The notes under the pieces are model-generated. The model saw only the letters and a list, made by a program, of their open reading frames with translations. It was not told where the DNA came from and made no database searches. Position numbers and translations under genes: made by a program. 64,000 nucleotides of DNA from Desulfovibrio piger. Lineage in GTDB: Bacteria; Desulfobacterota; Desulfovibrionia; Desulfovibrionales; Desulfovibrionaceae. Of the stretch, positions 1-64,000 are shown in pieces; the first letter of the stretch is position 1, and each line of letters begins with the position of its first letter. The DNA lies in contig NZ_LT630450.1 in NCBI RefSeq assembly GCF_900116045.1, positions 717,501 through 781,500 on the forward strand, given 5' to 3'.

Positions 1-24
1 AACCACCCGCAAAGCAGGTGGTTT
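1..24. repeat. IS200 subterminal hairpin (transposase 3' side)
   Basis: AACCACC and GGTGGTT form a 7-bp stem around a short CGCAAAGCA loop. It mirrors the CCACCCGC/GCGGGTGG hairpin on the other side of the element, as expected for TnpA recognition structures. Confidence 0.65.
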
Positions 25-111
25 GCTCTGGCCCTATAAGGGCCTATTACCGGCTGCGCCTAAAGACGCTGGCTTTCACGTTGTTCAAGCCCAGTGCCCT
101 TGCCGCCTTGA

Positions 112-567
112 CTACCCCTTAAAGGGGTCTTGATATTCGCGTGATGTCAGCTTGTCTCTTATAATATCGTGGCGTTCCTGATCCTGGATATACTTTTTAA
201 TCGTTGCCTCATTAAGCCCCACCGTACTGACATAATATCCTTCGGCCCAAAATTTTCTGTTGCCGAACTTATACTTAAGGTTTGCGTGTTTATCGAATAT
301 CATCAACGAACTTTTCCCTTTCAGGTAGCCCATGAAATTTGCCACACTGATTTTAGGAGGTATGGACACCAGCATGTGGACATGATCCGGCATCAGATGC
401 CCTTCCAGAATCTCAACCCCTTTATATTTGCAGAGACATTGCAAAATTTCTTTTATACTTTCACGAAGCTGTGCGAAGATTATTTTCCTTCTATATTTTG
501 GAGTAAAGACGATATGATACTTGCACAACAACTTCGTATGTGCTAAACTATGAGCCTTAGTTTTCAT
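112..567 (-). CDS. tnpA: IS200/IS605-family transposase TnpA
   Basis: This is a single-strand DNA transposase of the HUH endonuclease (Y1) class, 151 residues, the normal length for IS200 TnpA. The metal-binding pair is His62 and His64 in the segment MPDHVHML, and the likely catalytic tyrosine is Tyr126 in ATIKKYIQDQ. The early segment HIVFTPKYRRK is typical of the family. No TnpB or IscB partner is present, so it is the minimal IS200 form. The frame is intact, with no stop or frameshift. The start ATG at 567 lies four bases after a long hairpin that probably limits its translation. Confidence 0.93.
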   Translation of the reverse strand: MKTKAHSLAHTKLLCKYHIVFTPKYRRKIIFAQLRESIKEILQCLCKYKGVEILEGHLMPDHVHMLVSIPPKISVANFMGYLKGKSSLMIFDKHANLKYKFGNRKFWAEGYYVSTVGLNEATIKKYIQDQERHDIIRDKLTSREYQDPFKG

Positions 568-570
568 AAC

Positions 571-636
571 AAAAACACCTTTCCGTTAAAGTTGCGATGG
601 GCTTGAACAACTTCATCGTATCGGAAAGGTGTTTTT
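571..636 (-). promoter_or_regulatory. Hairpin in the tnpA 5' leader
   Basis: Perfect 15-base arms at 571-585 (AAAAACACCTTTCCG) and 622-636 form a long stem immediately upstream of the transposase ATG. Inside it, AAGTTG and CAACTT can pair again. IS200 elements are known to use such a leader hairpin to block read-through transcription and hide the ribosome site. The same role is inferred here. Confidence 0.65.
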
Positions 637-656
637 GTGTGTATAACGTATTGTCT

Positions 657-675
657 CCACCCGCATAGCGGGTGG
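657..675. repeat. IS200 subterminal hairpin (transposase 5' side)
   Basis: CCACCCGC and GCGGGTGG form a perfect 8-bp stem with the three-base loop ATA. A second small hairpin, GCGCCTG/CAGGCGC, follows at 687-701. These are the likely end-recognition structures on the side where transcription of tnpA starts. Confidence 0.65.
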
Positions 676-726
676 TTTTTTGTTTCGCGCCTGTCAGGCG
701 CTCAACAGGCTAAAGCCCATAAAATG

Positions 727-754
727 AAAAAGGCCCCGGAAACCGGGACCTTTT
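727..754 (-). terminator. Terminator of lolA
   Basis: On the minus strand a GGTCCCGG/CCGGGGCC stem is followed by a run of T residues, 23 bases after the lolA stop codon. Confidence 0.75.
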
Positions 755-776
755 ACGAATGTCACATGCCGGACGG

Positions 777-1448
777 CTATTTGAAAAGCTCACGCTCCTG
801 CACCTTGGCTTTATCAGTACGGTCCTCCACATCCACTCCCTTGGGCGGCGTAAACTGGAAGGTGCCGCTTCCCAGCATGACGTCCGGGATGAACTTGGTG
901 AAATTCACATCGTTATGATTGCCGTAAAAGTCCACCAGATCCACACGGCGGATAAAGGTCTGGGCATCGACCCAGATCAGGGCTTCCACCATCTGGGGCG
1001 TCGGATCCTTGGGGTACAGGCGGAGTTTCCGCATCCCGTTCTCCGTGCCCTCTTCCTTGATGTCAAAATCCTTGCTCAACGCGGCCTGGCCGGTCAGCAC
1101 CTGGATGATGCTGCGGGAGTCCTGTACCAGATCGTGGGGATAGCGGTAGGCCACTTCCTCGTCCGGGATATAATCCCAAATCTCTTTGCCCGTGACCACA
1201 AGGGTTTCCTTGATGGGCTTTTTCGTCTCCCAGCGGATGAGCAGGGGCTTTTTGAAGTGCAGGGTCCCGTAGCGCGTTTCCACAGCTCCGCTTTCCTTAT
1301 GGGTAAGCTTCTGTTCAAACTCGGCGGAAAAGGACTGCAAACTGTCATAACGCTGTTTGAGATCACCAACAAGATCGGCCGCCTGCGCCCATGAGGCAAG
1401 CGCCAGCAGGGATACGGCTCCAAGCACCAGAGATTTTATCATGCGCAT
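777..1448 (-). CDS. lolA: Outer-membrane lipoprotein carrier protein LolA
   Basis: LolA is a periplasmic chaperone that takes mature lipoproteins released by LolCDE and hands them to the outer membrane. The protein has 223 residues, the family length, with a signal peptide that ends at the AQA-AD site near residue 23. The LolA-type half-barrel is recognisable in LQSFSAEFEQKL, in the LLIRWET strand and in EIWDYIPDEEVAYRY. The start is supported by AGGAGG six bases before the ATG. The gene follows ftsK with only 10 bases between them, so efp-ftsK-lolA probably form one transcript that ends at the adjacent terminator. Confidence 0.92.
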   Translation of the reverse strand: MRMIKSLVLGAVSLLALASWAQAADLVGDLKQRYDSLQSFSAEFEQKLTHKESGAVETRYGTLHFKKPLLIRWETKKPIKETLVVTGKEIWDYIPDEEVAYRYPHDLVQDSRSIIQVLTGQAALSKDFDIKEEGTENGMRKLRLYPKDPTPQMVEALIWVDAQTFIRRVDLVDFYGNHNDVNFTKFIPDVMLGSGTFQFTPPKGVDVEDRTDKAKVQERELFK

Positions 1449-1458
1449 TTGTTACCTC

Positions 1459-4071
1459 CTATTTGACCACGGCTCGCGGCTTGCTGCCGTCGGCAGGGCC
1501 AATGATACCATCGGCCTCCAGCTGTTCCACCATATTGGCGGCTCTGTTGAAGCCGATCTTGAAGCGTCGCTGGATCAGGGAAATGGACACCCTGCCCTGT
1601 TCGGTCACAAAGGCCTGGACTTCTGCATACAGGGGATCAGAAGCCACATCGCCCGCTCCGCTGCCGCCCCCATTGCCACCGGCGGCGCCGTCAGTGTTCC
1701 AGTCCGCAAAACTGACCTTATAACTGGGCACGAGATGGTGCTTCCAGTAGCCGACGACGTTCTGCACTTCTTCATCACTCAGGAAGGGGCCATGCAAACG
1801 CTGCAGGCGCCCGCCACTGGGCTTGAACAGCATGTCCCCGCGGCCCAGCAGGTGCTCCGCACCGGCCTGGTCCAGGATGGTACGCGAATCATGCCGCGAC
1901 GTGACCTGGAACGAAATGCGGCACGGGAAGTTGGCCTTGATCAGACCGGTTACCACATCCACGCTGGGACGCTGGGTAGCCAGGATCATATGGATGCCGG
2001 CGGCGCGGGCCAGCTGGGCCAGACGCACGATGCTGGTCTCCACTTCTCGGGCAGCCGTCATCATCAAGTCGGCCAGCTCGTCGATGACGATGACCAGATA
2101 AGGCAAGGGCTCCAGATCCGCCAGATCCGGCGGGAGCTGGCCATTGTAGCCGGCCAGACGCTGATTGTACGAGGCCACGTTGCGTACGCCCATGCGGGCC
2201 ATGGCCTCATAGCGCTGATCCATTTCATGCACGGCCCAGTCGAGAGCGTTCTTGGCTTCGCTCATCTCCGTCACCACGGGATGGATCAGGTGGGGCTCAT
2301 CGGCGTACATGGCCATTTCAATACGTTTGGGGTCCACCAGGAGCAAGCGCATCTCTTCCGGCTGCGTGCGGTACAGCAGGCTGAGCAGGATACCATTGAG
2401 ACAGACGCTCTTGCCCGCACCGGTGGCGCCTGCCACCAGCAGATGCGGCATCCGGGTCAGATCCGCCATGAAGGGGCGACCGGCGATATCCTTGCCCAGG
2501 ATCATGGTCAGGGGCCCGCAGCCCTTGCGGAAATCTTCCGACGAGGCCAGCTCCCTGAAATTGACGATCTCCCGGTCATCATTGGGGATCTCGATGCCTA
2601 CCGTATCGGAACCGGGGATCGGCGCCTGGATGCGCACGGCGATGGCCTTGAGGGCCAGGGCCAGATCGTCGCTGAGATTGGCGATACGGTTGACGCGAAT
2701 ACCGGGAGCCGGGCGCACCTCGTACATGGTGACCACAGGGCCGGGAGTGATGCGGACAAGCTCGCTCTGGATATCGAAATCCTTCAGGCATTCCATCAGT
2801 GCCTTGCCGCGGGCTTCCAGATCCTCGCGCCGTACACGGGGAGCATCCTTGGAAGGCAGGCTCAGCAGATCGAGGCTAGGCAAGGGGATGGGGGCGCGGG
2901 GGCGCTTTTCCGGCGCGGCCGTCGGCCGGCCAGAAGGAGCTGCGGGCGTTGAACCAGCGGCCTTGGGGGATGCGGGAGAGGGCTGCGGTGCAGGAGCCCC
3001 CTCAGCAGGCGCGGACGCGGCGGGACGCATCCCGGGATCTTTCTGTGACGGTACGCCGCTGTCCGCAGACGCTGCCCCGGCAGCCTCATCGTCTCCATCA
3101 GCCGGGACCACAGACGCCGTCTCGACAATGACCGGACGGGGAGCCGACGGCGCAAAAAAGTCATCATCGTCATCTGCCACGGCGACGGGCGCGGCAACGG
3201 GCGCCTGATCCTTGGCGGGAGCAGCAGATGCGGCGGGCGTCTCTTCGGGTTCCACAGGATAGATCTCCGGCATGGGCTCTTTGGCCGGACGGATATTGCC
3301 CAGCTTGTCGCGCAGGGCCCGCCAGAAATCAGATCCCTTGCCCGGCTTTTTCTGCTTCAGACCGGCCAGGATACGCTTATGGAAAGGAAGGGACGCAAGT
3401 TCCTGGCCGTGGGTGACGATTTCGGGCTTGTGCTCTTCATCCTGTTTTTTCTGCAGAATGCGCTCCCGGATGCGGGCCATGCAAAGCGCCCCCACGGAGA
3501 ACCAGGAAAAGTTGAAGGTCAGTTGCACACCGACCAGAAAAATGAAGAACCAGACAAGCCCCGAACCTCCGGGACTCAGGTAGTAGCTGGAATTGGAATG
3601 GAGGGTGCTGCCGATCATCCCGCCGCCGGTGATATCGCCAAGGGACAGATCCCATGCGGCCCCCACCACCAGAAGGCAGATGGTCAGCAAAAAAAGGCCG
3701 CACCAGCGCCACCAGCTGATGGTATACGCGGGGGAGACACAGGACGCGCCCAGGGCCCCGAAGACCAGGGGCCAGATATAGGCGCCTATGCCAAAAACAT
3801 CATTGAGGAAGCCGGCAGTATAGGCACCAAAAAGTCCCGCCTGGTTGCTGACTTCTGCCTGTTTGCTGACCACATGGTTGAGGCTGGGGTCATTGGCACT
3901 GAAAGTCACCACACTGAGCAGCATCAACAGCGCCCAGAAAAGCAGGAAAAGCCCAAAAAGTTCGCGGCTGAACTTGCGTGCGTCCGTATGTCTACCCTCG
4001 CGTATCTTGCAAAAAGGCCTATTCGCGGCCCAGGTATTCCTTGGTGCGGGTATCGACCTTGATGCGGTCAC
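1459..4071 (-). CDS. ftsK: DNA translocase FtsK
   Basis: FtsK is a septum-located DNA pump that clears chromosomes at division. The 870 residues show the usual order: four hydrophobic segments in the first 200 residues, a Pro/Ala-rich linker (about 270-400), a RecA-like motor with Walker A GATGAGKS and Walker [13 protein letters not shown], and a C-terminal winged-helix gamma domain ending in [13 protein letters not shown]. The only usable start before the first membrane segment is a GTG inside the 3' end of efp, a 53-base overlap with a weak ribosome site, so the exact start is uncertain. A longer first exon-like region is not available because efp occupies the upstream DNA. Confidence 0.93.
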
Positions 4072-4576
4072 CTTCGTTCACGAAGATGGGCACCTGCACC
4101 ACGATGCCGGTTTCCAGCTTGGCGGGCTTGGTCACGTTGCTCACGGTATCGCCCTTGGCGCCGGGTTCGGTCTCCACCACTTCGAGCACCAGGCTCAGCG
4201 GGATATCGATATCCAGGGGATTGCCCTTGTACAGCAGCACGCGGCATTCCTGACCGTCCTTGAGGAAGCCTTCCTTGCCGCTGGTGGTGGAGGTGGAGAC
4301 CTGGAGCTGTTCGTAGGTGGTCATGTCCATGAAGATCAGCTCGTCGTCCTGGCGATACAGGAACTGCATGTCGCGGGTCTCCATGTCGGGCTTGCCCACC
4401 TTTTCGCCGGAACGGAAGGTGATGTCCTGGATGCGTCCCGTCAGGATGTTGCGCAGCTTGGTGCGGACCATGGCACCGCCCTTGCCGGGCTTGAAGTGCT
4501 GGAAGTCAACAATTTCGTAGGGGATGCCTTCCACCTCGATCTTGAGGCCCTTGCGAAAATCAGTCGTCGAATACAT
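4019..4576 (-). CDS. efp: Translation elongation factor P
   Basis: EF-P binds the ribosome E site and rescues stalls at polyproline stretches. Its 185 residues match the family, with three beta-barrel domains. The tip loop carries [15 protein letters not shown], and the lysine of PGK is the residue modified in many bacteria. The ending, [10 protein letters not shown], is typical. AGGAGGAAGA precedes the ATG. It is the first gene of the presumed efp-ftsK-lolA transcript, and its 3' end overlaps the ftsK start. No EpmA/EpmB gene is visible here, so the modification type is unknown. Confidence 0.95.
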
Positions 4577-4714
4577 TCTTCCTCCTGCGGCCGTGCACGT
4601 GGCCTTTCTTCAGCCATTTGCAAAAAAAACGCGCTACGGCTACTATACGCTTAGTGAATTGCGGATTATTGTGAAAATACCCCTTACTGTCAAGCTGTGC
4701 CTGAGGTCCACACC

Positions 4715-5383
4715 ATGCCCACGCTTACCCTAGAAAGCACCGTCTACACCCTCCAGCAACTTCTGGATGTCCCGGAAGCCCAGGTGGCCCTGGCCGGCCG
4801 TTCCAACGTGGGCAAGTCATCGCTCATCAACGCCCTGGCCGTGCGCAAAAAGCTGGCCAAGGTCAGCGCCACGCCGGGCAAGACGCGCTCCATCAATTTT
4901 TACCGGGTACAGCCCCACAACTTTTTTCTGGTAGACCTGCCGGGCTACGGCTATGCCCGGGCCAGCCACAGCGAGCGCCGCAGCTGGGCGACCCTGCTGG
5001 AAAAATATCTTTCCACCTGCAAGAACCTGCGTGCCCTGGCCCTGCTTCTGGACAGCCGTCTGCCCCCCCAGAAACTGGACCTTGATCTGGCCGGATTCGC
5101 CCGTTCCTGCGGACTTCCTCTGCTGCCCATCCTGACCAAGGCCGACAAGTGCAACCAGCGGGAACGCGCGGCACGCCAGGCGGAATGGGGCGAGATCGTC
5201 GGGGTCAAACCGGTCATCACCTCTTCCAGCAAGCGCATGGGCATGGATGCCCTGTGGCAGCGCCTTATCGAGGCCTCGGGCTGCGCGCCGGTCATCCTTG
5301 AGGAAGAACCCGCCCAGCCCGTGACGGCGTCGCTGGCCGAAGCCCTTGCCCGGACGACCGCCGGAACGGAAGAAAAGGCTTAG
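4715..5383 (+). CDS. engB: Ribosome biogenesis GTPase EngB (YihA/YsxC)
   Basis: EngB is a TrmE-Era-type GTPase needed for assembly of the large ribosomal subunit. The G motifs are clear: G1 GRSNVGKSS (about residues 28-36), G3 DLPGYGYA and G4 TKADK. The ATG at 4715 is preferred over the in-frame GTG at 4697 because TGAGG sits nine bases before it and the resulting 222 residues match the family. The gene is divergent from efp and stands alone. Confidence 0.92.
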   Translation: MPTLTLESTVYTLQQLLDVPEAQVALAGRSNVGKSSLINALAVRKKLAKVSATPGKTRSINFYRVQPHNFFLVDLPGYGYARASHSERRSWATLLEKYLSTCKNLRALALLLDSRLPPQKLDLDLAGFARSCGLPLLPILTKADKCNQRERAARQAEWGEIVGVKPVITSSSKRMGMDALWQRLIEASGCAPVILEEEPAQPVTASLAEALARTTAGTEEKA

Positions 5384-5514
5384 AGATCAGAGGGATCAAG
5401 GCCTCCCTTTGGACAGCGAAGTGGACTCTTTTCTCTCAAGTCCCCTCCTCTCTCCAAGGCCTCTGTCCCGGAAAAGGCATTTTGTCAAAAAAGACGGCCG
5501 ACAAAGCTCTTGAT

Positions 5515-5556
5515 AAAAGAGGCAGGAAAATGTCCATGCATCTTCCTGCCTCTTTT
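5515..5556. terminator. Bidirectional terminator
   Basis: Perfect 14-base arms (AAAAGAGGCAGGAA and its complement) surround a 14-base loop. T-runs lie on both strands between the convergent engB and CDF transporter genes, so it can serve both. Confidence 0.85.
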
Positions 5557-5566
5557 CTTTCGTTCA

Positions 5567-7021
5567 TTACTTGCCCAGCGGGGCAGCCTCCGTCCTGGGC
5601 GGCTCCAGATGGATGAGTATGCGCCCCAGCAGCGGCAGGCGCTCGCGCAATTCTTTTTCCAGACGGACAGTCAGCTGGTGGGCTTCTTCCACGCTCAGCT
5701 CATGGCGGACACAGCAGTGGAAGGAGATGCACAAGCCGTATACCGGCAATGTATAGGCATGGAAGTTGTGGGCGCAGCACAGCAAGGGCTCATGGGCAAC
5801 GGCCTGTTCCACTTCCTTCCAGGCAAGATCCGCCACGGCCGTCTGGGCAGGTGCCGCTTCCTCCTGGACATCCCCGCTCTCTTCAGGATCAATGTGCGTG
5901 ACGATCCCGGCCTGCGGCAGGGACGTCTGCAGCGCCTCCTCAAAGGCACGGACCCGTTTGTGGGCCTCGCAGAACGCTTCCTGCCCCGGTACTTCCACAT
6001 GGACCTCCACAAGCGTCCCCGCCCCGCTGCGCAGGATCTGGACATCATGGATGGCCAGCCCCTGGATGGAGGCCACCCGCTGCACCACGGCAAAGGGATC
6101 TTCCTTCTGCCCTGACCGGACGGGCTCCACATGGACCGTGACATCCGCTCCCGGCAGGATGCCATCCACAGCCAGTTCGGCATCATGGGCGATCTTGTGC
6201 CCTGCGCTGACCCGTATGGCCGGGTCGACCCCCACCGTCAGATCCACGAAATAATGCGGGCCGCTGGAGCGCAGGCGGACACGCTGCACGTCCTGGACGC
6301 CCGGCAGACGCTTCACCGCCTCGCAGATGGCCTGCTGCTCTTCCGTGGAGCCGCTGTCCATGAGCATATTGATGGCTTCCCGGGCCATGTGCAGGCTGGC
6401 CCGGAAAATGATCAGGGCCACCAGCAGGGCGGCCACGGTATCCGCCTGCACCAGGACCCTGTGCACCGGTTCAGGCAATTGCAGCTTGGCGGCCAGCCAG
6501 ACCGCGCCTACCCCCACAAGGACAACAGCGGAAGAAAGGATGTCCGTCGAAAAGTGCAGGGCATCGGCCTCCAGGGCCTGACTCCGCGTCTCTTTGGCTA
6601 CTTTCTTCAGCACCCGCACCCGGTTCACATCGATGACGATGGAAATGCCCATCACGATGATGCCCCAGATGGACGGGGCCACGGGCGTGTCACCCGACAG
6701 GAGACGGCCCACCCCCTCATAAACGACCCAGATGCAGATAACGAACAGCAGGACCGTCTCGCCCAGGGCCGACAGGTTCTCTATCTTGCCATGACCGTAA
6801 GGATGCCGGTCATCCGCCGGCCGTGAGGAAATCCGGACGGCGTAAAGGGTCATGGCCGCCGCCAGCAGGTCAAGGCCGCTGTGCAAGGCTTCGGAGAGGA
6901 TCCCCAGGCTGTTGGTAGCAATCCCCACAACCAGCTTGATGGCTGTAAGCAGGCAGGCAGCCAGCAGGGAGAGCAGCGCGGCCCTGTTTTTTGCCTGGCC
7001 GTATTCCTCGTTCATTGTCAT
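5567..7021 (-). CDS. Cation diffusion facilitator with three C-terminal domains
   Basis: A CDF-family metal/proton antiporter of the inner membrane, about 484 residues. Six membrane segments fill the first 215 residues. The transport site has HSGLD in TM2 and HFSTD in TM5, a His-Asp pair in each, as in Zn2+ or Zn/Co-type CDFs. Usual CDFs stop after one cytoplasmic dimerisation domain near 300 residues. Here three similar domains follow, each ending in a V-H-x-E/D-P signature (VTVHVEP, IVTHIDP, ILIHLEP). The start at 7021 has AAGGA four to five bases upstream, and a second ATG at 7015 is equally plausible. It follows bamD after a strong terminator, so it is likely a separate unit. The metal is not determined. 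Confidence 0.85.
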   Translation of the reverse strand: MTMNEEYGQAKNRAALLSLLAACLLTAIKLVVGIATNSLGILSEALHSGLDLLAAAMTLYAVRISSRPADDRHPYGHGKIENLSALGETVLLFVICIWVVYEGVGRLLSGDTPVAPSIWGIIVMGISIVIDVNRVRVLKKVAKETRSQALEADALHFSTDILSSAVVLVGVGAVWLAAKLQLPEPVHRVLVQADTVAALLVALIIFRASLHMAREAINMLMDSGSTEEQQAICEAVKRLPGVQDVQRVRLRSSGPHYFVDLTVGVDPAIRVSAGHKIAHDAELAVDGILPGADVTVHVEPVRSGQKEDPFAVVQRVASIQGLAIHDVQILRSGAGTLVEVHVEVPGQEAFCEAHKRVRAFEEALQTSLPQAGIVTHIDPEESGDVQEEAAPAQTAVADLAWKEVEQAVAHEPLLCCAHNFHAYTLPVYGLCISFHCCVRHELSVEEAHQLTVRLEKELRERLPLLGRILIHLEPPRTEAAPLGK

Positions 7022-7146
7022 TCCATCCTTGTTGTTATGCGGCAGCGCGGCCCCAGGCCAGACCGGAAGCCTCAGCGCCGCCGTCATTGTGCTTCCCCGG
7101 GCAGCCGAGCCTCCCGGAAGCCGAAACGGAAGCCTTTTTCCGTGCA

Positions 7147-7180
7147 GAACAAAAAAGCCCCGAACGGGGCTTTTTTGTTC
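7147..7180. terminator. Terminator after bamD
   Basis: GAACAAAAAAGCCCCG and its exact complement form a 16-bp stem with a two-base centre and flanking T-runs on both strands. It lies immediately after the bamD stop codon. Confidence 0.88.
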
Positions 7181-7912
7181 TTACAGCCAGGTGAACCAGT
7201 TTCGCCAGCTGCCCTGCCGTTTTTCACGGGTCAGGCGGCCTTGTTCTTCCTTGTAGTAGTGGTATGCCGCCAGGGACTTTTCCTTGGCATGCGAGGCGAC
7301 TTCGGGGACATCCGGGAAGGTCTCGCTCACATACTCGTAGCGCCGCCAGGCAGGACCGTATTTTTCCATATGCCAGAACACATCGGCGATATAAAGCTCA
7401 TGCTCGGCCATCAGACGACGGCAGGTATGCATTTTTTCCTCGGCGTCCTTGGCGTAGGGAGAATCAGGATAAACCTGCTGCAGCCGTGCGAAGTATTCAT
7501 AGGCTTCCTGCAGGATCGTCGTTGCCCGGTCGATGGACCGGAACTGCTTCATGAGCGACATGCCCGTCTGATAGATGACGTAGGGGGTCGCTTCATGCCG
7601 AGGATGCAGCGACTCGAAGTCCTTGTACGTTTCCGCAGCCAGCACATATTCCTCATCAAGGTAATAGGCGTCGGCCAGGGCCAGCTCCGCGTCGACCGTA
7701 TACGGGCTGAAGGGATACGTATCCCGCAGTTTGTTATACAGTTCGACCGCGCGCACATAGTTCTTTTCGCTCATGGCGTCATTGCCGGCTTCGAATATCT
7801 CCTGCGCTGTATCCTCGGCCGGAGGCAGGTAGATCATATCGATGATGCCGCAGCCAGACAGCGAAAAGATGGCCAAAGCCAGAGTCAGAGAGCGAAGGTA
7901 GTTTTTAAACAT
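7181..7912 (-). CDS. bamD: Outer-membrane assembly factor BamD
   Basis: BamD is a lipoprotein of the BAM complex that helps insert beta-barrel proteins. A signal peptide with lipobox LSGC is followed by TPR-like repeats (for example AEDTAQEIFEAGNDAMSEKN and YVRAVELYNKLRDTYPFSPY). The 243 residues match the family. The chosen ATG at 7912 overlaps the end of trxB by eight bases, and a longer frame upstream has no sensible signal peptide. The gene is the last of trxA-trxB-bamD, with translational coupling at each junction. Confidence 0.9.
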   Translation of the reverse strand: MFKNYLRSLTLALAIFSLSGCGIIDMIYLPPAEDTAQEIFEAGNDAMSEKNYVRAVELYNKLRDTYPFSPYTVDAELALADAYYLDEEYVLAAETYKDFESLHPRHEATPYVIYQTGMSLMKQFRSIDRATTILQEAYEYFARLQQVYPDSPYAKDAEEKMHTCRRLMAEHELYIADVFWHMEKYGPAWRRYEYVSETFPDVPEVASHAKEKSLAAYHYYKEEQGRLTREKRQGSWRNWFTWL

Positions 7913-8831
7913 GGAGCTGTTCCAGGAAGACGAAGGCTGCCTGCGCAGCAGTTGCACCGTCACCGGCGGCAGTTATGACCTGACGGCACAGCTTCGAGCG
8001 CACGTCTCCCGCGGCAAAGATGCCGGGGATACTGGTCCGCATTTCTGTATCCGTCACGATGAAGCCCTGGGCATCACGTTCCAGCGCGGCGGGCAGATAC
8101 GCCGTTGCCGGTTCGAAACCGACATAGATGAACAGCCCTTCGACAGGGATCTGGCGGATCTCGTCCGTCTTCAGATCCCGGACGCTCAGGCCGGCCAGGG
8201 CATTTTCGCCGTGGAGGGCGGTCACGACGCTGCTGCGCACCAGCTCCACCTTGTCCGGCATGGCCTCCAGCTTGTCCTGATAGATCTTCGCACCGCGAAA
8301 TTCATCCCGGCGATGGATCACATAGACCTTGGAAGCCAGCCTGGCCAGGTAGAGGGACTCTTCCAGAGCGGCATTGCCGCCTCCCACGACGGCGACCGGT
8401 GCATTGCGGAAGAAGTTGCCGTCACACAGGGCACAATAGGAAACACCACGTCCCTGCAGGCGCTTTTCATCGGCAAGCCCCAGCTCGCGGTGATGGGCGC
8501 CGGAACACACGATGACCGTCCGGCAGCTGTGCTGCTTGCCACCGGCCTGCACGACAAAGCCGCCGGCCTCGCCGCTGACGCTTTCCACAGCATCACGGCT
8601 GTGCGTCACCGGCAAACCTTCCAGATGCGCGGCAAACAGGTCCGCCAGCTCATAGCCCTTGATCCCTTTGGGATAGCCGGGATAGTTCTCCAGGGCCTCG
8701 GTCTGCAGGATCTGTCCCCCGGCTGCCATCTTCTCAAAAAGGATGACGGAACAGCCGGAACGGACGAGATACAGCGCCGCCGTCACCCCGGCAGGGCCAC
8801 TGCCTATGACTGCAGCATCGAAGGAACTCAT
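7905..8831 (-). CDS. trxB: Thioredoxin reductase
   Basis: A flavoprotein that passes NAD(P)H electrons to thioredoxin. The FAD motif GSGPAG starts near residue 11, the redox pair is CALC in the segment [11 protein letters not shown], and the nucleotide-binding motif is GGGNAA. The C-terminal FAD motif is IPGIFAAGD. The 308 residues are the standard low-molecular-weight form. Its ATG overlaps the trxA stop by four bases (ATGA), so the pair is translationally coupled. Confidence 0.95.
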
Positions 8832-9151
8832 GCCAGGGCCTTGGTCTGCAGGATGTTGACGATGGCGTCCTTGTTGACGGCACCGGTCACCTGATCGATG
8901 GCCTGGCCATTCTTGAACAGCATCAGGGTCGGGATGGCGCGGATACCGAATTTGGTGGGCGTCGCCGGGTTTTCGTCCACATTCATCTTGACGATGCGGA
9001 CCTTGCCTTCGTACTCGGCGGCCAGTTCATCGATGATGGGGCCCACCGCGCGGCAGGGACCGCACCAGGGGGCCCAGAAGTCCAGCAGCACGGGGATATC
9101 GGAATTCAGGACAACGCTATCGAAAGTGGCATCAGAAATCTGTTCGGCCAT
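8828..9151 (-). CDS. trxA: Thioredoxin
   Basis: A 107-residue thioredoxin with the classic active site WAPWCGPC and the cis-proline segment AIPTLMLF. The start at 9151 has AAGGAG eight bases upstream. A longer open frame to 9265 encodes a non-thioredoxin extension and was rejected. It is the first gene of trxA-trxB-bamD. Confidence 0.96.
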
Positions 9152-9294
9152 AGTGTCTCTCCTTGGAAAATACAGCAAATTCCCGTCACAGACAGACGGA
9201 TCCCGCCGCTGCAGACGAGCTGCCACGGCTGTCAAAAGATTAGTTGCCTCAACCGCCACTGTCAAGACGGTGACACAAAAACACCGGCAAATAT

Positions 9295-10356
9295 CTAGAG
9301 TTCCCGGAAAATCATATCGTCCGGGATAGCCTTGCCACGCGGGATGGTCTCCATGCGCAGCTCATGCTGCCAGCCTTCCCTGGCGATGAGCCAGGCGGCA
9401 TAGGCCACCATGGCGGCATTGTCCGTGCACAGGGCCCGGCCGGGCATGACGGTCCGGCCTCCCCGCTTTTCCATCAGCTGGGACATGCGCTCACGCAGCA
9501 GGCTGTTGGCGGCAACACCGCCGGCCATGACCAGCAGGTCCAGGTCAGGGTTGGCGGCAAGCGCCCGCTCCACCTTGGCGGCGATGGTCTCCACCACCGC
9601 CAGGTTGAAGGAGGCGCAGCAATCCTTCAGGGCCTGGGGAGCGTCCGCCGTATCCTGCAGGGGATGCGGCCAGGGCTGATCAGGCAGCACCTGGCGCACA
9701 TAACTGGTCACGGCGGTCTTCAGGCCGCTGAAGCTGAAATCCAGATTGTCATTGTCCAGATACGGACGCGGGAACAGGCGGGCATCCGCCCTGCCCTGCC
9801 GGGCCAGGGCATCCATCAGCCTGCCGCCGGGATAGGCCAGCCCCAGGATCTTCCCCACCTTGTCGAAGGCCTCCCCTGCCGCGTCATCCAGTGTCCTGCC
9901 CAGAACGATGCAGCGGGAGGGCGATTCCATGCGATAGATGTGCGTATGCCCGCCGGAGACCAGCAGGCCCAGCGCGGGGAAGCGCAGCGCGTTCTCCAGC
10001 CCTGCGGCCAGCAGGTGCGCATGCAGGTGGTTGACCCCCAGGAAACGGGCCCCGCAGCCCAGGGCCAGCGCCTTGGCAAAGGCAACGCCCACCAGCAGGC
10101 TGCCCAGCAGCCCGGGCCCCCGGGAGACCGCCACCACATCCAGATCGACGGGCCGCAGATCCAGGCGCCGCATGAGCTGGTCGAACAGCGTTCCCAGATA
10201 GCGGTAATGCTCACGGGAAGCCAGCTCAGGGACGACGCCCCCGAACAGGGCATGGATATCCGCCTGGCTGGCCAGGACGGCATCCAGCAGGACACCGTCC
10301 CGGACCACCGCCAGTGCGGTCTCATCACAGGAACTCTCAATGCCGAGGCAAAGCAA
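9295..10356 (-). CDS. tsaD: tRNA N6-adenosine threonylcarbamoyltransferase TsaD
   Basis: TsaD transfers threonylcarbamoyl to A37 of ANN-decoding tRNAs. The 353 residues contain the ASKHA-fold motifs SSCDETA near the start, the metal site HLHAHLLA and the glycine-rich VSGGHTH. The start codon is TTG, preceded by GGGGGA at good spacing; no ATG fits the conserved N-terminus. It follows fbp by 18 bases and is probably cotranscribed with it. Confidence 0.95.
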
Positions 10357-10374
10357 GGTGATCCCCCACCCGGA

Positions 10375-11379
10375 CTAGGCCGGATACCTGGCGTAGATGG
10401 CCTCTACCGCCTCCACGTCACGGGCCGAACCGATGAACAGGGGCGTGCGGGCGTGCAGGGTCTCGGGACGACGCTCAAGGATGCGGCGACGGCCGTCGCT
10501 GGCCTTGCCTCCGGCCTGTTCGGCCAGGAAAGCCAGCGGGGCGGCCTCGCACATCATGCGCAGTTTGCCGTTGGGCTTGTTCTTGTCCGGCGGATACAGG
10601 TAGATGCCGCCGTACAGAAGCGTGCGGTGGAAATCAGCCACCAGCGAACCTACATAACGGGCGGAATAATCCTTGCCTTCCGGGCTCTTGCAGGTATGGA
10701 ACCACTCGACGGCCTCGCGCGCGGGCTCGTCCCAGTTGTTCCGGTTGCCTTCGTTGACGGAATAGATGTGCCCCTGCTCGGGAATGCGCATGTCAGGATG
10801 GGAAAGCAGGAATTCCCCGACACCGGGGTCCAGCGTGAAGCCGTGCACCCCCTGGCCGGTACTGAACACAAGCATGGTGGACGGACCATACAGGATATAT
10901 CCCGCGGCCACCTGCTGCATGCCGGGCTGCAGGACTTCCCCCAGGGAGACTTCCCCGGTGCAGCCCGCAGGACGGCGCAGGATGGAAAAGATGGTGCCCA
11001 CGTTGATGTTGACATCAATGTTGGACGAACCATCAAGAGGATCGAAGATAAGGATGTAATCCCCACGGGGGAATTCGGGCCGCACACGCACCAGTTCCGG
11101 CTCTTCCTCGGAGCCCATGGCACACAGGGCCCCGCAACGCTCCATGCGGTACAGAAGGATGCGATTGGCGATGCTGTCCATCTTCTGCACGTTCTCGCCC
11201 TGGACGTTCACTTCGCCCGTGCCGCCAAGGATATCCAGCAGACCGGCTTTGTTTATCCTTCGGGAGATGGTCTTCCCCGACAGGATCAGGTCATACAAAA
11301 GACCGGTGAACTGGCCGGTGGCCTGGGGGGAACGTTTCTGGTGCAGCAGAAGGTGTTCGGTAACGGTAATGTCGGCCAT
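10375..11379 (-). CDS. fbp: Fructose-1,6-bisphosphatase, class I
   Basis: This gluconeogenic enzyme hydrolyses fructose 1,6-bisphosphate. The metal-binding signature [12 protein letters not shown] is present, together with the [14 protein letters not shown] region near the C-terminus, and the 334 residues fit the class I family. AAGGAGG six bases before the ATG at 11379 fixes the start; an upstream in-frame extension lacks a ribosome site. Together with tsaD it forms a two-gene unit downstream of a lipoprotein gene. Confidence 0.95.
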
Positions 11380-11409
11380 GAGAAGCCTCCTTGCACGGGA
11401 TATGAAAGC

Positions 11410-11435
11410 GTGTGCGCCGCCGAAGCGGCGCACAC
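11410..11435. promoter_or_regulatory. UUCG-capped hairpin between the lipoprotein gene and fbp
   Basis: GTGTGCGCCGC pairs perfectly with GCGGCGCACAC. On the minus strand the loop reads TTCG, an exceptionally stable RNA tetraloop. There is no T-run, so it may be an attenuator or mRNA-stability element rather than a terminator. It lies 18 bases after the lipoprotein stop codon and 30 bases before the fbp start. Confidence 0.55.
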
Positions 11436-11452
11436 GGCGTGATTGCTGTCAA

Positions 11453-12922
11453 CTACCTGGGACCGAAGGGACTGGGACGGCCTCCGGGCAGCAGGGCCGG
11501 GCGCCTGGGAGCTGCGGGCTCTTCGGCTGCCGGCGTTTCCGCAGGCTCTGCCGCAGGCGCTGCCGTCTCTGCCGGCGCCGCAGGGGCTTCGGAATCGGAA
11601 GCTGCGGGCCGGGCAGCAGCCGGTGCCGCGGGGGCAGCCGGTGCCGCGGGGGCAGCCTCTTCTGCTGCGGGGGCCGTATCGGCGGCAGGGGCCGTCTGGC
11701 CTGCCGGTGCGGCGGTCTCCGCTCCGGCCTGGTCCGCCGCGGGCTTGGCACCGCCTCTGGGACCGAAGGGACTGGGCATGCGCACCTGCGGCGCGGGGGC
11801 AGTCTCTTCGGGCAGCTCGGGCACGGTAAGGGCCTCATCGGGGATGATGAGCCGTCTGCGCGGGCGCGGCTTCACGTTCTCGCCGGCCAGCGGCCGTTCA
11901 CGCACGCGGGAAGGTGCCGGAGCGCTTTCCTGCGGCGGCTGGACGATGTTGCCACCGGGCGCCACATCCTGCGGCGGCATGCCGCCGGCGTCACCGTAGC
12001 TGTCAACGGCATCCTCGGAAGCGCCAAAGGCGGGTGTCGTCTTGCCGCTGTCCTTCTTGCGCTCGGGCACGGGCGGCGGCGGAAGTTTTTCCCTGTCCTT
12101 GGGGAAGAAGGGCAGGCCCTGATCCACATTGCCGTTCCCCTGCGGGAAGGTACCGGATTCGGGCACGGCGAAGACCAGAGGCAGGTTGCCCAGATAACGC
12201 ACCATGTAATAGAAACTCCCCGTGGGGTTGGTGCAGGTACCGGAAGAGCTTTTGGCGACGGCCTCTTCCCAGTTCACCGAGGCGAGCGGGGTCGCCGCAT
12301 AGTCATATTTGCCGGGCCAGAGCAGCGCCTGCGGGCTGAGGATGACCATATCCTGGGGATTGCCGGAGTACTGCACCAGATTGCGCATGTCAAAATAGGC
12401 CACAACGATGCCCAGGAAATCCACGCCATCATACAGGGGAGCGGCCAGCATGACTTCCGGCCCCATGGGGGTCTGCTGCACATCGGCACGCAGGGCACGG
12501 CTGCCCTGCTTTTTGTCCTCATACAGCAGCGGGATGAAATCCAGCTGCTTCAGCGGATTGGGGGGTTCCTGCCCCAGCAGGGTCCCGTCATATTTGACGC
12601 CGGCAAAACCATCCAGCCAGGGATGGGCGGCAAAAAGGCTGTCCAGCCACTGGCGCGTCGGCGGTTTATCCGCATTGAGCATGGTCCGTTCAAACCGTCC
12701 CAGCTCCACATCCAGCCCCATCATGCAATTGGTGAGGGCCAGCGCACGCGGCGAAAGGTCTCCTTTTTCACCATAATCCACGGATGCGGGAGGGCTGACA
12801 TAGGTATACCAGACATCCTTTGTACCCTTCCAGACATTCTTGGTGGGCTGGTAGGAACTGCAGCCCGCCACCATGGCGGCAGAGGCAAGCAGCACACAAC
12901 AACGCCTAAACAAATGGGACAC
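11453..12922 (-). CDS. Lipoprotein with Cache-like sensor region and Ala/Pro-rich tail
   Basis: Not assigned to a named family. The 489-residue product begins with a signal peptide and lipobox VAGC (VLLASAAMVAGCSS). Residues of about 40-240 read like a Cache-type ligand-binding fold (for example MLAAPLYDGVDFLGIVVAYFD). The last 250 residues are low complexity, rich in Ala, Pro and Glu. The motif PSPFGPR occurs twice, once before and once at the end of the Ala/Pro run. Tandem GTG codons follow AGGAG; 12922 is preferred for spacing. A longer frame upstream collides with the TPR gene and was rejected. The function is unknown, probably envelope-related. Confidence 0.75.
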   Translation of the reverse strand: MSHLFRRCCVLLASAAMVAGCSSYQPTKNVWKGTKDVWYTYVSPPASVDYGEKGDLSPRALALTNCMMGLDVELGRFERTMLNADKPPTRQWLDSLFAAHPWLDGFAGVKYDGTLLGQEPPNPLKQLDFIPLLYEDKKQGSRALRADVQQTPMGPEVMLAAPLYDGVDFLGIVVAYFDMRNLVQYSGNPQDMVILSPQALLWPGKYDYAATPLASVNWEEAVAKSSSGTCTNPTGSFYYMVRYLGNLPLVFAVPESGTFPQGNGNVDQGLPFFPKDREKLPPPPVPERKKDSGKTTPAFGASEDAVDSYGDAGGMPPQDVAPGGNIVQPPQESAPAPSRVRERPLAGENVKPRPRRRLIIPDEALTVPELPEETAPAPQVRMPSPFGPRGGAKPAADQAGAETAAPAGQTAPAADTAPAAEEAAPAAPAAPAAPAAARPAASDSEAPAAPAETAAPAAEPAETPAAEEPAAPRRPALLPGGRPSPFGPR

Positions 12923-12938
12923 CACGCACTCCTGCTTC

Positions 12939-13835
12939 TTAACCCTGGGCCCTGGCTTCCACGCGTTCGGCCAGGGCTTCCAGCATACTGATAAGTTTGT
13001 CCTTGCCTGCGGCCATGTCTGGCGAAGGCGGTACGAGATCTTCCGCGGCAGCGCCCTCAAGCTGAGTGCGCAGCATGGCGATGCGCTGCTGCAGGACTTC
13101 CTGTCCGGGAGAGCCGGCAGCAGCAGCGGCCAGTTCGGTATAAATATCCAAAGCGCCCTGGAGGTCTCCCTGCTCGGCCAGGACTTCCGCCATGGAGCGG
13201 GTACGCAGGGAAAGAGGCGTGACCGCCCCCGGTTGCGGCAGCGGACCTTTCCGCCAGTCCTCTGCAGCAGGGGCAGTGACCTGTCCGTCTGCCGCCGCCA
13301 TCCCGGCACCGGAAGGCACGGCCACCTGGGCGGCAAGCACATCCTGGTCCTGCGCGTCCGCATTTTTGGGCCCCATGACGGCAAGATCGGCCAGGGCCCT
13401 GCCGCGCGGCAGATCGCTGCTCTGGGCTTCCTGCATGAAGGACCGCAGGCCCCGTTCGAAGACCTCGTTCAGGTTCAGCGGGCGACTTGAGAAGCTGGCC
13501 GCCAGAAAGCGCAGGGCCGTTGCCACATCCCCGCAGCCGCTGCCGAGCATGCTGGCCGCCCAGGCCTGCCAGAAGCCGGGATAGGAAGAAAAAAGCTGCC
13601 CCAGCTCCGTCACCTCCGCCACACAGGCTTCGGGCTGCCCATGATGGTAGAGCTGTTCGATATAAAAGAGCCGCGCTTCAAGAAATTCGGGATGACGCTC
13701 CAGCCCCCGGCGCAGGGTCTCCAGAGCGGCTTCAGGCTGTCCATCCTCCACCAGCAGGCGCGCCAGGGGAAAAAACAGCTTGGAACTGGGCTCCAGCTCC
13801 AGCACTTCCCTGTACCATTCAATTTTGTCCATCAT
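12939..13835 (-). CDS. TPR-repeat protein
   Basis: A 298-residue cytoplasmic protein with no signal peptide. The first 130 residues contain tetratricopeptide-like helix pairs (DKIEWYREVLELEPSSKLFF, EAALETLRRGLERHPEFLEA), and the C-terminal 60 residues contain another helical pair followed by coiled-coil-like sequence. Such proteins mediate protein-protein contacts; no enzymatic motif is seen. Its ATG (13835, or 13832 next to it) lies inside the 3' end of ftsB, and the lipoprotein gene follows 16 bases later, suggesting one transcript from pgsA onward. Confidence 0.72.
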   Translation of the reverse strand: MMDKIEWYREVLELEPSSKLFFPLARLLVEDGQPEAALETLRRGLERHPEFLEARLFYIEQLYHHGQPEACVAEVTELGQLFSSYPGFWQAWAASMLGSGCGDVATALRFLAASFSSRPLNLNEVFERGLRSFMQEAQSSDLPRGRALADLAVMGPKNADAQDQDVLAAQVAVPSGAGMAAADGQVTAPAAEDWRKGPLPQPGAVTPLSLRTRSMAEVLAEQGDLQGALDIYTELAAAAAGSPGQEVLQQRIAMLRTQLEGAAAEDLVPPSPDMAAGKDKLISMLEALAERVEARAQG

Positions 13836-14148
13836 GCGTGGCAGCCCCGCTCTCCCGGTTTTCGGAGGAATCACCAAAAAGATACAGCACTTCGTTTTCA
13901 TGAACGTAGTGCAGCCGCTGGCGTATCATCTTTTCCACATAGCGCTCATCCGTCTGGAGCAACCGGATATCCCGGCTCAGCGAACGATTTTCCGCATCGA
14001 TGGCAGCTATCTCGGCCTCGATGGCCGCATATTTCTGCTTGAGCTCACGATAGGCGATGAGCCCTTCCGATCCCCAGATCATGTGACAGAAAATGATGAG
14101 GTTGATCCCCCATACAGCCACCAGAACTATGACCCGCCATGCTACCAT
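13819..14148 (-). CDS. ftsB: Cell division protein FtsB/DivIC
   Basis: A small septum protein of 109 residues: one N-terminal membrane helix (VIVLVAVWGINLIIFCHMIW), then a coiled coil (about residues 33-70), then the conserved YVEKMIRQRLHYVHENEVLY segment of the septum formation initiator family. It normally bridges FtsL and FtsQ. Its ATG follows directly on the TAA of the preceding small gene, so the genes are coupled. Confidence 0.87.
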   Translation of the reverse strand: MVAWRVIVLVAVWGINLIIFCHMIWGSEGLIAYRELKQKYAAIEAEIAAIDAENRSLSRDIRLLQTDERYVEKMIRQRLHYVHENEVLYLFGDSSENRESGAATHDGQN

Positions 14149-14403
14149 TTATTGCAAGACCCGCCGTTGTTTCTGCCAGGTACGCCGGGAGAGCCCCAGC
14201 TCTTCCAGGAACGTCGCTGTGGCGGACTCCAGGCGCTCCACGTCGTCCTCTCCGAGGCGCATTTGCTCGACGCTGTCCAAAAAACGCCGCAAGGCCATGA
14301 ATTCTTCAACAAAATAACGATCGGAGAGATCCGCTCCGATCTGTGGCTCCAGCTCAAGGATGGTCTGGATGCAGTTTTTCAGCCGTAACTGCAGGGTGCT
14401 CAT
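14149..14403 (-). CDS. Hypothetical 84-residue protein
   Basis: A small, mostly helical, acidic protein (LKNCIQTILELEPQIGADLS, EEFMALRRFLDSVEQM). No known motif, signal peptide or membrane segment is evident. It is placed tightly between pgsA (one base away) and ftsB (adjacent stop and start), so it is almost certainly expressed. The codon use agrees with its neighbours. A structural or regulatory role near the division machinery is only a guess from context. Confidence 0.75.
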   Translation of the reverse strand: MSTLQLRLKNCIQTILELEPQIGADLSDRYFVEEFMALRRFLDSVEQMRLGEDDVERLESATATFLEELGLSRRTWQKQRRVLQ

Positions 14404-14404
14404 C

Positions 14405-14959
14405 TCATTCGGCAGCGTTTTTTGCTGCGACCTTGCGGTAGAAACCGTAACAATAGTTCACACAGGACACCACGGACATGATGAGCGCCAGATAAAGGAT
14501 GATCTCCCCGATGGGCCACAGGCGCACCCCCCAGTAGGGATAGTGCAGCAGCATGGGGATGATGGCCGCTATCTGCAGGACGGTCTTGAGCTTCCCGTAC
14601 CTGTCGGCAGCCAGGACGATCCCTTCGTCGATGGCGATGGCGCGCAGCCCCGTGACCACCAGCTCGCGGCAGACGATCAGGATGACGACCCATGCCTCAG
14701 CCCAGCCGAGGGTGCAGAACATGATGAGCACGGAACAGATGAGGACCTTGTCCGCCAGCGGATCAAGGAACTTGCCCATGCTGGTGACCATGTTGTTGCG
14801 CCGGGCCACATAACCGTCGGCCCAGTCCGTGATGGAGGCGGCAATGAAGGCCAGCGTGGCCAGCACGCAGGTCACCGGGCCTTCGAAATACAGCAGCACG
14901 ATGACGAGCGGGACCAGCAGCATGCGCAACAGTGTCAGTTTATTCGCAAGATTGAACAT
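14405..14959 (-). CDS. pgsA: CDP-diacylglycerol-glycerol-3-phosphate phosphatidyltransferase
   Basis: PgsA makes phosphatidylglycerol phosphate, committing lipids to phosphatidylglycerol and cardiolipin. The CDP-alcohol phosphatidyltransferase signature is visible as DWADGYVARR followed by GKFLDPLADK, giving the required D-x2-DG-x2-AR and later paired aspartates. The 184 residues with four or more membrane helices fit the family. It heads the run pgsA-hypothetical-ftsB-TPR-lipoprotein. Confidence 0.92.
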   Translation of the reverse strand: MFNLANKLTLLRMLLVPLVIVLLYFEGPVTCVLATLAFIAASITDWADGYVARRNNMVTSMGKFLDPLADKVLICSVLIMFCTLGWAEAWVVILIVCRELVVTGLRAIAIDEGIVLAADRYGKLKTVLQIAAIIPMLLHYPYWGVRLWPIGEIILYLALIMSVVSCVNYCYGFYRKVAAKNAAE

Positions 14960-15024
14960 ATTCTCACCGACCGGGAAACAGGACTACATGGAAACGGGTA
15001 TCACAAACGCGCTCCCGAGAAAAG

Positions 15025-15068
15025 GAAAAAACGCGGGCCCCCGCAGGGGGGTGGACAGGCCACCCCCC
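15025..15068 (-). terminator. Terminator of mrp
   Basis: On the minus strand GGGGGGTGG pairs with CCACCCCCC. A second CCCCC/GGGGG pairing and TTTTTT follow, just downstream of the mrp stop codon. Confidence 0.75.
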
Positions 15069-15077
15069 AAAGAGCGC

Positions 15078-15986
15078 CTAGCTCTTGCTGACCAGCTTCG
15101 CGGCGCCGCTGTCGGCAGCCTGGGCGATGGCGTCGGCCAGATGCAGGAAGGCCTGTTTGGCAGGGCAATCCTGTTCAAGATAGACCACGGGCACGCCCCT
15201 GTCGGCGGCCACCACCGTGGACGGATCCAGCGGGATGGCACCCAGGAAGGGGATCTCGTAGTGTTTGGCCAGTTCTTCACCGCCACCCTTCTTGAACAGG
15301 TCGATCTCCTGGTGGCAGTGAGGGCAGACCAGGCCGCTCATGTTCTCCACCACGCCCAGGACCCTGCCTTCGGCGACCTGCAGGAAATTGACGGCCTTGC
15401 GCACGTCGGCCAGCGAGATCTCCTGCGGCGTGGTCACCACGACGCTCTGGGCGTCGGTTATGGTCTTGAGGATGGTCATATGCTCGTCGCCGGTCCCTGG
15501 AGGGGAGTCGATGAGCAGGAAGTCCAGGGGCCCCCAGGCCACGTCGGAAAGGAACTGGCGGATGGCGGCCGTCTTTTTGGGACCGCGCCACAGGATGGCC
15601 TGGTCACGATCCTGCAGGAAGGAATCCATGGAAATGACCGCCAGGTTCTCGTTGTACATGGCAGGGATGAGCTCATTTTTCTCATTCATTTCGATGGTGG
15701 CCTTCAGACCCAGCAGGTTGGGCACACTGGGGCCGTGCATGTCCACGTCCAGGATGCCGACCTTGAAGCCGCGATGGGCCAGGGCCGCGGCGGTATTGAC
15801 GGTGACGGAACTCTTGCCCACACCGCCTTTGCCGCTCATGACAAAGATCTTGTGCCGGATGTGGGCCAGGCGGTCGGCAATGATCTGGTCTTGACGCGCC
15901 ATGGCCGATTCCATGCAGCCGGCACCACCGGGATTGCCCTTGGAAGAACAGCCCGACGCAGAGGAACAGGAAGAACAGGAAGACAT
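15078..15986 (-). CDS. mrp: Iron-sulfur cluster carrier ATPase, Mrp/ApbC family
   Basis: A deviant-Walker ATPase that binds and delivers iron-sulfur clusters. The P-loop is GKGGVGKSS in the segment KIFVMSGKGGVGKSSVTVN. Switch regions follow as DVDMHGPS and IDSPPGTGDE. The C-terminal CPHC pair bridges the cluster. The N-terminus is unusual: MSSCSSCSSASGCSS plus one more Cys before residue 26, four cysteines in a Ser-rich tail. AAGGAG five bases before the ATG at 15986 supports this start, giving 302 residues. It ends in its own terminator. Confidence 0.9.
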   Translation of the reverse strand: MSSCSSCSSASGCSSKGNPGGAGCMESAMARQDQIIADRLAHIRHKIFVMSGKGGVGKSSVTVNTAAALAHRGFKVGILDVDMHGPSVPNLLGLKATIEMNEKNELIPAMYNENLAVISMDSFLQDRDQAILWRGPKKTAAIRQFLSDVAWGPLDFLLIDSPPGTGDEHMTILKTITDAQSVVVTTPQEISLADVRKAVNFLQVAEGRVLGVVENMSGLVCPHCHQEIDLFKKGGGEELAKHYEIPFLGAIPLDPSTVVAADRGVPVVYLEQDCPAKQAFLHLADAIAQAADSGAAKLVSKS

Positions 15987-16021
15987 GATATCTCCTTTAC
16001 AGGGTATGACAACAGGCGGGC

Positions 16022-16678
16022 TCACCAGCCATGGTCGCCCACCAGATCCACGAAGACGGCAGGCCCCAGGTCCTCGCTGCAAAGCCGTCCCTGGCGGCGC
16101 ATGATGCGCGTCAGGCGTTGCGTGCGCGGCCGTGCCCCCACCGGGATCAGCATGATGCCGTCCACGGCGAGCTGTTCCAGCAGGGGGGGAGGGATCTGGG
16201 GACCTCCGGCGGTAACGATGATGCGGTCGAACGGGGCGGCGGCAGGCATGCCCAGCGTTCCATCACTTCGTTGCATGTGAATAGCGCGAAGATCAAGCTG
16301 CTGCAAGAGGGCCCGGGCCGATTGGTACAGCTCTTTGAGGCGCTCCACCGTATAGACGGTGCAGCCCATGGCGGCCAGGACCGCCGCCTGATAGCCGGAA
16401 CCGGTGCCGACCTCCAGCACGCGCATGCCGGGAGAGGTCTCCAGCATCTGGGACATGAGGGCCACCGTGGACGGCTGGGATATGGTCTGCCCGTAACCGA
16501 TGGGCAGCGGACAGTCCTCATAGGCCCGCGAGCGCAGCCCCTCGGGCACAAAAAGATGCCGGGGGATCCGCGACATGGCCTCAAGGACGCGCCCGTCCGT
16601 TATGCCCCTGGCGGCCAGCTCCCGGACCATGCGCAGACGCAGGCGTCTGGGATCTATCGCTGTACCTCTTGCCATCAT
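16022..16678 (-). CDS. pcm: Protein-L-isoaspartate O-methyltransferase
   Basis: This repair enzyme uses S-adenosylmethionine to methylate isoaspartyl residues in aged proteins. The AdoMet motif is [16 protein letters not shown], and the post-motif region [19 protein letters not shown] is typical of Pcm. The product is 218 residues, the family length. Tandem ATGs at 16678/16675 follow AAAGGA. The gene lies 35 bases upstream of mrp on the same strand and may be cotranscribed with it. It is divergent from the M23 peptidase gene, with 136 bases between them. Confidence 0.92.
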
Positions 16679-16814
16679 GCTCGTTTTTTCCTTTGCGTAT
16701 GGCGAAGAAAGAACAAATTTTGCTCCCCAAGTCAAATACGGCCAAAGCGGGGCCTCTTCCTTGAAAACTCCCCTGAAACGTGCCACACTCCGCTCGTATG
16801 AGAAAGGAGTCTCC

Positions 16815-18131
16815 ATGCGCAAAAAAAATTTCTTCTCCACTATCCTGAGCCTGTTCATCCTGATCGCGCTGATTGCCTGTGGGTACATCTTTTTCAAGGA
16901 TCTGGACGGCCCGTCCATCGCCATCGCGCCCGATACCGGGCGGGTCTCTCCCAACACGCCCCTGCAGATAACGATTGCGGACCCCTCGAACATCCGCTCC
17001 CTTTCCGTGGGGGTGCGCCGCAACAACGTGGTCACGCCCATTTTCCAGCGGCATTTTGACGAGTATCTGCCGCAGCGCACCGTCGAGGTCCCGCTGAAGA
17101 ACGCCGGCCTGCGCGAGGGCGCCTTCGAGCTGGAGATCAAGGCCACGGACGCCTCCCTGGCGGGCTTTGGCCAGGGCAATACCCGGACGGAAGTGCTGGC
17201 CATGCGTCTGGACACCCAGCCGCCCCGCATCTCCGTGAAGACCCTGCCCCCCAGTGTGCGCCGCGGTGGTGCCGCCGCCATCCGCTATACCATCGACGAA
17301 GAAGTCACCCAGAGCGGTGTGCTGGTGGCGGGCTACTTTGTTCCCGGTTTTCTGCAGAAGGACGGCAGCTACATCTGCTTTTTCCCCTTCCCCTACACCA
17401 TGACCGCCGTGGAATACAAAAATGCCGTGGAGCTGACCGCTACGGACATGGCCGGCAACGTGACCCGCAGCCGCCTTGGTCTGCTGGCCTACGAGCGCAA
17501 CTTCAAAAGCGACACCATCAGCATCACGGACAACTTCCTGGCCAGCGTCAACAACAAACTGGGCTATCTGGCCCCCAACGCCGCCAACCATCTGGAAGGA
17601 TATCTTTATATCAACAACCAGGTCCGGGCGGCCAATGTCGAGACCCTGCGGACCTTGCGCAACGATACCGCTGCCGCCATGCTCTGGGACGGGACCTTCC
17701 AGCGCCTGCCCCGCTCCGCGGCCCGTGCCGGTTTTGGCGACCACCGCTACTTCACCTATCAGGGCAAGCAGGTGGGCGAGTCCTATCATCTGGGGTTTGA
17801 CCTGGCCTCGGTCCGCAACGCCGAAGTTCCCGCAGCCAACAATGGCCGCGTGGTCTTCACAGGCGAGCTTGGCATCTACGGCAACCTCATCGTCATCGAT
17901 CACGGTCTGGGCCTCATGTCCCTTTATTCCCACCTGAGCGAGATCCACGTCAAGGTGGGCGATGTTGTCCAGAAAGGCGCCATCATCGCCAAAACGGGCA
18001 GTACCGGCCTGGCGTTCGGCGACCATCTGCATTTCGGCATCCTTGTCGGTGGTGTGGAAGTCACCCCCCTGGAATGGATAGATCCCAAATGGATCAGGGA
18101 CAACATCACCGGCCGGCTGAATGCCCAGTAA
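16815..18131 (+). CDS. Membrane-anchored M23 (LytM-type) metallopeptidase
   Basis: A 438-residue envelope protein with one N-terminal membrane helix ([18 protein letters not shown]). A beta-rich middle region of about 250 residues is followed by an M23 peptidase domain. The zinc ligands are visible as HLGFD and HLHFG (last domain, about residues 330-420). Such enzymes cleave peptidoglycan cross-bridges. AAAGGAG five bases before the ATG sets the start. Its own strong terminator follows. All catalytic residues expected for an active M23 domain appear present, so it is not obviously a degenerate EnvC type. Confidence 0.88.
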
Positions 18132-18137
18132 GAAGCG

Positions 18138-18167
18138 AAAAGCCATCCCGTACGGGATGGCTTTTTT
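18138..18167 (+). terminator. Terminator of the M23 peptidase gene
   Basis: AGCCATCCCG and CGGGATGGCT pair around a TA centre and are followed by TTTTTT, directly after the stop codon. Confidence 0.88.
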
Positions 18168-18272
18168 GTCGTCACGGTCCCCCGCCTTTCCTCATGTCCC
18201 GGGCCTCTTGTCTTATGAAATATTTTATGCAATAAGTTTTGCCGCTTTTTCTTATTTACCACAGGAGATTCC

Positions 18273-18689
18273 ATGGAACGTACTTTTTGCATCATCAAGC
18301 CCGATGCCGTTGCCCGTAACCTGCAGGGGGAGATCCTCGCCATGATTCAGGCCGCCGGCCTGCGCGTGGTGGCCATGAAGCAGATCCGCATGACCCGCCG
18401 GCAGGCCGAGGGTTTCTATGCCGTCCACAAGGAACGGCCTTTCTTTGCCAGCCTGACGGAATACATGAGCTCCGGTCCTGTGGTCTGCGCCATCCTGGAA
18501 GGCGACAAGGCCATCTCCCGCTACCGGGAACTGATGGGGGCCACCAACCCCGCCAATGCGGCGGAGGGCACCATCCGCAAGAAGTACGCCGAAAGCATCG
18601 AAGCCAACTCCGTGCACGGCTCTGACGCACCGGAAACTGCCGCTTACGAGATGTCCTACTTCTTCAATGCCCTGGAGATCACCGGCTAG
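18273..18689 (+). CDS. ndk: Nucleoside diphosphate kinase
   Basis: Ndk equilibrates nucleoside di- and triphosphates by a phosphohistidine ping-pong reaction. The active-site histidine is in [12 protein letters not shown]. The N-terminal [16 protein letters not shown] is diagnostic. The 138 residues match the family. The gene is transcribed alone between two terminators. Confidence 0.96.
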
Positions 18690-18709
18690 GCATCCGCGTC
18701 CATCTTCCG

Positions 18710-18742
18710 GCCCCCGGTCCTCGCGGACCGGGGGCTTTTTTG
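18710..18742 (+). terminator. Terminator of ndk
   Basis: GCCCCCGGTCC and GGACCGGGGGC form an 11-bp stem followed by TTTTTTTG. Confidence 0.9.
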
Positions 18743-19065
18743 TTTCCTCCCCTGCCCTGCGGCCTTGCGGATTGCGGAGATCCCGGCCACGGGCGGCAAA
18801 AGGTTTCCGGCCGCCAAACGTTCTGCCTGTGCCTGCCCGTGAGGAAACGCCTGCATCACCAGTGCCCGTCTGCTCCGGGACCGCTCCGCTCCGGACGGGA
18901 TGAAGCGAAGGCCCTCCCCTTCCTTTTTGCCGCCCCTCCTGATATGAGGCCCGGATGACATGCGTCAGGGCATACCGTCCGCCCTGCGGCGCCACGGCGG
19001 CATGGTCACCGCCGCCAAGGCGCGGAACCCGCCTGCCTGATGGCAGGAAGAACAAAGGATATACG
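18743..19065. other. Intergenic region before the aminotransferase gene
   Basis: About 320 bases of GC-rich sequence without a convincing gene. Short self-complementary stretches occur (for example around 18868-18900 and GCCTGCCTGATGGCAGG at 19030-19046), but none matches a riboswitch I recognise. AAAGGA at 19054 is the ribosome site of the next gene. Confidence 0.5.
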
Positions 19066-20208
19066 ATGATAGCCGAGAGAGTACGCGGCATCACGCCGTT
19101 TCTGGCCATGGAAGTGCTGGAACGCGCCCAGAATCTCGAACGGGAGGGTGCTTCCATCATCCACCTGGAACTGGGCGAGCCTGATTTTGATACGCCTGAA
19201 TGCATCCGCCAGGCTGCCTTCAAGGCCCTGGACGAAGGGCATACCCACTACACCCACTCCCTGGGCGATGTGGAGCTGCGCGAACATCTGTGCGCCTATT
19301 ACAAGCGGCGCTATGGTGTCAGCCTTCACCCCGACCAGGTACTGGTCTTCCCCGGTTCTTCCCCGGCCATGATGGTCCTATTCTCCGCCCTGCTCGATCC
19401 GGGCGACGAAGTGATCCTCTCCAATCCCGGCTATGCCTGCTATCCCAACTTCGTGCGCTATGCCGGCGGGAAGCCCGTCTGGACGCTGACCCATGAGGAA
19501 GAGGGCTTCCAGTTCCGTCCCGAGGACGTGGCCAGGCAGATCACGCCGCGCACCAGGGCCGTGCTCATCAATTCCCCCTGCAACCCCACGGGCATCGTGC
19601 TGGAGCCGGAGCGCATGCGCGCCCTGGCCGGACTGGGCCCCATGATCGTTTCCGACGAGATCTACCACGGCCTGACCTACGGGGATGCGGAAGAGCACTC
19701 CATCCTGGAATACACGGACAATGCCGTGGTCATCGGCGGCTTTTCCAAGGCCTACGCCATGACCGGATGGCGCCTGGGTTACCTCATCGTGCCCCGCGAC
19801 CTCGTGCGCCCCATGCAGGCCCTGATGCAGAACTTTTTCCTGTCCACCAATTCCGCGGTGCAAAAAGCCGGTATCGCGGCCCTGACCTGTGCGGATGAGG
19901 ATGTGGCCCGCATGCATGCCACCTATGACGAACGCCGCCGCTTCCTGCTGGGCGAGCTGAAGCGTCTGGGCTTCCATATCCCCGTGGAACCCATGGGCGC
20001 GTTCTATATGCTCATCAATGCCCGCCACCTGGGCAGCAGTTCCATGGAACTGGCCTTCGACCTGCTGGAAAAAGCCCATATCGGCATCACCCCCGGCATC
20101 GACTTCGGCAGCCAGACCGAAGGCTTCCTGCGCCTTTCCTACGCCAACTCCATCGACAATCTGGCCGAGGCCATGCGTCGTCTGGAAGCCTACATCCGCC
20201 AGCGCTAG
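19066..20208 (+). CDS. PLP-dependent aminotransferase, class I/II
   Basis: A fold-type I aminotransferase of 380 residues. The PLP lysine is in SKAYAMTGWRLGYL. The SPCNPTG loop and the final arginine region FLRLSYANS, which binds the substrate carboxylate, are present. It resembles aspartate/alanine-type aminotransferases, but substrate specificity cannot be read. The ATG at 19066 has AAAGGA seven bases upstream; an upstream in-frame extension is not conserved. It precedes metNIQ by 240 bases, so a link to methionine or other amino-acid metabolism is possible but not shown. Confidence 0.9.
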   Translation: MIAERVRGITPFLAMEVLERAQNLEREGASIIHLELGEPDFDTPECIRQAAFKALDEGHTHYTHSLGDVELREHLCAYYKRRYGVSLHPDQVLVFPGSSPAMMVLFSALLDPGDEVILSNPGYACYPNFVRYAGGKPVWTLTHEEEGFQFRPEDVARQITPRTRAVLINSPCNPTGIVLEPERMRALAGLGPMIVSDEIYHGLTYGDAEEHSILEYTDNAVVIGGFSKAYAMTGWRLGYLIVPRDLVRPMQALMQNFFLSTNSAVQKAGIAALTCADEDVARMHATYDERRRFLLGELKRLGFHIPVEPMGAFYMLINARHLGSSSMELAFDLLEKAHIGITPGIDFGSQTEGFLRLSYANSIDNLAEAMRRLEAYIRQR

Positions 20209-20447
20209 CGCTTTTGCAAAGCAGGGGGATCCCTTTCCCCCTGCTTCATCCCCCACCGTTCTTGCCGCACATGCCTTGCCGTGCCGTCCTGAGCACCGGA
20301 TGCGGTCTGCCGTCTGCTCCCGCCGTCTCCCGGCCCCCATGCCCGAGGCCTTGCGCAGCACATTTCTCGGCATCTTTTTTCTTTGCGAGCGGGGGAAGAT
20401 ATGCTAACCTCGTATACCCCCGACAGGGGAATCAAAGGGGAGGCACT

Positions 20448-21452
20448 ATGGCCGACGCGCCGATCATCGACATCGTCAATCTGGAAAAACGCTACCGCAG
20501 CAAAAATACGGATGTTTTTGCCCTGCAGGGCATCAATCTTGCCATCAACAAAGGGGATATCTTTGGTGTCATCGGCAAGAGCGGTGCCGGCAAGAGCACG
20601 CTCGTCCGCTGCATCAATATGCTGGAACGCCCCACGGGGGGCTCCATCTTCTTTGAGGGCAAGGACATGTGCCGCCTGTCGGAGCGCGAGCTGCGCGCCG
20701 CCAGACGTTCCATGGGCATGATCTTCCAGCAGTTCAACCTGCTCATGCAGCGCACGGCGCGCCAGAACGTCTGCTTTCCTCTGGAACTTATCGGCATGGA
20801 CAAGGCCCAGGCCCGCAAGCGTGCCGAAGAACTGCTGGAGCTGGTGGGGCTTGCCAACCGCATGGATTCCTACCCCTCACAGCTTTCCGGCGGCCAGAAG
20901 CAGCGCGTGGCCATCGCCCGTGCCCTGGCCACCAACCCGCAGGTGCTGCTTTGCGACGAAGCCACTTCAGCCCTTGACCCGGCCACCACGGATTCCATCC
21001 TGACCCTCATCAGGGACATCAACAGGGATCTCGGCATCACGGCGGTCATCATCACCCACGAGATGAGCGTCATCGAAAAAATCTGCAGCCATGTGGCCAT
21101 CATCAACCGCGGCAAGATCGTGGAGCACGGCGAAGTGGAAGATGTCTTCTTCCATCCGCGCACCGAGGCCGCCCGCCGCCTGGTCATGCCTGAGGCCCTG
21201 CAGAACCTTCCCCAGGAGAACCTCTATCGCCTGATATTCAACGGCCGCTCCTCCTTCGAGCCCGTCATCGCCAATATGGTGCTGGAATGCCACTGCCCTG
21301 TGAACATCATGTATGCCGATACCCGTGACATCGGGGGCATCGCCTTTGGCCAGATGGTGTTGCAGCTGCCCGAATGCCCGGAATCGCGCCGGAGCATCCT
21401 GGAATTTGCCAAGTCCAGGAACATCCTGCTGGAGGAAATGAAGCATGTTTGA
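20448..21452 (+). CDS. metN: Methionine ABC transporter ATP-binding protein MetN
   Basis: The ATPase of the MetNIQ importer for D/L-methionine. Walker A GKSGAGKST, signature LSGGQ and Walker B VLLCDEATSALD are intact. The C-terminal 80 residues form a NIL domain, the site that binds methionine and inhibits transport when the cell is replete. GGGGAGG precedes the ATG at 20448, giving 334 residues. The stop overlaps the metI start. Confidence 0.93.
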   Translation: MADAPIIDIVNLEKRYRSKNTDVFALQGINLAINKGDIFGVIGKSGAGKSTLVRCINMLERPTGGSIFFEGKDMCRLSERELRAARRSMGMIFQQFNLLMQRTARQNVCFPLELIGMDKAQARKRAEELLELVGLANRMDSYPSQLSGGQKQRVAIARALATNPQVLLCDEATSALDPATTDSILTLIRDINRDLGITAVIITHEMSVIEKICSHVAIINRGKIVEHGEVEDVFFHPRTEAARRLVMPEALQNLPQENLYRLIFNGRSSFEPVIANMVLECHCPVNIMYADTRDIGGIAFGQMVLQLPECPESRRSILEFAKSRNILLEEMKHV

Positions 21453-22107
21453 TCAGGCCACTGTGGCAATGCTCATGGAAGGGGTGGTGGACACCCTGTA
21501 CATGACCATCGTCTCCACGTTTTTCTCCTATGTCTTCGGCATCGTCATGGCCGTCGTCCTGGTCATCTGCCGCAAAGACGGCATCCGTCCCAATCCCGTG
21601 GTCTACAGCGTGCTGGACGTGGTGGTGAACCTGACCCGTTCCTTCCCCTTCCTGATCCTGATGATCGCCGTCATCCCCTTCACCCGCTACATCGTGGGGA
21701 CCACCATCGGCAACAACGCCACGGTCGTGCCCCTGGTCATCGCCGCGGCTCCCTTCGTGGCCCGGCTCATCGAGTCCTCCCTGCTGGAAGTGGATAACGG
21801 TGTGGTGGAGGCCGCCCAGAGCATGGGGGCATCCACCTGGCAGATCATCACCAAGGTCCTGCTGCCCGAAGCACTGCCCTCGCTCATCAACGGCAGCGCC
21901 GTGGCGGCCATCACCATCCTGGGCTACTCTGCCATGTCCGGCGCTGTCGGGGGGGGCGGCCTGGGCAAGCTGGCCATCATGTACGGCTACAACCGCTATC
22001 AGACCGATATCATGATCGCCACGGTGATCCTGCTCATCATCATCGTGCAGATCTTCCAGAGTTTCGGCAACTGGGCCACCCGCCACAGCGACAAACGCGG
22101 GTCTTGA
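21445..22107 (+). CDS. metI: Methionine ABC transporter permease MetI
   Basis: An inner-membrane permease of 220 residues with five hydrophobic helices. The EAA loop that contacts MetN reads EAAQSMGASTWQIITKVLLP. Its ATG overlaps the metN stop by eight bases, and metQ starts 38 bases downstream, so the three genes are one operon. Confidence 0.93.
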   Translation: MFDQATVAMLMEGVVDTLYMTIVSTFFSYVFGIVMAVVLVICRKDGIRPNPVVYSVLDVVVNLTRSFPFLILMIAVIPFTRYIVGTTIGNNATVVPLVIAAAPFVARLIESSLLEVDNGVVEAAQSMGASTWQIITKVLLPEALPSLINGSAVAAITILGYSAMSGAVGGGGLGKLAIMYGYNRYQTDIMIATVILLIIIVQIFQSFGNWATRHSDKRGS

Positions 22108-22145
22108 TCCGCTTTTTCTATCACCCTTTCCCCGAGGTTTTTCCC

Positions 22146-22943
22146 ATGAAAAAACTTCTGCTGACGCTGGCCGCCATGCTGGCCGCCGGTACTCTGGCCT
22201 GCCATGCGCAGGCCGCCACCACCGTGAAGGTGGGCGCTTCTCCCACACCGCATGCCGAGATCCTGAATGCGGTCAAAGACATGCTCAAGGCCGAAGGCAT
22301 CAACCTGGAGATCATCGAATACTCCGACTATGTGCAGCCCAATGTGGCCCTGGACAGCAAGGATCTGGACGCCAACTACTTCCAGCACAAGCCCTATCTG
22401 GACGATTTCAATGCCCAGAAAGGCACCAAGCTCTCTTCCATGGGCAGCGTGCACTATGAACCCTTCGGCATCTACGCCGGCAAGTGCAAGAGCCTGAAGG
22501 ACCTCAAGAAGGGAGCCATCGTGGCCGTGCCCAATGACGCCACCAACGAAGGTCGTGCCCTTCTGCTCATGCAGGACCAGGGCCTCATCACGCTCAAGGA
22601 CGGCACGGGCCTGACCGCCACCGTGCGCGACATCAAGGACAATCCCAAGAAGCTCCGCATCGAAGAGATCGAAGCCGCCCAGCTGGTACGTGCCCTGCCT
22701 GACGTGGACATCGCCATCATCAACGGCAACTACGCCATCCTCGGCGGCCTGAAGGTGGCCGATGCCCTGGCCGTGGAAGCTGCCGATTCCGCCGCTGCCA
22801 CCACCTACGCCAATATCCTGGCCATCCGCACCGGTGACGAAAAGCGCCCCGAGCTGCAGGCCCTGTACAAGGCCCTGTGCAGCGACACGGCCAAGGAATT
22901 CATGAAGACCAAGTACGAAGGCGCCGTGCTGGCCACCCACTAG
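22146..22943 (+). CDS. metQ: Methionine-binding protein MetQ
   Basis: The periplasmic solute-binding component, 265 residues, NlpA family. A signal peptide ends at AQA near residue 23. The family signature segments GASPTPHAEIL and DANYFQHKPYLDDFN are clear. The cysteine in TLACHAQA does not fit a strict lipobox (Thr at -3), so the protein is probably soluble rather than a lipoprotein. The start at 22146 is supported by the signal peptide. A terminator follows. Confidence 0.92.
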   Translation: MKKLLLTLAAMLAAGTLACHAQAATTVKVGASPTPHAEILNAVKDMLKAEGINLEIIEYSDYVQPNVALDSKDLDANYFQHKPYLDDFNAQKGTKLSSMGSVHYEPFGIYAGKCKSLKDLKKGAIVAVPNDATNEGRALLLMQDQGLITLKDGTGLTATVRDIKDNPKKLRIEEIEAAQLVRALPDVDIAIINGNYAILGGLKVADALAVEAADSAAATTYANILAIRTGDEKRPELQALYKALCSDTAKEFMKTKYEGAVLATH

Positions 22944-22966
22944 GGGGACGCATAACGCCATCTGTG

Positions 22967-22993
22967 AAGGCCCCCTTGATCGGGGGCCTTTTT
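22967..22993 (+). terminator. Terminator of metNIQ
   Basis: AAGGCCCCC and GGGGGCCTT pair around a short loop and are followed by TTTTT, 24 bases after the metQ stop codon. Confidence 0.85.
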
Positions 22994-23209
22994 CATGGCT
23001 CCACGCTTCTGCACTGCTGCCTGACAACAGGCCGCGGCCTTCATCCTGCGGGCGGGCATCCTGACCGGACTCCAGCCGGGCTTCAGCTTATGCCGGCGGC
23101 TCCCAAAGCCCGGTGCCCTCCGGCAGATGCGCGTCCCCTTTCTCTTGAAGCCGTTCCCTCCGCCTGCTACCCTTTCCCCTCTACCGTCACTTTTTCCAAA
23201 GGAGAGCCC

Positions 23210-24328
23210 ATGCGTCCGGCCCTGCTCCTCTTGCTGGCGATCCTGCTCCATGTCCAGACTGTTCCTGCCGCCCGGTCCTTCGTCGATATCTGGGACGATG
23301 CCATCCCGCTGCTGCACGACGGGGTGGATATCATCGCCTCGGGCGCCGATCCCTCCGAACGGAGCTGGACCGAGATCCTGACGTTCCGGGATCCCAAATT
23401 CCAGCGCATCGTCTCCGAATGCTTCGCCATCCTCGCGGATTCCCAGGCTCTGGACCTCATCGCCAGCCGGGACGCCGCCCGGGACAAGATAGCGGCAAAG
23501 CGTCAAGAGATAGCGGCCCTGCAGCAGGAACTGGTCTCCGCCCCCTCTTCGCACTGGAACCCCCTCAAAGCCACACGCAGCAGCCTGCAGGAAGACATCG
23601 CCGGATTGCGCAAGGAAATCGCTGAGCTGGAACAGGGGCTGGAGGCGGACAAGGAACGTATCTTTGCCGAGATCTCCGCACGCGGCCTGCCTGTCAGCCG
23701 CGAACAGCTGGAAACCATGCTGAGTGCGGCCGACGGCAAGGATACCGCCAGCATCATGGCCGTGGCCGAAAACATCAGTGCCATCCAGCGCAGCATAGAA
23801 AGCCAGCTGGCGGCCCCGGACGCCTCGGTGGAACTGCTCCAGACCTATACGGGCATCTACATGATGTGCAACAAGGTCTACGTCTACGCCCTGCAACAGG
23901 CCTTGCGGCAGATCGACAGCCGCTACCTCGGCCGCCTGGAGAAGATACGGAACGAAGCCTCCCGGTTGCAGGAACATGCCCGCAGCCTGCTTTCGGGAGC
24001 TGAGGAGACGGACCGGAAGATCCTGGAAGTGAACATCACTGCCAACCAGAGGACGCTGGATGCCGTGGACCTCTACAACCAGTACCTGGCGCGCCAGAAG
24101 AAGCATTTGCAGCAGCTGCTGCAACGGGCGGAAAAATCCTTCAAGGTGGCTGTCAACACCTACCGGACGGTCAAGACCAGCAGCGACCTGCTGGGGATGA
24201 TGCATACGTCGGAAGCGGACTTTTCCCGCATCTTCGCCTTTCAGCCGCCCGACCTTTCCTTGCTGTATGATGCCCGGCTGCGGCAGGAGTTCGACGACAT
24301 CACGAGCAGATTGCGGGCGGCGGAATGA
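23210..24328 (+). CDS. Secreted coiled-coil protein of unknown function
   Basis: A 372-residue protein with a signal peptide (ALLLLLAILLHVQTVPA, cut near residue 21) and no other membrane segment. The rest is almost entirely helical, with long heptad-like stretches (about residues 85-165 and 240-330). I recognise no family or catalytic motif. AAAGGAG precedes the ATG at 23210. It stands alone between two terminators. The export signal and coiled coil suggest a periplasmic structural or scaffolding role, which is inference only. Confidence 0.72.
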   Translation: MRPALLLLLAILLHVQTVPAARSFVDIWDDAIPLLHDGVDIIASGADPSERSWTEILTFRDPKFQRIVSECFAILADSQALDLIASRDAARDKIAAKRQEIAALQQELVSAPSSHWNPLKATRSSLQEDIAGLRKEIAELEQGLEADKERIFAEISARGLPVSREQLETMLSAADGKDTASIMAVAENISAIQRSIESQLAAPDASVELLQTYTGIYMMCNKVYVYALQQALRQIDSRYLGRLEKIRNEASRLQEHARSLLSGAEETDRKILEVNITANQRTLDAVDLYNQYLARQKKHLQQLLQRAEKSFKVAVNTYRTVKTSSDLLGMMHTSEADFSRIFAFQPPDLSLLYDARLRQEFDDITSRLRAAE

Positions 24329-24332
24329 CCGT

Positions 24333-24380
24333 CCGATCAGAAAAGGCTCTCCCCAGCTGGGGAGAGCCTTTTCTGATCGG
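24333..24380. terminator. 48-bp perfect palindrome, terminator
   Basis: Two 24-base arms are exact complements with no loop bases between them (centre AGCT). It lies four bases after the stop of the coiled-coil gene, and T-runs are embedded in both arms (CCTTTTCT). It can terminate in either direction. Confidence 0.8.
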
Positions 24381-24473
24381 ACACCATCGTCATCCGCCCT
24401 GTCCTGCCCCCTGGCGGCATGACAGGGCGGACAGAGGGGACTCCGGGCAGGTCGCGCGCACCGTGCTATAATG

Positions 24474-24502
24474 AAAAAAGGCCGGTATTGCTACCAGCCT
24501 TT
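24474..24502 (-). terminator. Terminator downstream of tRNA-Leu
   Basis: On the minus strand AAGGCTGGTA and TACCGGCCTT pair around GCAA, followed by TTTTTT, ten bases after the tRNA 3' end. Confidence 0.75.
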
Positions 24503-24511
24503 GCTTTCCCT

Positions 24512-24598
24512 TGGTGCCGAAGGGGAGAGTCGAACTCCCACTCCGTTGCCAGAACTAGACCCTGAACCTAGCGTGTCTACCAATTCCACCACTTCGGC
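24512..24598 (-). tRNA. tRNA-Leu (anticodon CAG)
   Basis: An 87-base class II tRNA with encoded CCA. The acceptor stem is GCCGAAG/CTTCGGC. The D-arm holds GGAATTGGTAGAC. The anticodon stem CTAGG/TCTAG has loop TTCAGGG, giving CAG. A long variable arm and the T-arm GGGAGTTCGACTCTCCC complete a normal cloverleaf. Confidence 0.95.
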
Positions 24599-24777
24599 AC
24601 AGGAATTTGTGTACGCCATCAGCGTTCCTCTGGCAAGCCTTTTTTGCCAGCCTTTTCCTGTTTTGAGGAAAGCCGTATTTTTTATTTTCAGTATGATGGA
24701 GTGATGTTTGACAGACGTTCCGCATCGGGATAATCGACATTTTTATCCGGCACAGCCGAAACGGCCGGAGGATCTCC

Positions 24778-25341
24778 ATGCAAAAAAGCTCTTGGTATTA
24801 CTGGCAGCAATGGCGTCAGCGTTTTCCCCTGCAACGGGATGTGCATTTCGATCAGGGGATCCTGAGCAACGATTACTGCCGGGACTGCCGTTATTGCTGC
24901 GGTCCCCAGGACTGCGCGACCCCTTTCCCCATGAAGCTGCTGCCCTCGCAGCAGCATGCCCATCTGGACCGGGATTTTTTTCTGCTTGCCCCTGATACGG
25001 CCTGTCTGGACGACAGGGGATGCAAATCCTGTGGCCCTGAGGGATGTCGCCTGCCACGGCAGCGACGCCCTGTGGCCTGCAGCCTGTTCCCGCTGGTCCT
25101 GCTCGAAAGGGGCCTGTATCTGTACAAGATCTGTCCGGCAGTCCTTTTCCTGCCGCTGGATCGCTGGTTCGTCATGGCCCGGGAGGCCGTGGCCTGGCTT
25201 GCCCGGCTCGCTCCGCAGGATCTGGAGCGGCTCGCCATCCATATCCCGGACACCAGCGTACAGGAACGCTTCATCGATCTGGAACTTCCCCTGCCCTTTT
25301 CATCCCGGACGCCGGATCCCGTACAGCCTATCCGGGGCTGA
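24778..25341 (+). CDS. Cysteine-rich YkgJ-like protein
   Basis: A 187-residue soluble protein with clustered cysteines: CRDCRYCCGPQDC near residues 34-46, and later CLDDRGCKSCGPEGC and PVACSLFPLVLL. This pattern resembles the YkgJ / Fe-S-oxidoreductase-like zinc or iron-cluster binding proteins. The bound metal and reaction are unknown. GGAGG precedes the ATG. A lipoprotein gene starts 43 bases downstream on the same strand. Confidence 0.75.
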   Translation: MQKSSWYYWQQWRQRFPLQRDVHFDQGILSNDYCRDCRYCCGPQDCATPFPMKLLPSQQHAHLDRDFFLLAPDTACLDDRGCKSCGPEGCRLPRQRRPVACSLFPLVLLERGLYLYKICPAVLFLPLDRWFVMAREAVAWLARLAPQDLERLAIHIPDTSVQERFIDLELPLPFSSRTPDPVQPIRG

Positions 25342-25384
25342 CGGTCAACGGTCCGCTTCCGGCCTTCCTTCTCCAGGAGAACTC

Positions 25385-25768
25385 ATGAAACGTCTCTCTC
25401 TCCTCCTCATGCTGACGACCTGTCTGGCCCTCAATGGCTGCGGCCTGCTGGGAGATTCCTCTGAAACGCCCGAATACAAGCCCAGCCCTGTGGAGAATTT
25501 CATGGCCAACGCCGTGCCCGGCGATATCACCACCCTTTCCGATCCCGCGTTCGGGACGGATGTGCGCGTGAGCATGGAAGACAGCTTCTTCTCCGCCGCT
25601 GGCGAAGAATGCAAGCGTGCCACTGTCCGCAACAGCTTCAACGAGGCCGAGATCATCGTTGCCTGCCGCAATGCCGAAGGCCAGTGGCGGCTGGCGCCCC
25701 GTGTCTGGGGCCAGGGCATGCGCCCCGCTGTCGTGACGGCTTCCCAGACGGAAGGGGCCAAGGAATAA
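25385..25768 (+). CDS. Small lipoprotein
   Basis: A 127-residue outer-membrane or periplasmic lipoprotein, with signal peptide MKRLSLLLMLTTCLALNGC and lipobox ALNGC (cysteine at about residue 19). The C-terminal half (EECKRATVRNSFNEAEIIVA) resembles the small beta domain of 17-kDa-antigen-like lipoproteins, but the match is weak. AGGAG precedes the start. It lies 16 bases upstream of the SLBB export-protein gene, so the two may act together. Confidence 0.75.
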   Translation: MKRLSLLLMLTTCLALNGCGLLGDSSETPEYKPSPVENFMANAVPGDITTLSDPAFGTDVRVSMEDSFFSAAGEECKRATVRNSFNEAEIIVACRNAEGQWRLAPRVWGQGMRPAVVTASQTEGAKE

Positions 25769-25784
25769 GCCCGGATCTGTTACT

Positions 25785-27335
25785 ATGAAAAAGCCTGTTT
25801 TTCTTTTGTTGCTGTATCTGCTGCTCCTGCCGCAGGGCGTATGCGCCGCCGACGCTCCGGCACCGTACGGGGCCAACCTTTTCCAGGGCAATTTCGGTCA
25901 GGGTGGGACCACCGGTGCCATGGCGCCGGGCGACAGGGTCGTCCTGCGCCTGTGGGGCGGGAGCCTCAACGTGGATACCATCCTTGAAGTCAGCCCTTCC
26001 GGCCAGCTGGACATACCTGAAGTCGGCCAGCTCAACGTGACAGGTCTGGCCCAGGACAAATTGCAGGATGCCCTGCGCAGCAAGCTGGCGGCCTCCGGCC
26101 ATGCCGACAGCCAGATCTATCTGGCGCCCATGGATGCCCAGCCCATCACCCTGTTCGTCACCGGCAATGTGCCCAAGCCCGGCCGCTACAGCGGTTCGGC
26201 AGCCGATCCCCTGTTGAGCTATCTGGACAAGGCGGGCGGTATCGATGCCGGGCGGGGCAGCTACAGAAACATCCAGGTGCGCCGCAACAATCAGGTCGTG
26301 GCCACGGTGGACCTGTACCCCTTTATCCGCGAAGGCAGCATGCCCCCCATCCGCTTCCAGAATGGGGACATCATCGTGGTCCCCGACAAGGGCCCCACGG
26401 TCACCGTCACGGGCAAGGTGCGCACCAGCGCGCGCTTTGAACTGCCGGAAGGAAAGACCTCGGGAGCCAGCCTGCTGAAACTGGTGGACCCCGACAGCAG
26501 CGCCTCGCACATCGCCATCAAGGGCGTCCGCAACGGCAAGCCCTACAATACCTATCTGCCCCTCGGGGAACTGGCCAGCCTGCAGCTGGCGGACGGCGAC
26601 ACCATCGAACTGCTGGCGGATGCCGCAGGCAGTACCATCACGGTCACGGTGCAGGGCGCCGTGCGCGGCGCCAGCCGCTTTCCCGTGCGCCGCGGGGCAC
26701 GCCTGGACGAGGTGCGCAATTTCATCGCTGTCGAGCAGGGACGTGCGGATCTGAACGGCATGTACATCAAACGCAAGAGCGTGGCGGAACGCCAGAAGAA
26801 AGCCATCGCCGACAGTCTGCGCCGCCTGGAAGAATCCGCCCTCACCGCCTCGTCGGCCAGTACGGAAGAATCCCAGATCCGCGCCAAGGAGGCGGAGATG
26901 ATCGCCAAATTCGTGGAGCGGGCCAAGGCCGTGGAACCGGAAGGTGTCGTCGTCCTGAGCGACGGCCAGAAGATCGGCGACATCACGCTGGAGGACGGCG
27001 ATGTCATCGTCATCCCGGCCAAGAGCGATGTGGTCCTCGTCAGCGGCGAAGTCATGATGCCCCAGGCCATGCTCTGGAGCAAAAACAATGACCTGGACGA
27101 TTATATCAAGGGTGCCGGCGGCTATAACAGCCGCGCTGACCAGGATACCGTGCTCGTCATGCATCCCAACGGTTCGGTGAGCCACGACGGCGACACCATC
27201 CGGCCCGGGGACCAGATCCTCGTGATGCCGCGGGTGGCCTCCAAAAACATGCAGGCCGTCAAGGACATCTCCCAGGTCATGATGCAGGTGGCCGTGTCTG
27301 CCCGGGCCATCCTGGGATTGCCCACGCTCTACTGA
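25785..27335 (+). CDS. Polysaccharide-export-like protein with SLBB repeats
   Basis: A secreted 516-residue protein. The signal peptide (LLLLYLLLLPQGVCAAD) is followed by a PES-type domain (MAPGDRVVLRLWG ... VSPSGQLDIPEVGQLNVTGL) and several SLBB beta-grasp modules (ITLFVTGNVPKPGRY, VTVTGKVRTSARF, VLVSGEVMMPQAM). A helical, coiled segment interrupts the modules (about residues 330-385). This resembles Wza/GfcE-type outer-membrane exporters, but a strict lipobox is absent (GVC with Val at -1). No Wzc, Wzx or glycosyltransferase gene lies nearby. Confidence 0.85.
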   Translation: MKKPVFLLLLYLLLLPQGVCAADAPAPYGANLFQGNFGQGGTTGAMAPGDRVVLRLWGGSLNVDTILEVSPSGQLDIPEVGQLNVTGLAQDKLQDALRSKLAASGHADSQIYLAPMDAQPITLFVTGNVPKPGRYSGSAADPLLSYLDKAGGIDAGRGSYRNIQVRRNNQVVATVDLYPFIREGSMPPIRFQNGDIIVVPDKGPTVTVTGKVRTSARFELPEGKTSGASLLKLVDPDSSASHIAIKGVRNGKPYNTYLPLGELASLQLADGDTIELLADAAGSTITVTVQGAVRGASRFPVRRGARLDEVRNFIAVEQGRADLNGMYIKRKSVAERQKKAIADSLRRLEESALTASSASTEESQIRAKEAEMIAKFVERAKAVEPEGVVVLSDGQKIGDITLEDGDVIVIPAKSDVVLVSGEVMMPQAMLWSKNNDLDDYIKGAGGYNSRADQDTVLVMHPNGSVSHDGDTIRPGDQILVMPRVASKNMQAVKDISQVMMQVAVSARAILGLPTLY

Positions 27336-27354
27336 TCCCTTTTCTCTCTGCAAA

Positions 27355-27400
27355 CATGAAAACAGCCCGCATGGCTCGTCCCATGCGGGCTGTTTTCATG
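27355..27400. terminator. Bidirectional terminator
   Basis: Perfect 20-base arms starting with CATGAAAACAGCCCGC pair around a six-base loop. T-runs occur on both strands. It separates the SLBB gene from the convergent zinc-ribbon gene pair. Confidence 0.85.
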
Positions 27401-27440
27401 ACCCGGAAAAAGCAGCATCCCTTCTTTTGTGGAAAAAGTG

Positions 27441-27548
27441 TCATCCTGCCAGAAGCATCCCCGCGCCGGAACACAGCAGGATGACGGCATGCGCGGCGCC
27501 GGACAGCGCCAGCACGAGCAGAAGGGCGGCCCTTTGCTGCCGGTTCAT
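27441..27548 (-). CDS. Possible 35-residue single-span membrane protein
   Basis: An ORF too short for normal gene callers: ATG at 27548, TGA at 27441. It encodes MNRQQRAALLLVLALSGAAH followed by AVILLCSGAGMLLAG, that is, a charged start and one hydrophobic helix. It begins two bases after the TAG of the zinc-ribbon gene (TAG-GC-ATG), so it could be translated by coupling. Third-codon positions are GC-rich, like real genes here. No independent ribosome site is seen. Confidence 0.45.
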   Translation of the reverse strand: MNRQQRAALLLVLALSGAAHAVILLCSGAGMLLAG

Positions 27549-27550
27549 GC

Positions 27551-27754
27551 CTAGATACGGTCGACGTAGAGGCCTTCGAGGAAGCGTTCCATGGCTTCAT
27601 CCGCCTGACTGATGAACCGCTCCAGCGGAAAACGCTTGCCACAGAAAGGACAACGCATGAAGGCCTCGTGGCAGGTGCGTGCGATCTCCAGCTTGTGATC
27701 GCATTCAGGGCAGGACAAGGTCGTCTGGGCCTGCCGGGCTGCAAAATAAGACAT
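27551..27754 (-). CDS. Small double-CXXC zinc-ribbon protein
   Basis: A 67-residue protein with two CXXC pairs, CPEC and CPFC, spaced like a rubredoxin-type zinc ribbon (SCPECDHKLEIARTCHEAFM, then RCPFCGKRF). The rest is helical. It resembles the small dual-CXXC proteins seen in this phylum, some of which carry selenocysteine; here all four positions are Cys. GGGAGG precedes the ATG at 27754. A longer upstream frame lacks support. The function is unknown. Confidence 0.75.
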   Translation of the reverse strand: MSYFAARQAQTTLSCPECDHKLEIARTCHEAFMRCPFCGKRFPLERFISQADEAMERFLEGLYVDRI

Positions 27755-28122
27755 GTTTCCTCCCTTGTGTGCCGAGGAACGCACACGATGCCGCCCCTTA
27801 TGCCGGGACTGACAGCGCCTGTCAATTGTTCTTTTTTGCACAGTTGCCTGCCCGCGTTTCTTCGGAGATCCTTTCACAGAAACCATGGTTGACTACAATT
27901 CATGAAATAAAAATTATCCAACGAATCAAACCTATTAAAAACAAACGTCGTACCCGGATGTCTTTTCCCTCCGGCCGCCCACATCCTGGATGGCTCCCAA
28001 TTTTCTGGAATAGCGGCAAATTTGCCTCATAAAATACTTAACAATGTAAAATAACTATATTTTTTATTTTATGTGTGGCATTTTTGTTTAAAATTATCAA
28101 ACAAAAATATTTTTTTATTGAA
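27755..28122. other. AT-rich intergenic region
   Basis: Divergent promoter region of the zinc-ribbon gene and the DASS transporter gene. From about 27890 onward it is strikingly AT-rich compared with the coding DNA. No gene is seen. It holds ATCAAA at 28096, an inverted copy of the TTTGAT motif found upstream of the flavoprotein operon. Confidence 0.6.
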
Positions 28123-28151
28123 TTGACAAAACAGACCGCCTAACATGATAA
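28112..28151 (+). promoter_or_regulatory. Promoter of the DASS transporter, with shared upstream element
   Basis: TTGACA at 28123-28128, a 17-base spacer and TGATAA at 28146-28151 form a good sigma-70 promoter. The overlapping stretch TTTTTATTGA(A/T)TTGACAA is repeated almost exactly at 30834, upstream of the first flavoprotein. Confidence 0.7.
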
Positions 28152-28305
28152 CTTTTTCACATAATGGCCGCGAACAACGGCCATACAGGGAGAAACTGGC
28201 GGGGCGCATGGTATGCGGACAGACATGTCCCCTCCTGTATTGGATGACCGAAGGAACAGCCGCCTTTGCGGCGGTATGTAGCGATCTCTCAAGAAGGAAC
28301 GTATC

Positions 28306-29769
28306 ATGGCTGGAAAAGAATCCACCCCCAAGCGCTTCTCGGCGCCTGCCTATTATCTGCACGCTGTCGTCTGTCTGCTCATCATGTTCGGCTTTGGCCA
28401 GCTACCGCCCGTAGAACCGCTGACGCCCCTGGGGATGAACCTCATCGGCATCTTTCTGGGCGTGCTCTACGGCTGGGTCTGTATCGAGATCGTCTGGCCC
28501 AGTCTGGCCGGCCTGCTGGCCCTGATGCTCATCGGCGGCATGAAGCCCATGATGCTGCTCAACAAGAGCTTTGGTGACCCCGTGGTCCAGATGATGTTCT
28601 TCATCTTCGTCTTCTGCGCCACCATCAGCCATTATGGCCTGTCCAAATTCATTTCCCTGTGGTTCATCACCCGCAAGTTCGTTGCCGGGCGTCCCTGGGT
28701 GTTCACCTATACCTTTCTGGGCTCCATCTTCATCCTGGGCGGCCTGACCAGCGCCTCTCCGGCCGCCATCATCGGCTGGAGCATCCTCTACGGCGTCTGT
28801 GAGGTCTGCGGCTTCAAGAAGGGCGACGGCTACCCCACCATGATGGTGTTCGGCATCGTGTTCGCCGCCCAGGTGGGCATGTCCCTCATTCCCTTCAAGC
28901 AGGCGGCCCTGACCGTGTTCAGCGCCTATGAGACCATGTCCGGTGTGGGCATCGACTACGCCAAGTACATGCTCATCGCCCTGCTCATCTGCGCCGTGTG
29001 CTCGCTGCTCTTCATCGTCATGGGCAAGTACATCTTCCGCCCTGACATGGGCAAGCTCGTCCATCTGGATGTGAGCAAGCTGGACAAGGACGGCAGCCTG
29101 GTCCTTTCCCGTGTGCAGAAGATCATCCTGGCTTTCCTGTTCCTGCTGGTCATCCTGCTGCTGGCTCCCAACTTCATGCCCAGGGACTTTTTCCTGACCC
29201 GCTTCCTCAAGGGCATCGGCAATACCGGCATCGTCATCCTGCTGGTGACGGTCATGGCGGCCATCAAGGTGGAAGGCAAGGCCCTGCTGAACTTCAAGGT
29301 CATGGTGGACTCCGGCGTCACCTGGGGCATCGTGCTGCTGCTGGCCTTCGTGCAGCCCCTGTCCGGTGCCATGGCCAGGCCCGAGAGCGGCATCACCCCT
29401 TTCCTGATGATGGCGCTTGATCCCATCATTTCCGGCGGTACCCCGCTGACCTTTGCCCTGTTCCTGGGCCTGGCCGCCACCCTGCTGACCCAGGTCATGA
29501 ACAACGGCGCCGTGGGTGTGGCCCTGATGCCCATCATCTACAGCTACTGCCAAGCGGCCGGTGTCAGCCCCGAACTTCCGCTGATCATGGTGGTCATGGG
29601 CGTGCACTTTGCCTTCCTCACGCCTGCCGCCAGCGCCAGTGCGGCCCTGCTGCACGGCAACGAATGGTCGGATTCCAAGGCCATCTGGAAGACGGCCCCT
29701 GCTGTCATCCTCATGTCCTATCTGGTCACCGCGGCCATCACGATCATCGTAGGCAAGGCCATCTTCTAG
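28306..29769 (+). CDS. SLC13/DASS-family anion transporter
   Basis: An inner-membrane secondary transporter of 487 residues with about 12 hydrophobic segments. It belongs to the divalent-anion:sodium symporter (SLC13/DASS) group, whose members carry di- and tricarboxylates, sulfate or sulfonates. The two hairpin regions bear GGLTSASPAAI and LTPAASASAALLHGN, near the SNT-like substrate motifs. The substrate cannot be assigned. AAGGA precedes the ATG by seven bases. The stop codon shares the bases CTAG with the stop of the convergent LysR gene. The shared promoter element ties it to the flavoprotein genes. Confidence 0.87.
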   Translation: MAGKESTPKRFSAPAYYLHAVVCLLIMFGFGQLPPVEPLTPLGMNLIGIFLGVLYGWVCIEIVWPSLAGLLALMLIGGMKPMMLLNKSFGDPVVQMMFFIFVFCATISHYGLSKFISLWFITRKFVAGRPWVFTYTFLGSIFILGGLTSASPAAIIGWSILYGVCEVCGFKKGDGYPTMMVFGIVFAAQVGMSLIPFKQAALTVFSAYETMSGVGIDYAKYMLIALLICAVCSLLFIVMGKYIFRPDMGKLVHLDVSKLDKDGSLVLSRVQKIILAFLFLLVILLLAPNFMPRDFFLTRFLKGIGNTGIVILLVTVMAAIKVEGKALLNFKVMVDSGVTWGIVLLLAFVQPLSGAMARPESGITPFLMMALDPIISGGTPLTFALFLGLAATLLTQVMNNGAVGVALMPIIYSYCQAAGVSPELPLIMVVMGVHFAFLTPAASASAALLHGNEWSDSKAIWKTAPAVILMSYLVTAAITIIVGKAIF

Positions 29770-30794
29770 TCTCCCTTGCGGGACGTGGCCTTCCTGCGTG
29801 GGCGGGCAGCCTTGGGCTGTCCGCCTTTTTGCGTCTGCCCGGCAAGGAACGTGGGCGCAAAGGGCTGGGCCGCAAGCTCGGTGAAATGCCGCCGCAGGGC
29901 GTCCATCAGGGCCTGCGCCTGGGGGCTGATATGCTTGTGCCTGCGCACAAGGATGCCATACAGCACGTTGGGCAGCAGGTGATCCAGAGGGCAGCTGACG
30001 ATGGAGCTCCAGTCCGAACCGAACATGGTCGCCCGGTAGCACAGTTCGTCCATGATGGCCACCCCGACGTCACAGCGGACGAACTGCATGATGAGGTGGT
30101 AGTTGTTGACGCTGATGACGGTATTCTTTTGCAGACGCTGCGCCGCATATTGCAGGGTCGGTTTCGGCTGCTCGTTTTCTTCCAGCGATGTCTGGAAGAC
30201 GACGAAGGGCAGGCGCTCCAGATCCGCCTCTGTGGGGATGGGCGGGATATCCCAGATGCTGTCCTTGCGCATGACGAGCAAAGGGCGGGCCTTCAGCAGG
30301 ATCTCCATGGTATCCTGCGTGGGCAGGGCCGTCATGCCTGTAAGGCCGAAATCAAGGCGGGATTCCTTGACCGCCTGGACGATCTCGGAAGAAAGGGCAC
30401 GCTGGATACGGATGTTGACCTGCGGATTTTCCGCGCGGAACGCGGCGATGGCATCCACGGCCATGATGGCCACCGGCAGGGTCGCCCCCAGGAAGATGTC
30501 GCCCTGCAGGCGGCCGTCTGATGTCCCCACGGCGGAGCGCATGCTTTGCAGGGTCTCGAAGGTCGTGATGGTCCAGCCCAGCAGTTTTTTGCCTTCAGGT
30601 GTTATCTGAAGGCTTTTTTTGTACCTGTCGAAAAGGACCGTATTGAGCTCGGTCTCCAGTGAACGCAGCTGATAGCTGATCGTTGAGGGATTTCTGTGCA
30701 TCAGCTCTGCGGCCCTGCGCACGCTCCCTGTTTTGGCGACATAATAAAACCCCCGTAACCATTGAAGAAAATCACCATTCAACTCCGGGATCAT
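29766..30794 (-). CDS. LysR-family transcriptional regulator
   Basis: A 342-residue regulator. The N-terminal winged helix-turn-helix is clear (FYYVAKTGSVRRAAELMHR followed by NPSTISYQLRSLETEL). The remainder is the two-lobed co-inducer-binding domain, and the C-terminal 25 residues are a Lys/Arg-rich tail (KAARPRRKATSRKGD). The ATG at 30794 has GGAGG five bases upstream; a TTG at 30806 is less likely. It is divergent from the flavoprotein operon and convergent with the transporter, the classic position for a local activator of both. Confidence 0.92.
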   Translation of the reverse strand: MIPELNGDFLQWLRGFYYVAKTGSVRRAAELMHRNPSTISYQLRSLETELNTVLFDRYKKSLQITPEGKKLLGWTITTFETLQSMRSAVGTSDGRLQGDIFLGATLPVAIMAVDAIAAFRAENPQVNIRIQRALSSEIVQAVKESRLDFGLTGMTALPTQDTMEILLKARPLLVMRKDSIWDIPPIPTEADLERLPFVVFQTSLEENEQPKPTLQYAAQRLQKNTVISVNNYHLIMQFVRCDVGVAIMDELCYRATMFGSDWSSIVSCPLDHLLPNVLYGILVRRHKHISPQAQALMDALRRHFTELAAQPFAPTFLAGQTQKGGQPKAARPRRKATSRKGD

Positions 30795-30808
30795 CACGTC
30801 CTCCAATG

Positions 30809-30873
30809 TTTGATTTATTGAAACGATATTTGATTTTTATTGATTTGACAATACAGCAGTTTCGCATGATTTT
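30809..30873 (+). promoter_or_regulatory. Divergent control region with LysR-type repeats and promoter
   Basis: TTTGATTTATTGA starts at 30809 and TTTGATTTTTATTGA at 30829, giving copies 20 bases apart on one helix face. TTGACA at 30845-30850 is followed after 16-17 bases by a weak -10 (TGATTT). A weak -10 with upstream direct repeats is what an activator-dependent LysR promoter looks like. The stretch 30834-30856 matches the DASS transporter promoter at 21 of 23 positions. Confidence 0.65.
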
Positions 30874-30962
30874 TTATTCACAAACGCCGGGCCAGCCACT
30901 GAGGATTGCCCGACCGGCCCGGCGATGACTGTCCGCTAAAAAATCACAACCAGGATATCGTT

Positions 30963-32636
30963 ATGAAGATGACCAAACACCCTCTCGGCACATTGGTGGA
31001 AACCGACGTGCTCGTGATCGGCTCCGGTGCTTCGGGCTGTGGTGCGGCGCTCGGCGCGCGTGACCAGGGCCTCGATGTAGTGCTGATGGACAAGGGCAAG
31101 CTGGAAAGCTCCGGCTGTATCGGCGGTGGCAATGACCATTATATGGCCGTCCTGGATGAGCCCGGTGAAGCCCACGACACCGTGGAAGACCTCATCAAGT
31201 TCTATGCCAAGCCCCTCAACGGCTGGTCGCCTGCCATGCTGCAGAACGGCTGGTACGCCCACATGAAATATTTTCTGGATGTGCTGGGCAAGGCGGGTGT
31301 GCAGTTCAGCAAAAAGGCTGACGGCACCTACCTGCGCACCCAGGGTTTTGGTCAGCCGGGCCGCTGGTGGGTCCATATCGCCAACGGCATGACCATCAAA
31401 CGCGCCATGGCCCGCATCGTGCGTGATGCCGGCATCAATACGCTCGACAACGTCATGGCGGTCAAGATCCTCACCGACAACGGCAAGGCCTGCGGTGCGC
31501 TGGGTTGGAATGTCCGCACCGGCGAATTCGTGCTGGTTCGCGCCAAGACCGTTGTTTCGGCCCAGGGTCGTTCGGCCACGCGCGGCACGGATAACTCCAC
31601 CCACAATCCCTTCAACGTCTGGATGTACCCCTATAATACCAGCGCCGGCGTGGTGCTGGGTTATGATGTGGGCGCCGCCGTGACCGAACTGGACACCTAC
31701 CAGCGTGCCACCATGCTGCCCAAGGGCTATGGCTGCCCCGGCATGAACGGCATCAACAGCTCCGGTGCGCACGAGATCAATGCCCTTGGCGAACGCTTCA
31801 TGGGCAAGTACGACCCCATGATGGAAAACGGCGTGCGCAACAACCAGATCCAGGGCACCTTCCAGGAACAGATGGAGGGATCCGGCCCGCCATTCTACAT
31901 GGACATGCGCCATGTGGACAAGGATGTGGTGCATGAGCTGCAGTATGTGCTCATGCCCGGCGACAAGGCCACCTTCGGTGACTGGGCCGACTGCACCGGC
32001 ACCGACTTCCAGCACAAGCTGCTGGAAGTGGAGATCGGCGAACTGATCTTCGGCGGCACCATCGCCGTCAACGACACCTTCGAGACCACTGTGCCCAATC
32101 TTTTCTGCGGCAGCATCTTCCTGTACTGCTCCGGCGCCATGTGCGGCGGCTACGAAGCCGGTCGCCAGGCCGGCATGCGGGCCGCCGGCATCACCGAAGC
32201 CGGCAAGATCAATGAAGACCTGGCCGCCAGCGTCAAGAAGGACGTGTTCGCCCCCATGCAGGTGCCCGCCGACGACGGCATCAGCTACAAGGAGATCGAA
32301 CAGGCTACCCGGAACGTCATGAACTACTATATGGGCTTCCGCCGCTCCATGGCCGGCATGGCCCGCGCCCTGGAAAAGATCCGCTTCCTGTCCGGCCAGG
32401 CCGACCGCCTGCACGCCGACACCCTGCGCGACCTCATGCGCTGTCACGAGTCCCGCGACATCCTGACGGTCTGTGAACTGGCCATCCAGGCCACCATGGA
32501 ACGCAAGGAGACCGGCCGCTGTGTCTACAAGCTGCGGGATTACCCCGAGCTGAACCCCGACATGGCCAAGCCGCTGCTGCTGATCCGCAGCGAAGATGGC
32601 CCCCGTTTCCAGTGGGGCAAGGCACCGCTGCTGTAA
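30963..32636 (+). CDS. APS-reductase/fumarate-reductase-like FAD flavoprotein (first)
   Basis: A 557-residue cytoplasmic flavoprotein with no signal peptide. The FAD motif is VIGSGASGCGAALGARDQG at residues of about 18-36, and the C-terminal FAD contact is VPNLFCGSIFLY. The segment GRWWVHIANGMTIKRAM resembles the GRWQIMINGESYK region of AprA, the alpha subunit of adenylylsulfate reductase. The catalytic HxMGG histidine of succinate dehydrogenase/fumarate reductase is not present; the aligned place reads GELIFGG. The substrate is therefore unlikely to be handled exactly as in SdhA/FrdA. The ATG at 30963 has AGGA eight bases upstream. It is first in the LysR-linked gene row. Confidence 0.82.
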   Translation: MKMTKHPLGTLVETDVLVIGSGASGCGAALGARDQGLDVVLMDKGKLESSGCIGGGNDHYMAVLDEPGEAHDTVEDLIKFYAKPLNGWSPAMLQNGWYAHMKYFLDVLGKAGVQFSKKADGTYLRTQGFGQPGRWWVHIANGMTIKRAMARIVRDAGINTLDNVMAVKILTDNGKACGALGWNVRTGEFVLVRAKTVVSAQGRSATRGTDNSTHNPFNVWMYPYNTSAGVVLGYDVGAAVTELDTYQRATMLPKGYGCPGMNGINSSGAHEINALGERFMGKYDPMMENGVRNNQIQGTFQEQMEGSGPPFYMDMRHVDKDVVHELQYVLMPGDKATFGDWADCTGTDFQHKLLEVEIGELIFGGTIAVNDTFETTVPNLFCGSIFLYCSGAMCGGYEAGRQAGMRAAGITEAGKINEDLAASVKKDVFAPMQVPADDGISYKEIEQATRNVMNYYMGFRRSMAGMARALEKIRFLSGQADRLHADTLRDLMRCHESRDILTVCELAIQATMERKETGRCVYKLRDYPELNPDMAKPLLLIRSEDGPRFQWGKAPLL

Positions 32637-32678
32637 TGTCCGCGGTATCCTCATGCACTTTCCAAGGAGTTTGTCATC

Positions 32679-34379
32679 ATGCCCCCGAGATATAGCCGTG
32701 AAATAACGCGCCCCGTCGTGCTGGGCGCCCAGCTTAAAGAGCAGTTCCGCACCTCGCCCTGCGAAACCTCCTGCCCCATCGGCAATTCCATCCAGAAGAT
32801 GAACTCGCTCATCGAAAAAGGCCAGTTCACCGAAGCCCTGCGCTACCTGCGTGCCAAAAACCCCTTCCCGGGCATCACCGGCCGCGTCTGTCCCCACTTC
32901 TGCATGGATGCCTGCAACCGCAAGGAAATGGACGGCTGCCTGAACATCCGCGCTCTGGAACGCGCTGCCGAGACCTTTGCCGAACGCGGGCACGTCTTCT
33001 TCAAACGCCGCCCCGCCACCGGCAAGAAAGCCGCCGTCATCGGCGGCGGCCCCGCCGGCCTGACGGCCGCCTACTTCCTGGCCCTGCTGGGCCACGAAGT
33101 CACCATCTATGAAGCCGAACCCCTGCTGGGCGGCGTGCCCCGCTACGGCGTGCCGAACTTCCGCCTGCCCCGCGATGTGGTGGACCGCGAAGTGGGCCTG
33201 GTGCTGGAAGCCGGCGTGCGCGCCCGCGTCAACACCCGCGTGGGTGTGGACATCACCATGGAAGAGATCTCCGCCCGCTACGATGCCGTTATCGTGGCCA
33301 CCGGTGTGCCCGCTGAAAACAGCCTGCCCATCCCCGGCGCCGAAAAGGCCGTCAAGGCCGTTGAATTCCTGCGTGCCGCCGCTCTGGGCCAGAACACCGG
33401 CAAGATCGGCAAGAACGTCGTCATCATGGGCGGCGGCGGCGTGGCCTTTGACTGCGCCTTCACTGCCCGCCGCCTTGGCGCCGAGAACGTCCATGTGATC
33501 TGCCTGGAAAAGGCCGGCGAGATGCGCGCTCCTGCCGAAGACCTGGAACTGGCCGCCAAGGAAGGCGTGCATGTGCACAATTCCTGCACCATGTCCGCCA
33601 TCCGCACCGAAGGCGACAAGGTCACCGGCGTGGACTACTTCGAAGTCAAGGACTGCCACTTTGACGAAAAGGGCAAGCTGACCCTGGAAGCCGTGCCCGG
33701 TGGCGAGCATGTCCTGGAATGCGACACCGTGATCTTCGCCGTGGGCATGAAGACCGATCTGGCTTTCCTGGGTGAAAACGCCGGCGGTCTGGAGCTGACC
33801 CCCCGCAACTGGATCAAGGTGGATGAAAGCCAGCGTACCTCCAGGGCCGGTGTCTTCGCCGCCGGTGACGTGTCCGCCGGACCCGCCTCCATCGCCCGCG
33901 CCGTGGGCGACGGCCGCCGTGCCGCCTTTGCCGTGCACCAGATGCTGACCGGCACCAGCAGCCGCGTCTACGCCCTGAACGAAGAAAACATGATCGAAGA
34001 CTGCGACGCCATGGGCAGCGATACCGCTCCCTATGTGGTGCAGTACGCCGACATCTACGGCATCGCCCAGTATGAGAGCGTTCCTTCTGAAAAGGAAGCC
34101 GAAAATGCCTGTACCAAGGCTTTTGCCGAACTCAACCTGGGCCTGACCATCGAACAGGCCCAGAAGGAAGCCGCCCGCTGCTTCCACTGCGGCCACTGCA
34201 AGGCCTGTGGTACCTGCGTCGAGGACTGCCCCGGCTATGTGCTGGAGATGCGTCCTTACCAGGAAGCGGAACGTCCCGAAATGATGCATGGCGAAGAGTG
34301 CTGGCACTGCGCCAACTGCCGCACCAGCTGCCCCTGCAGCGCCATCGGCTTCACATTCCCCCTGTTTATGCAAGTCTAG
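32679..34379 (+). CDS. GltD/DsrL-like NAD(P)H oxidoreductase with added Fe-S clusters
   Basis: A 566-residue iron-sulfur flavoprotein. The N-terminal domain carries paired cysteines (SPCETSCPIG, GRVCPHFCMDACNRKEMDGC) like glutamate-synthase small subunits. Then come an FAD fold (VIGGGPAGLTAAYFLALLG) and an NAD(P)H fold (VVIMGGGGVAFDCAFTARRL). The C-terminal 70 residues add ferredoxin-type motifs (CFHCGHCKACGTCVEDCP and CWHCANCRTSCPC). This architecture is that of DsrL-type NAD(P)H oxidoreductases. It probably moves electrons between NAD(P)H and the neighbouring flavoproteins. Spacing to the first flavoprotein gene is 42 bases with AAGGAG, so they are cotranscribed. Confidence 0.83.
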   Translation: MPPRYSREITRPVVLGAQLKEQFRTSPCETSCPIGNSIQKMNSLIEKGQFTEALRYLRAKNPFPGITGRVCPHFCMDACNRKEMDGCLNIRALERAAETFAERGHVFFKRRPATGKKAAVIGGGPAGLTAAYFLALLGHEVTIYEAEPLLGGVPRYGVPNFRLPRDVVDREVGLVLEAGVRARVNTRVGVDITMEEISARYDAVIVATGVPAENSLPIPGAEKAVKAVEFLRAAALGQNTGKIGKNVVIMGGGGVAFDCAFTARRLGAENVHVICLEKAGEMRAPAEDLELAAKEGVHVHNSCTMSAIRTEGDKVTGVDYFEVKDCHFDEKGKLTLEAVPGGEHVLECDTVIFAVGMKTDLAFLGENAGGLELTPRNWIKVDESQRTSRAGVFAAGDVSAGPASIARAVGDGRRAAFAVHQMLTGTSSRVYALNEENMIEDCDAMGSDTAPYVVQYADIYGIAQYESVPSEKEAENACTKAFAELNLGLTIEQAQKEAARCFHCGHCKACGTCVEDCPGYVLEMRPYQEAERPEMMHGEECWHCANCRTSCPCSAIGFTFPLFMQV

Positions 34380-34386
34380 CATGATG

Positions 34387-34417
34387 AAAAGGGCGGATCG
34401 CACGATCCGCCCTTTTT
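34387..34417 (+). terminator. Terminator after the GltD-like gene
   Basis: AAAGGGCGGATCG pairs with CGATCCGCCCTTT around a very short loop, followed by TT. It would separate the first two genes from the porin, or set their relative levels by partial termination. Confidence 0.75.
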
Positions 34418-34522
34418 AAGATTGCACCAGCCCCTGAGGCTCCCGTTTGGCCTCCGGGTCTGTTTCTGCACCCAAATTTCCGGGCTTTGCCCGGCAATCA
34501 CTGTCTCTCTGGAGGAAGGATT

Positions 34523-36046
34523 ATGAAAAGGATCTGGTGCCTGCTGCTGGCGGCGGCCATGGTGACGGGAGCCGCCCAGGCAAGCCATGCTGTAGACTTC
34601 AAGGCCAAGGGAGTATGGCTGGCGAGTTTCCAGTATGGCCAGAACGGCAACTTCACCAATGGCGGGCATACCGGCTATGACCCGAGCGAAGACGAATTCG
34701 AGGCCCGGTCCCGTGTCCGCCTGGTCATCGACGCCGTGGCTGACGAAAACCTTTCCGGTCAGGTCTACTTTGAAATCGGCAAGTCCATCTGGGGCAAGGC
34801 CGACAATCCCCAGGGCGGTATGGCCCTGGGGGCTGACGCATCCATCGTGAAGCTCAAGCGAGCTTTCATCGACTGGCGTGTGCCCGATACGGACCTCAAG
34901 CTGCGCATGGGCATCCAGGGCATCGGTCTGCCCTACATGGCCATGGGCGGCCCTACGGTCTTCCAGTCCGACGTGGCCGCCATCACCGCCAGTTACGTTT
35001 TCAATGAGAACGCTGCCCTGACGGCCTTCTGGGCCCGTCCGTACAATGACAACTATGTGGGCGATGCCGACGGCTACCAGAAGAATTTCATGGACAACAT
35101 GGACATGGCCGGTCTGATGGTGCCCCTGACCTTTGACGGCGTCAAGCTGACCCCCTGGGGCATGTTCGCCTCCATCGGCTCCAACACGTTCCGCAAGAAC
35201 GACAACTACGTCGGCAACAAGATCAACGGCGTCAACGGCGGCTATGCCCTGAGCGGCCTGTTCCCCCTGCGTGCCGACCTGCTGAGCCACAAGGAAAAGC
35301 TCAATGCCTACGGCACGGCCTGGTGGGGCGGCCTGAGCGGCGAGATAACCAAATGGGATCCCTTCCGCATCGCCTGGGACTTCTCGTACGGCAATGTGAC
35401 CTATGACGACGGCTCCCTGAACCGCTCCGGCTGGCTGGCCGGCCTGCTGCTGGAATACAATCTGGACTGGACCAAGCTGGGCCTGTTCGGCTGGTACAGC
35501 TCCGGTGACGACGACAACGTGGGCAACGGTTCCGAACGCCTGCCCACCATCAGCAACGACTACGGCCCCTGCAGCTTCTCCGGCACCTTCATGGGCCCGG
35601 ACATCAATGGTCTGGAGCGTGACCGCGTCATCGGCAACAACCTGGTGGGCACCTGGGGCGTGGGCTTCCGCCTGAAGGACATGAGCTTCCTGGAAGACCT
35701 CAAGCACACCTTCCACATCAGCCTGCTCGGCGGAACCAACGATCCCGGCATCCTGAAAAAATACCACGAGCGCACCGGCCAATGGATGGCTCCCAACAAT
35801 CCCGAAGGCACCACCAAGGTCGGCCGCGAGAACCTGTACCTCACCACGCGTGACTATGCCCTGGAGTTCGGCCTGCTCAACGAATACAAGATCTATGACA
35901 ACCTGCAGGTCAATCTGGAAGCCAGCTACATCGCCCTGTGGCTGGACAAGTCGGATGACGTCTGGGGCCAGAGCCTGACCGGCGGCGACCATCGCGACAT
36001 CCGCGACGCCTGGAACGTGAGCGTGCTGTTCATCTACTCTTTCTAG
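34523..36046 (+). CDS. Outer-membrane porin of the Desulfovibrio homotrimeric type
   Basis: A 507-residue beta-barrel porin. A signal peptide (WCLLLAAAMVTGAAQASHA) is cut near residue 24, strands alternate throughout, and the protein ends with the aromatic C-terminal strand VLFIYSF required for barrel insertion. The body, for example FEARSRVRLVIDAVADENLSG, matches the trimeric porins common in sulfate reducers. GGAGGAAGGA precedes the ATG at 34523. Its position inside the flavoprotein cluster suggests it admits the cluster's substrate across the outer membrane. Confidence 0.88.
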   Translation: MKRIWCLLLAAAMVTGAAQASHAVDFKAKGVWLASFQYGQNGNFTNGGHTGYDPSEDEFEARSRVRLVIDAVADENLSGQVYFEIGKSIWGKADNPQGGMALGADASIVKLKRAFIDWRVPDTDLKLRMGIQGIGLPYMAMGGPTVFQSDVAAITASYVFNENAALTAFWARPYNDNYVGDADGYQKNFMDNMDMAGLMVPLTFDGVKLTPWGMFASIGSNTFRKNDNYVGNKINGVNGGYALSGLFPLRADLLSHKEKLNAYGTAWWGGLSGEITKWDPFRIAWDFSYGNVTYDDGSLNRSGWLAGLLLEYNLDWTKLGLFGWYSSGDDDNVGNGSERLPTISNDYGPCSFSGTFMGPDINGLERDRVIGNNLVGTWGVGFRLKDMSFLEDLKHTFHISLLGGTNDPGILKKYHERTGQWMAPNNPEGTTKVGRENLYLTTRDYALEFGLLNEYKIYDNLQVNLEASYIALWLDKSDDVWGQSLTGGDHRDIRDAWNVSVLFIYSF

Positions 36047-36108
36047 CCAGCCCTCCTGAACACGGGCACGGCCGTATCTCCACTGCGGCCGTGCCCAAAG
36101 GAACGATC

Positions 36109-36351
36109 ATGATCGAAAGAATCGATGCCGCTATCTGTACCGGCTGCGGCGCCTGCGTGGAAAAGTGTCCTCTGGACGCCCTGCGGCTCGGTGAGGACGG
36201 CAAAGCCTTCATCGCCTATGCCGACGACTGCATGACCTGCTATATCTGCGAACGGCTGTGCCCGTCAGGCGCCATCTTCGTGCACCCGTTCCGCGAAGAA
36301 CTGCCGCCTGTTTTCCCCGATATCCCCAAGGCTCTGGGCGGAGGACTGTAA
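36109..36351 (+). CDS. AprB-like two-cluster ferredoxin
   Basis: An 80-residue electron carrier with two [4Fe-4S] motifs, CTGCGACVEKCP and CMTCYICERLCP. The second half (CYICERLCPSGAIFVHPFRE) resembles the C-terminal cluster region of AprB, the beta subunit of APS reductase, including the following hydrophobic tail, but it is much shorter than AprB. AAAGGA precedes the ATG at 36109. Only one base separates its stop codon from the next flavoprotein gene, the same B-then-A order as aprBA. Confidence 0.85.
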   Translation: MIERIDAAICTGCGACVEKCPLDALRLGEDGKAFIAYADDCMTCYICERLCPSGAIFVHPFREELPPVFPDIPKALGGGL

Positions 36352-36352
36352 G

Positions 36353-38074
36353 ATGAACATGCATCACATCACGACGGATGTCCTGATCCTGGGCGGCGGT
36401 TCCGCCGGTCTGTGGGCCGCCTACCGCTGTTCCGAGCTGGCGCCTGAAGCCCGCATCTGCATCGTGGACAAGGGCCCCCGCGACTGGGGCGGCCTGATGA
36501 CCATGGCGGGCGGCGATTTTGAAGCCGTCCTTCCCCCGGACGACGTGGATGAATGGGTCCGGGATTTCGTCTATTATTTCGACGGCCTGTGCGACCAGAA
36601 CCTCATGGAGGAGATACTGCGACGCTCTGCCGACCGTCTGCATGACTACGAGCGCTTCGGCTGCGAATTTTTCAAAAAAGAAGACGGCAGCATGAAATAC
36701 GTCCCCCAGCGGGGACTGGAACATGTGAAGCTGTACCCGGCCCAGCTCAAGGGCCGCGGCGGCGAACTGATGGTCAGGAACATCGTGCGCCAGCTCAGGC
36801 AACGCTCCGTGGAGCGGATGGGGCGCATCCTGCTGACCGAACTGCTGCAGCAGGACGGCCGTGTTTGCGGTGCCCTGGGCTTCGATACCATCAATGGTGA
36901 TTTCTACCGCCTCGATGCCAGGGTGGTCATCGCCGCCAGCGGCATGGGCGGCTGGAAGACCTCGTACGGCAAGAACACGCCCACCGGCGAGACCATGCAG
37001 ATGGCCTATGAGGCCGGTGCCGTCCTGCAGAACCTGGAATTCGCCCGCGTCTGGAACATGCCCCGTCTCTTCGGCTGGGAAGGCCAGACCGTGCTGATGC
37101 CCCTGGGCGCACGCTTCGTCAATGCCGAAGGCGAGCCCTTCATGGAGCGCTACTCCCCCGTGCTGGGCTCCAATACCGACCCCCACTACACCACCATGGC
37201 CATGGCCATGGAGATCCGGGCAGGCCGCGGCCCCATCACGTTCGACCTGAGCCGCATCCAGCAGGAGAACCTGATCCTGCTGCGCCCCCAGAACGGCTGG
37301 CAGAAGCTGAACTACGACAAGCTTTCCGCCCTGGGGCTGGACCTGTTCCGGGATTCCACGGAGTGGGTGCCCCAGATGACCGTTTCTTACGGCGGTCTGC
37401 GGGCCGATGCCTGGGGCAACACCAATCTGGAAGGCCTGCTGGCTGCCGGTACGGCCCGGGCCACCGAGCCCGGTGTCTACGCCGGCGGTTTTGCCCTGAT
37501 GACCACGTCCGTGCTGGGCCATATGGCCGGCGAAAACGCGGCCCGCCTGCTCCAGACACTGCCGGAAGTCAGGAGCGACCTGTCCGACGCGGGGCTCGCC
37601 GCCCGCCGGCAGGCCCTGTTCGCGCCTCTGGGCAAGGAAGGCCTTACGCCCAAGGAAGTGCTGACCTCCATCCAGAAAACGGTCTTCCCCTACGGGGTCT
37701 CCATCCTCAAGAACGAGCGCAGCCTGCAGGCCGCGCTCAAGGAACTGGAACGTATCCGGGAAGAAGACCTGCCGCGCATGGTGGCGGCGGATCCCCACTA
37801 CCTGCTCAAGCTGCATGAGACCCGTGGTGTGGCCTTTGTCAGTGAAATGTACGTCCGGGCCTCGCTGGAACGCCGGGAGACCCGTGCGGGGCACTACCGG
37901 GAAGATTATCCCGTGCGCGACGACGCCCAGCTGGCCTGGCTCTGCCTGCGCAAGGATGCGGACAGCACGCCGGAATTCTTCCGCGTCCCGGTGCCTCTGG
38001 AGCAGTACAAGCATCCTGTGACCCGGTACTACCAGGACAACTTCGCTTTCCCGGTCAACGAAAGCGTCAAGTAA
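36353..38074 (+). CDS. APS-reductase/fumarate-reductase-like FAD flavoprotein (second)
   Basis: A 573-residue cytoplasmic flavoprotein. The FAD motif is LILGGGSAGLWAAYR at residues of about 11-25, and the segment ARFVNAEGEPFMERYSP is typical of the SdhA/AprA superfamily. Near the substrate site the HxMGG motif is replaced by TVSYGG. It is distinct from the first flavoprotein in the row rather than a recent duplicate. It is translationally close to the AprB-like ferredoxin gene and probably forms a heterodimer with it. The substrate is unknown. Confidence 0.82.
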   Translation: MNMHHITTDVLILGGGSAGLWAAYRCSELAPEARICIVDKGPRDWGGLMTMAGGDFEAVLPPDDVDEWVRDFVYYFDGLCDQNLMEEILRRSADRLHDYERFGCEFFKKEDGSMKYVPQRGLEHVKLYPAQLKGRGGELMVRNIVRQLRQRSVERMGRILLTELLQQDGRVCGALGFDTINGDFYRLDARVVIAASGMGGWKTSYGKNTPTGETMQMAYEAGAVLQNLEFARVWNMPRLFGWEGQTVLMPLGARFVNAEGEPFMERYSPVLGSNTDPHYTTMAMAMEIRAGRGPITFDLSRIQQENLILLRPQNGWQKLNYDKLSALGLDLFRDSTEWVPQMTVSYGGLRADAWGNTNLEGLLAAGTARATEPGVYAGGFALMTTSVLGHMAGENAARLLQTLPEVRSDLSDAGLAARRQALFAPLGKEGLTPKEVLTSIQKTVFPYGVSILKNERSLQAALKELERIREEDLPRMVAADPHYLLKLHETRGVAFVSEMYVRASLERRETRAGHYREDYPVRDDAQLAWLCLRKDADSTPEFFRVPVPLEQYKHPVTRYYQDNFAFPVNESVK

Positions 38075-38451
38075 TCTCCACCTCCCGGACGGCCCGATGC
38101 CATGCCCTCCCCCGGCAGGAAGCACCCCCGCTCCCTGTCAGACGAAGGGGCGGCAGGAATGACCTGCCGCCCCTTCCGTCTCAAGCGATGGGTGTCGGGG
38201 ACACTGGGCAGGCCTGCTGAGGATGCGGACGGCAAAGCACCGTCCTTCCGCATCCTGGTGCCGCTGGAACGGCGCAGGCCCCCCTCTCCGAGTCCCGGTA
38301 CTGCCAGGGCAATTCCGCTTTACCGGCCGCTGTCTGCGCGTGCCTGCCTTTTTCCGGCATGACTGGCCGGTGGGACTGAACTGGCTCTCAGCTTCCGCAG
38401 CTCGTCCATCCCGGATGCGGCCCCGCCCGTTACCCGGAGGCCCTGCGGCGC
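38075..38451. other. Intergenic region after the flavoprotein cluster
   Basis: About 375 bases without a convincing gene. AGACGAAGGGGCGGCAGG at 38139-38156 pairs, with one bulge, with the sequence ending at about 38180, a likely terminator-type hairpin without a T-run. Nothing else recognisable is seen. Confidence 0.55.
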
Positions 38452-39537
38452 CTAGAGATTTTTCCAGAACAGGAGGAATGATCCCAGTCCCGATCCTTCA
38501 TCGGCCGTCTTCGCCTCCTGTCCGCTCCCTTCCGCCGGAGGCTGCGCTATGGTGGCGGCAGCCCTGGCCCCCAGATCCTGTGCCTGCCGCAGCACGGCCT
38601 CGTCCATGCGGTACAGGGAAAACTGCCAGTTGCTGGTTTTCCCGTACAGCCAGCAGGCGGATTTGCCGCCTGTGACCGTGTCGAGGCGGATGGACAGCAG
38701 GCGTACATCGTTCCGGTTTCGCCAGCCTCTGTTGCCGCCGAACAGGAAATTTCCCAGTCCCCAGGCCACAAAGGTCTTGCGCGGCGAGCTCCCGAGGGTC
38801 TCGAACCCGCCATAGCAATGACTGTGGGCAAAAAGGATGATGTCTGCCCCTGCGGCGGCGAACCAGTCCGCCCAGAGCCGCTGGCGTTCCGAAGCCTCGG
38901 GAAAACCTTCGTTCCCGTCATGGGAATACAGGATGATCCAGGCTTCCGGCTCCCGGGCACGCAAGGCCCGCACGGTTTCCAGCAGCTGGGGATAGGACAG
39001 CGTGACGATCCGGGGACCGCTGCCGATCTGCGACATGGGCGATCCCGTCAGCAGGTAGACCGGCGGCTTCCTTTGGGGCAGCAGGGAGAGAGGTGTAAAA
39101 GTCCCGCGATCATGCAGGCCGTTGTGACGGATACGGGCGCCGGCCAGCACTGTCAGCAGATTGGCCGCGCCCTCTTCCAGCCCGTCGAACACATGGTTGT
39201 TGGCGGTGCAGGCGGCCCCATTGGCAAAAGCCATCTGGGGGAACAGCAGGCCGTCGGCATGGAAGACGAAGGTATTCTGCTTGGAGACGGAAGAAAGACC
39301 GGCGATCTCGCAGTTCCACAGGAAGATATCCGCCCGCTCCAGGCGCCGGCGGGTCAGGGGCCCGAAAAGCTCCCCCGCCTGGGGAGCCTCGAGCATGCGG
39401 CCGCCCAGAAGCACGTCCCCGGCCGCCAGGATCTCAAGCGCGCCTTCCGCGGCCATGACCGGCCATGACAGCAGCAGGATCAGCCCCACGCCCCCCAGCC
39501 ATTTTACATACCGTGCACTGACCATGCGCTGTGCCAT
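38452..39537 (-). CDS. CapA-family (PGA_cap) secreted phosphoesterase-like protein
   Basis: A 361-residue protein with an N-terminal hydrophobic signal (GGVGLILLLSWPVMAAEG). The metallophosphatase-like fold of the CapA/PgsA-capsule family is recognisable in ILAAGDVLLGG, CTANNHVFD, LYSHDGNEGF and FAHSHCYGG, which carry the expected Asp, Asn and His ligands. Family members are linked to poly-gamma-glutamate capsule or to uncharacterised polymer handling; no capsule genes lie next to it. AGGAGGAAGG before the ATG at 39537 fixes the start. It is divergent from the thioesterase gene. Confidence 0.82.
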   Translation of the reverse strand: MAQRMVSARYVKWLGGVGLILLLSWPVMAAEGALEILAAGDVLLGGRMLEAPQAGELFGPLTRRRLERADIFLWNCEIAGLSSVSKQNTFVFHADGLLFPQMAFANGAACTANNHVFDGLEEGAANLLTVLAGARIRHNGLHDRGTFTPLSLLPQRKPPVYLLTGSPMSQIGSGPRIVTLSYPQLLETVRALRAREPEAWIILYSHDGNEGFPEASERQRLWADWFAAAGADIILFAHSHCYGGFETLGSSPRKTFVAWGLGNFLFGGNRGWRNRNDVRLLSIRLDTVTGGKSACWLYGKTSNWQFSLYRMDEAVLRQAQDLGARAAATIAQPPAEGSGQEAKTADEGSGLGSFLLFWKNL

Positions 39538-39717
39538 GACGGCCTTCCTCCTGTCCGGGCATATGTCCTGTCTTCCTCTACGCCAGGGCAGCGGACCAGA
39601 CAAGCGAAATCCTTTCCCGGGCAGCCGAACAGGCAAAAGGCACATGGCCTTTCCCCGTGGACAGGTATATGCTGTGTTCCGCTAGGCAGACGACACCCCG
39701 TCTGCCACGGAGGAACC

Positions 39718-40158
39718 ATGCGCATCTTCACCCGGGAAATCGTCGTCTCTCCCCGGCATATCGACATCCAGAACCGTGTCAGCAACCTGTGCTATGTCCA
39801 GTGGATGCAGGACCTGGCCATCAGCCACTCCACAGTCCAGGGCTGGGGCGTGGAGCGCTACGAGGCGGAAGGGCACGGCTGGGTCGTCCGTCAGCACACC
39901 ATCACCTACAAACGCCCCGCCCTTGCCGGGGATATCATCACCGCCGCCACCTGGGTAGCCGAGCTCGCCTCCCGCCAGAGCCTGCGCCGCTATCTGTTCT
40001 GGCGCGGCACTGACCGCAGCGTCCTGGCCGAAGCGGCCACGGTCTGGGTCTATATCGACATGGCGACCGGCCGGCCTTCCCGCCTGCCTCCCTCCCTGCA
40101 ATCGGCCTTCGAGGTCGTGGAAGATGCCAGGGAAGTCCTGCGGTCCCTGCAGGGCTAG
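39718..40158 (+). CDS. Acyl-CoA thioesterase, YbgC/4HBT hotdog family
   Basis: A 146-residue single hotdog-fold protein (TREIVVSPRHIDIQNRVSN, then LCYVQWMQDLAI). Members hydrolyse acyl-CoA or acyl-ACP. The usual catalytic Asp of the YbgC type (DxxGxV) is replaced around HIDIQNRV, where an Asp precedes but the glycine is missing, so activity and substrate are uncertain. It stands alone. Confidence 0.78.
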   Translation: MRIFTREIVVSPRHIDIQNRVSNLCYVQWMQDLAISHSTVQGWGVERYEAEGHGWVVRQHTITYKRPALAGDIITAATWVAELASRQSLRRYLFWRGTDRSVLAEAATVWVYIDMATGRPSRLPPSLQSAFEVVEDAREVLRSLQG

Positions 40159-40390
40159 CCGCCGCAAGGACAATCTCCGTCAGCCCGCCGGGCGGCCCCG
40201 ACCCCTGCCACCGTTCGGGACAGGCCGGAACAGGCTCCTGCAGGCCGGGACTCGAAAGCAAACTGGCGGCCGCCAGACCTTTCCCCGTGGGCAGACCGCC
40301 CCAAAAGGGAAGGCAGACGGATCTCCCTCCCCTTGTGATGGCGGAAAGCTGCATCCTGCGGCTGGCCAATGCCTGAGCCGCTGCGGCGCC

Positions 40391-42127
40391 TCAGCTCAGA
40401 TCGGCATCGGCACAGGCAAGATCACTGTCGATGCCGTACCGTTCCCGGAAGCGCTCTTCGGCCTCCGAGTCGCCGATAAGATAAAGGGCGTCCCCCAGGG
40501 CAAACATATAGCCCGGATCGGGGTTGACGTGCATGGTGCCGGTATGGTCGCGCACGGCCAGCACACTGCATTTGGTCTTGTTGCGGATGCCGCATTCCAT
40601 CAGGCTCTTGCCCTGCAGCTGTCCCCGGATGGTATAGCGGAAAACGAGCAGACGTTCGTTCAGCATCATCATCTTGTCCGGGGCCAGCAGATTGATGATG
40701 CTGTTGCTCACCAGGGAGGCCAGGGAAAGCACCTGGTCCGCACCGGCACTGTGCAGGCCGTTGACGTTTCGGTCCAGCGAGGCACGGCAGAGGATCTGGG
40801 CATCCGGCCGCAGACGGCGGCTGTAGATGGTCAGATAGATGTTGGCGTCATCGTCATGGGTGGTGATGATGATGGTGCGCGTCTTGCGGATGCCGGCCTT
40901 TTCCAGAACGGCAAGATCCGCGGCGTCCCCGTGCACATGGGGGATGGCGCCGGAATTGATGTGCGGCTGCCGGTCCACGATCACCGCCGGGATCTTGCGG
41001 CGTGCCAGGTTCCGTGCCACGGCAAGGCCCACCCTGCCGCCGCCAAGGATGACCACGGGCACGTTCTCCATCCCTGTCTTTTCCGGCTCACTGATCAGGC
41101 GGTCGAACATCCGCACCTGTTTTTCCGTACCGGCCACCACCAGGACGCTGCTTTCCGTGAGCATCGTGTGCGGCCCGGGCAGCTGGAACGCACCGCGATC
41201 CCAGACGCCGACCACGTTGATGCCCGTCCGTTCGCGCAGGCTGCACTCCAGCAGGGTCTTGCCGGCCAGGCTGCTGTGCATCACCGGAGCTTCCGCCACC
41301 ACCAGACGGCCGAAGCGTCCCATGATGCTGGCCCGCTGGGACGAGCGGACCACCCGCCGGGCCATGGCCTCGCCCAGCACATTGTGGAACTGGAACACCC
41401 TGTTGCACCCTGCCAGGCGCAGGATGTCCGTGGCGTCGGGATTTTCCACCCCGGCAGCGATGATGACCTGCGGCGCGGCTTCACGGGCCGAGAAAACGAT
41501 GTTGGTGCTGCGGATGTCCGTATCCATGACCACCAGCATGGCGGCCGTATCGGCGTGCAGTTTCTGGTAGGTCTTCACGTCGTCATGGTCACCGGCAGCC
41601 ACTTCGTAGCCCTGGTCAAGCAGATCGAGGCCCGTCTGGGGATCATTGCACAGCAGCACGCGCCGGATGCCGTGGCGTGCCAGATCGTCCGCCAGATTGA
41701 GGGTGATGGGCCCGCTCCCAACGATCAGCACATGCCCCCTGATCCCGGCAGGCAGGCGGCGCGGCACCATGTCCTTTTTCTGGCTTTCCAGCCACGGCAT
41801 GTAAAAATGCTGGATAAAGGTGAAAGGCATCATGATCAGGAAAAAGATCACGCCCGACATCAGCACGATGATGGAAAAGATACGCCCCGGGTCCGAGGAA
41901 AACGTGATATCGCCGAAACCGAGCGTGGACATGACCGTCAGCGTCCAGTAGACCCCGGTGATCCAGGAATGCTCCTTCCCTTCATACTCCATGAGCCAGT
42001 GGAAAATAACGCTGTAGGCGGCGATCATGACGCACAGGGTGATGAAAAAGCGCCGCAGCACGATTATATTGTGCTTTGCACCACGCTCATGCAGAAAGGT
42101 CATGATCTGGGAGGGTAGATACTTCAT
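40391..42127 (-). CDS. Potassium channel with TrkA (RCK) domains
   Basis: A 578-residue inner-membrane protein. Two or three membrane helices and a pore loop with selectivity filter TLGFGD (a TVGYG variant) occupy the first 120 residues. Two RCK units follow, with nucleotide-binding motifs VLIVGSGPITLNLADDLA and VVILGGGRVGLAVARNLA, each with a TrkA_C-like lobe. Such channels gate K+ flux by ligand or nucleotide. The ATG at 42127 is used, since the upstream GTG adds only two residues. No clear ribosome site is visible. Confidence 0.88.
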   Translation of the reverse strand: MKYLPSQIMTFLHERGAKHNIIVLRRFFITLCVMIAAYSVIFHWLMEYEGKEHSWITGVYWTLTVMSTLGFGDITFSSDPGRIFSIIVLMSGVIFFLIMMPFTFIQHFYMPWLESQKKDMVPRRLPAGIRGHVLIVGSGPITLNLADDLARHGIRRVLLCNDPQTGLDLLDQGYEVAAGDHDDVKTYQKLHADTAAMLVVMDTDIRSTNIVFSAREAAPQVIIAAGVENPDATDILRLAGCNRVFQFHNVLGEAMARRVVRSSQRASIMGRFGRLVVAEAPVMHSSLAGKTLLECSLRERTGINVVGVWDRGAFQLPGPHTMLTESSVLVVAGTEKQVRMFDRLISEPEKTGMENVPVVILGGGRVGLAVARNLARRKIPAVIVDRQPHINSGAIPHVHGDAADLAVLEKAGIRKTRTIIITTHDDDANIYLTIYSRRLRPDAQILCRASLDRNVNGLHSAGADQVLSLASLVSNSIINLLAPDKMMMLNERLLVFRYTIRGQLQGKSLMECGIRNKTKCSVLAVRDHTGTMHVNPDPGYMFALGDALYLIGDSEAEERFRERYGIDSDLACADADLS

Positions 42128-42444
42128 GCGCACCAGTCTGTTGCTGAAACAAGGTATTTTTTGAAGATACCAAAACAGTCAGGCTACGCAAGCATCTCTT
42201 TGTGCTCCTGCCCGGGCAGGAGCCAGGCTGCCGGGAGGGAAGCCGGGGCCTCAGCCACGGCACGGGAAGTATCCGGGCAGGTGAGGCCCGTCCGTGTCAC
42301 CGCTCTCCATGCGCTTCTGAACGTCCGTACAGCCTTCCCGCCACCGGCGGGCGTTGCGTAAAAACGGCTCCTTGCTGCTGCCCGTGAGTCCGGGGACAGC
42401 GCCATCACAAAAAAGGACGCCCTGGGGCGTCCTTGTCTGCCGTC
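42128..42444. other. Intergenic region between the K+ channel and rubredoxin
   Basis: GC-rich and without a supported gene. It contains the rubredoxin terminator at 42405-42434. Confidence 0.55.
42405..42434 (-). terminator. Terminator of rubredoxin
   Basis: On the minus strand AAGGACGCCC and GGGCGTCCTT form a stem followed by TTTTTTGTG. Confidence 0.82.
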
Positions 42445-42633
42445 TTAATTTTCTTCCGAAAGGCGACGGAAGCTTTTTTTTGCCGCGCCACAGACCGGGC
42501 AGCGCCAGTCATCGGGCAGGTCCTCGAATTTGGTACCGGCAGGGATCTTGTGGCGTTTGTCGCCACGATCCGGGTCGTAGACATAACCGCAATTCACCAT
42601 CTGGCAACGCCACATGTCCCGAGCTTCAGCCAT
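42445..42633 (-). CDS. Rubredoxin with a CX4C first motif
   Basis: A 62-residue iron protein. The iron ligands are in [12 protein letters not shown] (spacing C-x4-C, not the usual C-x2-C) and [13 protein letters not shown] rubredoxin type with this altered first motif is known from Desulfovibrio. Rubredoxins accept electrons for oxygen or peroxide reduction. The gene lies 60 bases downstream of perR on the same strand, consistent with PerR control. Confidence 0.9.
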
Positions 42634-42692
42634 AAGGATCTCCTTTGAAAAGATCGGGACGGAAAAAGATCCGTCCCGAAGAAAACGTGTGC

Positions 42693-43094
42693 TTACTTCA
42701 AGCCCTTGGCAGCGCAGGCATCACAAATCCCGTCAAATTCCACACGGGAATCGACAACGGAATAAAAGCCTTCCACCTGCATGCCTGCCACAGAGGGTAC
42801 CGGCAGGGGTTGCATGACATCGCCTATGCGTCCGCAGTGGATGCAGCGCACATGCTGATGCCAGGAGATATCACCATCGAATCGTTTGGTCGTCCCGGCA
42901 GCTTCAAGCCGGCGTATCTCACCGGTATCCGCCAGGAAGTCAAGGTTGCGGTATACCGTGCCAAGGCTGATGCGGGGCAGACGTTCGCGGACGATGCTGT
43001 ACAGCTCATCCGCTGTGGGGTGGGTTTTGACTTTTCTCAGTTCTTCAAGGATGACAGCACGTTGCCTAGTCATTCTGGTTTGTGGTTGGGCCAT
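42693..43094 (-). CDS. perR: PerR/Fur-family peroxide regulator
   Basis: A 133-residue Fur-superfamily repressor. The winged helix-turn-helix is at residues of about 10-65 ([20 protein letters not shown]). The structural zinc site is two CXXC pairs, CIHC and CDAC. The histidine-rich segment [10 protein letters not shown] suits metal sensing. PerR rather than Fur is inferred from the linkage to rubredoxin, as in Desulfovibrio perR-rbr-rdl operons. A rubrerythrin gene between the two is missing here. Confidence 0.85.
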
Positions 43095-43108
43095 AAGCGA
43101 ACTCCAGT

Positions 43109-43130
43109 ATTTAATAAAAATTACTATTTA
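43109..43130. promoter_or_regulatory. Possible PerR operator
   Basis: An imperfect AT-rich inverted repeat built around TAAT-AAAA-ATTA lies 15 bases upstream of the perR ATG. Its size and position fit a Per box, allowing autoregulation. Support is by pattern only. Confidence 0.4.
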
Positions 43131-43170
43131 AAGCGGCTGTTGTCAAGTTATGGCATCAAAGAAAAAACTT

Positions 43171-44508
43171 TTAGTGTATATTTTCCGGCCAAACCAGCAA
43201 AATGGCCAGATCCATGACATTGGTCCGTGTGGGGCCGGTACGCAGCAGGGCGCCGCAGTGATGCAGGATCGCGTAGCTGTCGTTTTCTTCCAGAGCACGG
43301 CGCGCCTGCTCCAGCCCCGCAACGGCCAGGTTGCCGGCCCAGGCACAGCCTCCGGCGGCATCCGTGGGCCCATCCGTACCATCCGTACCGGCGAACAGGG
43401 CGCAGATATGCGGGCAGTCCTGCAGGGCCAGGCTGGCCGCCAGCGCCATTTCCTGATTGCGTCCCCCCCTGCCCCGGCCGCGAAGCGTCACGGTTGTCTC
43501 GCCTCCGGCCAGCAGGCAGACAGGCTGTGCGTCCGCGGCCAGCTCCGCCGCCATCTGCCGGGCCTGTGTCACCAGCAGGGCCGCCTGCTCCCGGGCTTCT
43601 CCCACCATCCTGTCCGTCAGGATGACAGGACGAAAGCCGTGCGATCTGGCCTGCTCCGCCGCTGCGTCAAGGGCCTGCCGGTTGGTGGCGACCAGCGTGT
43701 TCTGCACATGCCGGAACAGGGCATCTCCCGGTTTGGGCGTCTCCGCCTCCTGATGCAGCTGGCCCTGCCGGAGATGGTGCAGGACAGCGGGCGGCATGGC
43801 CGATCCCAGCCCGTAGCGGGCGAGGATGTCCATGCAGTCTGCGAACGTCGAAACATCCGGCGCTGTGGGGCCTGAGGCGATGACATCCAGGGCGTCCCCG
43901 ACCACATCGGAAACGATCACACTCACCACCCCGGCAGGGGCTGCTGTCCTGGCCAGCTGCCCCCCGCTGAAACGGGACAGATGCTTCCTGACGGCATTGA
44001 GTTCCGTAATGGTCGCGCCGCTGCGCAGCAGCAGCTCCGTCACCTGCTGCATGTCTTCCAGAGTGACCCCGCTCACCGGGGCCGGTGTCAGGGCACTGGC
44101 CCCGCCTGTGAGCAGGCAAAGGACAAGATCATCTGCCGCCGCCCCGGCGGCCAGTTCCAGCAAGGCCCGTGTGGCCGCCGCACCTGCGGCATCCGGGACA
44201 GGATGGGCGGCCTCCACCTGGGCGATCTGCTGCAAGGGCAGACCGTGACCGTACTTGACCACCAGCATCCCGGTATCGATACGGTCCCCCAGCAGCTCTT
44301 CCACGGCAGCGCCCATGGGCGCGACCCCCTTGCCGGCTCCCAGCACCAGCAAACGCCCCCGGCGCGGCAGTTTCCAGCTTTGCCCGTCCACCAGCAGTTG
44401 CCCGTCTTCCAGGCAGACATGGCGCATCAGGGCCGCATCGGGAGCCACGGCCCGCACCCCGGCATCGAAGATAGAATACAGCACGGCCTTGCGGGCTTCC
44501 AGTTCCAT
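43171..44508 (-). CDS. Glycerate 2-kinase, MOFRL family (GckA/TtuD-like)
   Basis: A 445-residue enzyme of the DUF4147/MOFRL family, which phosphorylates D-glycerate to 2-phosphoglycerate in glyoxylate and serine metabolism. Family blocks are visible in VLGAGKGVAPMG, the loop LLTGGASALTPAP and the C-terminal MOFRL segment LLAGGETTVTLRGRGRGGRNQEM. GGAGAG precedes the ATG at 44508. Some older annotations call such proteins hydroxypyruvate reductase; kinase activity is the better supported assignment. Confidence 0.85.
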   Translation of the reverse strand: MELEARKAVLYSIFDAGVRAVAPDAALMRHVCLEDGQLLVDGQSWKLPRRGRLLVLGAGKGVAPMGAAVEELLGDRIDTGMLVVKYGHGLPLQQIAQVEAAHPVPDAAGAAATRALLELAAGAAADDLVLCLLTGGASALTPAPVSGVTLEDMQQVTELLLRSGATITELNAVRKHLSRFSGGQLARTAAPAGVVSVIVSDVVGDALDVIASGPTAPDVSTFADCMDILARYGLGSAMPPAVLHHLRQGQLHQEAETPKPGDALFRHVQNTLVATNRQALDAAAEQARSHGFRPVILTDRMVGEAREQAALLVTQARQMAAELAADAQPVCLLAGGETTVTLRGRGRGGRNQEMALAASLALQDCPHICALFAGTDGTDGPTDAAGGCAWAGNLAVAGLEQARRALEENDSYAILHHCGALLRTGPTRTNVMDLAILLVWPENIH

Positions 44509-44527
44509 CACGATCTCTCCTGAAACG

Positions 44528-44560
44528 AAAAGGCCCACGGCAGCATGGTTTCCGTGGGCC
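44528..44560 (-). terminator. Terminator of the fmdE-like gene
   Basis: On the minus strand GGCCCACGG and CCGTGGGCC pair around an 11-base loop, followed by TTTTCG. It lies 15 bases after the FmdE stop codon. Confidence 0.75.
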
Positions 44561-44574
44561 CGGGACGATAAGGG

Positions 44575-45150
44575 CTATTCCTTTCCGGCAAGGTAGGGGC
44601 CATCCCCCTGGCAGGGACGACACAGATCCCCCAGCACTGCCGGATACCATTCCCCGCAGCGGGGGCAGCGGCGCACCACGCCTTTTCCCTTCTTCACCAA
44701 AAAATCAGGATGGATGCGGATGGGCGCGGCCTGGAGCAGGTCCATGCCCGCAGCACGGATCTCCTCTCGCAGCAATTCCGGCTCCTGCTCACGCTTGGGC
44801 TTTTCCTTGAGGAACCAGGCCCGCACATGCGGGTAGGCATCCAGCGCGTCCACATTAAGGCGGACGCGCGTCCCCTCTCCCGTATACTTGTCATACAGAG
44901 AAAGCGCATAGATACCAAAATGATAGACTTTCAGCCAGCCGTTGCCCACCGTGCAGGGGGTCAGCAGCTGGATGGCATCCGGGAGACACTGGACCGTTTC
45001 CGAAACGGCGTCGTACAGGATGCCTTCCGGCAGGGTACGCCGTGCCATTTCCACCATATATCCGCCGATGATGACCCCAGGGGCCACATGGCCATGAAAA
45101 TCCTTTACCACGGCCACAAAGGCGTCGTGATCCCATTTTCCGATCCGCAT
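44575..45150 (-). CDS. FmdE-family protein
   Basis: A 191-residue protein of the formylmethanofuran dehydrogenase subunit E family, often found beside formate dehydrogenases and thought to aid metal or cofactor handling. The motif DFHGHVAPGVIIGGYMVE is present, but the cysteine common in this motif (GHxCPG) is Ala. A C-terminal zinc ribbon is clear (CPRCGEWYPAVLGDLCRPCQ). An alternative in-frame ATG at 45162 also has a ribosome site. It lies downstream of the fdh cluster, past a terminator. Confidence 0.83.
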   Translation of the reverse strand: MRIGKWDHDAFVAVVKDFHGHVAPGVIIGGYMVEMARRTLPEGILYDAVSETVQCLPDAIQLLTPCTVGNGWLKVYHFGIYALSLYDKYTGEGTRVRLNVDALDAYPHVRAWFLKEKPKREQEPELLREEIRAAGMDLLQAAPIRIHPDFLVKKGKGVVRRCPRCGEWYPAVLGDLCRPCQGDGPYLAGKE

Positions 45151-45457
45151 GCATGTCTCCATTGAAAATCCTGCGGCTCTCCCGCACATCGCCCGAACAT
45201 CCGCGGGCCCCTCTCCGGCCTTCCGGGAGGGCCGAAACCCAAAAGCCATCCGGCACAGAGACCGCCTGGCAGGCAGCCTGTCGTGCCGGCAGGCCCATTT
45301 TAGACGATACCCGCTCGCTGCAGCTCTGTAAACCGCAAGGATCGGGGAATCTGGCGGAAAGGGCGCAGCCCACAGCCCCAGTCTCCGGGGCTGTCCGGGC
45401 TCCAGAAAAAACTGCCCCGCAGAATCACTTCCTGCGGGGCAGAAAACAGACAGTGAC
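45151..45457. other. Intergenic region between the fmdE-like and cytochrome c3 genes
   Basis: No convincing gene. It contains the cytochrome gene terminator at 45405-45442 and otherwise plain GC-rich DNA, presumably including the promoter of the fmdE-like gene. Confidence 0.5.
45405..45442 (-). terminator. Terminator of the formate dehydrogenase cluster
   Basis: On the minus strand CTGCCCCGCAG and CTGCGGGGCAG pair around eight bases and are followed by TTTTTT. Confidence 0.87.
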
Positions 45458-45865
45458 TTACTTTCCTTCGGCTCCGCCACCCTGGGGAGGCATATGGCAC
45501 GGACGGCAGCCGGGTCCCAGCATGGTCGTATGGCAGCCATAGCAGGAACGTTCGGAACTCTTGGTATGATACGCCCAGAACAGGCTCTGGGGATCACGCT
45601 CCCGCGTCCCCTTCAGGGAGTGGCATTCTTCGCTTGCCCCGCAGGACACATAGGCATCCTTGGCGTCAGAGGGCGCCGCGTGGTGACAGACGTCACACTC
45701 CACGCTTTCATGGCTGGCGTGATTGAACTTCACCCACATTTTTTTGTGTTCCGAGCTCTTGAGCTCGATGGGCTTGTCCGGAGCCTTGACGTCGCCGGCC
45801 ACGGCCCAGGTGGCCGCACCGCCGATCAACGACAGCATACATATCGCAATGAGCGCTCGTTTCAT
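45458..45865 (-). CDS. Tetraheme cytochrome c3
   Basis: A 135-residue periplasmic multiheme cytochrome. After a signal peptide (LIAICMLSLIGGAATWAVAG) it has four heme motifs in class III order: CDVCH, CGASEECH (with the four-residue gap typical of c3), CYGCH and CRPCH, plus extra axial histidines such as NHASH. It accepts electrons from formate dehydrogenase in the periplasm, as in the FdhABC3 complexes of Desulfovibrio. It follows fdhE by 46 bases on the same strand. Confidence 0.93.
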   Translation of the reverse strand: MKRALIAICMLSLIGGAATWAVAGDVKAPDKPIELKSSEHKKMWVKFNHASHESVECDVCHHAAPSDAKDAYVSCGASEECHSLKGTRERDPQSLFWAYHTKSSERSCYGCHTTMLGPGCRPCHMPPQGGGAEGK

Positions 45866-45911
45866 GCGTTACCTCGTATTGACCGCTGGCCGCAAGGCAG
45901 CCACGGCAGCT

Positions 45912-46862
45912 CTAAAACGTGTTCCAGAAGGCGGGATGGAGCGGCTGCAGACCCTTTTGGGCCGCGACCATGTCCATATGGAGCATCCCCAGTGCCAGAG
46001 CGTCCAGATCGGGAGCGGTGTCGCGCTCGCGCAGATCCACCGTCGGGCAGTAGGTCTTGCAGCGGGTGCACCAGTCAAGGCGTTCGCCCAGGGCATTCCC
46101 TGCTTCTTTCAGGATCTCCATGACGCCTGCCCCTTCTTCACCGCAGAAGGGGCAGGCCCCGCGGCGGAAGGTCCAGTCCGTACCGCACAGCGAGCAGTGG
46201 AGGTGCTTCTTGCCGCCACCACCCGCCAGGAACGCGTTTTTTTCATCAAAAACAGGCCGGTCCAGATACGCTATGGAAGGCCCGGATCCGCAGACGGGGC
46301 AATATCCCTGCCGCCAGGTACCTTCCACGTTCCAGGGAGCCTCCTTTCCGTCCCCATGCGGCGACAGCTCCACCAGAGCCCGCAGGACGGGCCCCAGCAT
46401 GAAGCTGAACGCAAACAGCAGCACCTGTACGGGAACATCCAGATGCGCCGCGGTCTTTTCCACACTCTCGGCCGTCTCATTGAGCACGGCCTCAGCCAGA
46501 GCCACCGGGGCCTCCGGGCCCTGCGCGGCGTCCACGAAGAAGGCCCGCAGCTTCGCTTCGTGCGGCCTGATGATCTCCTGGGCCGCAAGCAGCGGGATCA
46601 TGGCCTCGGCCGCAGCCCTGAGGGCTGTCCCGATTCCGGCAAGCGGCACCTCCGCCAGCAGCGGATAGCCCTGGGCGGCCCGTTCACGCTGCATCGCAGG
46701 CAGACGGACGCCGGCGGCTTCCAGCAGGGGCTTGAGCTGTGCGGGCAACGCGGCCCGGGCAGCCAGCAGCGGGGCAAAGGCTTGCAGGACAGGGGACAGG
46801 ACAGGACGGCGGGCAAGGATACCGCTGACGGTTTCTTCCACGCTTTGGCAGGATACGGCCAT
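45912..46862 (-). CDS. fdhE: Formate dehydrogenase accessory protein FdhE
   Basis: A 316-residue cytoplasmic maturation factor that acts on the formate dehydrogenase catalytic subunit before Tat export. The rubredoxin-like zinc/iron-binding CXXC pairs are seen in CPVCGSGPSIAYLD, CSLCGTDWTFRRGACPFCG and CTRCKTYCP, the normal FdhE pattern. It lies between fdhB and the cytochrome c3 gene, 68 and 46 bases away. Confidence 0.92.
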   Translation of the reverse strand: MAVSCQSVEETVSGILARRPVLSPVLQAFAPLLAARAALPAQLKPLLEAAGVRLPAMQRERAAQGYPLLAEVPLAGIGTALRAAAEAMIPLLAAQEIIRPHEAKLRAFFVDAAQGPEAPVALAEAVLNETAESVEKTAAHLDVPVQVLLFAFSFMLGPVLRALVELSPHGDGKEAPWNVEGTWRQGYCPVCGSGPSIAYLDRPVFDEKNAFLAGGGGKKHLHCSLCGTDWTFRRGACPFCGEEGAGVMEILKEAGNALGERLDWCTRCKTYCPTVDLRERDTAPDLDALALGMLHMDMVAAQKGLQPLHPAFWNTF

Positions 46863-46930
46863 GGATACTCCGGCTATCGAAGCCCGCGGGCTTCGGAGAG
46901 AGGGTGGGAACAGGGAGAAGGCGACGACAG

Positions 46931-47590
46931 TTAGCCGAAGGTCGCGTATTCGTAATAAAACTCGGCTTCCTCCGCAAGCAGGTAGATCACGCTGACTTCG
47001 TCAGGATCTGCCAGGAATGCCTTGGGATGGGTCTTTTTGACGACCTCTAGCCGTTTTTTGGCAAGGGCCAGGATCTCGTCCCGCTCGCCAAAGACCATGG
47101 CCCCGGTGGGGCAGGTCTTGACACAGGCAGGCAACATCCCGGCTGCGATGCGGTCGGAACACATGTCGCACTTGGCAAGGGTCTTTTTGACCTTGTCATA
47201 CCTGGGGATATTGTACGGACAGGCATGGATGACGTCTGCCATGTCCTGTTCACTGAGCTTCCGGATCTTGTCGGTCACCAGCACGGCGCCGGTCTTGGGA
47301 TCCTTGATCATGGCGCCGGGCACGGCCATGTCGGCCACATCCACGCAGATGGGCGTGACACAGTGACGGCACTGGTCCGGGAAGAAGTTCCAGACCACAT
47401 TGCCCTGCTTGTCCAGATGCTCATGGAAACGAACGATCTTGTAGTTGTTGGGGTTCAGATCCGGCGGATTCTGATGGCTCCCCCGCTGCTTGGTCTCGTT
47501 GGCGGGCAGATCGTGCCATTCCTTGCAGGCAAGCTGACAGCCGCGGCATGCCGTGCAGCGTGTGGTATCTACTAAAAATGCTTTCGGCAT
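46931..47590 (-). CDS. fdhB: Formate dehydrogenase iron-sulfur subunit
   Basis: A 219-residue electron-transfer subunit with four ferredoxin-like cysteine groups: CTACRGCQLACK, CRHCVTPICVDV with a later CP, CDMCSDRIAAGMLPAC and CVKTCP. It carries electrons from the Mo/W site to cytochrome c3. No signal peptide is seen; the subunit is presumably exported bound to the Tat-targeted alpha subunit. AAGGAG before the ATG at 47590 supports the start. It follows the alpha gene by 48 bases. Confidence 0.94.
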   Translation of the reverse strand: MPKAFLVDTTRCTACRGCQLACKEWHDLPANETKQRGSHQNPPDLNPNNYKIVRFHEHLDKQGNVVWNFFPDQCRHCVTPICVDVADMAVPGAMIKDPKTGAVLVTDKIRKLSEQDMADVIHACPYNIPRYDKVKKTLAKCDMCSDRIAAGMLPACVKTCPTGAMVFGERDEILALAKKRLEVVKKTHPKAFLADPDEVSVIYLLAEEAEFYYEYATFG

Positions 47591-47638
47591 ATCTTTGCTC
47601 CTTGGGGGGCGTGCCCCGAAGGGCACGCCCGGTGCTGG

Positions 47639-50600
47639 TTAAGCAATTTCCGTCAACTTGTCCGCCTTGCGGATGTTCACACAACAGGCCTTCGCTTCGG
47701 GGATGGTCGTGTTGGGGTCACAGGCCACAATGGTCAGACGGTTGGTGGAGTCGCCGCATTTCGGCGTCGTCCAGCCATAAGCAAAGGGCATACCGATCAG
47801 ATGGACAGTCTTGCCCATGACCTTGAACGGACGGATGCGGACCGTCACCATGGCAATGGCTTCCACCTTGCCGCGGGCGCTTTCCACGATCACGCCGTCA
47901 CCGTTGGCGATGCCCTTTTCCTTGGCCAGCTCGGGGCTCATTTCCACATAGAGCTGGGGCTCGGCTTCAAGCAGGTTGGGCACATTGCGGGTCTCACCGC
48001 CGCCACACCAGTGTTCCGTCATGCTGTAGGTCGTCAGCACGATGGGATACTTGGGATCGGCCGCCTTGGCCAGTTTGTCCATATCACTGGTATGGAACTT
48101 GTAGACCGGGCTGCTCAGCTGCTTGGAGAAGGGATGCTGCGCCACGGGCGTTTCCGCCGGTTCGTAATGCTCGGGGAACGGGCCGTCCAGACGGCCGGGG
48201 CCGTACAACTGGGCATAGCCGTCTGTTGTCATGATATAGGCCAGCTTGCCGTTCTTGGTATCGGCCTGCGGTGCCCAGGGACCGTCCGGCACGTCGCCCA
48301 CCCATTTCTTGCCGTCCCATTCGATGACGGCCTTCTTGGGATTGTAGGGCTTGCCGTTGAGGTCCACGGAGGCACGGTTGTACAGGATGCGCCGGTTGAC
48401 CGGCCAGCACCACGACCAGTTGGGATACAGGCCGATGGCGGCCTGCATGGGCGTCTGGGTCGGGTCGCGCCGCTTGGACTTGTTGCCTTCTTCCTCCGTA
48501 TAGCTGCCGGTGTACAGCCAGTTGAGGGACGAGGTGGTGCCGTCGGCCTGCAAATTGCCGAAGGCCGGGACCAGGTCGCCCTTTTTGTACAGACGGTTGC
48601 CGATCTTGGTATCGGCCCAGAAGAAGCCGTTGATGCGGCGGGTCCATTCCTCGGGATCGTACTTTTCGGGCCAGTTCATCTTCAGCAGGGCTTCGGGCAG
48701 CTTGCCGCCTTCGGCCTTGTACATTTCACGCAGCTTGTTGATCAGCGGCACGAACATGTCAGCGAAGTTGCGGGCCTCGCCCGCCGGTTCCACGGCCTTG
48801 TCAAACCACAGCAGCCAGCGGCCGCTGTTGCTGATGGTACCGGCCTTTTCCACGCGATGGGCCGACGGCAGCAGGAAGACTTCGGTCTTCATCTTCTTGG
48901 GGTCGACGCCGGGACGGTGCCAGTTGTCCGTGGTTTCGGAATTGTGCAGCTCGGCGCAGACCATCCAGTCCAGATTGTCCAGGGCCTTGCGCATCTTGTT
49001 GGTGTTGGGGAAACTGTTCATGGGGTTGACGCCGAAGACAAAACCACCCTTGATCTTGCCGTGGTACATCTTGTCCATGACATACATGTACGAATAGTCC
49101 GCTCCAGGCTCGCCCTTGGGCAGCAGGCCGTAGCAGAAGTCGTTTTCCGGCTTTGCCTCTTCACCGAACCAGCCCTTGAGCAGGCTGGCGAAGTACTTGG
49201 GCCGGTTGCCCCACCAGTTGGCACTGTTGGGGATCTTGGTGACCGGGGTATTGGCCTTGTTGAACTGGGCCAGGGTCTGCCAGGGCGCCAGCGGCAGGCC
49301 GATATACCCGGGCAGCACATGGTACAGCAGGGCATGGTCCGTGGAGCCCTGCACATTGGGCTCGCCACGCAGGGCGTTGATGCCGCCACCGGCCACACCG
49401 ATATTGCCCAGCAGCAGCTGCACCAGCGTGGAGCAGCGGATGTTCTGCACGCCCACGGTATGCTGGGTCCAGCCCAGTGCGTACAGGATGGTGCCGGCCT
49501 TGTCGGGCTTGCCCGTGGCACTGAACTGCTTGTAGACCTTGAGCAGGTTTTCTTCGGAAACACCCGTGATGTCGGAGACGTTCTTCAGGGTGTACCGCGA
49601 GTAATGCTTCTTCATCAGGTTGAAGACGCAGCGCTCGTGCTTCAGCGTGGCGTCACGCAGCGGGGCGCCGTCCGGGCCCTTTTCGAAGCCCCACTTGCTC
49701 TGGTCATACTTGCGCGCCTTGGCGTCATAGCCGCTGAAAAGGCCGTCCTTGAAGTCATAGCCCTTGCCGACGATGAACGAGGCGTTGGTATAATTGATAA
49801 CGTAATCGTGGAAATAGCTGTTCGATTCCAGGATGTAATTGACCATACCGCCCAGGAACGCGATATCCGTACCGGAGCGCAGCGGCACATGATAATCGCA
49901 ACGGGCGGACGTGCGGGAGAACTTGGGGTCGACGTGGATAAGCGCCGCGCCGTTGTCCTTGGCCCGCATGATCCATTTGAACGAAACAGGATGATGTTCA
50001 GCGGCATTGCTGCCGATAATAAGAACCACGTCGGCATTCTTGATGTCGATCCAGTGGTTGGTCATAGCACCGCGTCCGAACGACTCTGCCAGAGCCGCAA
50101 CAGTGGGGCTGTGTCAGACCCGTGCCTGGTGGTCCAATTGGACAACACCCAGGCCGCGCATGGCTTGATGGATAACGGCGCATTCCTCGTTGGAGGCGTG
50201 CGAGGTGCCCATCATGAAAATGCTTTCCAGACGGTTGACCGTCTGGCCCTTGCTGTTTTTGAGGATCAGATCCTTGTCACGCGTATCCTTCACGCGACGG
50301 GCGATCTTTTCCAGCATCCATCCCCAGTCCTTTTCTTCCCACTTTTCACTGTAGGGCGCCCGGTACAAGGGCTTGGTGAGGCGATGCGGATTCGTGTACA
50401 TGGAGAACAGGGCGGCACCCTTGGCGCACAGGGAACCTTCGTTGACGGGGAAATCGGGATCCCCCTCTGTGCTGACGAGCTTGCCGTCGCGCACATAAGC
50501 GATGACCTGACAGCAGACGGCGCAGAACGGACAGATCGTGATGACTTCCTTTGCGCCCTCTATCTTGAGACTCCCGGCATAGGCCTGGGCCTCGCCGAGG

Positions 50601-50680
50601 TTGAAACCGAACTGGCTGAGCGAGAGGCAGAGGGCACTCACGCCTGCCAGTTTCAGGAATCCCCTTCGTGTGTAGCTCAT
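47639..50680 (-). CDS. fdhA: Formate dehydrogenase catalytic subunit, selenocysteine-containing
   Basis: The catalytic subunit of a periplasmic molybdo- or tungsto-formate dehydrogenase, 1013 residues with the in-frame TGA at 50116-50114 read as selenocysteine (residue 189). The context ARV-U-HSPTVAALAESFGRG is the usual FDH active site. The twin-arginine signal is YTRRGFLKLAGVSA, with cleavage near residue 33. The first Fe-S cluster is held by CPFCAVCC and a later Cys. Splitting the gene at the TGA would leave two halves each missing essential parts. AGGAGAGG precedes the ATG. It is the first gene of fdhA-fdhB-fdhE-cytochrome c3. Confidence 0.94.
50073..50116 (-). promoter_or_regulatory. Putative SECIS element for selenocysteine insertion
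   Basis: Immediately after the TGA (as in TGACACAGCCCC) the mRNA can fold into a short stem with CTG/CAG at its base and wobble pairs above. The apical loop is near GCGGCTCT. Its position fits the bacterial SECIS that SelB reads. The fold is drawn by eye. Confidence 0.6.
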
Positions 50681-51175
50681 AGGCTTCCTCTCCTGGGTCA
50701 GGATGAAACAGGTATATGCCGAAAGCCGAGCATGCCTGGCGGCTGCGGGGTCCGGCACGTTTTTTCTGTGAAGCGTTCCTGAAACAAAGCACTCCACAAA
50801 AAATGTTTTATGAAACCGTAGCACTGAAACAGAAAGTTCGCAAGGGGATACGGCAAATAAACAATCTCCCCCAAAGCGGGACATCCTGCGGCCCGGGACG
50901 CCAGCCGCCTTCTTCGGCTCCCCTTGTCGCCGAACGCTGCCGCACAAACAGGCAGTGACCAGAACCGCCCTCTGTGAATAGCCCACCGCCCTGGGCCCTG
51001 ACCACCAGGACCAGCTGTACTGCCGGATACGCGCGCAAATTGCTGCCAATAGCGCCGCAAACTTATTGATATCCGCGATCAGCAGCGCGATGCCTTCCGC
51101 GTCATCGGACAAGTCCTCTGGAGCGGCCGGGAATACTGATAGAAAGCAATTCGCCAGCTGCCAATAAAAGCGCAA

Positions 51176-51220
51176 AAAACGCGCGAACGTGTGCAAAAAT
51201 GATGCACGTTCGCGCGTTTT
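51176..51220. terminator. Hairpin with 16-base perfect arms
   Basis: AAAACGCGCGAACGTG and its exact complement surround a 13-base loop. A T-run follows on the plus strand and A-runs precede it. It probably ends transcription in the minus direction before the fdh promoter, or in both directions. Confidence 0.65.
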
Positions 51221-51378
51221 CCTTTTTGAGCCTCTGCGCCCGAAATTCCTTGACCTTCGCGGCCTTACGCTCAGGTGACGGCCTTGGTCCCCGCTGCCAA
51301 TATTATCGCTCCCCTAGTCAAACTTATTTTAACTTATTCCCGGTCTACGGCGGTATGCAGAGGTATACGGAAAATACG

Positions 51379-51411
51379 AAAAAAGGGTTTACGGACTATC
51401 CGTAAACCCTT
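51379..51411 (-). terminator. Terminator of the original tRNA-Leu gene
   Basis: AAGGGTTTACGGA and TCCGTAAACCCTT pair around CTA. On the minus strand TTTTTTCG follows. It lies directly downstream of the tRNA-Leu fragment, as expected for a tRNA gene terminator. Confidence 0.8.
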
Positions 51412-51421
51412 GATTTTTTTA

Positions 51422-51482
51422 TGGTACCGGGAGCGAGACTCGAACTCGCAAGGTGTTGCCACCGACGGATTTTGAGTCCGCT
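51422..51482 (-). pseudogene. 3' part of tRNA-Leu(CAA), attachment site of the integrated element
   Basis: The minus strand reads as the 3' half of a class II tRNA: anticodon stem and loop with CAA (loop CTCAAAA), variable arm, T-arm GCGAGTTCGAGTCTCGC, acceptor strand TCCCGGT and encoded CCA. The 5' acceptor strand and D-arm are absent. The upstream DNA (GACTACAAAG and beyond) does not fit a D-arm. A tyrosine integrase gene starts 64 bases away, so this is the chromosomal remnant at one junction of an element inserted into the tRNA gene. Confidence 0.85.
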
Positions 51483-51545
51483 TTGTAGTCTTTTATTATC
51501 AGCTACTTACAAAAAAGTTGCACCAAAAAACATGGTGCAAGCCTC

Positions 51546-52583
51546 TTAGAAAAGAACCTTCTCGGCATCCAATACAGGCATCAGAGCAGCCGCCCTTGCC
51601 TGCCCTCCTGCCGTCACATGGGCATAGGTGTTGCCCGTTGTCGTGACCGAAGAGTGGCCCATCTGGGCAGCCACCGAGGCAAGGTCCGCTCCCCGGGCCA
51701 GCATCTCACTGGCCGATAGGTGCCGCACATCGTAGGGCCGCATTTTCACACCTGCTTTCTTGCAGGCAGAAGCCCACGCATCCTTATATGATATGATCCG
51801 TCGGCCATGACGATGGCAGACCAGATGGATCCCGGCGCCTCTGTCCACCGCGTAACGCTGGGCAGCTTCCTCCATATACATGGCTGGCGGAATGACGGTC
51901 TTGATGAGCCCTGTTTTGCCCTGACGCACATGGACGAAGCTCCGGCGCCAATCAAAGGCATCCCAGGTGAGGGAAAAGAGCTCGACCTGACCCGGTCGCA
52001 AGGCCAGTGCAAAAGCTGTCTTGAAGGCCCATTGCAGGTGGGCGGGAAGAAAGGCATAGACCCGCCGAAAATCTTCAAGCGTCGTCATGCATAGGTGACG
52101 CTGCACACGCAAACGTTTGTAGTCCCGCCAGGGATTGCGGCTGATGAGCTCCTGATCGACGGCCCAGGCCAGTATGGCGTGCAGGTAGGCCTGATACTTG
52201 TTGATGGTGTTGTTTCCTGTCCCTCTGGAGCGGAAGCCTTCCCGCATCCGCTCCAGATCCTGTCGTGTCAGGGCATCGGCGAACTTGTCCCGCAGGAACT
52301 CCCCTACTCCGGGAACATGCTTTCCATCAGCGTCGTGCCCCGCCAGGAAGTAGACGACATTACGCTTGGTCCGGGGATGACTTTCCGGGTGGCTCCGGTA
52401 ATAGAGCATGACCACCTCGCCCAGTGTCAGGCGCTCTTCTTCGGCTGTAGATTCCGCCAGGAATTCAGCTTCCCAAGCCCGTGCTGTCTGCTCGTCCACG
52501 AAGGTTTTTTGTCTCCATGCCCTTTCTCCGTGGGGCTTGTACTTCACCATCCATCTGCCGTCACGTCGCTGCGAGATGCTCAT
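51546..52583 (-). CDS. Tyrosine-type site-specific integrase
   Basis: A 345-residue recombinase with an AP2-like/core-binding N-terminal region and a C-terminal catalytic domain. The active-site set is visible: Arg in ALRPGQVEL, Lys in GKTG, His-Arg context in YDVRHLSASEML, His in MGHSS and the nucleophile Tyr in NTYAHV. The ATG at 52583 is used because the upstream extension is not integrase-like. Its position beside the tRNA fragment shows that it catalysed the insertion. Confidence 0.94.
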   Translation of the reverse strand: MSISQRRDGRWMVKYKPHGERAWRQKTFVDEQTARAWEAEFLAESTAEEERLTLGEVVMLYYRSHPESHPRTKRNVVYFLAGHDADGKHVPGVGEFLRDKFADALTRQDLERMREGFRSRGTGNNTINKYQAYLHAILAWAVDQELISRNPWRDYKRLRVQRHLCMTTLEDFRRVYAFLPAHLQWAFKTAFALALRPGQVELFSLTWDAFDWRRSFVHVRQGKTGLIKTVIPPAMYMEEAAQRYAVDRGAGIHLVCHRHGRRIISYKDAWASACKKAGVKMRPYDVRHLSASEMLARGADLASVAAQMGHSSVTTTGNTYAHVTAGGQARAAALMPVLDAEKVLF

Positions 52584-52594
52584 ACGTCCACCGA

Positions 52595-52786
52595 TTATGA
52601 AAGGCCGCACCCCCGGACAAAATCTTGTGCGCTCAGGGGGGCGGCCTTTCTCTTTTTGTCGGGGCATAGCCCCGCAAGTTCCTGTATTTGCCTGTCGATG
52701 ATGTCTACTTTTTTTACGACTGCCTGTCGTTCCTGCAAAAGCTTCTGGATCTCTGCCAGTCGCTCCTGGGCGTCTGTCCTGCTCAT
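52595..52786 (-). CDS. Small coiled-coil protein
   Basis: A 63-residue, charged, helical protein (RLAEIQKLLQERQAVVKKVD continuing to IIDRQIQEL). No motif or family is recognised. AAGGAG upstream of the ATG at 52786 is the best support. It lies 11 bases upstream of the integrase start. It could be an excisionase-like or structural helper, but there is no direct evidence. Confidence 0.55.
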   Translation of the reverse strand: MSRTDAQERLAEIQKLLQERQAVVKKVDIIDRQIQELAGLCPDKKRKAAPLSAQDFVRGCGLS

Positions 52787-52905
52787 GGCAGTCAGCTCCT
52801 TGTATCGTGTACCGGCCACGGGAAAAGGTGAATTTCTGCGCGGCTTTTCCAGATTTTCAGATCCGCGGAATTGTGACAGCAAAGGAAGTTTTTAGGGGGC
52901 CTGTT

Positions 52906-53742
52906 TTACGCGGCCCGCGCCACGATCTTTGGCATGCCATTGGCCGTGGCCAGAAGCTCCCCTGCTGTGCGCCCGTCTTCCAGCTTTTCGCCCAGGTCGA
53001 TGCCTTTCATGGCGAGGCCGACGAGGCCCGTCTCCGTGCGCAGGATTTCCCGTGCTTCGGCCTTGGTTGGTGCGGCGATCCAGAAGCGTTCCCCTGCCAG
53101 GTAGAGGCGCATGTCCGTCTTGCGCTCGGGAAGGATGAACTCTCGCAGGATGTCATAGGCGGGCATCACCTTGTCGATATGCGGGTAGTCCTCTGTCCCC
53201 TCCGGGTTGAAAAGATCAAAGAGGGCGTCCGTCTCCTCCTCGATCTCAGCCCACACGTCGTCGGTAGCCCACGCCGGGTAATGCTGCCAGGCTTCGTCCA
53301 GGGCGCGGCGGACGTCGTAGAACAGGGTGGACATGACGGCCAGCAGGTGGGTCATGTCGGTTTTGACCGGCGGCCAGATGGATTCCAGCAGCCGGGCCGC
53401 TTTGGTGGTTGAAGCATCAAAGACCGCCATGCCGCAGTGCAACGTGATAACCCGCGTGTACAGGATGTCGATGAGATCAAGGCAGTGTTGGGCATGTTGC
53501 TTGATCTCCCGGTAGTCGCTGTCATCTCTGCCGCACTTGAGGAGCGGCGCGGCGAAGAACTGGACGCAGGCAGCGGCTTTAAACTGGATGTCCGCGATCT
53601 TCCGCCTGTCGCCGGTGACGTTGTTGTAGATACGGCAGAGAGGTCTGCGCAGGCAGCGCCGTGCCATGCCCTCGTGCTTGTAGACCGTGCCGCAGTAGGG
53701 ACATTTGCTGCCATAGACGGCGATTTTTTTATGCTTCTTCAT
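52906..53742 (-). CDS. Phage-associated protein with N-terminal zinc finger
   Basis: A 278-residue protein not assigned to a family. It starts with a zinc-finger-like segment (KCPYCGTVYKHEGMARRCLR with further Cys), followed by mostly helical sequence with no membrane span. It lies between the integrase operon and the XRE-ImmA gene in the element. A strong terminator-like hairpin lies upstream. The function is unknown. Confidence 0.6.
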   Translation of the reverse strand: MKKHKKIAVYGSKCPYCGTVYKHEGMARRCLRRPLCRIYNNVTGDRRKIADIQFKAAACVQFFAAPLLKCGRDDSDYREIKQHAQHCLDLIDILYTRVITLHCGMAVFDASTTKAARLLESIWPPVKTDMTHLLAVMSTLFYDVRRALDEAWQHYPAWATDDVWAEIEEETDALFDLFNPEGTEDYPHIDKVMPAYDILREFILPERKTDMRLYLAGERFWIAAPTKAEAREILRTETGLVGLAMKGIDLGEKLEDGRTAGELLATANGMPKIVARAA

Positions 53743-53776
53743 ACTGTTTCTCCATACGCTCCTGTCAGAAACAGGA

Positions 53777-53809
53777 TAAAAAAGGCCGCCTTTAGGGCGG
53801 CCTTTTTAA
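53777..53809. terminator. Bidirectional terminator hairpin
   Basis: AAAAAGGCCGCC and GGCGGCCTTTTT pair around a four-base loop with A- and T-runs on both sides. Confidence 0.8.
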
Positions 53810-53819
53810 ATTCCGATTT

Positions 53820-53960
53820 ATTTTGAAAAATTGGAAATTTGTAAATTTTTTATAAATAACATATTGTAATAATTTATTTTTACATTGTTCACAAATTAAA
53901 AACAATTTGTCTATCCTAGTTGTGGGACGTCAGCCCTTGACATCTTTTGGGAATGAGGAC
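53820..53960. promoter_or_regulatory. AT-rich control region of the XRE-ImmA gene
   Basis: A sharp AT-rich block holds ACAAATT-N6-AATTTGT (53891-53910) and AAATTTGTAAATTT (53835-53848), both near-palindromic. These are reasonable operator sites for the XRE-type protein encoded downstream. Confidence 0.45.
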
Positions 53961-53987
53961 TATGGTGGGTAGAAGAAAGAGGCCGAT

Positions 53988-55142
53988 ATGGAAAAGCTGT
54001 TCGATTCTCATGAAATAGACGACCTGAAGCAGCAGGTCGAAAAGCTGGAGTCTTCCTCCCAACAGGAAGACTTGGCTGTCGATATGCTGCTGCTTTTGTC
54101 GATGAAGTTGCGCGGCACTTTCCCTACTCCGGCAACCGCCATCAAGTTTTTCCTCAAGCGATGGGAGCTGACGGAAACCTATTTTGCCAAGGTGCTTGGC
54201 AGCCGTAGCCGGGCAAGCGAAATCCTGTCCGGCAAGCGCAACCTCTCGATGTCTGACCTGCGGACGTTGCGGGATAACCTTGGAATCCCTTCTGATCTTC
54301 TACTTGGGGATCCCAAGGCCGCAGAGGACCAGGGTATCGACTTCAGCCGTTACCCTGTAGCTGAGATGGCCAAGCTCGGCCTGGTACGTCCCCGCCTGAC
54401 GAAGCGCAGCCGCAATTTTGAGGAAGCCATCCGCGGATTCTTTGAGAGTGCCGGCTTCTCGCCAGAGCAGGCCAAGCAGGCCTGTTATCGCCGTTCCATC
54501 CGCAAGAATGAAAAGTCGGACGTCTGTGCTTTGCAGGTCTGGCTGGCTGCTGTGCGCAAGCGTGCCCTTGGCATGGATGCTCCCGACTATGGGACCATCA
54601 CCAGGGAAGACCTTACGGCTATCGCCCGTCTGAGCGTCTATCCTGACGGCCCTGTCCGGGCTGTCAACGCCTTACGGGAAAAGGGCATCCGCGTGGTCAC
54701 CATGCCGCATCTGCGGAGCACCTATCTGGATGGTGCGGTCTTTCTGCTGGATGGAAAGCCCGTCATCGGTCTGACACTGCGGTATGACCGTCTGGACAAT
54801 TTCTGGCATACGCTGATGCACGAACTCGGCCATCTGTATAACGGGGACGTCTCGGAAGAGCCCGTTTTCGATGACCTTGAAATCTCGGCCCAAGAAGATA
54901 ACCAGGAAGTGGCGGCGGATATGATCGCACAGAACGTCTTCATCCCCCGCGAGCGTTGGGAGAGCTTCTGTGCCCACCGGATAAGCACCATGAGCATCTG
55001 CGCATTGGCCGCAGAGCTGTCGCTTTCTCCTGCCATCGTGGCAGGTCGGTATCGCTTTGAAACGAAGAATTACAGGGTATTCACTGCGCTCGTCGGACAC
55101 GGCGAAGTGCGGCGTCTTTTCCCCTCTTTTACAGGAGAATAA
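53988..55142 (+). CDS. XRE-ImmA/IrrE fusion protein
   Basis: A 384-residue protein joining a HigA/XRE-like helix-turn-helix (about residues 40-105, TETYFAKVLGSRSRASEILS) to an ImmA/IrrE-type zinc protease domain with HTLMHELGHLYNGD (HExxH). Such proteins act as repressors, antitoxins or regulators cleaving a partner repressor in mobile elements. AAAGAGG precedes the ATG. No adjacent HigB-like toxin gene is found upstream in about 240 bases, so an orphan antitoxin or phage-state regulator is more likely. Confidence 0.82.
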   Translation: MEKLFDSHEIDDLKQQVEKLESSSQQEDLAVDMLLLLSMKLRGTFPTPATAIKFFLKRWELTETYFAKVLGSRSRASEILSGKRNLSMSDLRTLRDNLGIPSDLLLGDPKAAEDQGIDFSRYPVAEMAKLGLVRPRLTKRSRNFEEAIRGFFESAGFSPEQAKQACYRRSIRKNEKSDVCALQVWLAAVRKRALGMDAPDYGTITREDLTAIARLSVYPDGPVRAVNALREKGIRVVTMPHLRSTYLDGAVFLLDGKPVIGLTLRYDRLDNFWHTLMHELGHLYNGDVSEEPVFDDLEISAQEDNQEVAADMIAQNVFIPRERWESFCAHRISTMSICALAAELSLSPAIVAGRYRFETKNYRVFTALVGHGEVRRLFPSFTGE

Positions 55143-55166
55143 CCATGCGCTGTGATATTTACAGGT

Positions 55167-55206
55167 AAGGCCACGAGCCTGAACCGAGGGGCAGGATCGT
55201 GGCCTT
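55167..55206 (+). terminator. Hairpin after the XRE-ImmA gene
   Basis: AAGGCCACGA and TCGTGGCCTT form a 10-bp stem 25 bases after the stop. There is no T-run, so its function as a terminator is uncertain. Confidence 0.45.
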
Positions 55207-55323
55207 GTGGCAGCAGATCACGATATGGGATCGTGAACTACCTAGAACCTAGGAAATTCTAGCCTAGTTTTTATTTGCCGCCCAGTCAAGCCCTGCCTCC
55301 ATATCCTCTTGGAGGATGCTTAT

Positions 55324-55470
55324 ATGTCTTCTGAAAAGACATGTACGGCTGAGGCTGGCGGCTATTTTGTCGCCTCGTACGTTCACCCCAAAACCGGCAA
55401 GCGGATCTACGCACGGACGTATGGGAAACGGGCGTTTTTTATCCCCTACAAGACGGGCTCTGCCAAGTAG
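55324..55470 (+). CDS. 48-residue basic protein
   Basis: An ORF below the usual size cut-off, supported by GGAGG before the ATG. The product starts MSSEKTCTAEAGGYFVASYV and continues with HPKTGKRIYARTYGKRAFFI, rich in Lys, Arg and Tyr. This pattern is common among small phage and integrative-element proteins. No function can be assigned. Confidence 0.6.
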   Translation: MSSEKTCTAEAGGYFVASYVHPKTGKRIYARTYGKRAFFIPYKTGSAK

Positions 55471-55540
55471 CCCCGACAAGGGGGTGAGAAATGAGGCAGC
55501 CCCTCACTATCGGGTCTGAAGACCCCAATCGTCCCGGCTA

Positions 55541-55642
55541 CTACCTCATGGGCTTTTCGCGTTCTGTACGCCACTCGCGTTCCAGCCGTGTCATAAGGCC
55601 CAGACGGCACGGGCATTTCCCCTCTGGCGCAAGCTTGATCAT
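55541..55642 (-). CDS. Possible 33-residue protein
   Basis: Minus-strand ORF MIKLAPEGKCPCRLGLMTRL ending EREWRTEREKPMR. Codon use is GC-rich at third positions and GGGGG precedes the ATG. No family or independent support is seen. Confidence 0.3.
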   Translation of the reverse strand: MIKLAPEGKCPCRLGLMTRLEREWRTEREKPMR

Positions 55643-55675
55643 CCCCCGTGTAAGCAGCTCTCGCTGCTTGATCTG

Positions 55676-55708
55676 CTCTAACCTCTTTGGGGCCCCTTTC
55701 GGGGCCCC
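55676..55708. terminator. GGGGCCCC hairpin
   Basis: GGGGCCCC-TTTC-GGGGCCCC forms a strong stem within a block of small phage ORFs. There is no T-run on the minus strand. Confidence 0.45.
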
Positions 55709-55718
55709 TTCTCCCTAT

Positions 55719-55856
55719 CTATCTTCCCAGCGCCACGGCCACGTTGAGGCTCAGGCGCAAGTGCAGGCTGGCGTCATCCAATGCCTGGCGGAAGCGTTGC
55801 TCGGCTTCCGTACGGCTCTGGAACAGGCTGTCCAGCAGGCACTGCGGGCTGAACAT
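55719..55856 (-). CDS. Possible 45-residue protein
   Basis: Minus-strand ORF starting MFSPQCLLDSLFQSRTEAEQ and ending RLSLNVAVALGR. It reads as a helical protein with realistic codon use, while the overlapping plus-strand frame looks like a poor protein. A GTG at 55886 could extend it by 10 residues. No ribosome site is clear. Confidence 0.35.
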   Translation of the reverse strand: MFSPQCLLDSLFQSRTEAEQRFRQALDDASLHLRLSLNVAVALGR

Positions 55857-55923
55857 GGTATCCGCATTGCGGCCCAGGTCGGACACGGCGTAGCTGAAGA
55901 CGTTTTATCTTACGGAGATAATC

Positions 55924-56715
55924 ATGGAATTGTATAAGTATATGTCTGCTGAGAGTTTTGAGAAGTTTATCGTCAATGGGCCGACGATTAGATTTACCCC
56001 ATCAAAAGAATTTAATGATCCTTTTGAGTGTTTACCTGCATTAGGCAGAGAAGAGAATGAAGATGAACTCGAGTATGCTGTTCGATATTGTATTGATCGT
56101 TTTTGTAGGGATCATATAGAATTTGATATATCACAATTTGATCCTTATATATTTGAAACAAAAGAAAAAATGTTCGATAAACTATGTACACATTTTCATG
56201 ATCAACTTTATGAGTTGAGGAATAAATATGGAACGTTTTGCTGTAGCAAAAATAACAGCAATATTTTAATGTGGTCACATTATGCAGATAACCATAAAGG
56301 TGTGGCTATTATTTTTGATTCATCTAGATTTAGGGCGAGTAATGATGAGAGAATTTTGTTTCGAAAAGTAAAGTATAAATCACAAAGGCCACATATTTCA
56401 ATTGGAAGTATAAAAGAACCCGATGTATTTTTTACGAAATCGTCTTTATGGAAGTATGAAGAAGAATACAGATCAGTTGAAAATCTTTACACCCCTGAAG
56501 TACTAGGATTGAAAACTATAGATGGGAAGCAAGGTATATGTGCTATACAAAGAGAGTCGATTTCAGGGATAATTTTTGGATGTATGTTTAAGGGGAATAT
56601 TGAATCATTACGTGAATCATTGATTAAGCAAGGCGGCTTTGAGCACCTGAAGTTCTACAAGGCTGAAATGGACAAGCTGGAGTACAAGCTGAACATTGTT
56701 CCCCTTGAGGGCTAA
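55924..56715 (+). CDS. AT-rich DUF2971-family protein
   Basis: A 263-residue protein of the DUF2971 type, recognised from the N-terminal YKYMSAESFEKFI, the central TFCCSKNNSNILMWSHYADN with GVAIIFD, and the KYEEEYRSVENL region. The base composition is far more AT-rich than its surroundings, and codon use (AAA, ATT, TTT-rich) differs sharply from host genes. This shows recent acquisition as a cargo gene. DUF2971 proteins are common in phage and defence-type islands, but no activity is established. A hairpin terminator follows. Confidence 0.8.
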   Translation: MELYKYMSAESFEKFIVNGPTIRFTPSKEFNDPFECLPALGREENEDELEYAVRYCIDRFCRDHIEFDISQFDPYIFETKEKMFDKLCTHFHDQLYELRNKYGTFCCSKNNSNILMWSHYADNHKGVAIIFDSSRFRASNDERILFRKVKYKSQRPHISIGSIKEPDVFFTKSSLWKYEEEYRSVENLYTPEVLGLKTIDGKQGICAIQRESISGIIFGCMFKGNIESLRESLIKQGGFEHLKFYKAEMDKLEYKLNIVPLEG

Positions 56716-56720
56716 CGCTC

Positions 56721-56765
56721 AAACAGGCCGCTGCCCCGCACGACGCGAAGGCAACGGCCTGTTTT
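56721..56765 (+). terminator. Terminator of the DUF2971 gene
   Basis: AAACAGGCCG-CTGCC pairs with GGCA-ACGGCCTGTTT with one mismatch, followed by TTTTCG. Confidence 0.7.
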
Positions 56766-56800
56766 CGTTGGTGATGCTCACTTGCCGGTAACTTTCCCGG

Positions 56801-57517
56801 CTAGGCGATGACATTCAGGCCGGACACAGCCTCCTGCATGAACTGCTTGATGTTGGCCATGGCCTCGCTGCGCCATGCGCCACCGTCGGATTCCACCAGC
56901 ATGAAGTTCATCCCGTCCTTGTCCTGGGCGCGGAAGACAAAGCTGCTGGCGGGCTGCTCCACTTCCGTAAAAGTGCGGAAGGGACGCAGAGTAACGGGGT
57001 TGGGCATCGTGGTATTCTCCACGCTGACGAGGTTCTTGCGGACGGTGACGCCCTGGGTCACGCCATCATCGGACAGCGTGTTTTCCAGCGTGGTCTTGAC
57101 GTTGGCGGCGAATTTCAGGACAAGGCCGCGATCCGTGGGCTTGAGATCGTCATCCGTGAAGCAGGCCTGCATGGCGATACAGAATTTTTCGGACGGGATC
57201 CATTCGTTCACCGGAAGTTTGAGCTGGTCGAGCTTGGCAATGATGTAGGTCTTGCGGTCTTCATGGTCGCCCACAAGGGCGGACTTGATGCTCACGGTAT
57301 CAGGGGATTCGACGTGGCAGATGAGCTTGTCCAGGGGAAGTTCGTCCACATTGCGGCTCAGGAAGTCCACCAGGGACGACAGGTTCTTCACCGTGATCGC
57401 TTCGGGCTTGGGTTCACGGACGGGTTTCAGGTCGCTGGTGGAATATTTTTTGCCGTTGACTTCGATGACGACGGGCTTCGCGTCCTTGCGGATGGCGTTA
57501 TACAGGGCTTCCAGCAT
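56801..57517 (-). CDS. Phage DUF2303 (YfdQ-like) protein
   Basis: A 238-residue protein of the DUF2303/YfdQ family found in phage early regions beside recombination genes. Recognisable segments are LSSLVDFLSRNVDELPLDKL, SEKFCIAMQACFTD and the C-terminal FVFRAQDKDGMNFMLVESDG. The role is not established. AAGGAGG precedes the ATG. It lies at the downstream end of the minus-strand early operon. Confidence 0.82.
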   Translation of the reverse strand: MLEALYNAIRKDAKPVVIEVNGKKYSTSDLKPVREPKPEAITVKNLSSLVDFLSRNVDELPLDKLICHVESPDTVSIKSALVGDHEDRKTYIIAKLDQLKLPVNEWIPSEKFCIAMQACFTDDDLKPTDRGLVLKFAANVKTTLENTLSDDGVTQGVTVRKNLVSVENTTMPNPVTLRPFRTFTEVEQPASSFVFRAQDKDGMNFMLVESDGGAWRSEAMANIKQFMQEAVSGLNVIA

Positions 57518-57534
57518 AGTATTTCCTCCTTCGG

Positions 57535-57921
57535 CTAGTTGCCGGCACTGGCGGTTTTGGCATCAGGGAAACGGGTGATTTTTCCGGGCATGTGTTCCTG
57601 CGCTCCTGGCAGGAGATTCTGGTAGGGATTCTCGCCGCTGGTGATCTCCGACGCGGCGACTTCGCCTGTCCGGGGGTCGTTTCCGATGTAGATGCTGGTT
57701 TCCAGCGGTTCCGGCGGGCAGAGGGTGGACGAGGTGTTGACGACGACTTCAGCCATATTGCGCTGCTCGTTGGGCTTGACTACGAGCTCCAATTTGATCT
57801 TGCGGACCTTTTTGGCCGGAGTGTTGGGGTCGCAGATGTTGGCGATGACGCGCTGGATCTCTTCCTGGAGTCGTTCAACGGCTCCGCCGCCGTACAGGGT
57901 TTCGATTTTCAGAGGGATCAT
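57535..57921 (-). CDS. Conserved phage protein (replication-terminator-like)
   Basis: A 128-residue protein resembling the small phage proteins annotated elsewhere as replication terminator protein. The recognisable block is NICDPNTPAKKVRKIKLELV, followed by VKPNEQRNMAEVVVNTSSTL. The annotation is by family resemblance; no function is demonstrated here. AAGGAG precedes the ATG. The DUF2303 gene follows within 17 bases. Confidence 0.7.
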   Translation of the reverse strand: MIPLKIETLYGGGAVERLQEEIQRVIANICDPNTPAKKVRKIKLELVVKPNEQRNMAEVVVNTSSTLCPPEPLETSIYIGNDPRTGEVAASEITSGENPYQNLLPGAQEHMPGKITRFPDAKTASAGN

Positions 57922-57936
57922 GCATGTCTCCTTGAT

Positions 57937-57966
57937 AAAAGGCCGCCCTCAAGATGAGAGCGGCCT
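57937..57966 (-). terminator. Terminator after recT
   Basis: On the minus strand AGGCCGC and GCGGCCT pair around a 13-base loop, followed by TTTATC, between recT and the next phage gene. Confidence 0.6.
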
Positions 57967-58035
57967 GTATTTGTTGAAAAGATGCCGGGTACGAGGCCTC
58001 CGGCGGGGCGCTTGGGGATGATGGATGGCTGAGAA

Positions 58036-59316
58036 TCACGCATCCGCTGCCGGGGCGTCATCGTGTGCCGGGCAGCCTGTGCGGTGCTTGCAGTCGTAGC
58101 AGTCGTCTTCCGTGACCTGGGCGCCGTTGTGGGGGCAGGTGAACGTCTGGTACGGCGGGACGAAGGCCTGTTCCGGTTCCGGCGCTGTGTCGGCGCTTCC
58201 GGCCTGCGTGGAGTCAGGGGCGGGTGGCTCCTGGAGATGCAGCTTTTGCGCTTCACGCAGGACGCGTTTGCAGTCCGTTGCCGTCCAGGCATCCATGGAA
58301 CGTCCGGCCAGCCATTCGGCCTTGCCCCTGTCGTAGCCGCGCTCCAGCACGGCATTCAGGGCCTGCTGGCGCAACGCATCCAGCTCTTCCTGCGTCATGC
58401 GGGGCTTCCGCTCCGGTGCAGTTTCCTGCGGCTGCGGAGAAGGGGCAGCGCTGGTCTCAATGGCATCGTTGTCATCCTCTTCCTGGGCCTGGGGAAGGGG
58501 GACGACAGCCGTAGCCGCCAAGGCGTCATTGATGGCTTCCGTCTCGCTTTTTGCGGAGGCGGCGAGGGCCTCGCGATCCGCCTTGCTGTCTTCTTCCACA
58601 GCCATACTGAGAATCTCCACTTGCGGCATCCAGGCAGCCAGGCGTTTGATGGCTGTCTTCATCCACATGGCCTCTGGATTGGTATACCACGGGGACATGT
58701 CTGGCTTGTTGCAGGATCTCGCGGCCTTGAAACTGGCGCTCGTCTTTTGGGCGCGCTCCACGTCCTGCCGGTCTATGACGCGCATGATGGTCTGGCCGCC
58801 CTTGAGCGTGCAGGCGGCATACGCCGCAACGATCTCGCCCTTGCGATAATCGCCAAGCAGATCAGTTTCGTGGATGATGTTGGGGCATGCCCCCTTGGCG
58901 TAACTGAACAGCCCGGCTTCTATCTCCGCCCTGTACACGATATCGGCATTGATGGACTGCACCATGCCGGAGCGATACGCCAGCTGTAGAAGCCCCTTGT
59001 AGCCGATCTGGAACTGAGCTTCGTAGCCTTTCTTCCCTTTATACGGGATGAGGTAGGCAAGTCCCTGCGGCGTATTGGGCTCAAGATCGAGCTGGGCGGA
59101 CGTCATGATGGCCGCAGCCAGGCTGGGCATGGAACATTCAGAAAGGTGCGGGGTATTGCGTACTGCGGTCAGGCAGATGCGGGCAAACTTTTCGGCCCGC
59201 TTCATGCGTTCGCGGGGAGTGCTGCCTGCAACCACCATGGCGATGGCACTCATCTGGGCCTCAAGCAATTGACCGATGGTCTGGGGCTTTTTTACGGCAG
59301 TCTGGATCTGGGACAT
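58036..59316 (-). CDS. recT: RecT-family single-strand annealing protein
   Basis: A phage recombinase that anneals complementary single strands. The core RecT domain spans about residues 1-260 (RICLTAVRNTPHLSECSMPS, QFQIGYKGLLQLAYRSGMVQ). The 426 residues exceed the usual 260-280: an acidic/Pro-rich linker leads to a C-terminal zinc-finger-like group (CPHNGAQVTEDDCYDCKHRTGC). The ATG shares a base with the stop of the RecE-like gene (TAATG), so translation is coupled. AGAGGAA precedes it. Confidence 0.88.
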   Translation of the reverse strand: MSQIQTAVKKPQTIGQLLEAQMSAIAMVVAGSTPRERMKRAEKFARICLTAVRNTPHLSECSMPSLAAAIMTSAQLDLEPNTPQGLAYLIPYKGKKGYEAQFQIGYKGLLQLAYRSGMVQSINADIVYRAEIEAGLFSYAKGACPNIIHETDLLGDYRKGEIVAAYAACTLKGGQTIMRVIDRQDVERAQKTSASFKAARSCNKPDMSPWYTNPEAMWMKTAIKRLAAWMPQVEILSMAVEEDSKADREALAASAKSETEAINDALAATAVVPLPQAQEEDDNDAIETSAAPSPQPQETAPERKPRMTQEELDALRQQALNAVLERGYDRGKAEWLAGRSMDAWTATDCKRVLREAQKLHLQEPPAPDSTQAGSADTAPEPEQAFVPPYQTFTCPHNGAQVTEDDCYDCKHRTGCPAHDDAPAADA

Positions 59317-60140
59317 TACTGATTCCTCTTGTAGGCCCATGCGGGCAGGTCTAATTCGATGACGGGGGATTCCGTGTAACCGGGCCAGATGCCGGAAGCC
59401 ATGCAATCCGCGAAGGTGTCGACACAGTTTCTGATCTCATCAAGAGCAAGCTCCTGCGCGCCTTCGGAAATATTGGTGGCGACAGTGAGATACGGAGGCT
59501 CTTTTTCGACGAACAGGAAGAGGAACGCGCGGACTTCCATGCCGGCGGAGCGCAGGCCACGTAGATACCAGGCAGCCTGCCGGTGATAGCCGTATGTGTA
59601 GAGGCTCTTTTCGATGGCAGCGAGGCTGGCGTCCCGTGTGGTCTTGAGGTCGATGGCGCAAAGCCCATAGTTGGGGAGCGTCACCAGCGCATCGACACGG
59701 GCCTTGCAGGGGACCGTCCCGCCACGCTCTGTCCAATACACGGACTGCTCTGTTCGAAGATCTCCGGCAGCGTGCGCGGAACGCATGACAGGGTGACGCA
59801 AGGCAGCATCGGCCATGGCTGAGCAGGTCTCCCACATGTCCTGGGAAACGAGCTGGACGCCATCCTCTGCTGCCTTTTCCGCCTCTTCCTTCCCTGCCTT
59901 GGTGTTGCCGCGATTGACCTTCACCCGGTAGCGGCTACTGACTTCTGATGGTTCAAGAACCATGCAGTGCAGCAGACTGCCAGCAGTGAAGGCATCGTTC
60001 GTCTTGTCATCCTGACCGCAACGGTCAAGCATGGCTTTCAGATGAGCGGGACAGCGCAACAGCTCTCCCATACCGGAATTGGAAAGGGCCAGGCGCCCGT
60101 AGTAGGCAGCCTGCTCATCCTTAATGATCATTCCTTCCAT
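59316..60140 (-). CDS. RecE-like 5'-3' exonuclease (PD-(D/E)XK)
   Basis: A 274-residue nuclease of the RecE/lambda-exonuclease-like group that makes single strands for RecT. The active site is seen in CKARVDALVTL, CAIDLKTTRDAS (D-x-K) and YHRQAAWYLRGL. GGAGGG precedes the ATG. Its coupling to recT is the standard arrangement. Confidence 0.85.
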   Translation of the reverse strand: MEGMIIKDEQAAYYGRLALSNSGMGELLRCPAHLKAMLDRCGQDDKTNDAFTAGSLLHCMVLEPSEVSSRYRVKVNRGNTKAGKEEAEKAAEDGVQLVSQDMWETCSAMADAALRHPVMRSAHAAGDLRTEQSVYWTERGGTVPCKARVDALVTLPNYGLCAIDLKTTRDASLAAIEKSLYTYGYHRQAAWYLRGLRSAGMEVRAFLFLFVEKEPPYLTVATNISEGAQELALDEIRNCVDTFADCMASGIWPGYTESPVIELDLPAWAYKRNQ

Positions 60141-60142
60141 CG

Positions 60143-60283
60143 CTATCCCTCCTCACTGTCTTCTTCCACGAGCGCGTGCAGGCGCTCTTCCTCATCCGGG
60201 ATCTCTTCCCAGCAGCGTTCGCCACGGGGCTTGCGGCAGCGCTCCACCCACGGCTCGAACCAGGTGCAGCTATTGTAGCACAT
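60143..60283 (-). CDS. 46-residue cysteine-bearing protein
   Basis: ATG at 60283 with AAGAAGG upstream. The product, MCYNSCTWFEPWVERCRKPR then GERCWEEIPDEEERLHALVE and a short tail, has four Cys in two loose pairs, consistent with a small metal-binding protein. The stop codon is two bases before the RecE-like ATG, so it is packed into the phage operon. Confidence 0.55.
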   Translation of the reverse strand: MCYNSCTWFEPWVERCRKPRGERCWEEIPDEEERLHALVEEDSEEG

Positions 60284-60288
60284 GGAAT

Positions 60289-60393
60289 TCACCTTCTTGA
60301 TGCAGAAAGCCCCCGCATACGAAACGTAGCGAGGGCTTGTTTCAGGTATTTTGCTTTGCCGACGTAAACGAAGCACAGGCGACGGGACATCAT
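60289..60393 (-). CDS. 34-residue protein overlapping its neighbours
   Basis: ATG at 60393 overlaps the TGA of the upstream gene in an ATGA junction with AAGGGG upstream. The last codons contain the AAGAAGG ribosome site of the next gene. The product, MMSRRLCFVYVGKAKYLKQA then LATFRMRGLSASRR, is basic. The packing argues for real translation, but there is no homology evidence. Confidence 0.5.
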   Translation of the reverse strand: MMSRRLCFVYVGKAKYLKQALATFRMRGLSASRR

Positions 60394-61034
60394 CGTTGCC
60401 CCTTGCGATATGCTGTGGCCACGAGGCTGTAGCCTGTGAACAGTTCACGGGGCCACTCCTGGCCGCTTTCAAAGCGGGCCATGGCGTGCAGCAATTCCGG
60501 CAGTCGTGCCAGGACGTCAAATTGTTTGTCCGGCTGGATGCCAAGCCGCTTGGAAAGGAACGCAGCGTACTCTGCCCTGTTGCCGGTGCAGAAGCGGCTC
60601 AGGATGCCGTCCAACGTGTCCAGACCGTGGCGCGTGTAGTAATTGAGCAGGACATTGGCCCCGGCCCGGATGCCGTGTTCCGGCGTATCGAAGACAGCGT
60701 GCCCATGCTTGTCCACGGCTATCTGCCCGAACCACGGTCTCCCCTTTACGGTCTTGACGTTGAGGGGATTGTTGTTGCGAATGGCGAGCGTCTTTACGGC
60801 AGCTACCGCCATTTCTCCGCCGCTGTCAGTGCCCTGATCTTCGTCCTGTTCCTCATCCCGTGCGGCCATGGCCTCCTGGAGCCGTGCAGCCAGGGCGCTG
60901 GAGCGGGCCTGTTCGGCGTGATAGGCCTCTTTCAATTCGCGGTACTCGTAACTCCCGACCGCCCCACCAATGGTAGCAATGGCGGCCAGGCAGGCAAAAA
61001 AGTATGCCTGCTTTCGGGTGGTGCTGTCTGGCAT
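60390..61034 (-). CDS. Membrane-anchored phage protein with an RNNNP/lysozyme-like domain
   Basis: A 214-residue protein with one N-terminal membrane helix (YFFACLAAIATIGGAVGSYE), a short coiled coil and a domain starting with AIRNNNPLNVKTV. It includes VFDTPEHGIRAGANVLLNYY and FCTGNRAEYAAFLSKRLGI. This resembles phage and secreted structural/lysozyme-related proteins of the RNNNPGNI type. Catalytic residues cannot be confirmed. AAGGAG precedes the ATG at 61034. Confidence 0.68.
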   Translation of the reverse strand: MPDSTTRKQAYFFACLAAIATIGGAVGSYEYRELKEAYHAEQARSSALAARLQEAMAARDEEQDEDQGTDSGGEMAVAAVKTLAIRNNNPLNVKTVKGRPWFGQIAVDKHGHAVFDTPEHGIRAGANVLLNYYTRHGLDTLDGILSRFCTGNRAEYAAFLSKRLGIQPDKQFDVLARLPELLHAMARFESGQEWPRELFTGYSLVATAYRKGQR

Positions 61035-61408
61035 ATCGGACTCCTTGAGAAAAATTGACGCCCGGCGGGAAGGTAGGCCACCGGGCGTTTGCCGCTGTCG
61101 TTCGGGGGAATGACGACGGAATGAAGCGCCGCCCCGTTGCGCTCTGCTGTCGATGCCCGTAACTTCCTTCGTCGTAACGGGCACGGCCCGGCGGGCCGCC
61201 TTTCGGTCGCGCTGTCCCGGCTATCAGCAGCTTTTGCCGGGCTCTCCACGGGGAGCGGGAGCAGAGGGAAAAAGAAAGGCCGCCTCCCCGATGGAAGCGG
61301 CCCGCAGCGTGACAGGACACGCCCCCGGCATACGCAGTGAGGGACGCGCCAGCTGGCCTGCTGCTCCAGGTGAGCCCGCGAGCTTCGCGGTCTCTATGAA
61401 GCAACATA
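61035..61408. other. Region between the tRNA array and the lysozyme-like gene
   Basis: No supported gene in about 370 bases. It contains the tRNA terminator hairpin at 61266-61302 and the leader of the downstream gene. Confidence 0.5.
61266..61302 (-). terminator. Terminator of the phage tRNA array
   Basis: On the minus strand GGCCGCTTCC and GGGAGGCGGCC pair, followed by TTTCTTTTTCCC. Confidence 0.65.
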
Positions 61409-61498
61409 TGGCGGAAGGAGGGGGATTTGAACCCCCGGAAGGCGTAAACCTCCAGCGATTTTCAAGATCGCCGCAATCAGCCGCTCTGCCATCCCTCC
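61409..61498 (-). tRNA. tRNA-Ser (anticodon TGA), element-encoded
   Basis: A 90-base class II tRNA with encoded CCA. The acceptor is GGAGGGA paired with TCCTTCC (one G-T). The anticodon stem GCGAT/ATCGC holds loop CTTGAAA, giving TGA. The variable arm is TGGAGGTTTACGCCTTC. The T-arm is complete. Confidence 0.92.
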
Positions 61499-61502
61499 GT
61501 TT

Positions 61503-61577
61503 TGGTGGAGCCAGCGGGACTTGAACCCGCCTCACCGCCGTGCAAGGACGGCGCTCTCCCTGATGAGCTATGGCCCC
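61503..61577 (-). tRNA. tRNA-Ala (anticodon TGC), element-encoded
   Basis: A 75-base tRNA with encoded CCA. The acceptor is GGGGCCA paired with TGGCTCC. The anticodon loop CTTGCAC gives TGC. The T-arm is GCGGGTTCAAGTCCCGC. It lies four bases from tRNA-Ser. Confidence 0.93.
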
Positions 61578-61653
61578 AGATCCAGGCGGTCTGGCCTGAT
61601 GACCGCCTGGGATGCCACCGGGGAAAGTACAGAATGACCCGGCGGGAAAATCA

Positions 61654-61728
61654 TGGTCGGAGCGGCGGGGATCGAACCCGCGACCGCCTGCTCCCAAAGC
61701 AGGCGCGCTGCCTCTGCGCTACGCTCCG
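61654..61728 (-). tRNA. tRNA-Pro (anticodon TGG), element-encoded
   Basis: A 75-base tRNA with encoded CCA. The acceptor is CGGAGCG paired with CGCTCCG. The anticodon loop TTTGGGA gives TGG. The T-arm is GCGGGTTCGATCCCCGC. It is the first tRNA of the three in transcription order. Confidence 0.93.
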
Positions 61729-61892
61729 AGCTGGCCGCCAGCCCGATGCCGACGGCCACGGCCACGATGGCAGCCTTTTTGTCTGGCTTCCGCACAAACC
61801 ATCGCGGCCCCAGTCCCGGCAACGACAAGTGGTTATTTCCAAAATGGAAAACACCGCGTCTTGTGGTCACTGCCGGTCAGGGGAGGCGATTC
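61729..61892 (-). other. Spacer between the tRNA array and the DUF3873-like gene
   Basis: A minus-strand open frame runs from 61870 through the tRNA-Pro gene. Its first part encodes a membrane-like stretch (KPDKKAAIVAVAVGIGLAAS). Because it runs into a tRNA and has no clear ribosome site, I do not call it a gene. Confidence 0.35.
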
Positions 61893-62090
61893 CTAGGCAT
61901 AGTTTTTCTTGATCCACTGGTCGCGTCTGGCGCGGGCATCATCAAGCGTCTTGGCGACGCACGAAAAAAGCTTTCCGTTCGTGTGCCGGTAGTCATACTG
62001 AACGTATGTAGAGGGCTTTCTGAGCATCCTGGACGTGAAGGTTTCGTACTGCTCCTGTCCGTTACCGAGATTGCGAGGGGTCAATGACAT
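61893..62090 (-). CDS. Small DUF3873-like protein
   Basis: A 65-residue protein with the block NGQEQYETF, then STYVQYDYRHTNGKLFSCVA and KTLDDARARRDQWI. This resembles DUF3873, a small family best known from Bacteroides mobile elements. The function is unknown. AAGGA precedes the ATG at 62090. A longer in-frame extension to 62249 lacks a ribosome site. It is the first clear coding gene after the operator-promoter at 62519-62542. Confidence 0.68.
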   Translation of the reverse strand: MSLTPRNLGNGQEQYETFTSRMLRKPSTYVQYDYRHTNGKLFSCVAKTLDDARARRDQWIKKNYA

Positions 62091-62518
62091 GGCTATGTCC
62101 TTTTCTTGAAGTACAACTTGAGGATTTCCGGTTCCATTTCCGCCACCCATCGCTGGATGCCAGTCTGGAATCAGAAAACGGTATCGGCCCAGCGGCTTTC
62201 CCCGCCTTCGCATCTCCGGGAGTTGTCCCGGCTTTTTCGGCGTCGTCATGCTGTCCGGCTCTACGGCTCACACTTGCGCCCCGTGCGGTCTGCCCGCGAG
62301 TGTTGCCGGGGCATTCTCCCGGTCTCTGCCTCTCCCCTTCCCTGCCGTCGCGTGCTTTCCCGCTGCATCTGGGCCTCCTCGGGCATCCGCCCTCCGCCCT
62401 GACCGCTTGCGGCTTGCCGAGCTCGGTACTTGTGGGGAACGTCCACCGGGGGAGGCTTGTGGTACTCTGGGCCGTGGCCCGTGTTCCCGACCTTTCCCGG
62501 TGTTCGTGAGGTTATTAT
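62091..62518 (-). other. Leader region of the early operon
   Basis: About 430 bases from the palindrome-bearing promoter to the DUF3873-like gene. An ORF of 41 codons (62261-62386, GGAGG upstream, beginning MPEEAQMQRESTRRQ) is possible but looks low-complexity and is not asserted. Confidence 0.4.
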
Positions 62519-62542
62519 GTTCACATATGTGAACCTAGTCAA
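62514..62542 (-). promoter_or_regulatory. Early promoter with operator in its spacer
   Basis: On the minus strand TTGACT (62542-62537), an exact 17-base spacer and CATAAT (62519-62514) form a near-consensus promoter. The spacer is filled by GTTCACATATGTGAAC, a perfect 16-bp palindrome (62534-62519) overlapping the -10 by one base. A further GTTCAC half-site lies at 62551, 32 bases from the first. A repressor bound there would block polymerase entry, as in phage immunity systems. Confidence 0.7.
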
Positions 62543-62574
62543 GAAAAAATGTTCACCATAAGAAACAAATAGGA

Positions 62575-62606
62575 TATAAAAAATCCCACCCTGTAAGGGC
62601 GGGATC
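62575..62606 (-). terminator. Terminator of the P-loop ATPase gene
   Basis: On the minus strand TCCCGCCCT and AGGGTGGGA pair around TAC and are followed by TTTTTTA. Confidence 0.75.
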
Positions 62607-62623
62607 CTTCGCAGCTGTAGTAT

Positions 62624-64000
62624 CTAGGGTAATGGCTTAACCCCGCCACGGCGCCCCAAGCGAAAACCTACTCGATATAAGTCAGGAATGTTAAATCGAC
62701 CATCATTAAGCGTTACACAAAAACCTAATTTTGCTAGCTGATCCCTAATGATAGTCCAACTCTTTGGAGAAAGGGTAGCTGTCATATGTTGGGGATATTG
62801 CTCAAGCGTCATAGGACCATCAGGATAAAGCGCCCGCCATTTAGACTCTACATCCGTAAACAAGCAAGGGACATTCATCCCCCGTAGAGCTTGGAGTAAG
62901 TTCCTTGCCCAAGGATGATCCTCCCCCATTTCATTTACTCGAATATCGGAAGCAGATAAAACTCCTCGTTTAATACTTTCATAATGAATTGGGAATGTAT
63001 GATCTGGATAGCGCTGTAATGAGTCTGCGCATGCTGAACGTATTGCTGCAAGAAAGGATCGAGGAGATGTTTGCTGTAAGGTGTCTGCGAGATGACTTAC
63101 GGTCCAGACATACGGAACGCCTCTTCGTTTGTCTTTCCCCATTAAAGGTCCTGTTAATTTATGAAAGAGAGGGCGTAAGATGTCGTCATTTAAGCGAAGA
63201 TACTCGTCAAAAAACCAAACACTAGAGTTTTCTTCAAGTCCATGGGGAATTACTGTGCAAAATATATCTCGCAATATTTCTCCAGACTTTCTTTTACCGT
63301 TGCAAAGACGTTTCCATAAAAGTCCATAAAGATCTGCACGCGTCCATTCAAGAGCAATTTTTGAACTCAAAAGCTTTGATGAGTCTGGAAAGGAAAATGA
63401 AAGACGATTACAGTGGTCTTCCCTAAGAAAAATTTTTGTTTTTATATTTGTATATGTTGAAAACTGAAGAGCAGTGCGTAATAGTCCATCTGTAATTTGA
63501 TCAATATCATCCCAAGTTTTTGCTACGCGATCAAGCGCATCGAAAATAACGAGCAATTTTTTTTCTTTTGTCAATAATTCTTGGTTAGCATTATAGAAGA
63601 TTCTATCAACTTTCTCTGGGTGTTGTGCAACCCAGGCTATTCGTTCATCCCAGCTTTCTATATGAAGAATTTGTTCATAAATAGTTGTACAAAGATTATT
63701 GTATATAATACAATATAATAAAACACCTCGCCAGATACTTTCAGGCTCATATTTTTTGATAAGAGAAGAAAAGACGTCTAGGGAAGGGTAGCTAGGGCTA
63801 TTTTGAGTAGAATATCCAACTACGACATATACATTTTCAAGCTCGGGAAGTCTTTTTCCAAGTACCCCTCTGACCTCTTTATTTTGTAGTGCTTCAGACC
63901 AAAATGTTTTTCCTACACCTCGTGCTCCAACTACTAGCTGAGTATATAACCTCAAAGCCTTGATATGAGATTGAGGGGCATAGAATGTCGCTAGCGTAGG
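62624..64000 (-). CDS. P-loop ATPase, AT-rich cargo gene, 5' end outside the window
   Basis: At least 459 codons are open to the window edge. The Walker A motif is VVGARGVGKTFW and a Walker B-like segment is LLVIFDALDRV. The frame continues upstream past 63955 (before the TTG there it encodes FYAPQSHIKAL), so the start lies beyond base 64000. Base composition is clearly lower in GC than neighbouring genes, like the DUF2971 gene, which marks it as recently acquired. The family is not identified. Large AT-rich P-loop ATPases in such positions are often parts of defence systems, but nothing here proves that. Confidence 0.72.
   Translation of the reverse strand, partial: PTLATFYAPQSHIKALRLYTQLVVGARGVGKTFWSEALQNKEVRGVLGKRLPELENVYVVVGYSTQNSPSYPSLDVFSSLIKKYEPESIWRGVLLYCIIYNNLCTTIYEQILHIESWDERIAWVAQHPEKVDRIFYNANQELLTKEKKLLVIFDALDRVAKTWDDIDQITDGLLRTALQFSTYTNIKTKIFLREDHCNRLSFSFPDSSKLLSSKIALEWTRADLYGLLWKRLCNGKRKSGEILRDIFCTVIPHGLEENSSVWFFDEYLRLNDDILRPLFHKLTGPLMGKDKRRGVPYVWTVSHLADTLQQTSPRSFLAAIRSACADSLQRYPDHTFPIHYESIKRGVLSASDIRVNEMGEDHPWARNLLQALRGMNVPCLFTDVESKWRALYPDGPMTLEQYPQHMTATLSPKSWTIIRDQLAKLGFCVTLNDGRFNIPDLYRVGFRLGRRGGVKPLP

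Follow-up and report, generated by a model that had tools for sequence, protein, structure and literature searches.

A 64,000-nucleotide stretch of the Desulfovibrio piger genome (the window) carries, between positions 28306 and 38074, seven genes that apparently make up a coherent, undescribed variant of the SdhA/AprA-type reductases. We give an even chance to the reading that they constitute a LysR-controlled regulon through which an organic anion is imported and then reduced in the cytoplasm at the expense of NADH. No description of the gene set was found in the literature at the level of titles and abstract openings, a depth of search that does not establish absence from print. The host is probably a gut sulfate reducer, and the usual view of these bacteria is that they live on hydrogen, lactate and sulfate. 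If our reading is true, they also convert a set of organic acids from the diet or the host, through a chemistry that has yet to be assigned, and the cluster provides a small, tractable set for finding the compound: one regulator, one operator, two enzymes and one carrier.

All seven genes of the original prediction were found, as reading frames and by domain or profile models, and the set recurs in other genomes. The predicted left boundary, 28112, is about the start of a shared promoter element rather than of a gene, the first gene beginning at 28306. This gene (28306..29769, + strand) encodes a DASS-type anion carrier of 487 amino acids and is followed by a terminator-like hairpin of 12 pairs (29800..29826, +). 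The LysR-type regulator lies on the - strand (29766..30794); its longest frame reaches a TTG at 30806, and the likely start is the ATG at 30794. Five genes follow in order on the + strand: the SdhA/AprA-superfamily flavoprotein FP1 (30963..32636, 557 amino acids), a GltD/DsrL-like NAD(P)H oxidoreductase (32679..34379, 566 amino acids), an outer-membrane porin (34523..36046, 507 amino acids), a ferredoxin with two [4Fe-4S] motifs (36109..36351, 80 amino acids) and a second SdhA-superfamily flavoprotein, FP2 (36353..38074, 573 amino acids). A terminator scan found no terminator-like site on the + strand from the start of FP1 to the end of FP2; the region as a whole had 8 such sites, against 7.8 in shuffles. 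A consensus promoter scan placed one + strand promoter-like site within the porin gene, at 35018.

The regulator contains both the HTH_1 and LysR_substrate domains and is divergently oriented. A 22-bp element lies upstream of the carrier gene (28113..28134, +; this copy contains TTGACA) and upstream of FP1 (30835..30856, +). With up to three mismatches allowed, it has exactly two matches in the 2.8-Mb genome, at these two places, although it was built to fit both exactly; the consensus promoter scan listed neither copy as a promoter. Imperfect palindromes, picked out by eye in aligned upstream regions, lie upstream of the carrier gene (28085..28103, +) and between LysR and FP1 (30807..30825, +). 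LysR proteins usually recognize sites of the T-N11-A type, and both palindromes are probable LysR recognition sites. Of the 19 relatives with a full-length FP1, 9 had the element at a score of at least 19/23. It scored 19-23/23 before FP1 in eight loci of seven relatives (L154 being the same contig as L011) and 16-23/23 before the carrier in five loci; the best score among 405 other genes was 16, and the carrier-side 16/23 of L102 is no better than this background. Before the carriers of L009, L140, L142, L148, L156, L157 and L158 the element was absent (10-14/23). In the ten relatives in which nothing reached 19/23, LysR and FP1 were about 3.5 kb apart in five, the stretch was cut or had no LysR in two, and LysR adjoined FP1 with the element still missing in three (L186, L187 and L190). 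Shared control of the carrier and FP1 is supported by an element that in this genome occurs before these two genes only and that recurs in relatives. The view of the carrier and redox enzymes as one unit is supported as well. That the carrier and the FP1 operon form a LysR-controlled regulon is a plausible part of the uptake-and-reduction reading, and shares its even standing.

The two flavoproteins had both been called AprA-like. FP1 deserves the name by descent, as it groups with AprA (support 91/82) in a midpoint-rooted tree in which AprA sits on a long branch; FP2 forms a separate clade and is AprA-like by fold only. Both contain FAD_binding_2, and Succ_DH_flav_C is over the cut-off in FP2 and just under it in FP1 (20.5 vs 20.8). 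As had been supposed, neither passes the cut-off of any NCBIfam model tested or has a close solved relative. With the AprA model TIGR02061 (cut-off 641.75), FP1 scored 99.5 bits and FP2 70.0, compared with 1164.1 for the true AprA of the same genome. The scores of FP1 and FP2 were 72.8 and 147.4 bits with the SdhA/FrdA model TIGR01812 (cut-off 567.3) and 61.7 and 119.5 bits with the NadB model TIGR00551 (cut-off 452.75). Among solved structures, 8a8o matches the FP1 sequence best (E 1.3e-37). The predicted model of FP1 is poor (mean pLDDT 60.0, with 228 of 557 residues under 50), while that of FP2 is usable (79.6) and matched the superfamily at large in a structure search, again with 8a8o as the best. 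FHPT, RGEG, a second His and NR, which we take to be the catalytic residues of SdhA/FrdA and NadB, are absent at the aligned places in both proteins but present in the genome's own NadB in the same alignment. We therefore did not accept fumarate reductase or aspartate oxidase as identities for FP1 and FP2, from the missed cut-offs together with the absent residues, nor APS/PAPS reductase, from the missed model cut-offs. SdhA/FrdA and L-aspartate oxidase share the superfamily and FAD_binding_2 with the window proteins, but the cluster, unlike SdhA/FrdA, has no membrane-anchor gene.

We also think it very improbable that the system is a relative of AprBA and DsrL that reduces inorganic sulfur compounds or sulfonates. 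FP1 does group with AprA in the tree above, the GltD-like protein has the domain order of DsrL, and AprBA and the Methanothermococcus PAPS reductase (1jnr, 8a8o) have their fold and flavin domain in common with FP1 and FP2. However, the flavoproteins are far under the AprA cut-off, a GltD-like partner stands beside them, and the ferredoxin, predicted to be AprB-like, scored only 33.8 bits with the AprB model TIGR02060 (cut-off 135.65). At the place of A. fulgidus R265, presumably the substrate-binding arginine of AprA, FP1 has M (HMMER alignment) or a gap (MAFFT); its invariant R248 is four residues away and may have a shifted role. FP2 has R, K or V near this place, none of them invariant. 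The annotated cluster genes include no sulfonate or sulfite enzyme, and nothing positive emerged in favour of a sulfonate or an inorganic sulfur compound as substrate, the neighbour genes of relatives pointing instead to organic acids. Excerpts of the Asf literature describe a set of LysR, reductase and ferredoxin for aromatic sulfonate use (PMC4267179, PMC2864759). AsfAB/TcuAB-type systems resemble the cluster in combining LysR, a flavoprotein, an iron-sulfur partner and organic-anion uptake, but a TcuA-like gene in a C. metallidurans stretch, read without annotation at an estimated position, shows no more than 25% identity, across 157 residues. In this stretch a TcuB-like frame comes after the TcuA-like gene.

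The GltD-like protein (Fer4_20, Pyr_redox_2 and a C-terminal Fer4_7) begins with a ferredoxin domain at the N-terminus, continues with FAD/NAD domains and a linker of some 93 residues, and ends in a dicluster domain. Its predicted GltD/DsrL-like identity agrees with this order, since the DsrL definition lists the same domains with a linker of about 100 residues (PMC7596348). Unlike DsrL, it is not encoded beside dsrAB, there being no dsr genes among the window cluster genes, and it lacks YRR. CLE stands at the place of the YRR motif of DsrL-2, which marks NADP(H) use according to excerpts of the same work; in these, a survey found DsrL absent from the genus Desulfovibrio (PMC7596348). The electron donor may hence be NADH rather than NADPH, which we hold with the balanced confidence given to the reading as a whole.

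Flavoproteins of the SdhA/AprA fold work both ways, in reduction or oxidation, and the reductive direction that we prefer carries the same even weight. In the opposite direction, an imported organic acid would be the electron donor: FP1 and FP2 would dehydrogenate it, and the GltD-like protein would hand the electrons on to NAD+ in support of sulfate reduction. Sulfate respiration by the host is probable, since its genome includes a canonical AprA, and DsrL-1 enzymes, which have the domain order of the GltD-like protein, are described as using NAD+ or NADP+ as acceptor in sulfur oxidation (PMC7596348). We nevertheless consider an oxidative route unlikely; up to five paralogues per genome in one genus, with different carriers, would, by analogy, resemble a repertoire for electron acceptors.

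For reductive uptake, the following path can be proposed. The porin would admit the compound to the periplasm, an exported esterase, present in relatives, may free it from an ester, and the DASS-type carrier would bring the organic anion into the cytoplasm. The GltD-like protein would take electrons from NADH; its C-terminal dicluster domain would pass them to FP1, and the separate ferredoxin would relay them to FP2. FP1 would carry out the core two-electron reduction; FP2 would add an accessory second reduction, acting either on the product or on some related compound. We infer this electron path from adjacency and from fusions: the GltD-like partner of FP2 paralogues has, fused to it, a stretch resembling ferredoxin, which over 35-60 residues shares 48-71% identity with the ferredoxin of the window. 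Substrate-specific periplasmic flavin reductases of the flavocytochrome c/UrdA type are multiplied in gut anaerobes, a likeness that may extend to the present proteins by analogy. FP1 and FP2, however, have no FMN_bind domain in a domain search, and a GltD-like partner and inner-membrane carriers take its place; no export signal was seen by eye in either protein.

The carrier exceeds the Pfam CitMHS cut-off (44.5 bits) and is far under that of the DASS model TIGR00785 (59.6 vs 198.6). Both SNT motifs, presumably the hallmark of VcINDY-type DASS carriers, are missing from the window carrier and from the 13 members of its carrier cluster that span these places; TSASPAA and either NNGAVG or NNGATG occupy the positions in the alignment. 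The porin belongs to the DESULF_POR1 family (445.3 bits vs cut-off 250). The cluster had been credited with a porin of its own, but a porin as a regular component is not supported: only 7 of 21 relatives' genomes have one within the cluster or at its end.

A search for the conserved gene set in relatives had been suggested as a check, and the set proved to be co-conserved. Among the 19 relatives with a full-length FP1, the GltD-like gene adjoined FP1 in every one, and the same stretch carried LysR in 17, the carrier in 15 and ferredoxin plus FP2 in 10. These are tblastn counts, a simple gene caller having missed genes in some loci, such as FP2 in L148; they drop L154 and L157, duplicates of contigs of L011 and L009, and leave out L007 and L012, which are cut. 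The predicted complete route is not supported as a fixed set. Of the nine relatives with ferredoxin and FP2 off the FP1 stretch, two have an FP2 orthologue on another contig and one retains only a remnant; judged from these sequences, FP2 is accessory. In a family sample of 199 genomes, own included, FP1 matches of at least 66% identity occurred in 18 and FP2 matches of at least 64% in 13. Both occurred in 11, against 1.2 expected (hypergeometric 6e-12, which is not an independent-sample probability, the genomes being related). In a further reading, electron bifurcation, the GltD-like protein would divide the electrons of NADH, sending some to FP1 at high potential and some to ferredoxin/FP2 at low potential. 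Solved Nfn proteins are among its nearest by sequence and one operon holds two acceptors, but FP1 with GltD is found where FP2 is lacking, and GltD also accompanies FP2 paralogues that have no adjacent FP1, and we give bifurcation scarcely any credence.

The D. piger genome has a second module, in the order FP1b, GltD-like, MatC-type carrier and porin, and repeated modules carry TRAP, DASS, MatC-like or ABC carriers. When one representative per carrier cluster was scanned, a TRAP or DASS-type carrier lay within the next three genes in 13 of 18 FP2-paralogue loci. In one genus, containing Mailhella, FP1-type or FP2-type genes number up to five per genome, with different carriers; by gene content, the SdhA/AprA-type variant is multiplied there. 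Of 22 loci in relatives, 7 have an adjoining esterase, all seven with twin-arginine-like N-termini by eye. A domain search found no PF00135 esterase in the window's genome, so that the idea of an ester-derived substrate rests on relatives. The fusions, repeated carrier modules and esterase suggest that the compound reduced at the expense of NADH is an organic acid, perhaps an aromatic or ester-derived one, and not an inorganic sulfur anion.

Some distant neighbourhoods point to plant phenolic acids, with FP2 and ferredoxin as a phenolic ring reductase like resorcinol reductase and FP1 performing a companion step. In a Eubacteriales relative, FP2 and ferredoxin have two telling neighbours, an ABC carrier of the NitT/TauT type and an Amidohydro_2 protein; among solved structures, the latter is matched best by 5-carboxyvanillate and gamma-resorcylate decarboxylases. 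FP1-type relatives in L104-L106 are near Amidohydro_2 genes (best solved match, aminocarboxymuconate-semialdehyde decarboxylase), and excerpts of one source describe a ferredoxin-dependent resorcinol reductase activity, naming no gene for it (PMC10470551). These loci are few, however, FP2 there being about 51% identical and the FP1-type relatives 32%, and the window cluster has no Amidohydro_2 gene, the four PF04909 matches of the genome lying elsewhere; we find this assignment doubtful. A long shot is that FP1 and FP2 represent two new families of cytoplasmic reductases, driven by NADH or ferredoxin and acting on acids from the diet or from plants; FP2 would then include a ferredoxin-dependent reductase of phenolic rings whose gene has so far been missing, and gut Desulfovibrionaceae would have multiplied both families, with separate carriers, to several copies per genome. 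A look through 245 genomes of the Eubacteriales relative's order turned up that genome only, and plasmid records gave 343 distant FP2 matches, all under 60% identity. In the whole-collection scan, 14 of the best 80 FP2 loci (L006-L019) were at least 41% identical and the rest at most 30%. In a phylum sample, 8 of 395 genomes, own included, had an FP1 match at 1e-60.

All seven genes named in the original prediction were found in the window and constitute a true unit: an anion carrier gene (28306–29769, + strand), a divergent LysR regulator (29766–30794, −), the flavoprotein FP1 (30963–32636, +), a GltD-like NAD(P)H oxidoreductase (32679–34379, +), a porin (34523–36046, +), a ferredoxin (36109–36351, +) and a second flavoprotein, FP2 (36353–38074, +). 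The carrier had been called a DASS transporter; its kinship to DASS proteins held, but its score fell well below the DASS model, and alignment did not find in it the two SNT motifs that have a role in carriers of the solved VcINDY type. The cluster is best read as a predicted inducible uptake and reduction system for an organic anion, made of known folds in a combination for which we found no description in the literature searched. The host genome, of which the window covers 717501–781500, is a single contig of 2,807,531 bases with a computed completeness of 100%. The host is probably a gut sulfate reducer, since it encodes a canonical AprA (1164.1 bits) and its relatives in the named genome collection belong to the Desulfovibrionaceae, several of them bearing gut names.

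Evidence for common control came from the sequences preceding the carrier gene and FP1, whose best ungapped stretch had 32 of 45 bases in common (best of 20 shuffles, 28). A degenerate 22-bp element, built from the two window sites and hence fitting both by construction, had exactly two genome matches at ≤3 mismatches (28113–28134 and 30835–30856), while its backward control had none; the informative result is thus the absence of further genome sites, not the fit to the two. Before FP1, a 23-bp form was conserved at 23/23 in the relatives' loci L006, L010, L011 (and its duplicate L154) and L149, at 22/23 in L102 and at 19/23 in L140 and L148. Scores ahead of the carrier gene were 23 in L149, 19 in L006 and L010, 17 in L011 and 16 in L102, but only 10–14 in L009, L140, L142, L148, L156, L157 and L158. 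FP1-type genes of 23–49% identity gave at most 16/23, and 16 was also the best score among 405 genes unrelated to the cluster. At a score of ≥19, the form was present in 9 of 19 relatives, including L179 and L188 from outside the set scored earlier, and was not found in the other 10. Eight bases upstream of it in the window lies an imperfect palindrome, TGTTTGAT...ATCAAACA, which we take to be a form suited to a LysR protein and which, by eye, recurs at a similar place in most of the aligned relatives' upstream regions. A terminator-like hairpin follows the carrier gene and no such site occurs on the + strand from FP1 to the end of FP2, although terminator-like sites were equally common in shuffled sequences (8 observed versus 7.8). 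A consensus promoter scan listed neither copy of the shared element and reported one + strand site within the porin gene. In Desulfovibrio sp. An276 (L006, 2251–4186), two LysR genes, 57% and 69% identical to that of the window, stand side by side.

We counted the genes in 22 loci from 21 relatives' genomes, some of these stretches ending at contig ends. Full-length FP1 matches occurred in 19 genomes at 66–99% identity, the 66% match (G562) carrying an in-frame TGA. The GltD-like gene adjoined FP1 in all 19. The same stretch contained LysR in 17 genomes, next to FP1 in 12 of them and at a distance of about 3.5 kb in 5; it contained the carrier in 15 and the ferredoxin with FP2 in 10. Two of the nine genomes without FP2 on the stretch (G450 and G542) had it on another contig, and a 199-genome family sample contained FP1 in 18, FP2 in 13 and both in 11. 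The core therefore consists of FP1 with its GltD-like partner and, in most cases, the carrier; FP2 and the ferredoxin form an accessory unit. In L179, two short C-terminal FP2 pieces, 76% and 78% identical, are left where the GltD-like gene and the carrier gene flank them (5680–5880), so FP2 was lost there and the rest of the cluster kept. The carrier match in L180 (11660–13900), counted among the 15, falls into two separated pieces (81% over 99 and 70% over 374 residues), and the gene is possibly interrupted. An esterase adjoins the cluster in 7 of the 22 loci (PF00135 by Pfam in L009, L011, L182 and L191, the remainder by similarity); all seven bear twin-arginine-like signals at their N-termini, as judged by eye. 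PF00135 found no match in the host genome.

The two flavoproteins fell apart in a midpoint-rooted tree of 68 proteins, some of which, AprA included, sat on long branches. FP1 and its relatives FP1b, FP1c and FPx formed one clade (support 98/97) beside AprA (91/82), and FP2 belonged to a separate clade (100/100). In alignments, FP1 has GGGNDHYMAVL in place of QGLSAINTYL of the genome's AprA; at the place of the AprA substrate arginine it has M in one alignment and a gap in another, with an invariant R248 four residues away. The His/Arg set found in the genome's own NadB is missing from both proteins at the corresponding alignment positions. Their solved relatives by sequence are distant, and the predicted FP2 model (mean pLDDT 79.6) matched PAPS reductase, SdhA and AprA alike. 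Peptococcales proteins include FP2 relatives at 57–58%.

The GltD-like protein shares the domain order of DsrL: an iron-sulfur domain at the N-terminus, then FAD/NAD(P) domains, about 93 residues of linker and a dicluster at the C-terminus. Because it has CLE where DsrL-2 and NfnB bear YRR, a mark for NADP(H) in those proteins according to PMC7596348, NADH would be its likelier donor. The GltD-like proteins that accompany FP2 paralogues include a ferredoxin segment, 48–71% identical to the window ferredoxin over 35–60 residues, which would link the ferredoxin, the GltD-like protein and FP2 in a single chain. Even distant FP1-type genes (L100, L101, L103 and L153) lie next to a GltD-like gene; in L104 and L106 a small ferredoxin takes its place.

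Paralogue carriers and neighbouring genes favour organic, possibly aromatic, acids as a class of candidate substrates. The host's second module (L100, 2990–9772, within G000:C1:1826000–1844000) combines FP1b (48%) and a GltD-like protein (43–44%) with a porin and a dicarboxylate carrier of the MatC type, and probably serves another organic anion. In genus g284, which includes Candidatus Mailhella merdavium, single genomes (for example G475, G520, G528 and G548; L140–L159) contain as many as five genes of the FP2 type and as many as five of the FP1 type. The carriers and regulators near these genes are varied, the regulators including LysR, Crp-type and sigma-54 activators. Typed through cluster representatives, a TRAP or DASS-type carrier lay within the next three genes in 13 of 18 FP2-paralogue loci, and a tripartite tricarboxylate carrier lay near two (L147 and L151). 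ABC carrier genes stand beside FP2 and the ferredoxin in two genomes, one of Eubacteriales and one of Blautia; the Eubacteriales locus also encodes a binding protein of the NMT1 type and an Amidohydro_2 protein whose closest matches are 5-carboxyvanillate and gamma-resorcylate decarboxylases. Neither genome, for which completeness was not given, had an FP1 match at 1e-40. The Blautia locus (L014, 4109–5892) has an FP1-like gene (26%) in two pieces upstream of the ferredoxin and FP2. Amidohydro_2 genes and DctM-type carriers also lie near the FP1-type relatives of L104–L106, joined in L104 and L105 by a molybdopterin enzyme.

A second AprA-like gene in the host (G000:C1:2366325–2367992; L109, 6245–8358), separate from the canonical AprA at 1751357, scored 572.7 bits on NF005331, over its cut-off of 557, and 385 on TIGR02061, under the cut-off; a short AprB-like gene directly follows (75.3 bits versus a cut-off of 135.65). 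Elsewhere in the window, a molybdopterin-type frame (47639–50641, −), formate dehydrogenase-like by eye, is split by a single in-frame TGA, which would be read as selenocysteine (U176); after it come a 4Fe-4S subunit (46931–47590) and an FdhE-domain gene (45912–46841). The window also carries a three-tRNA gene cluster (61412–61728, −) and a single tRNA gene (24515–24598, −).
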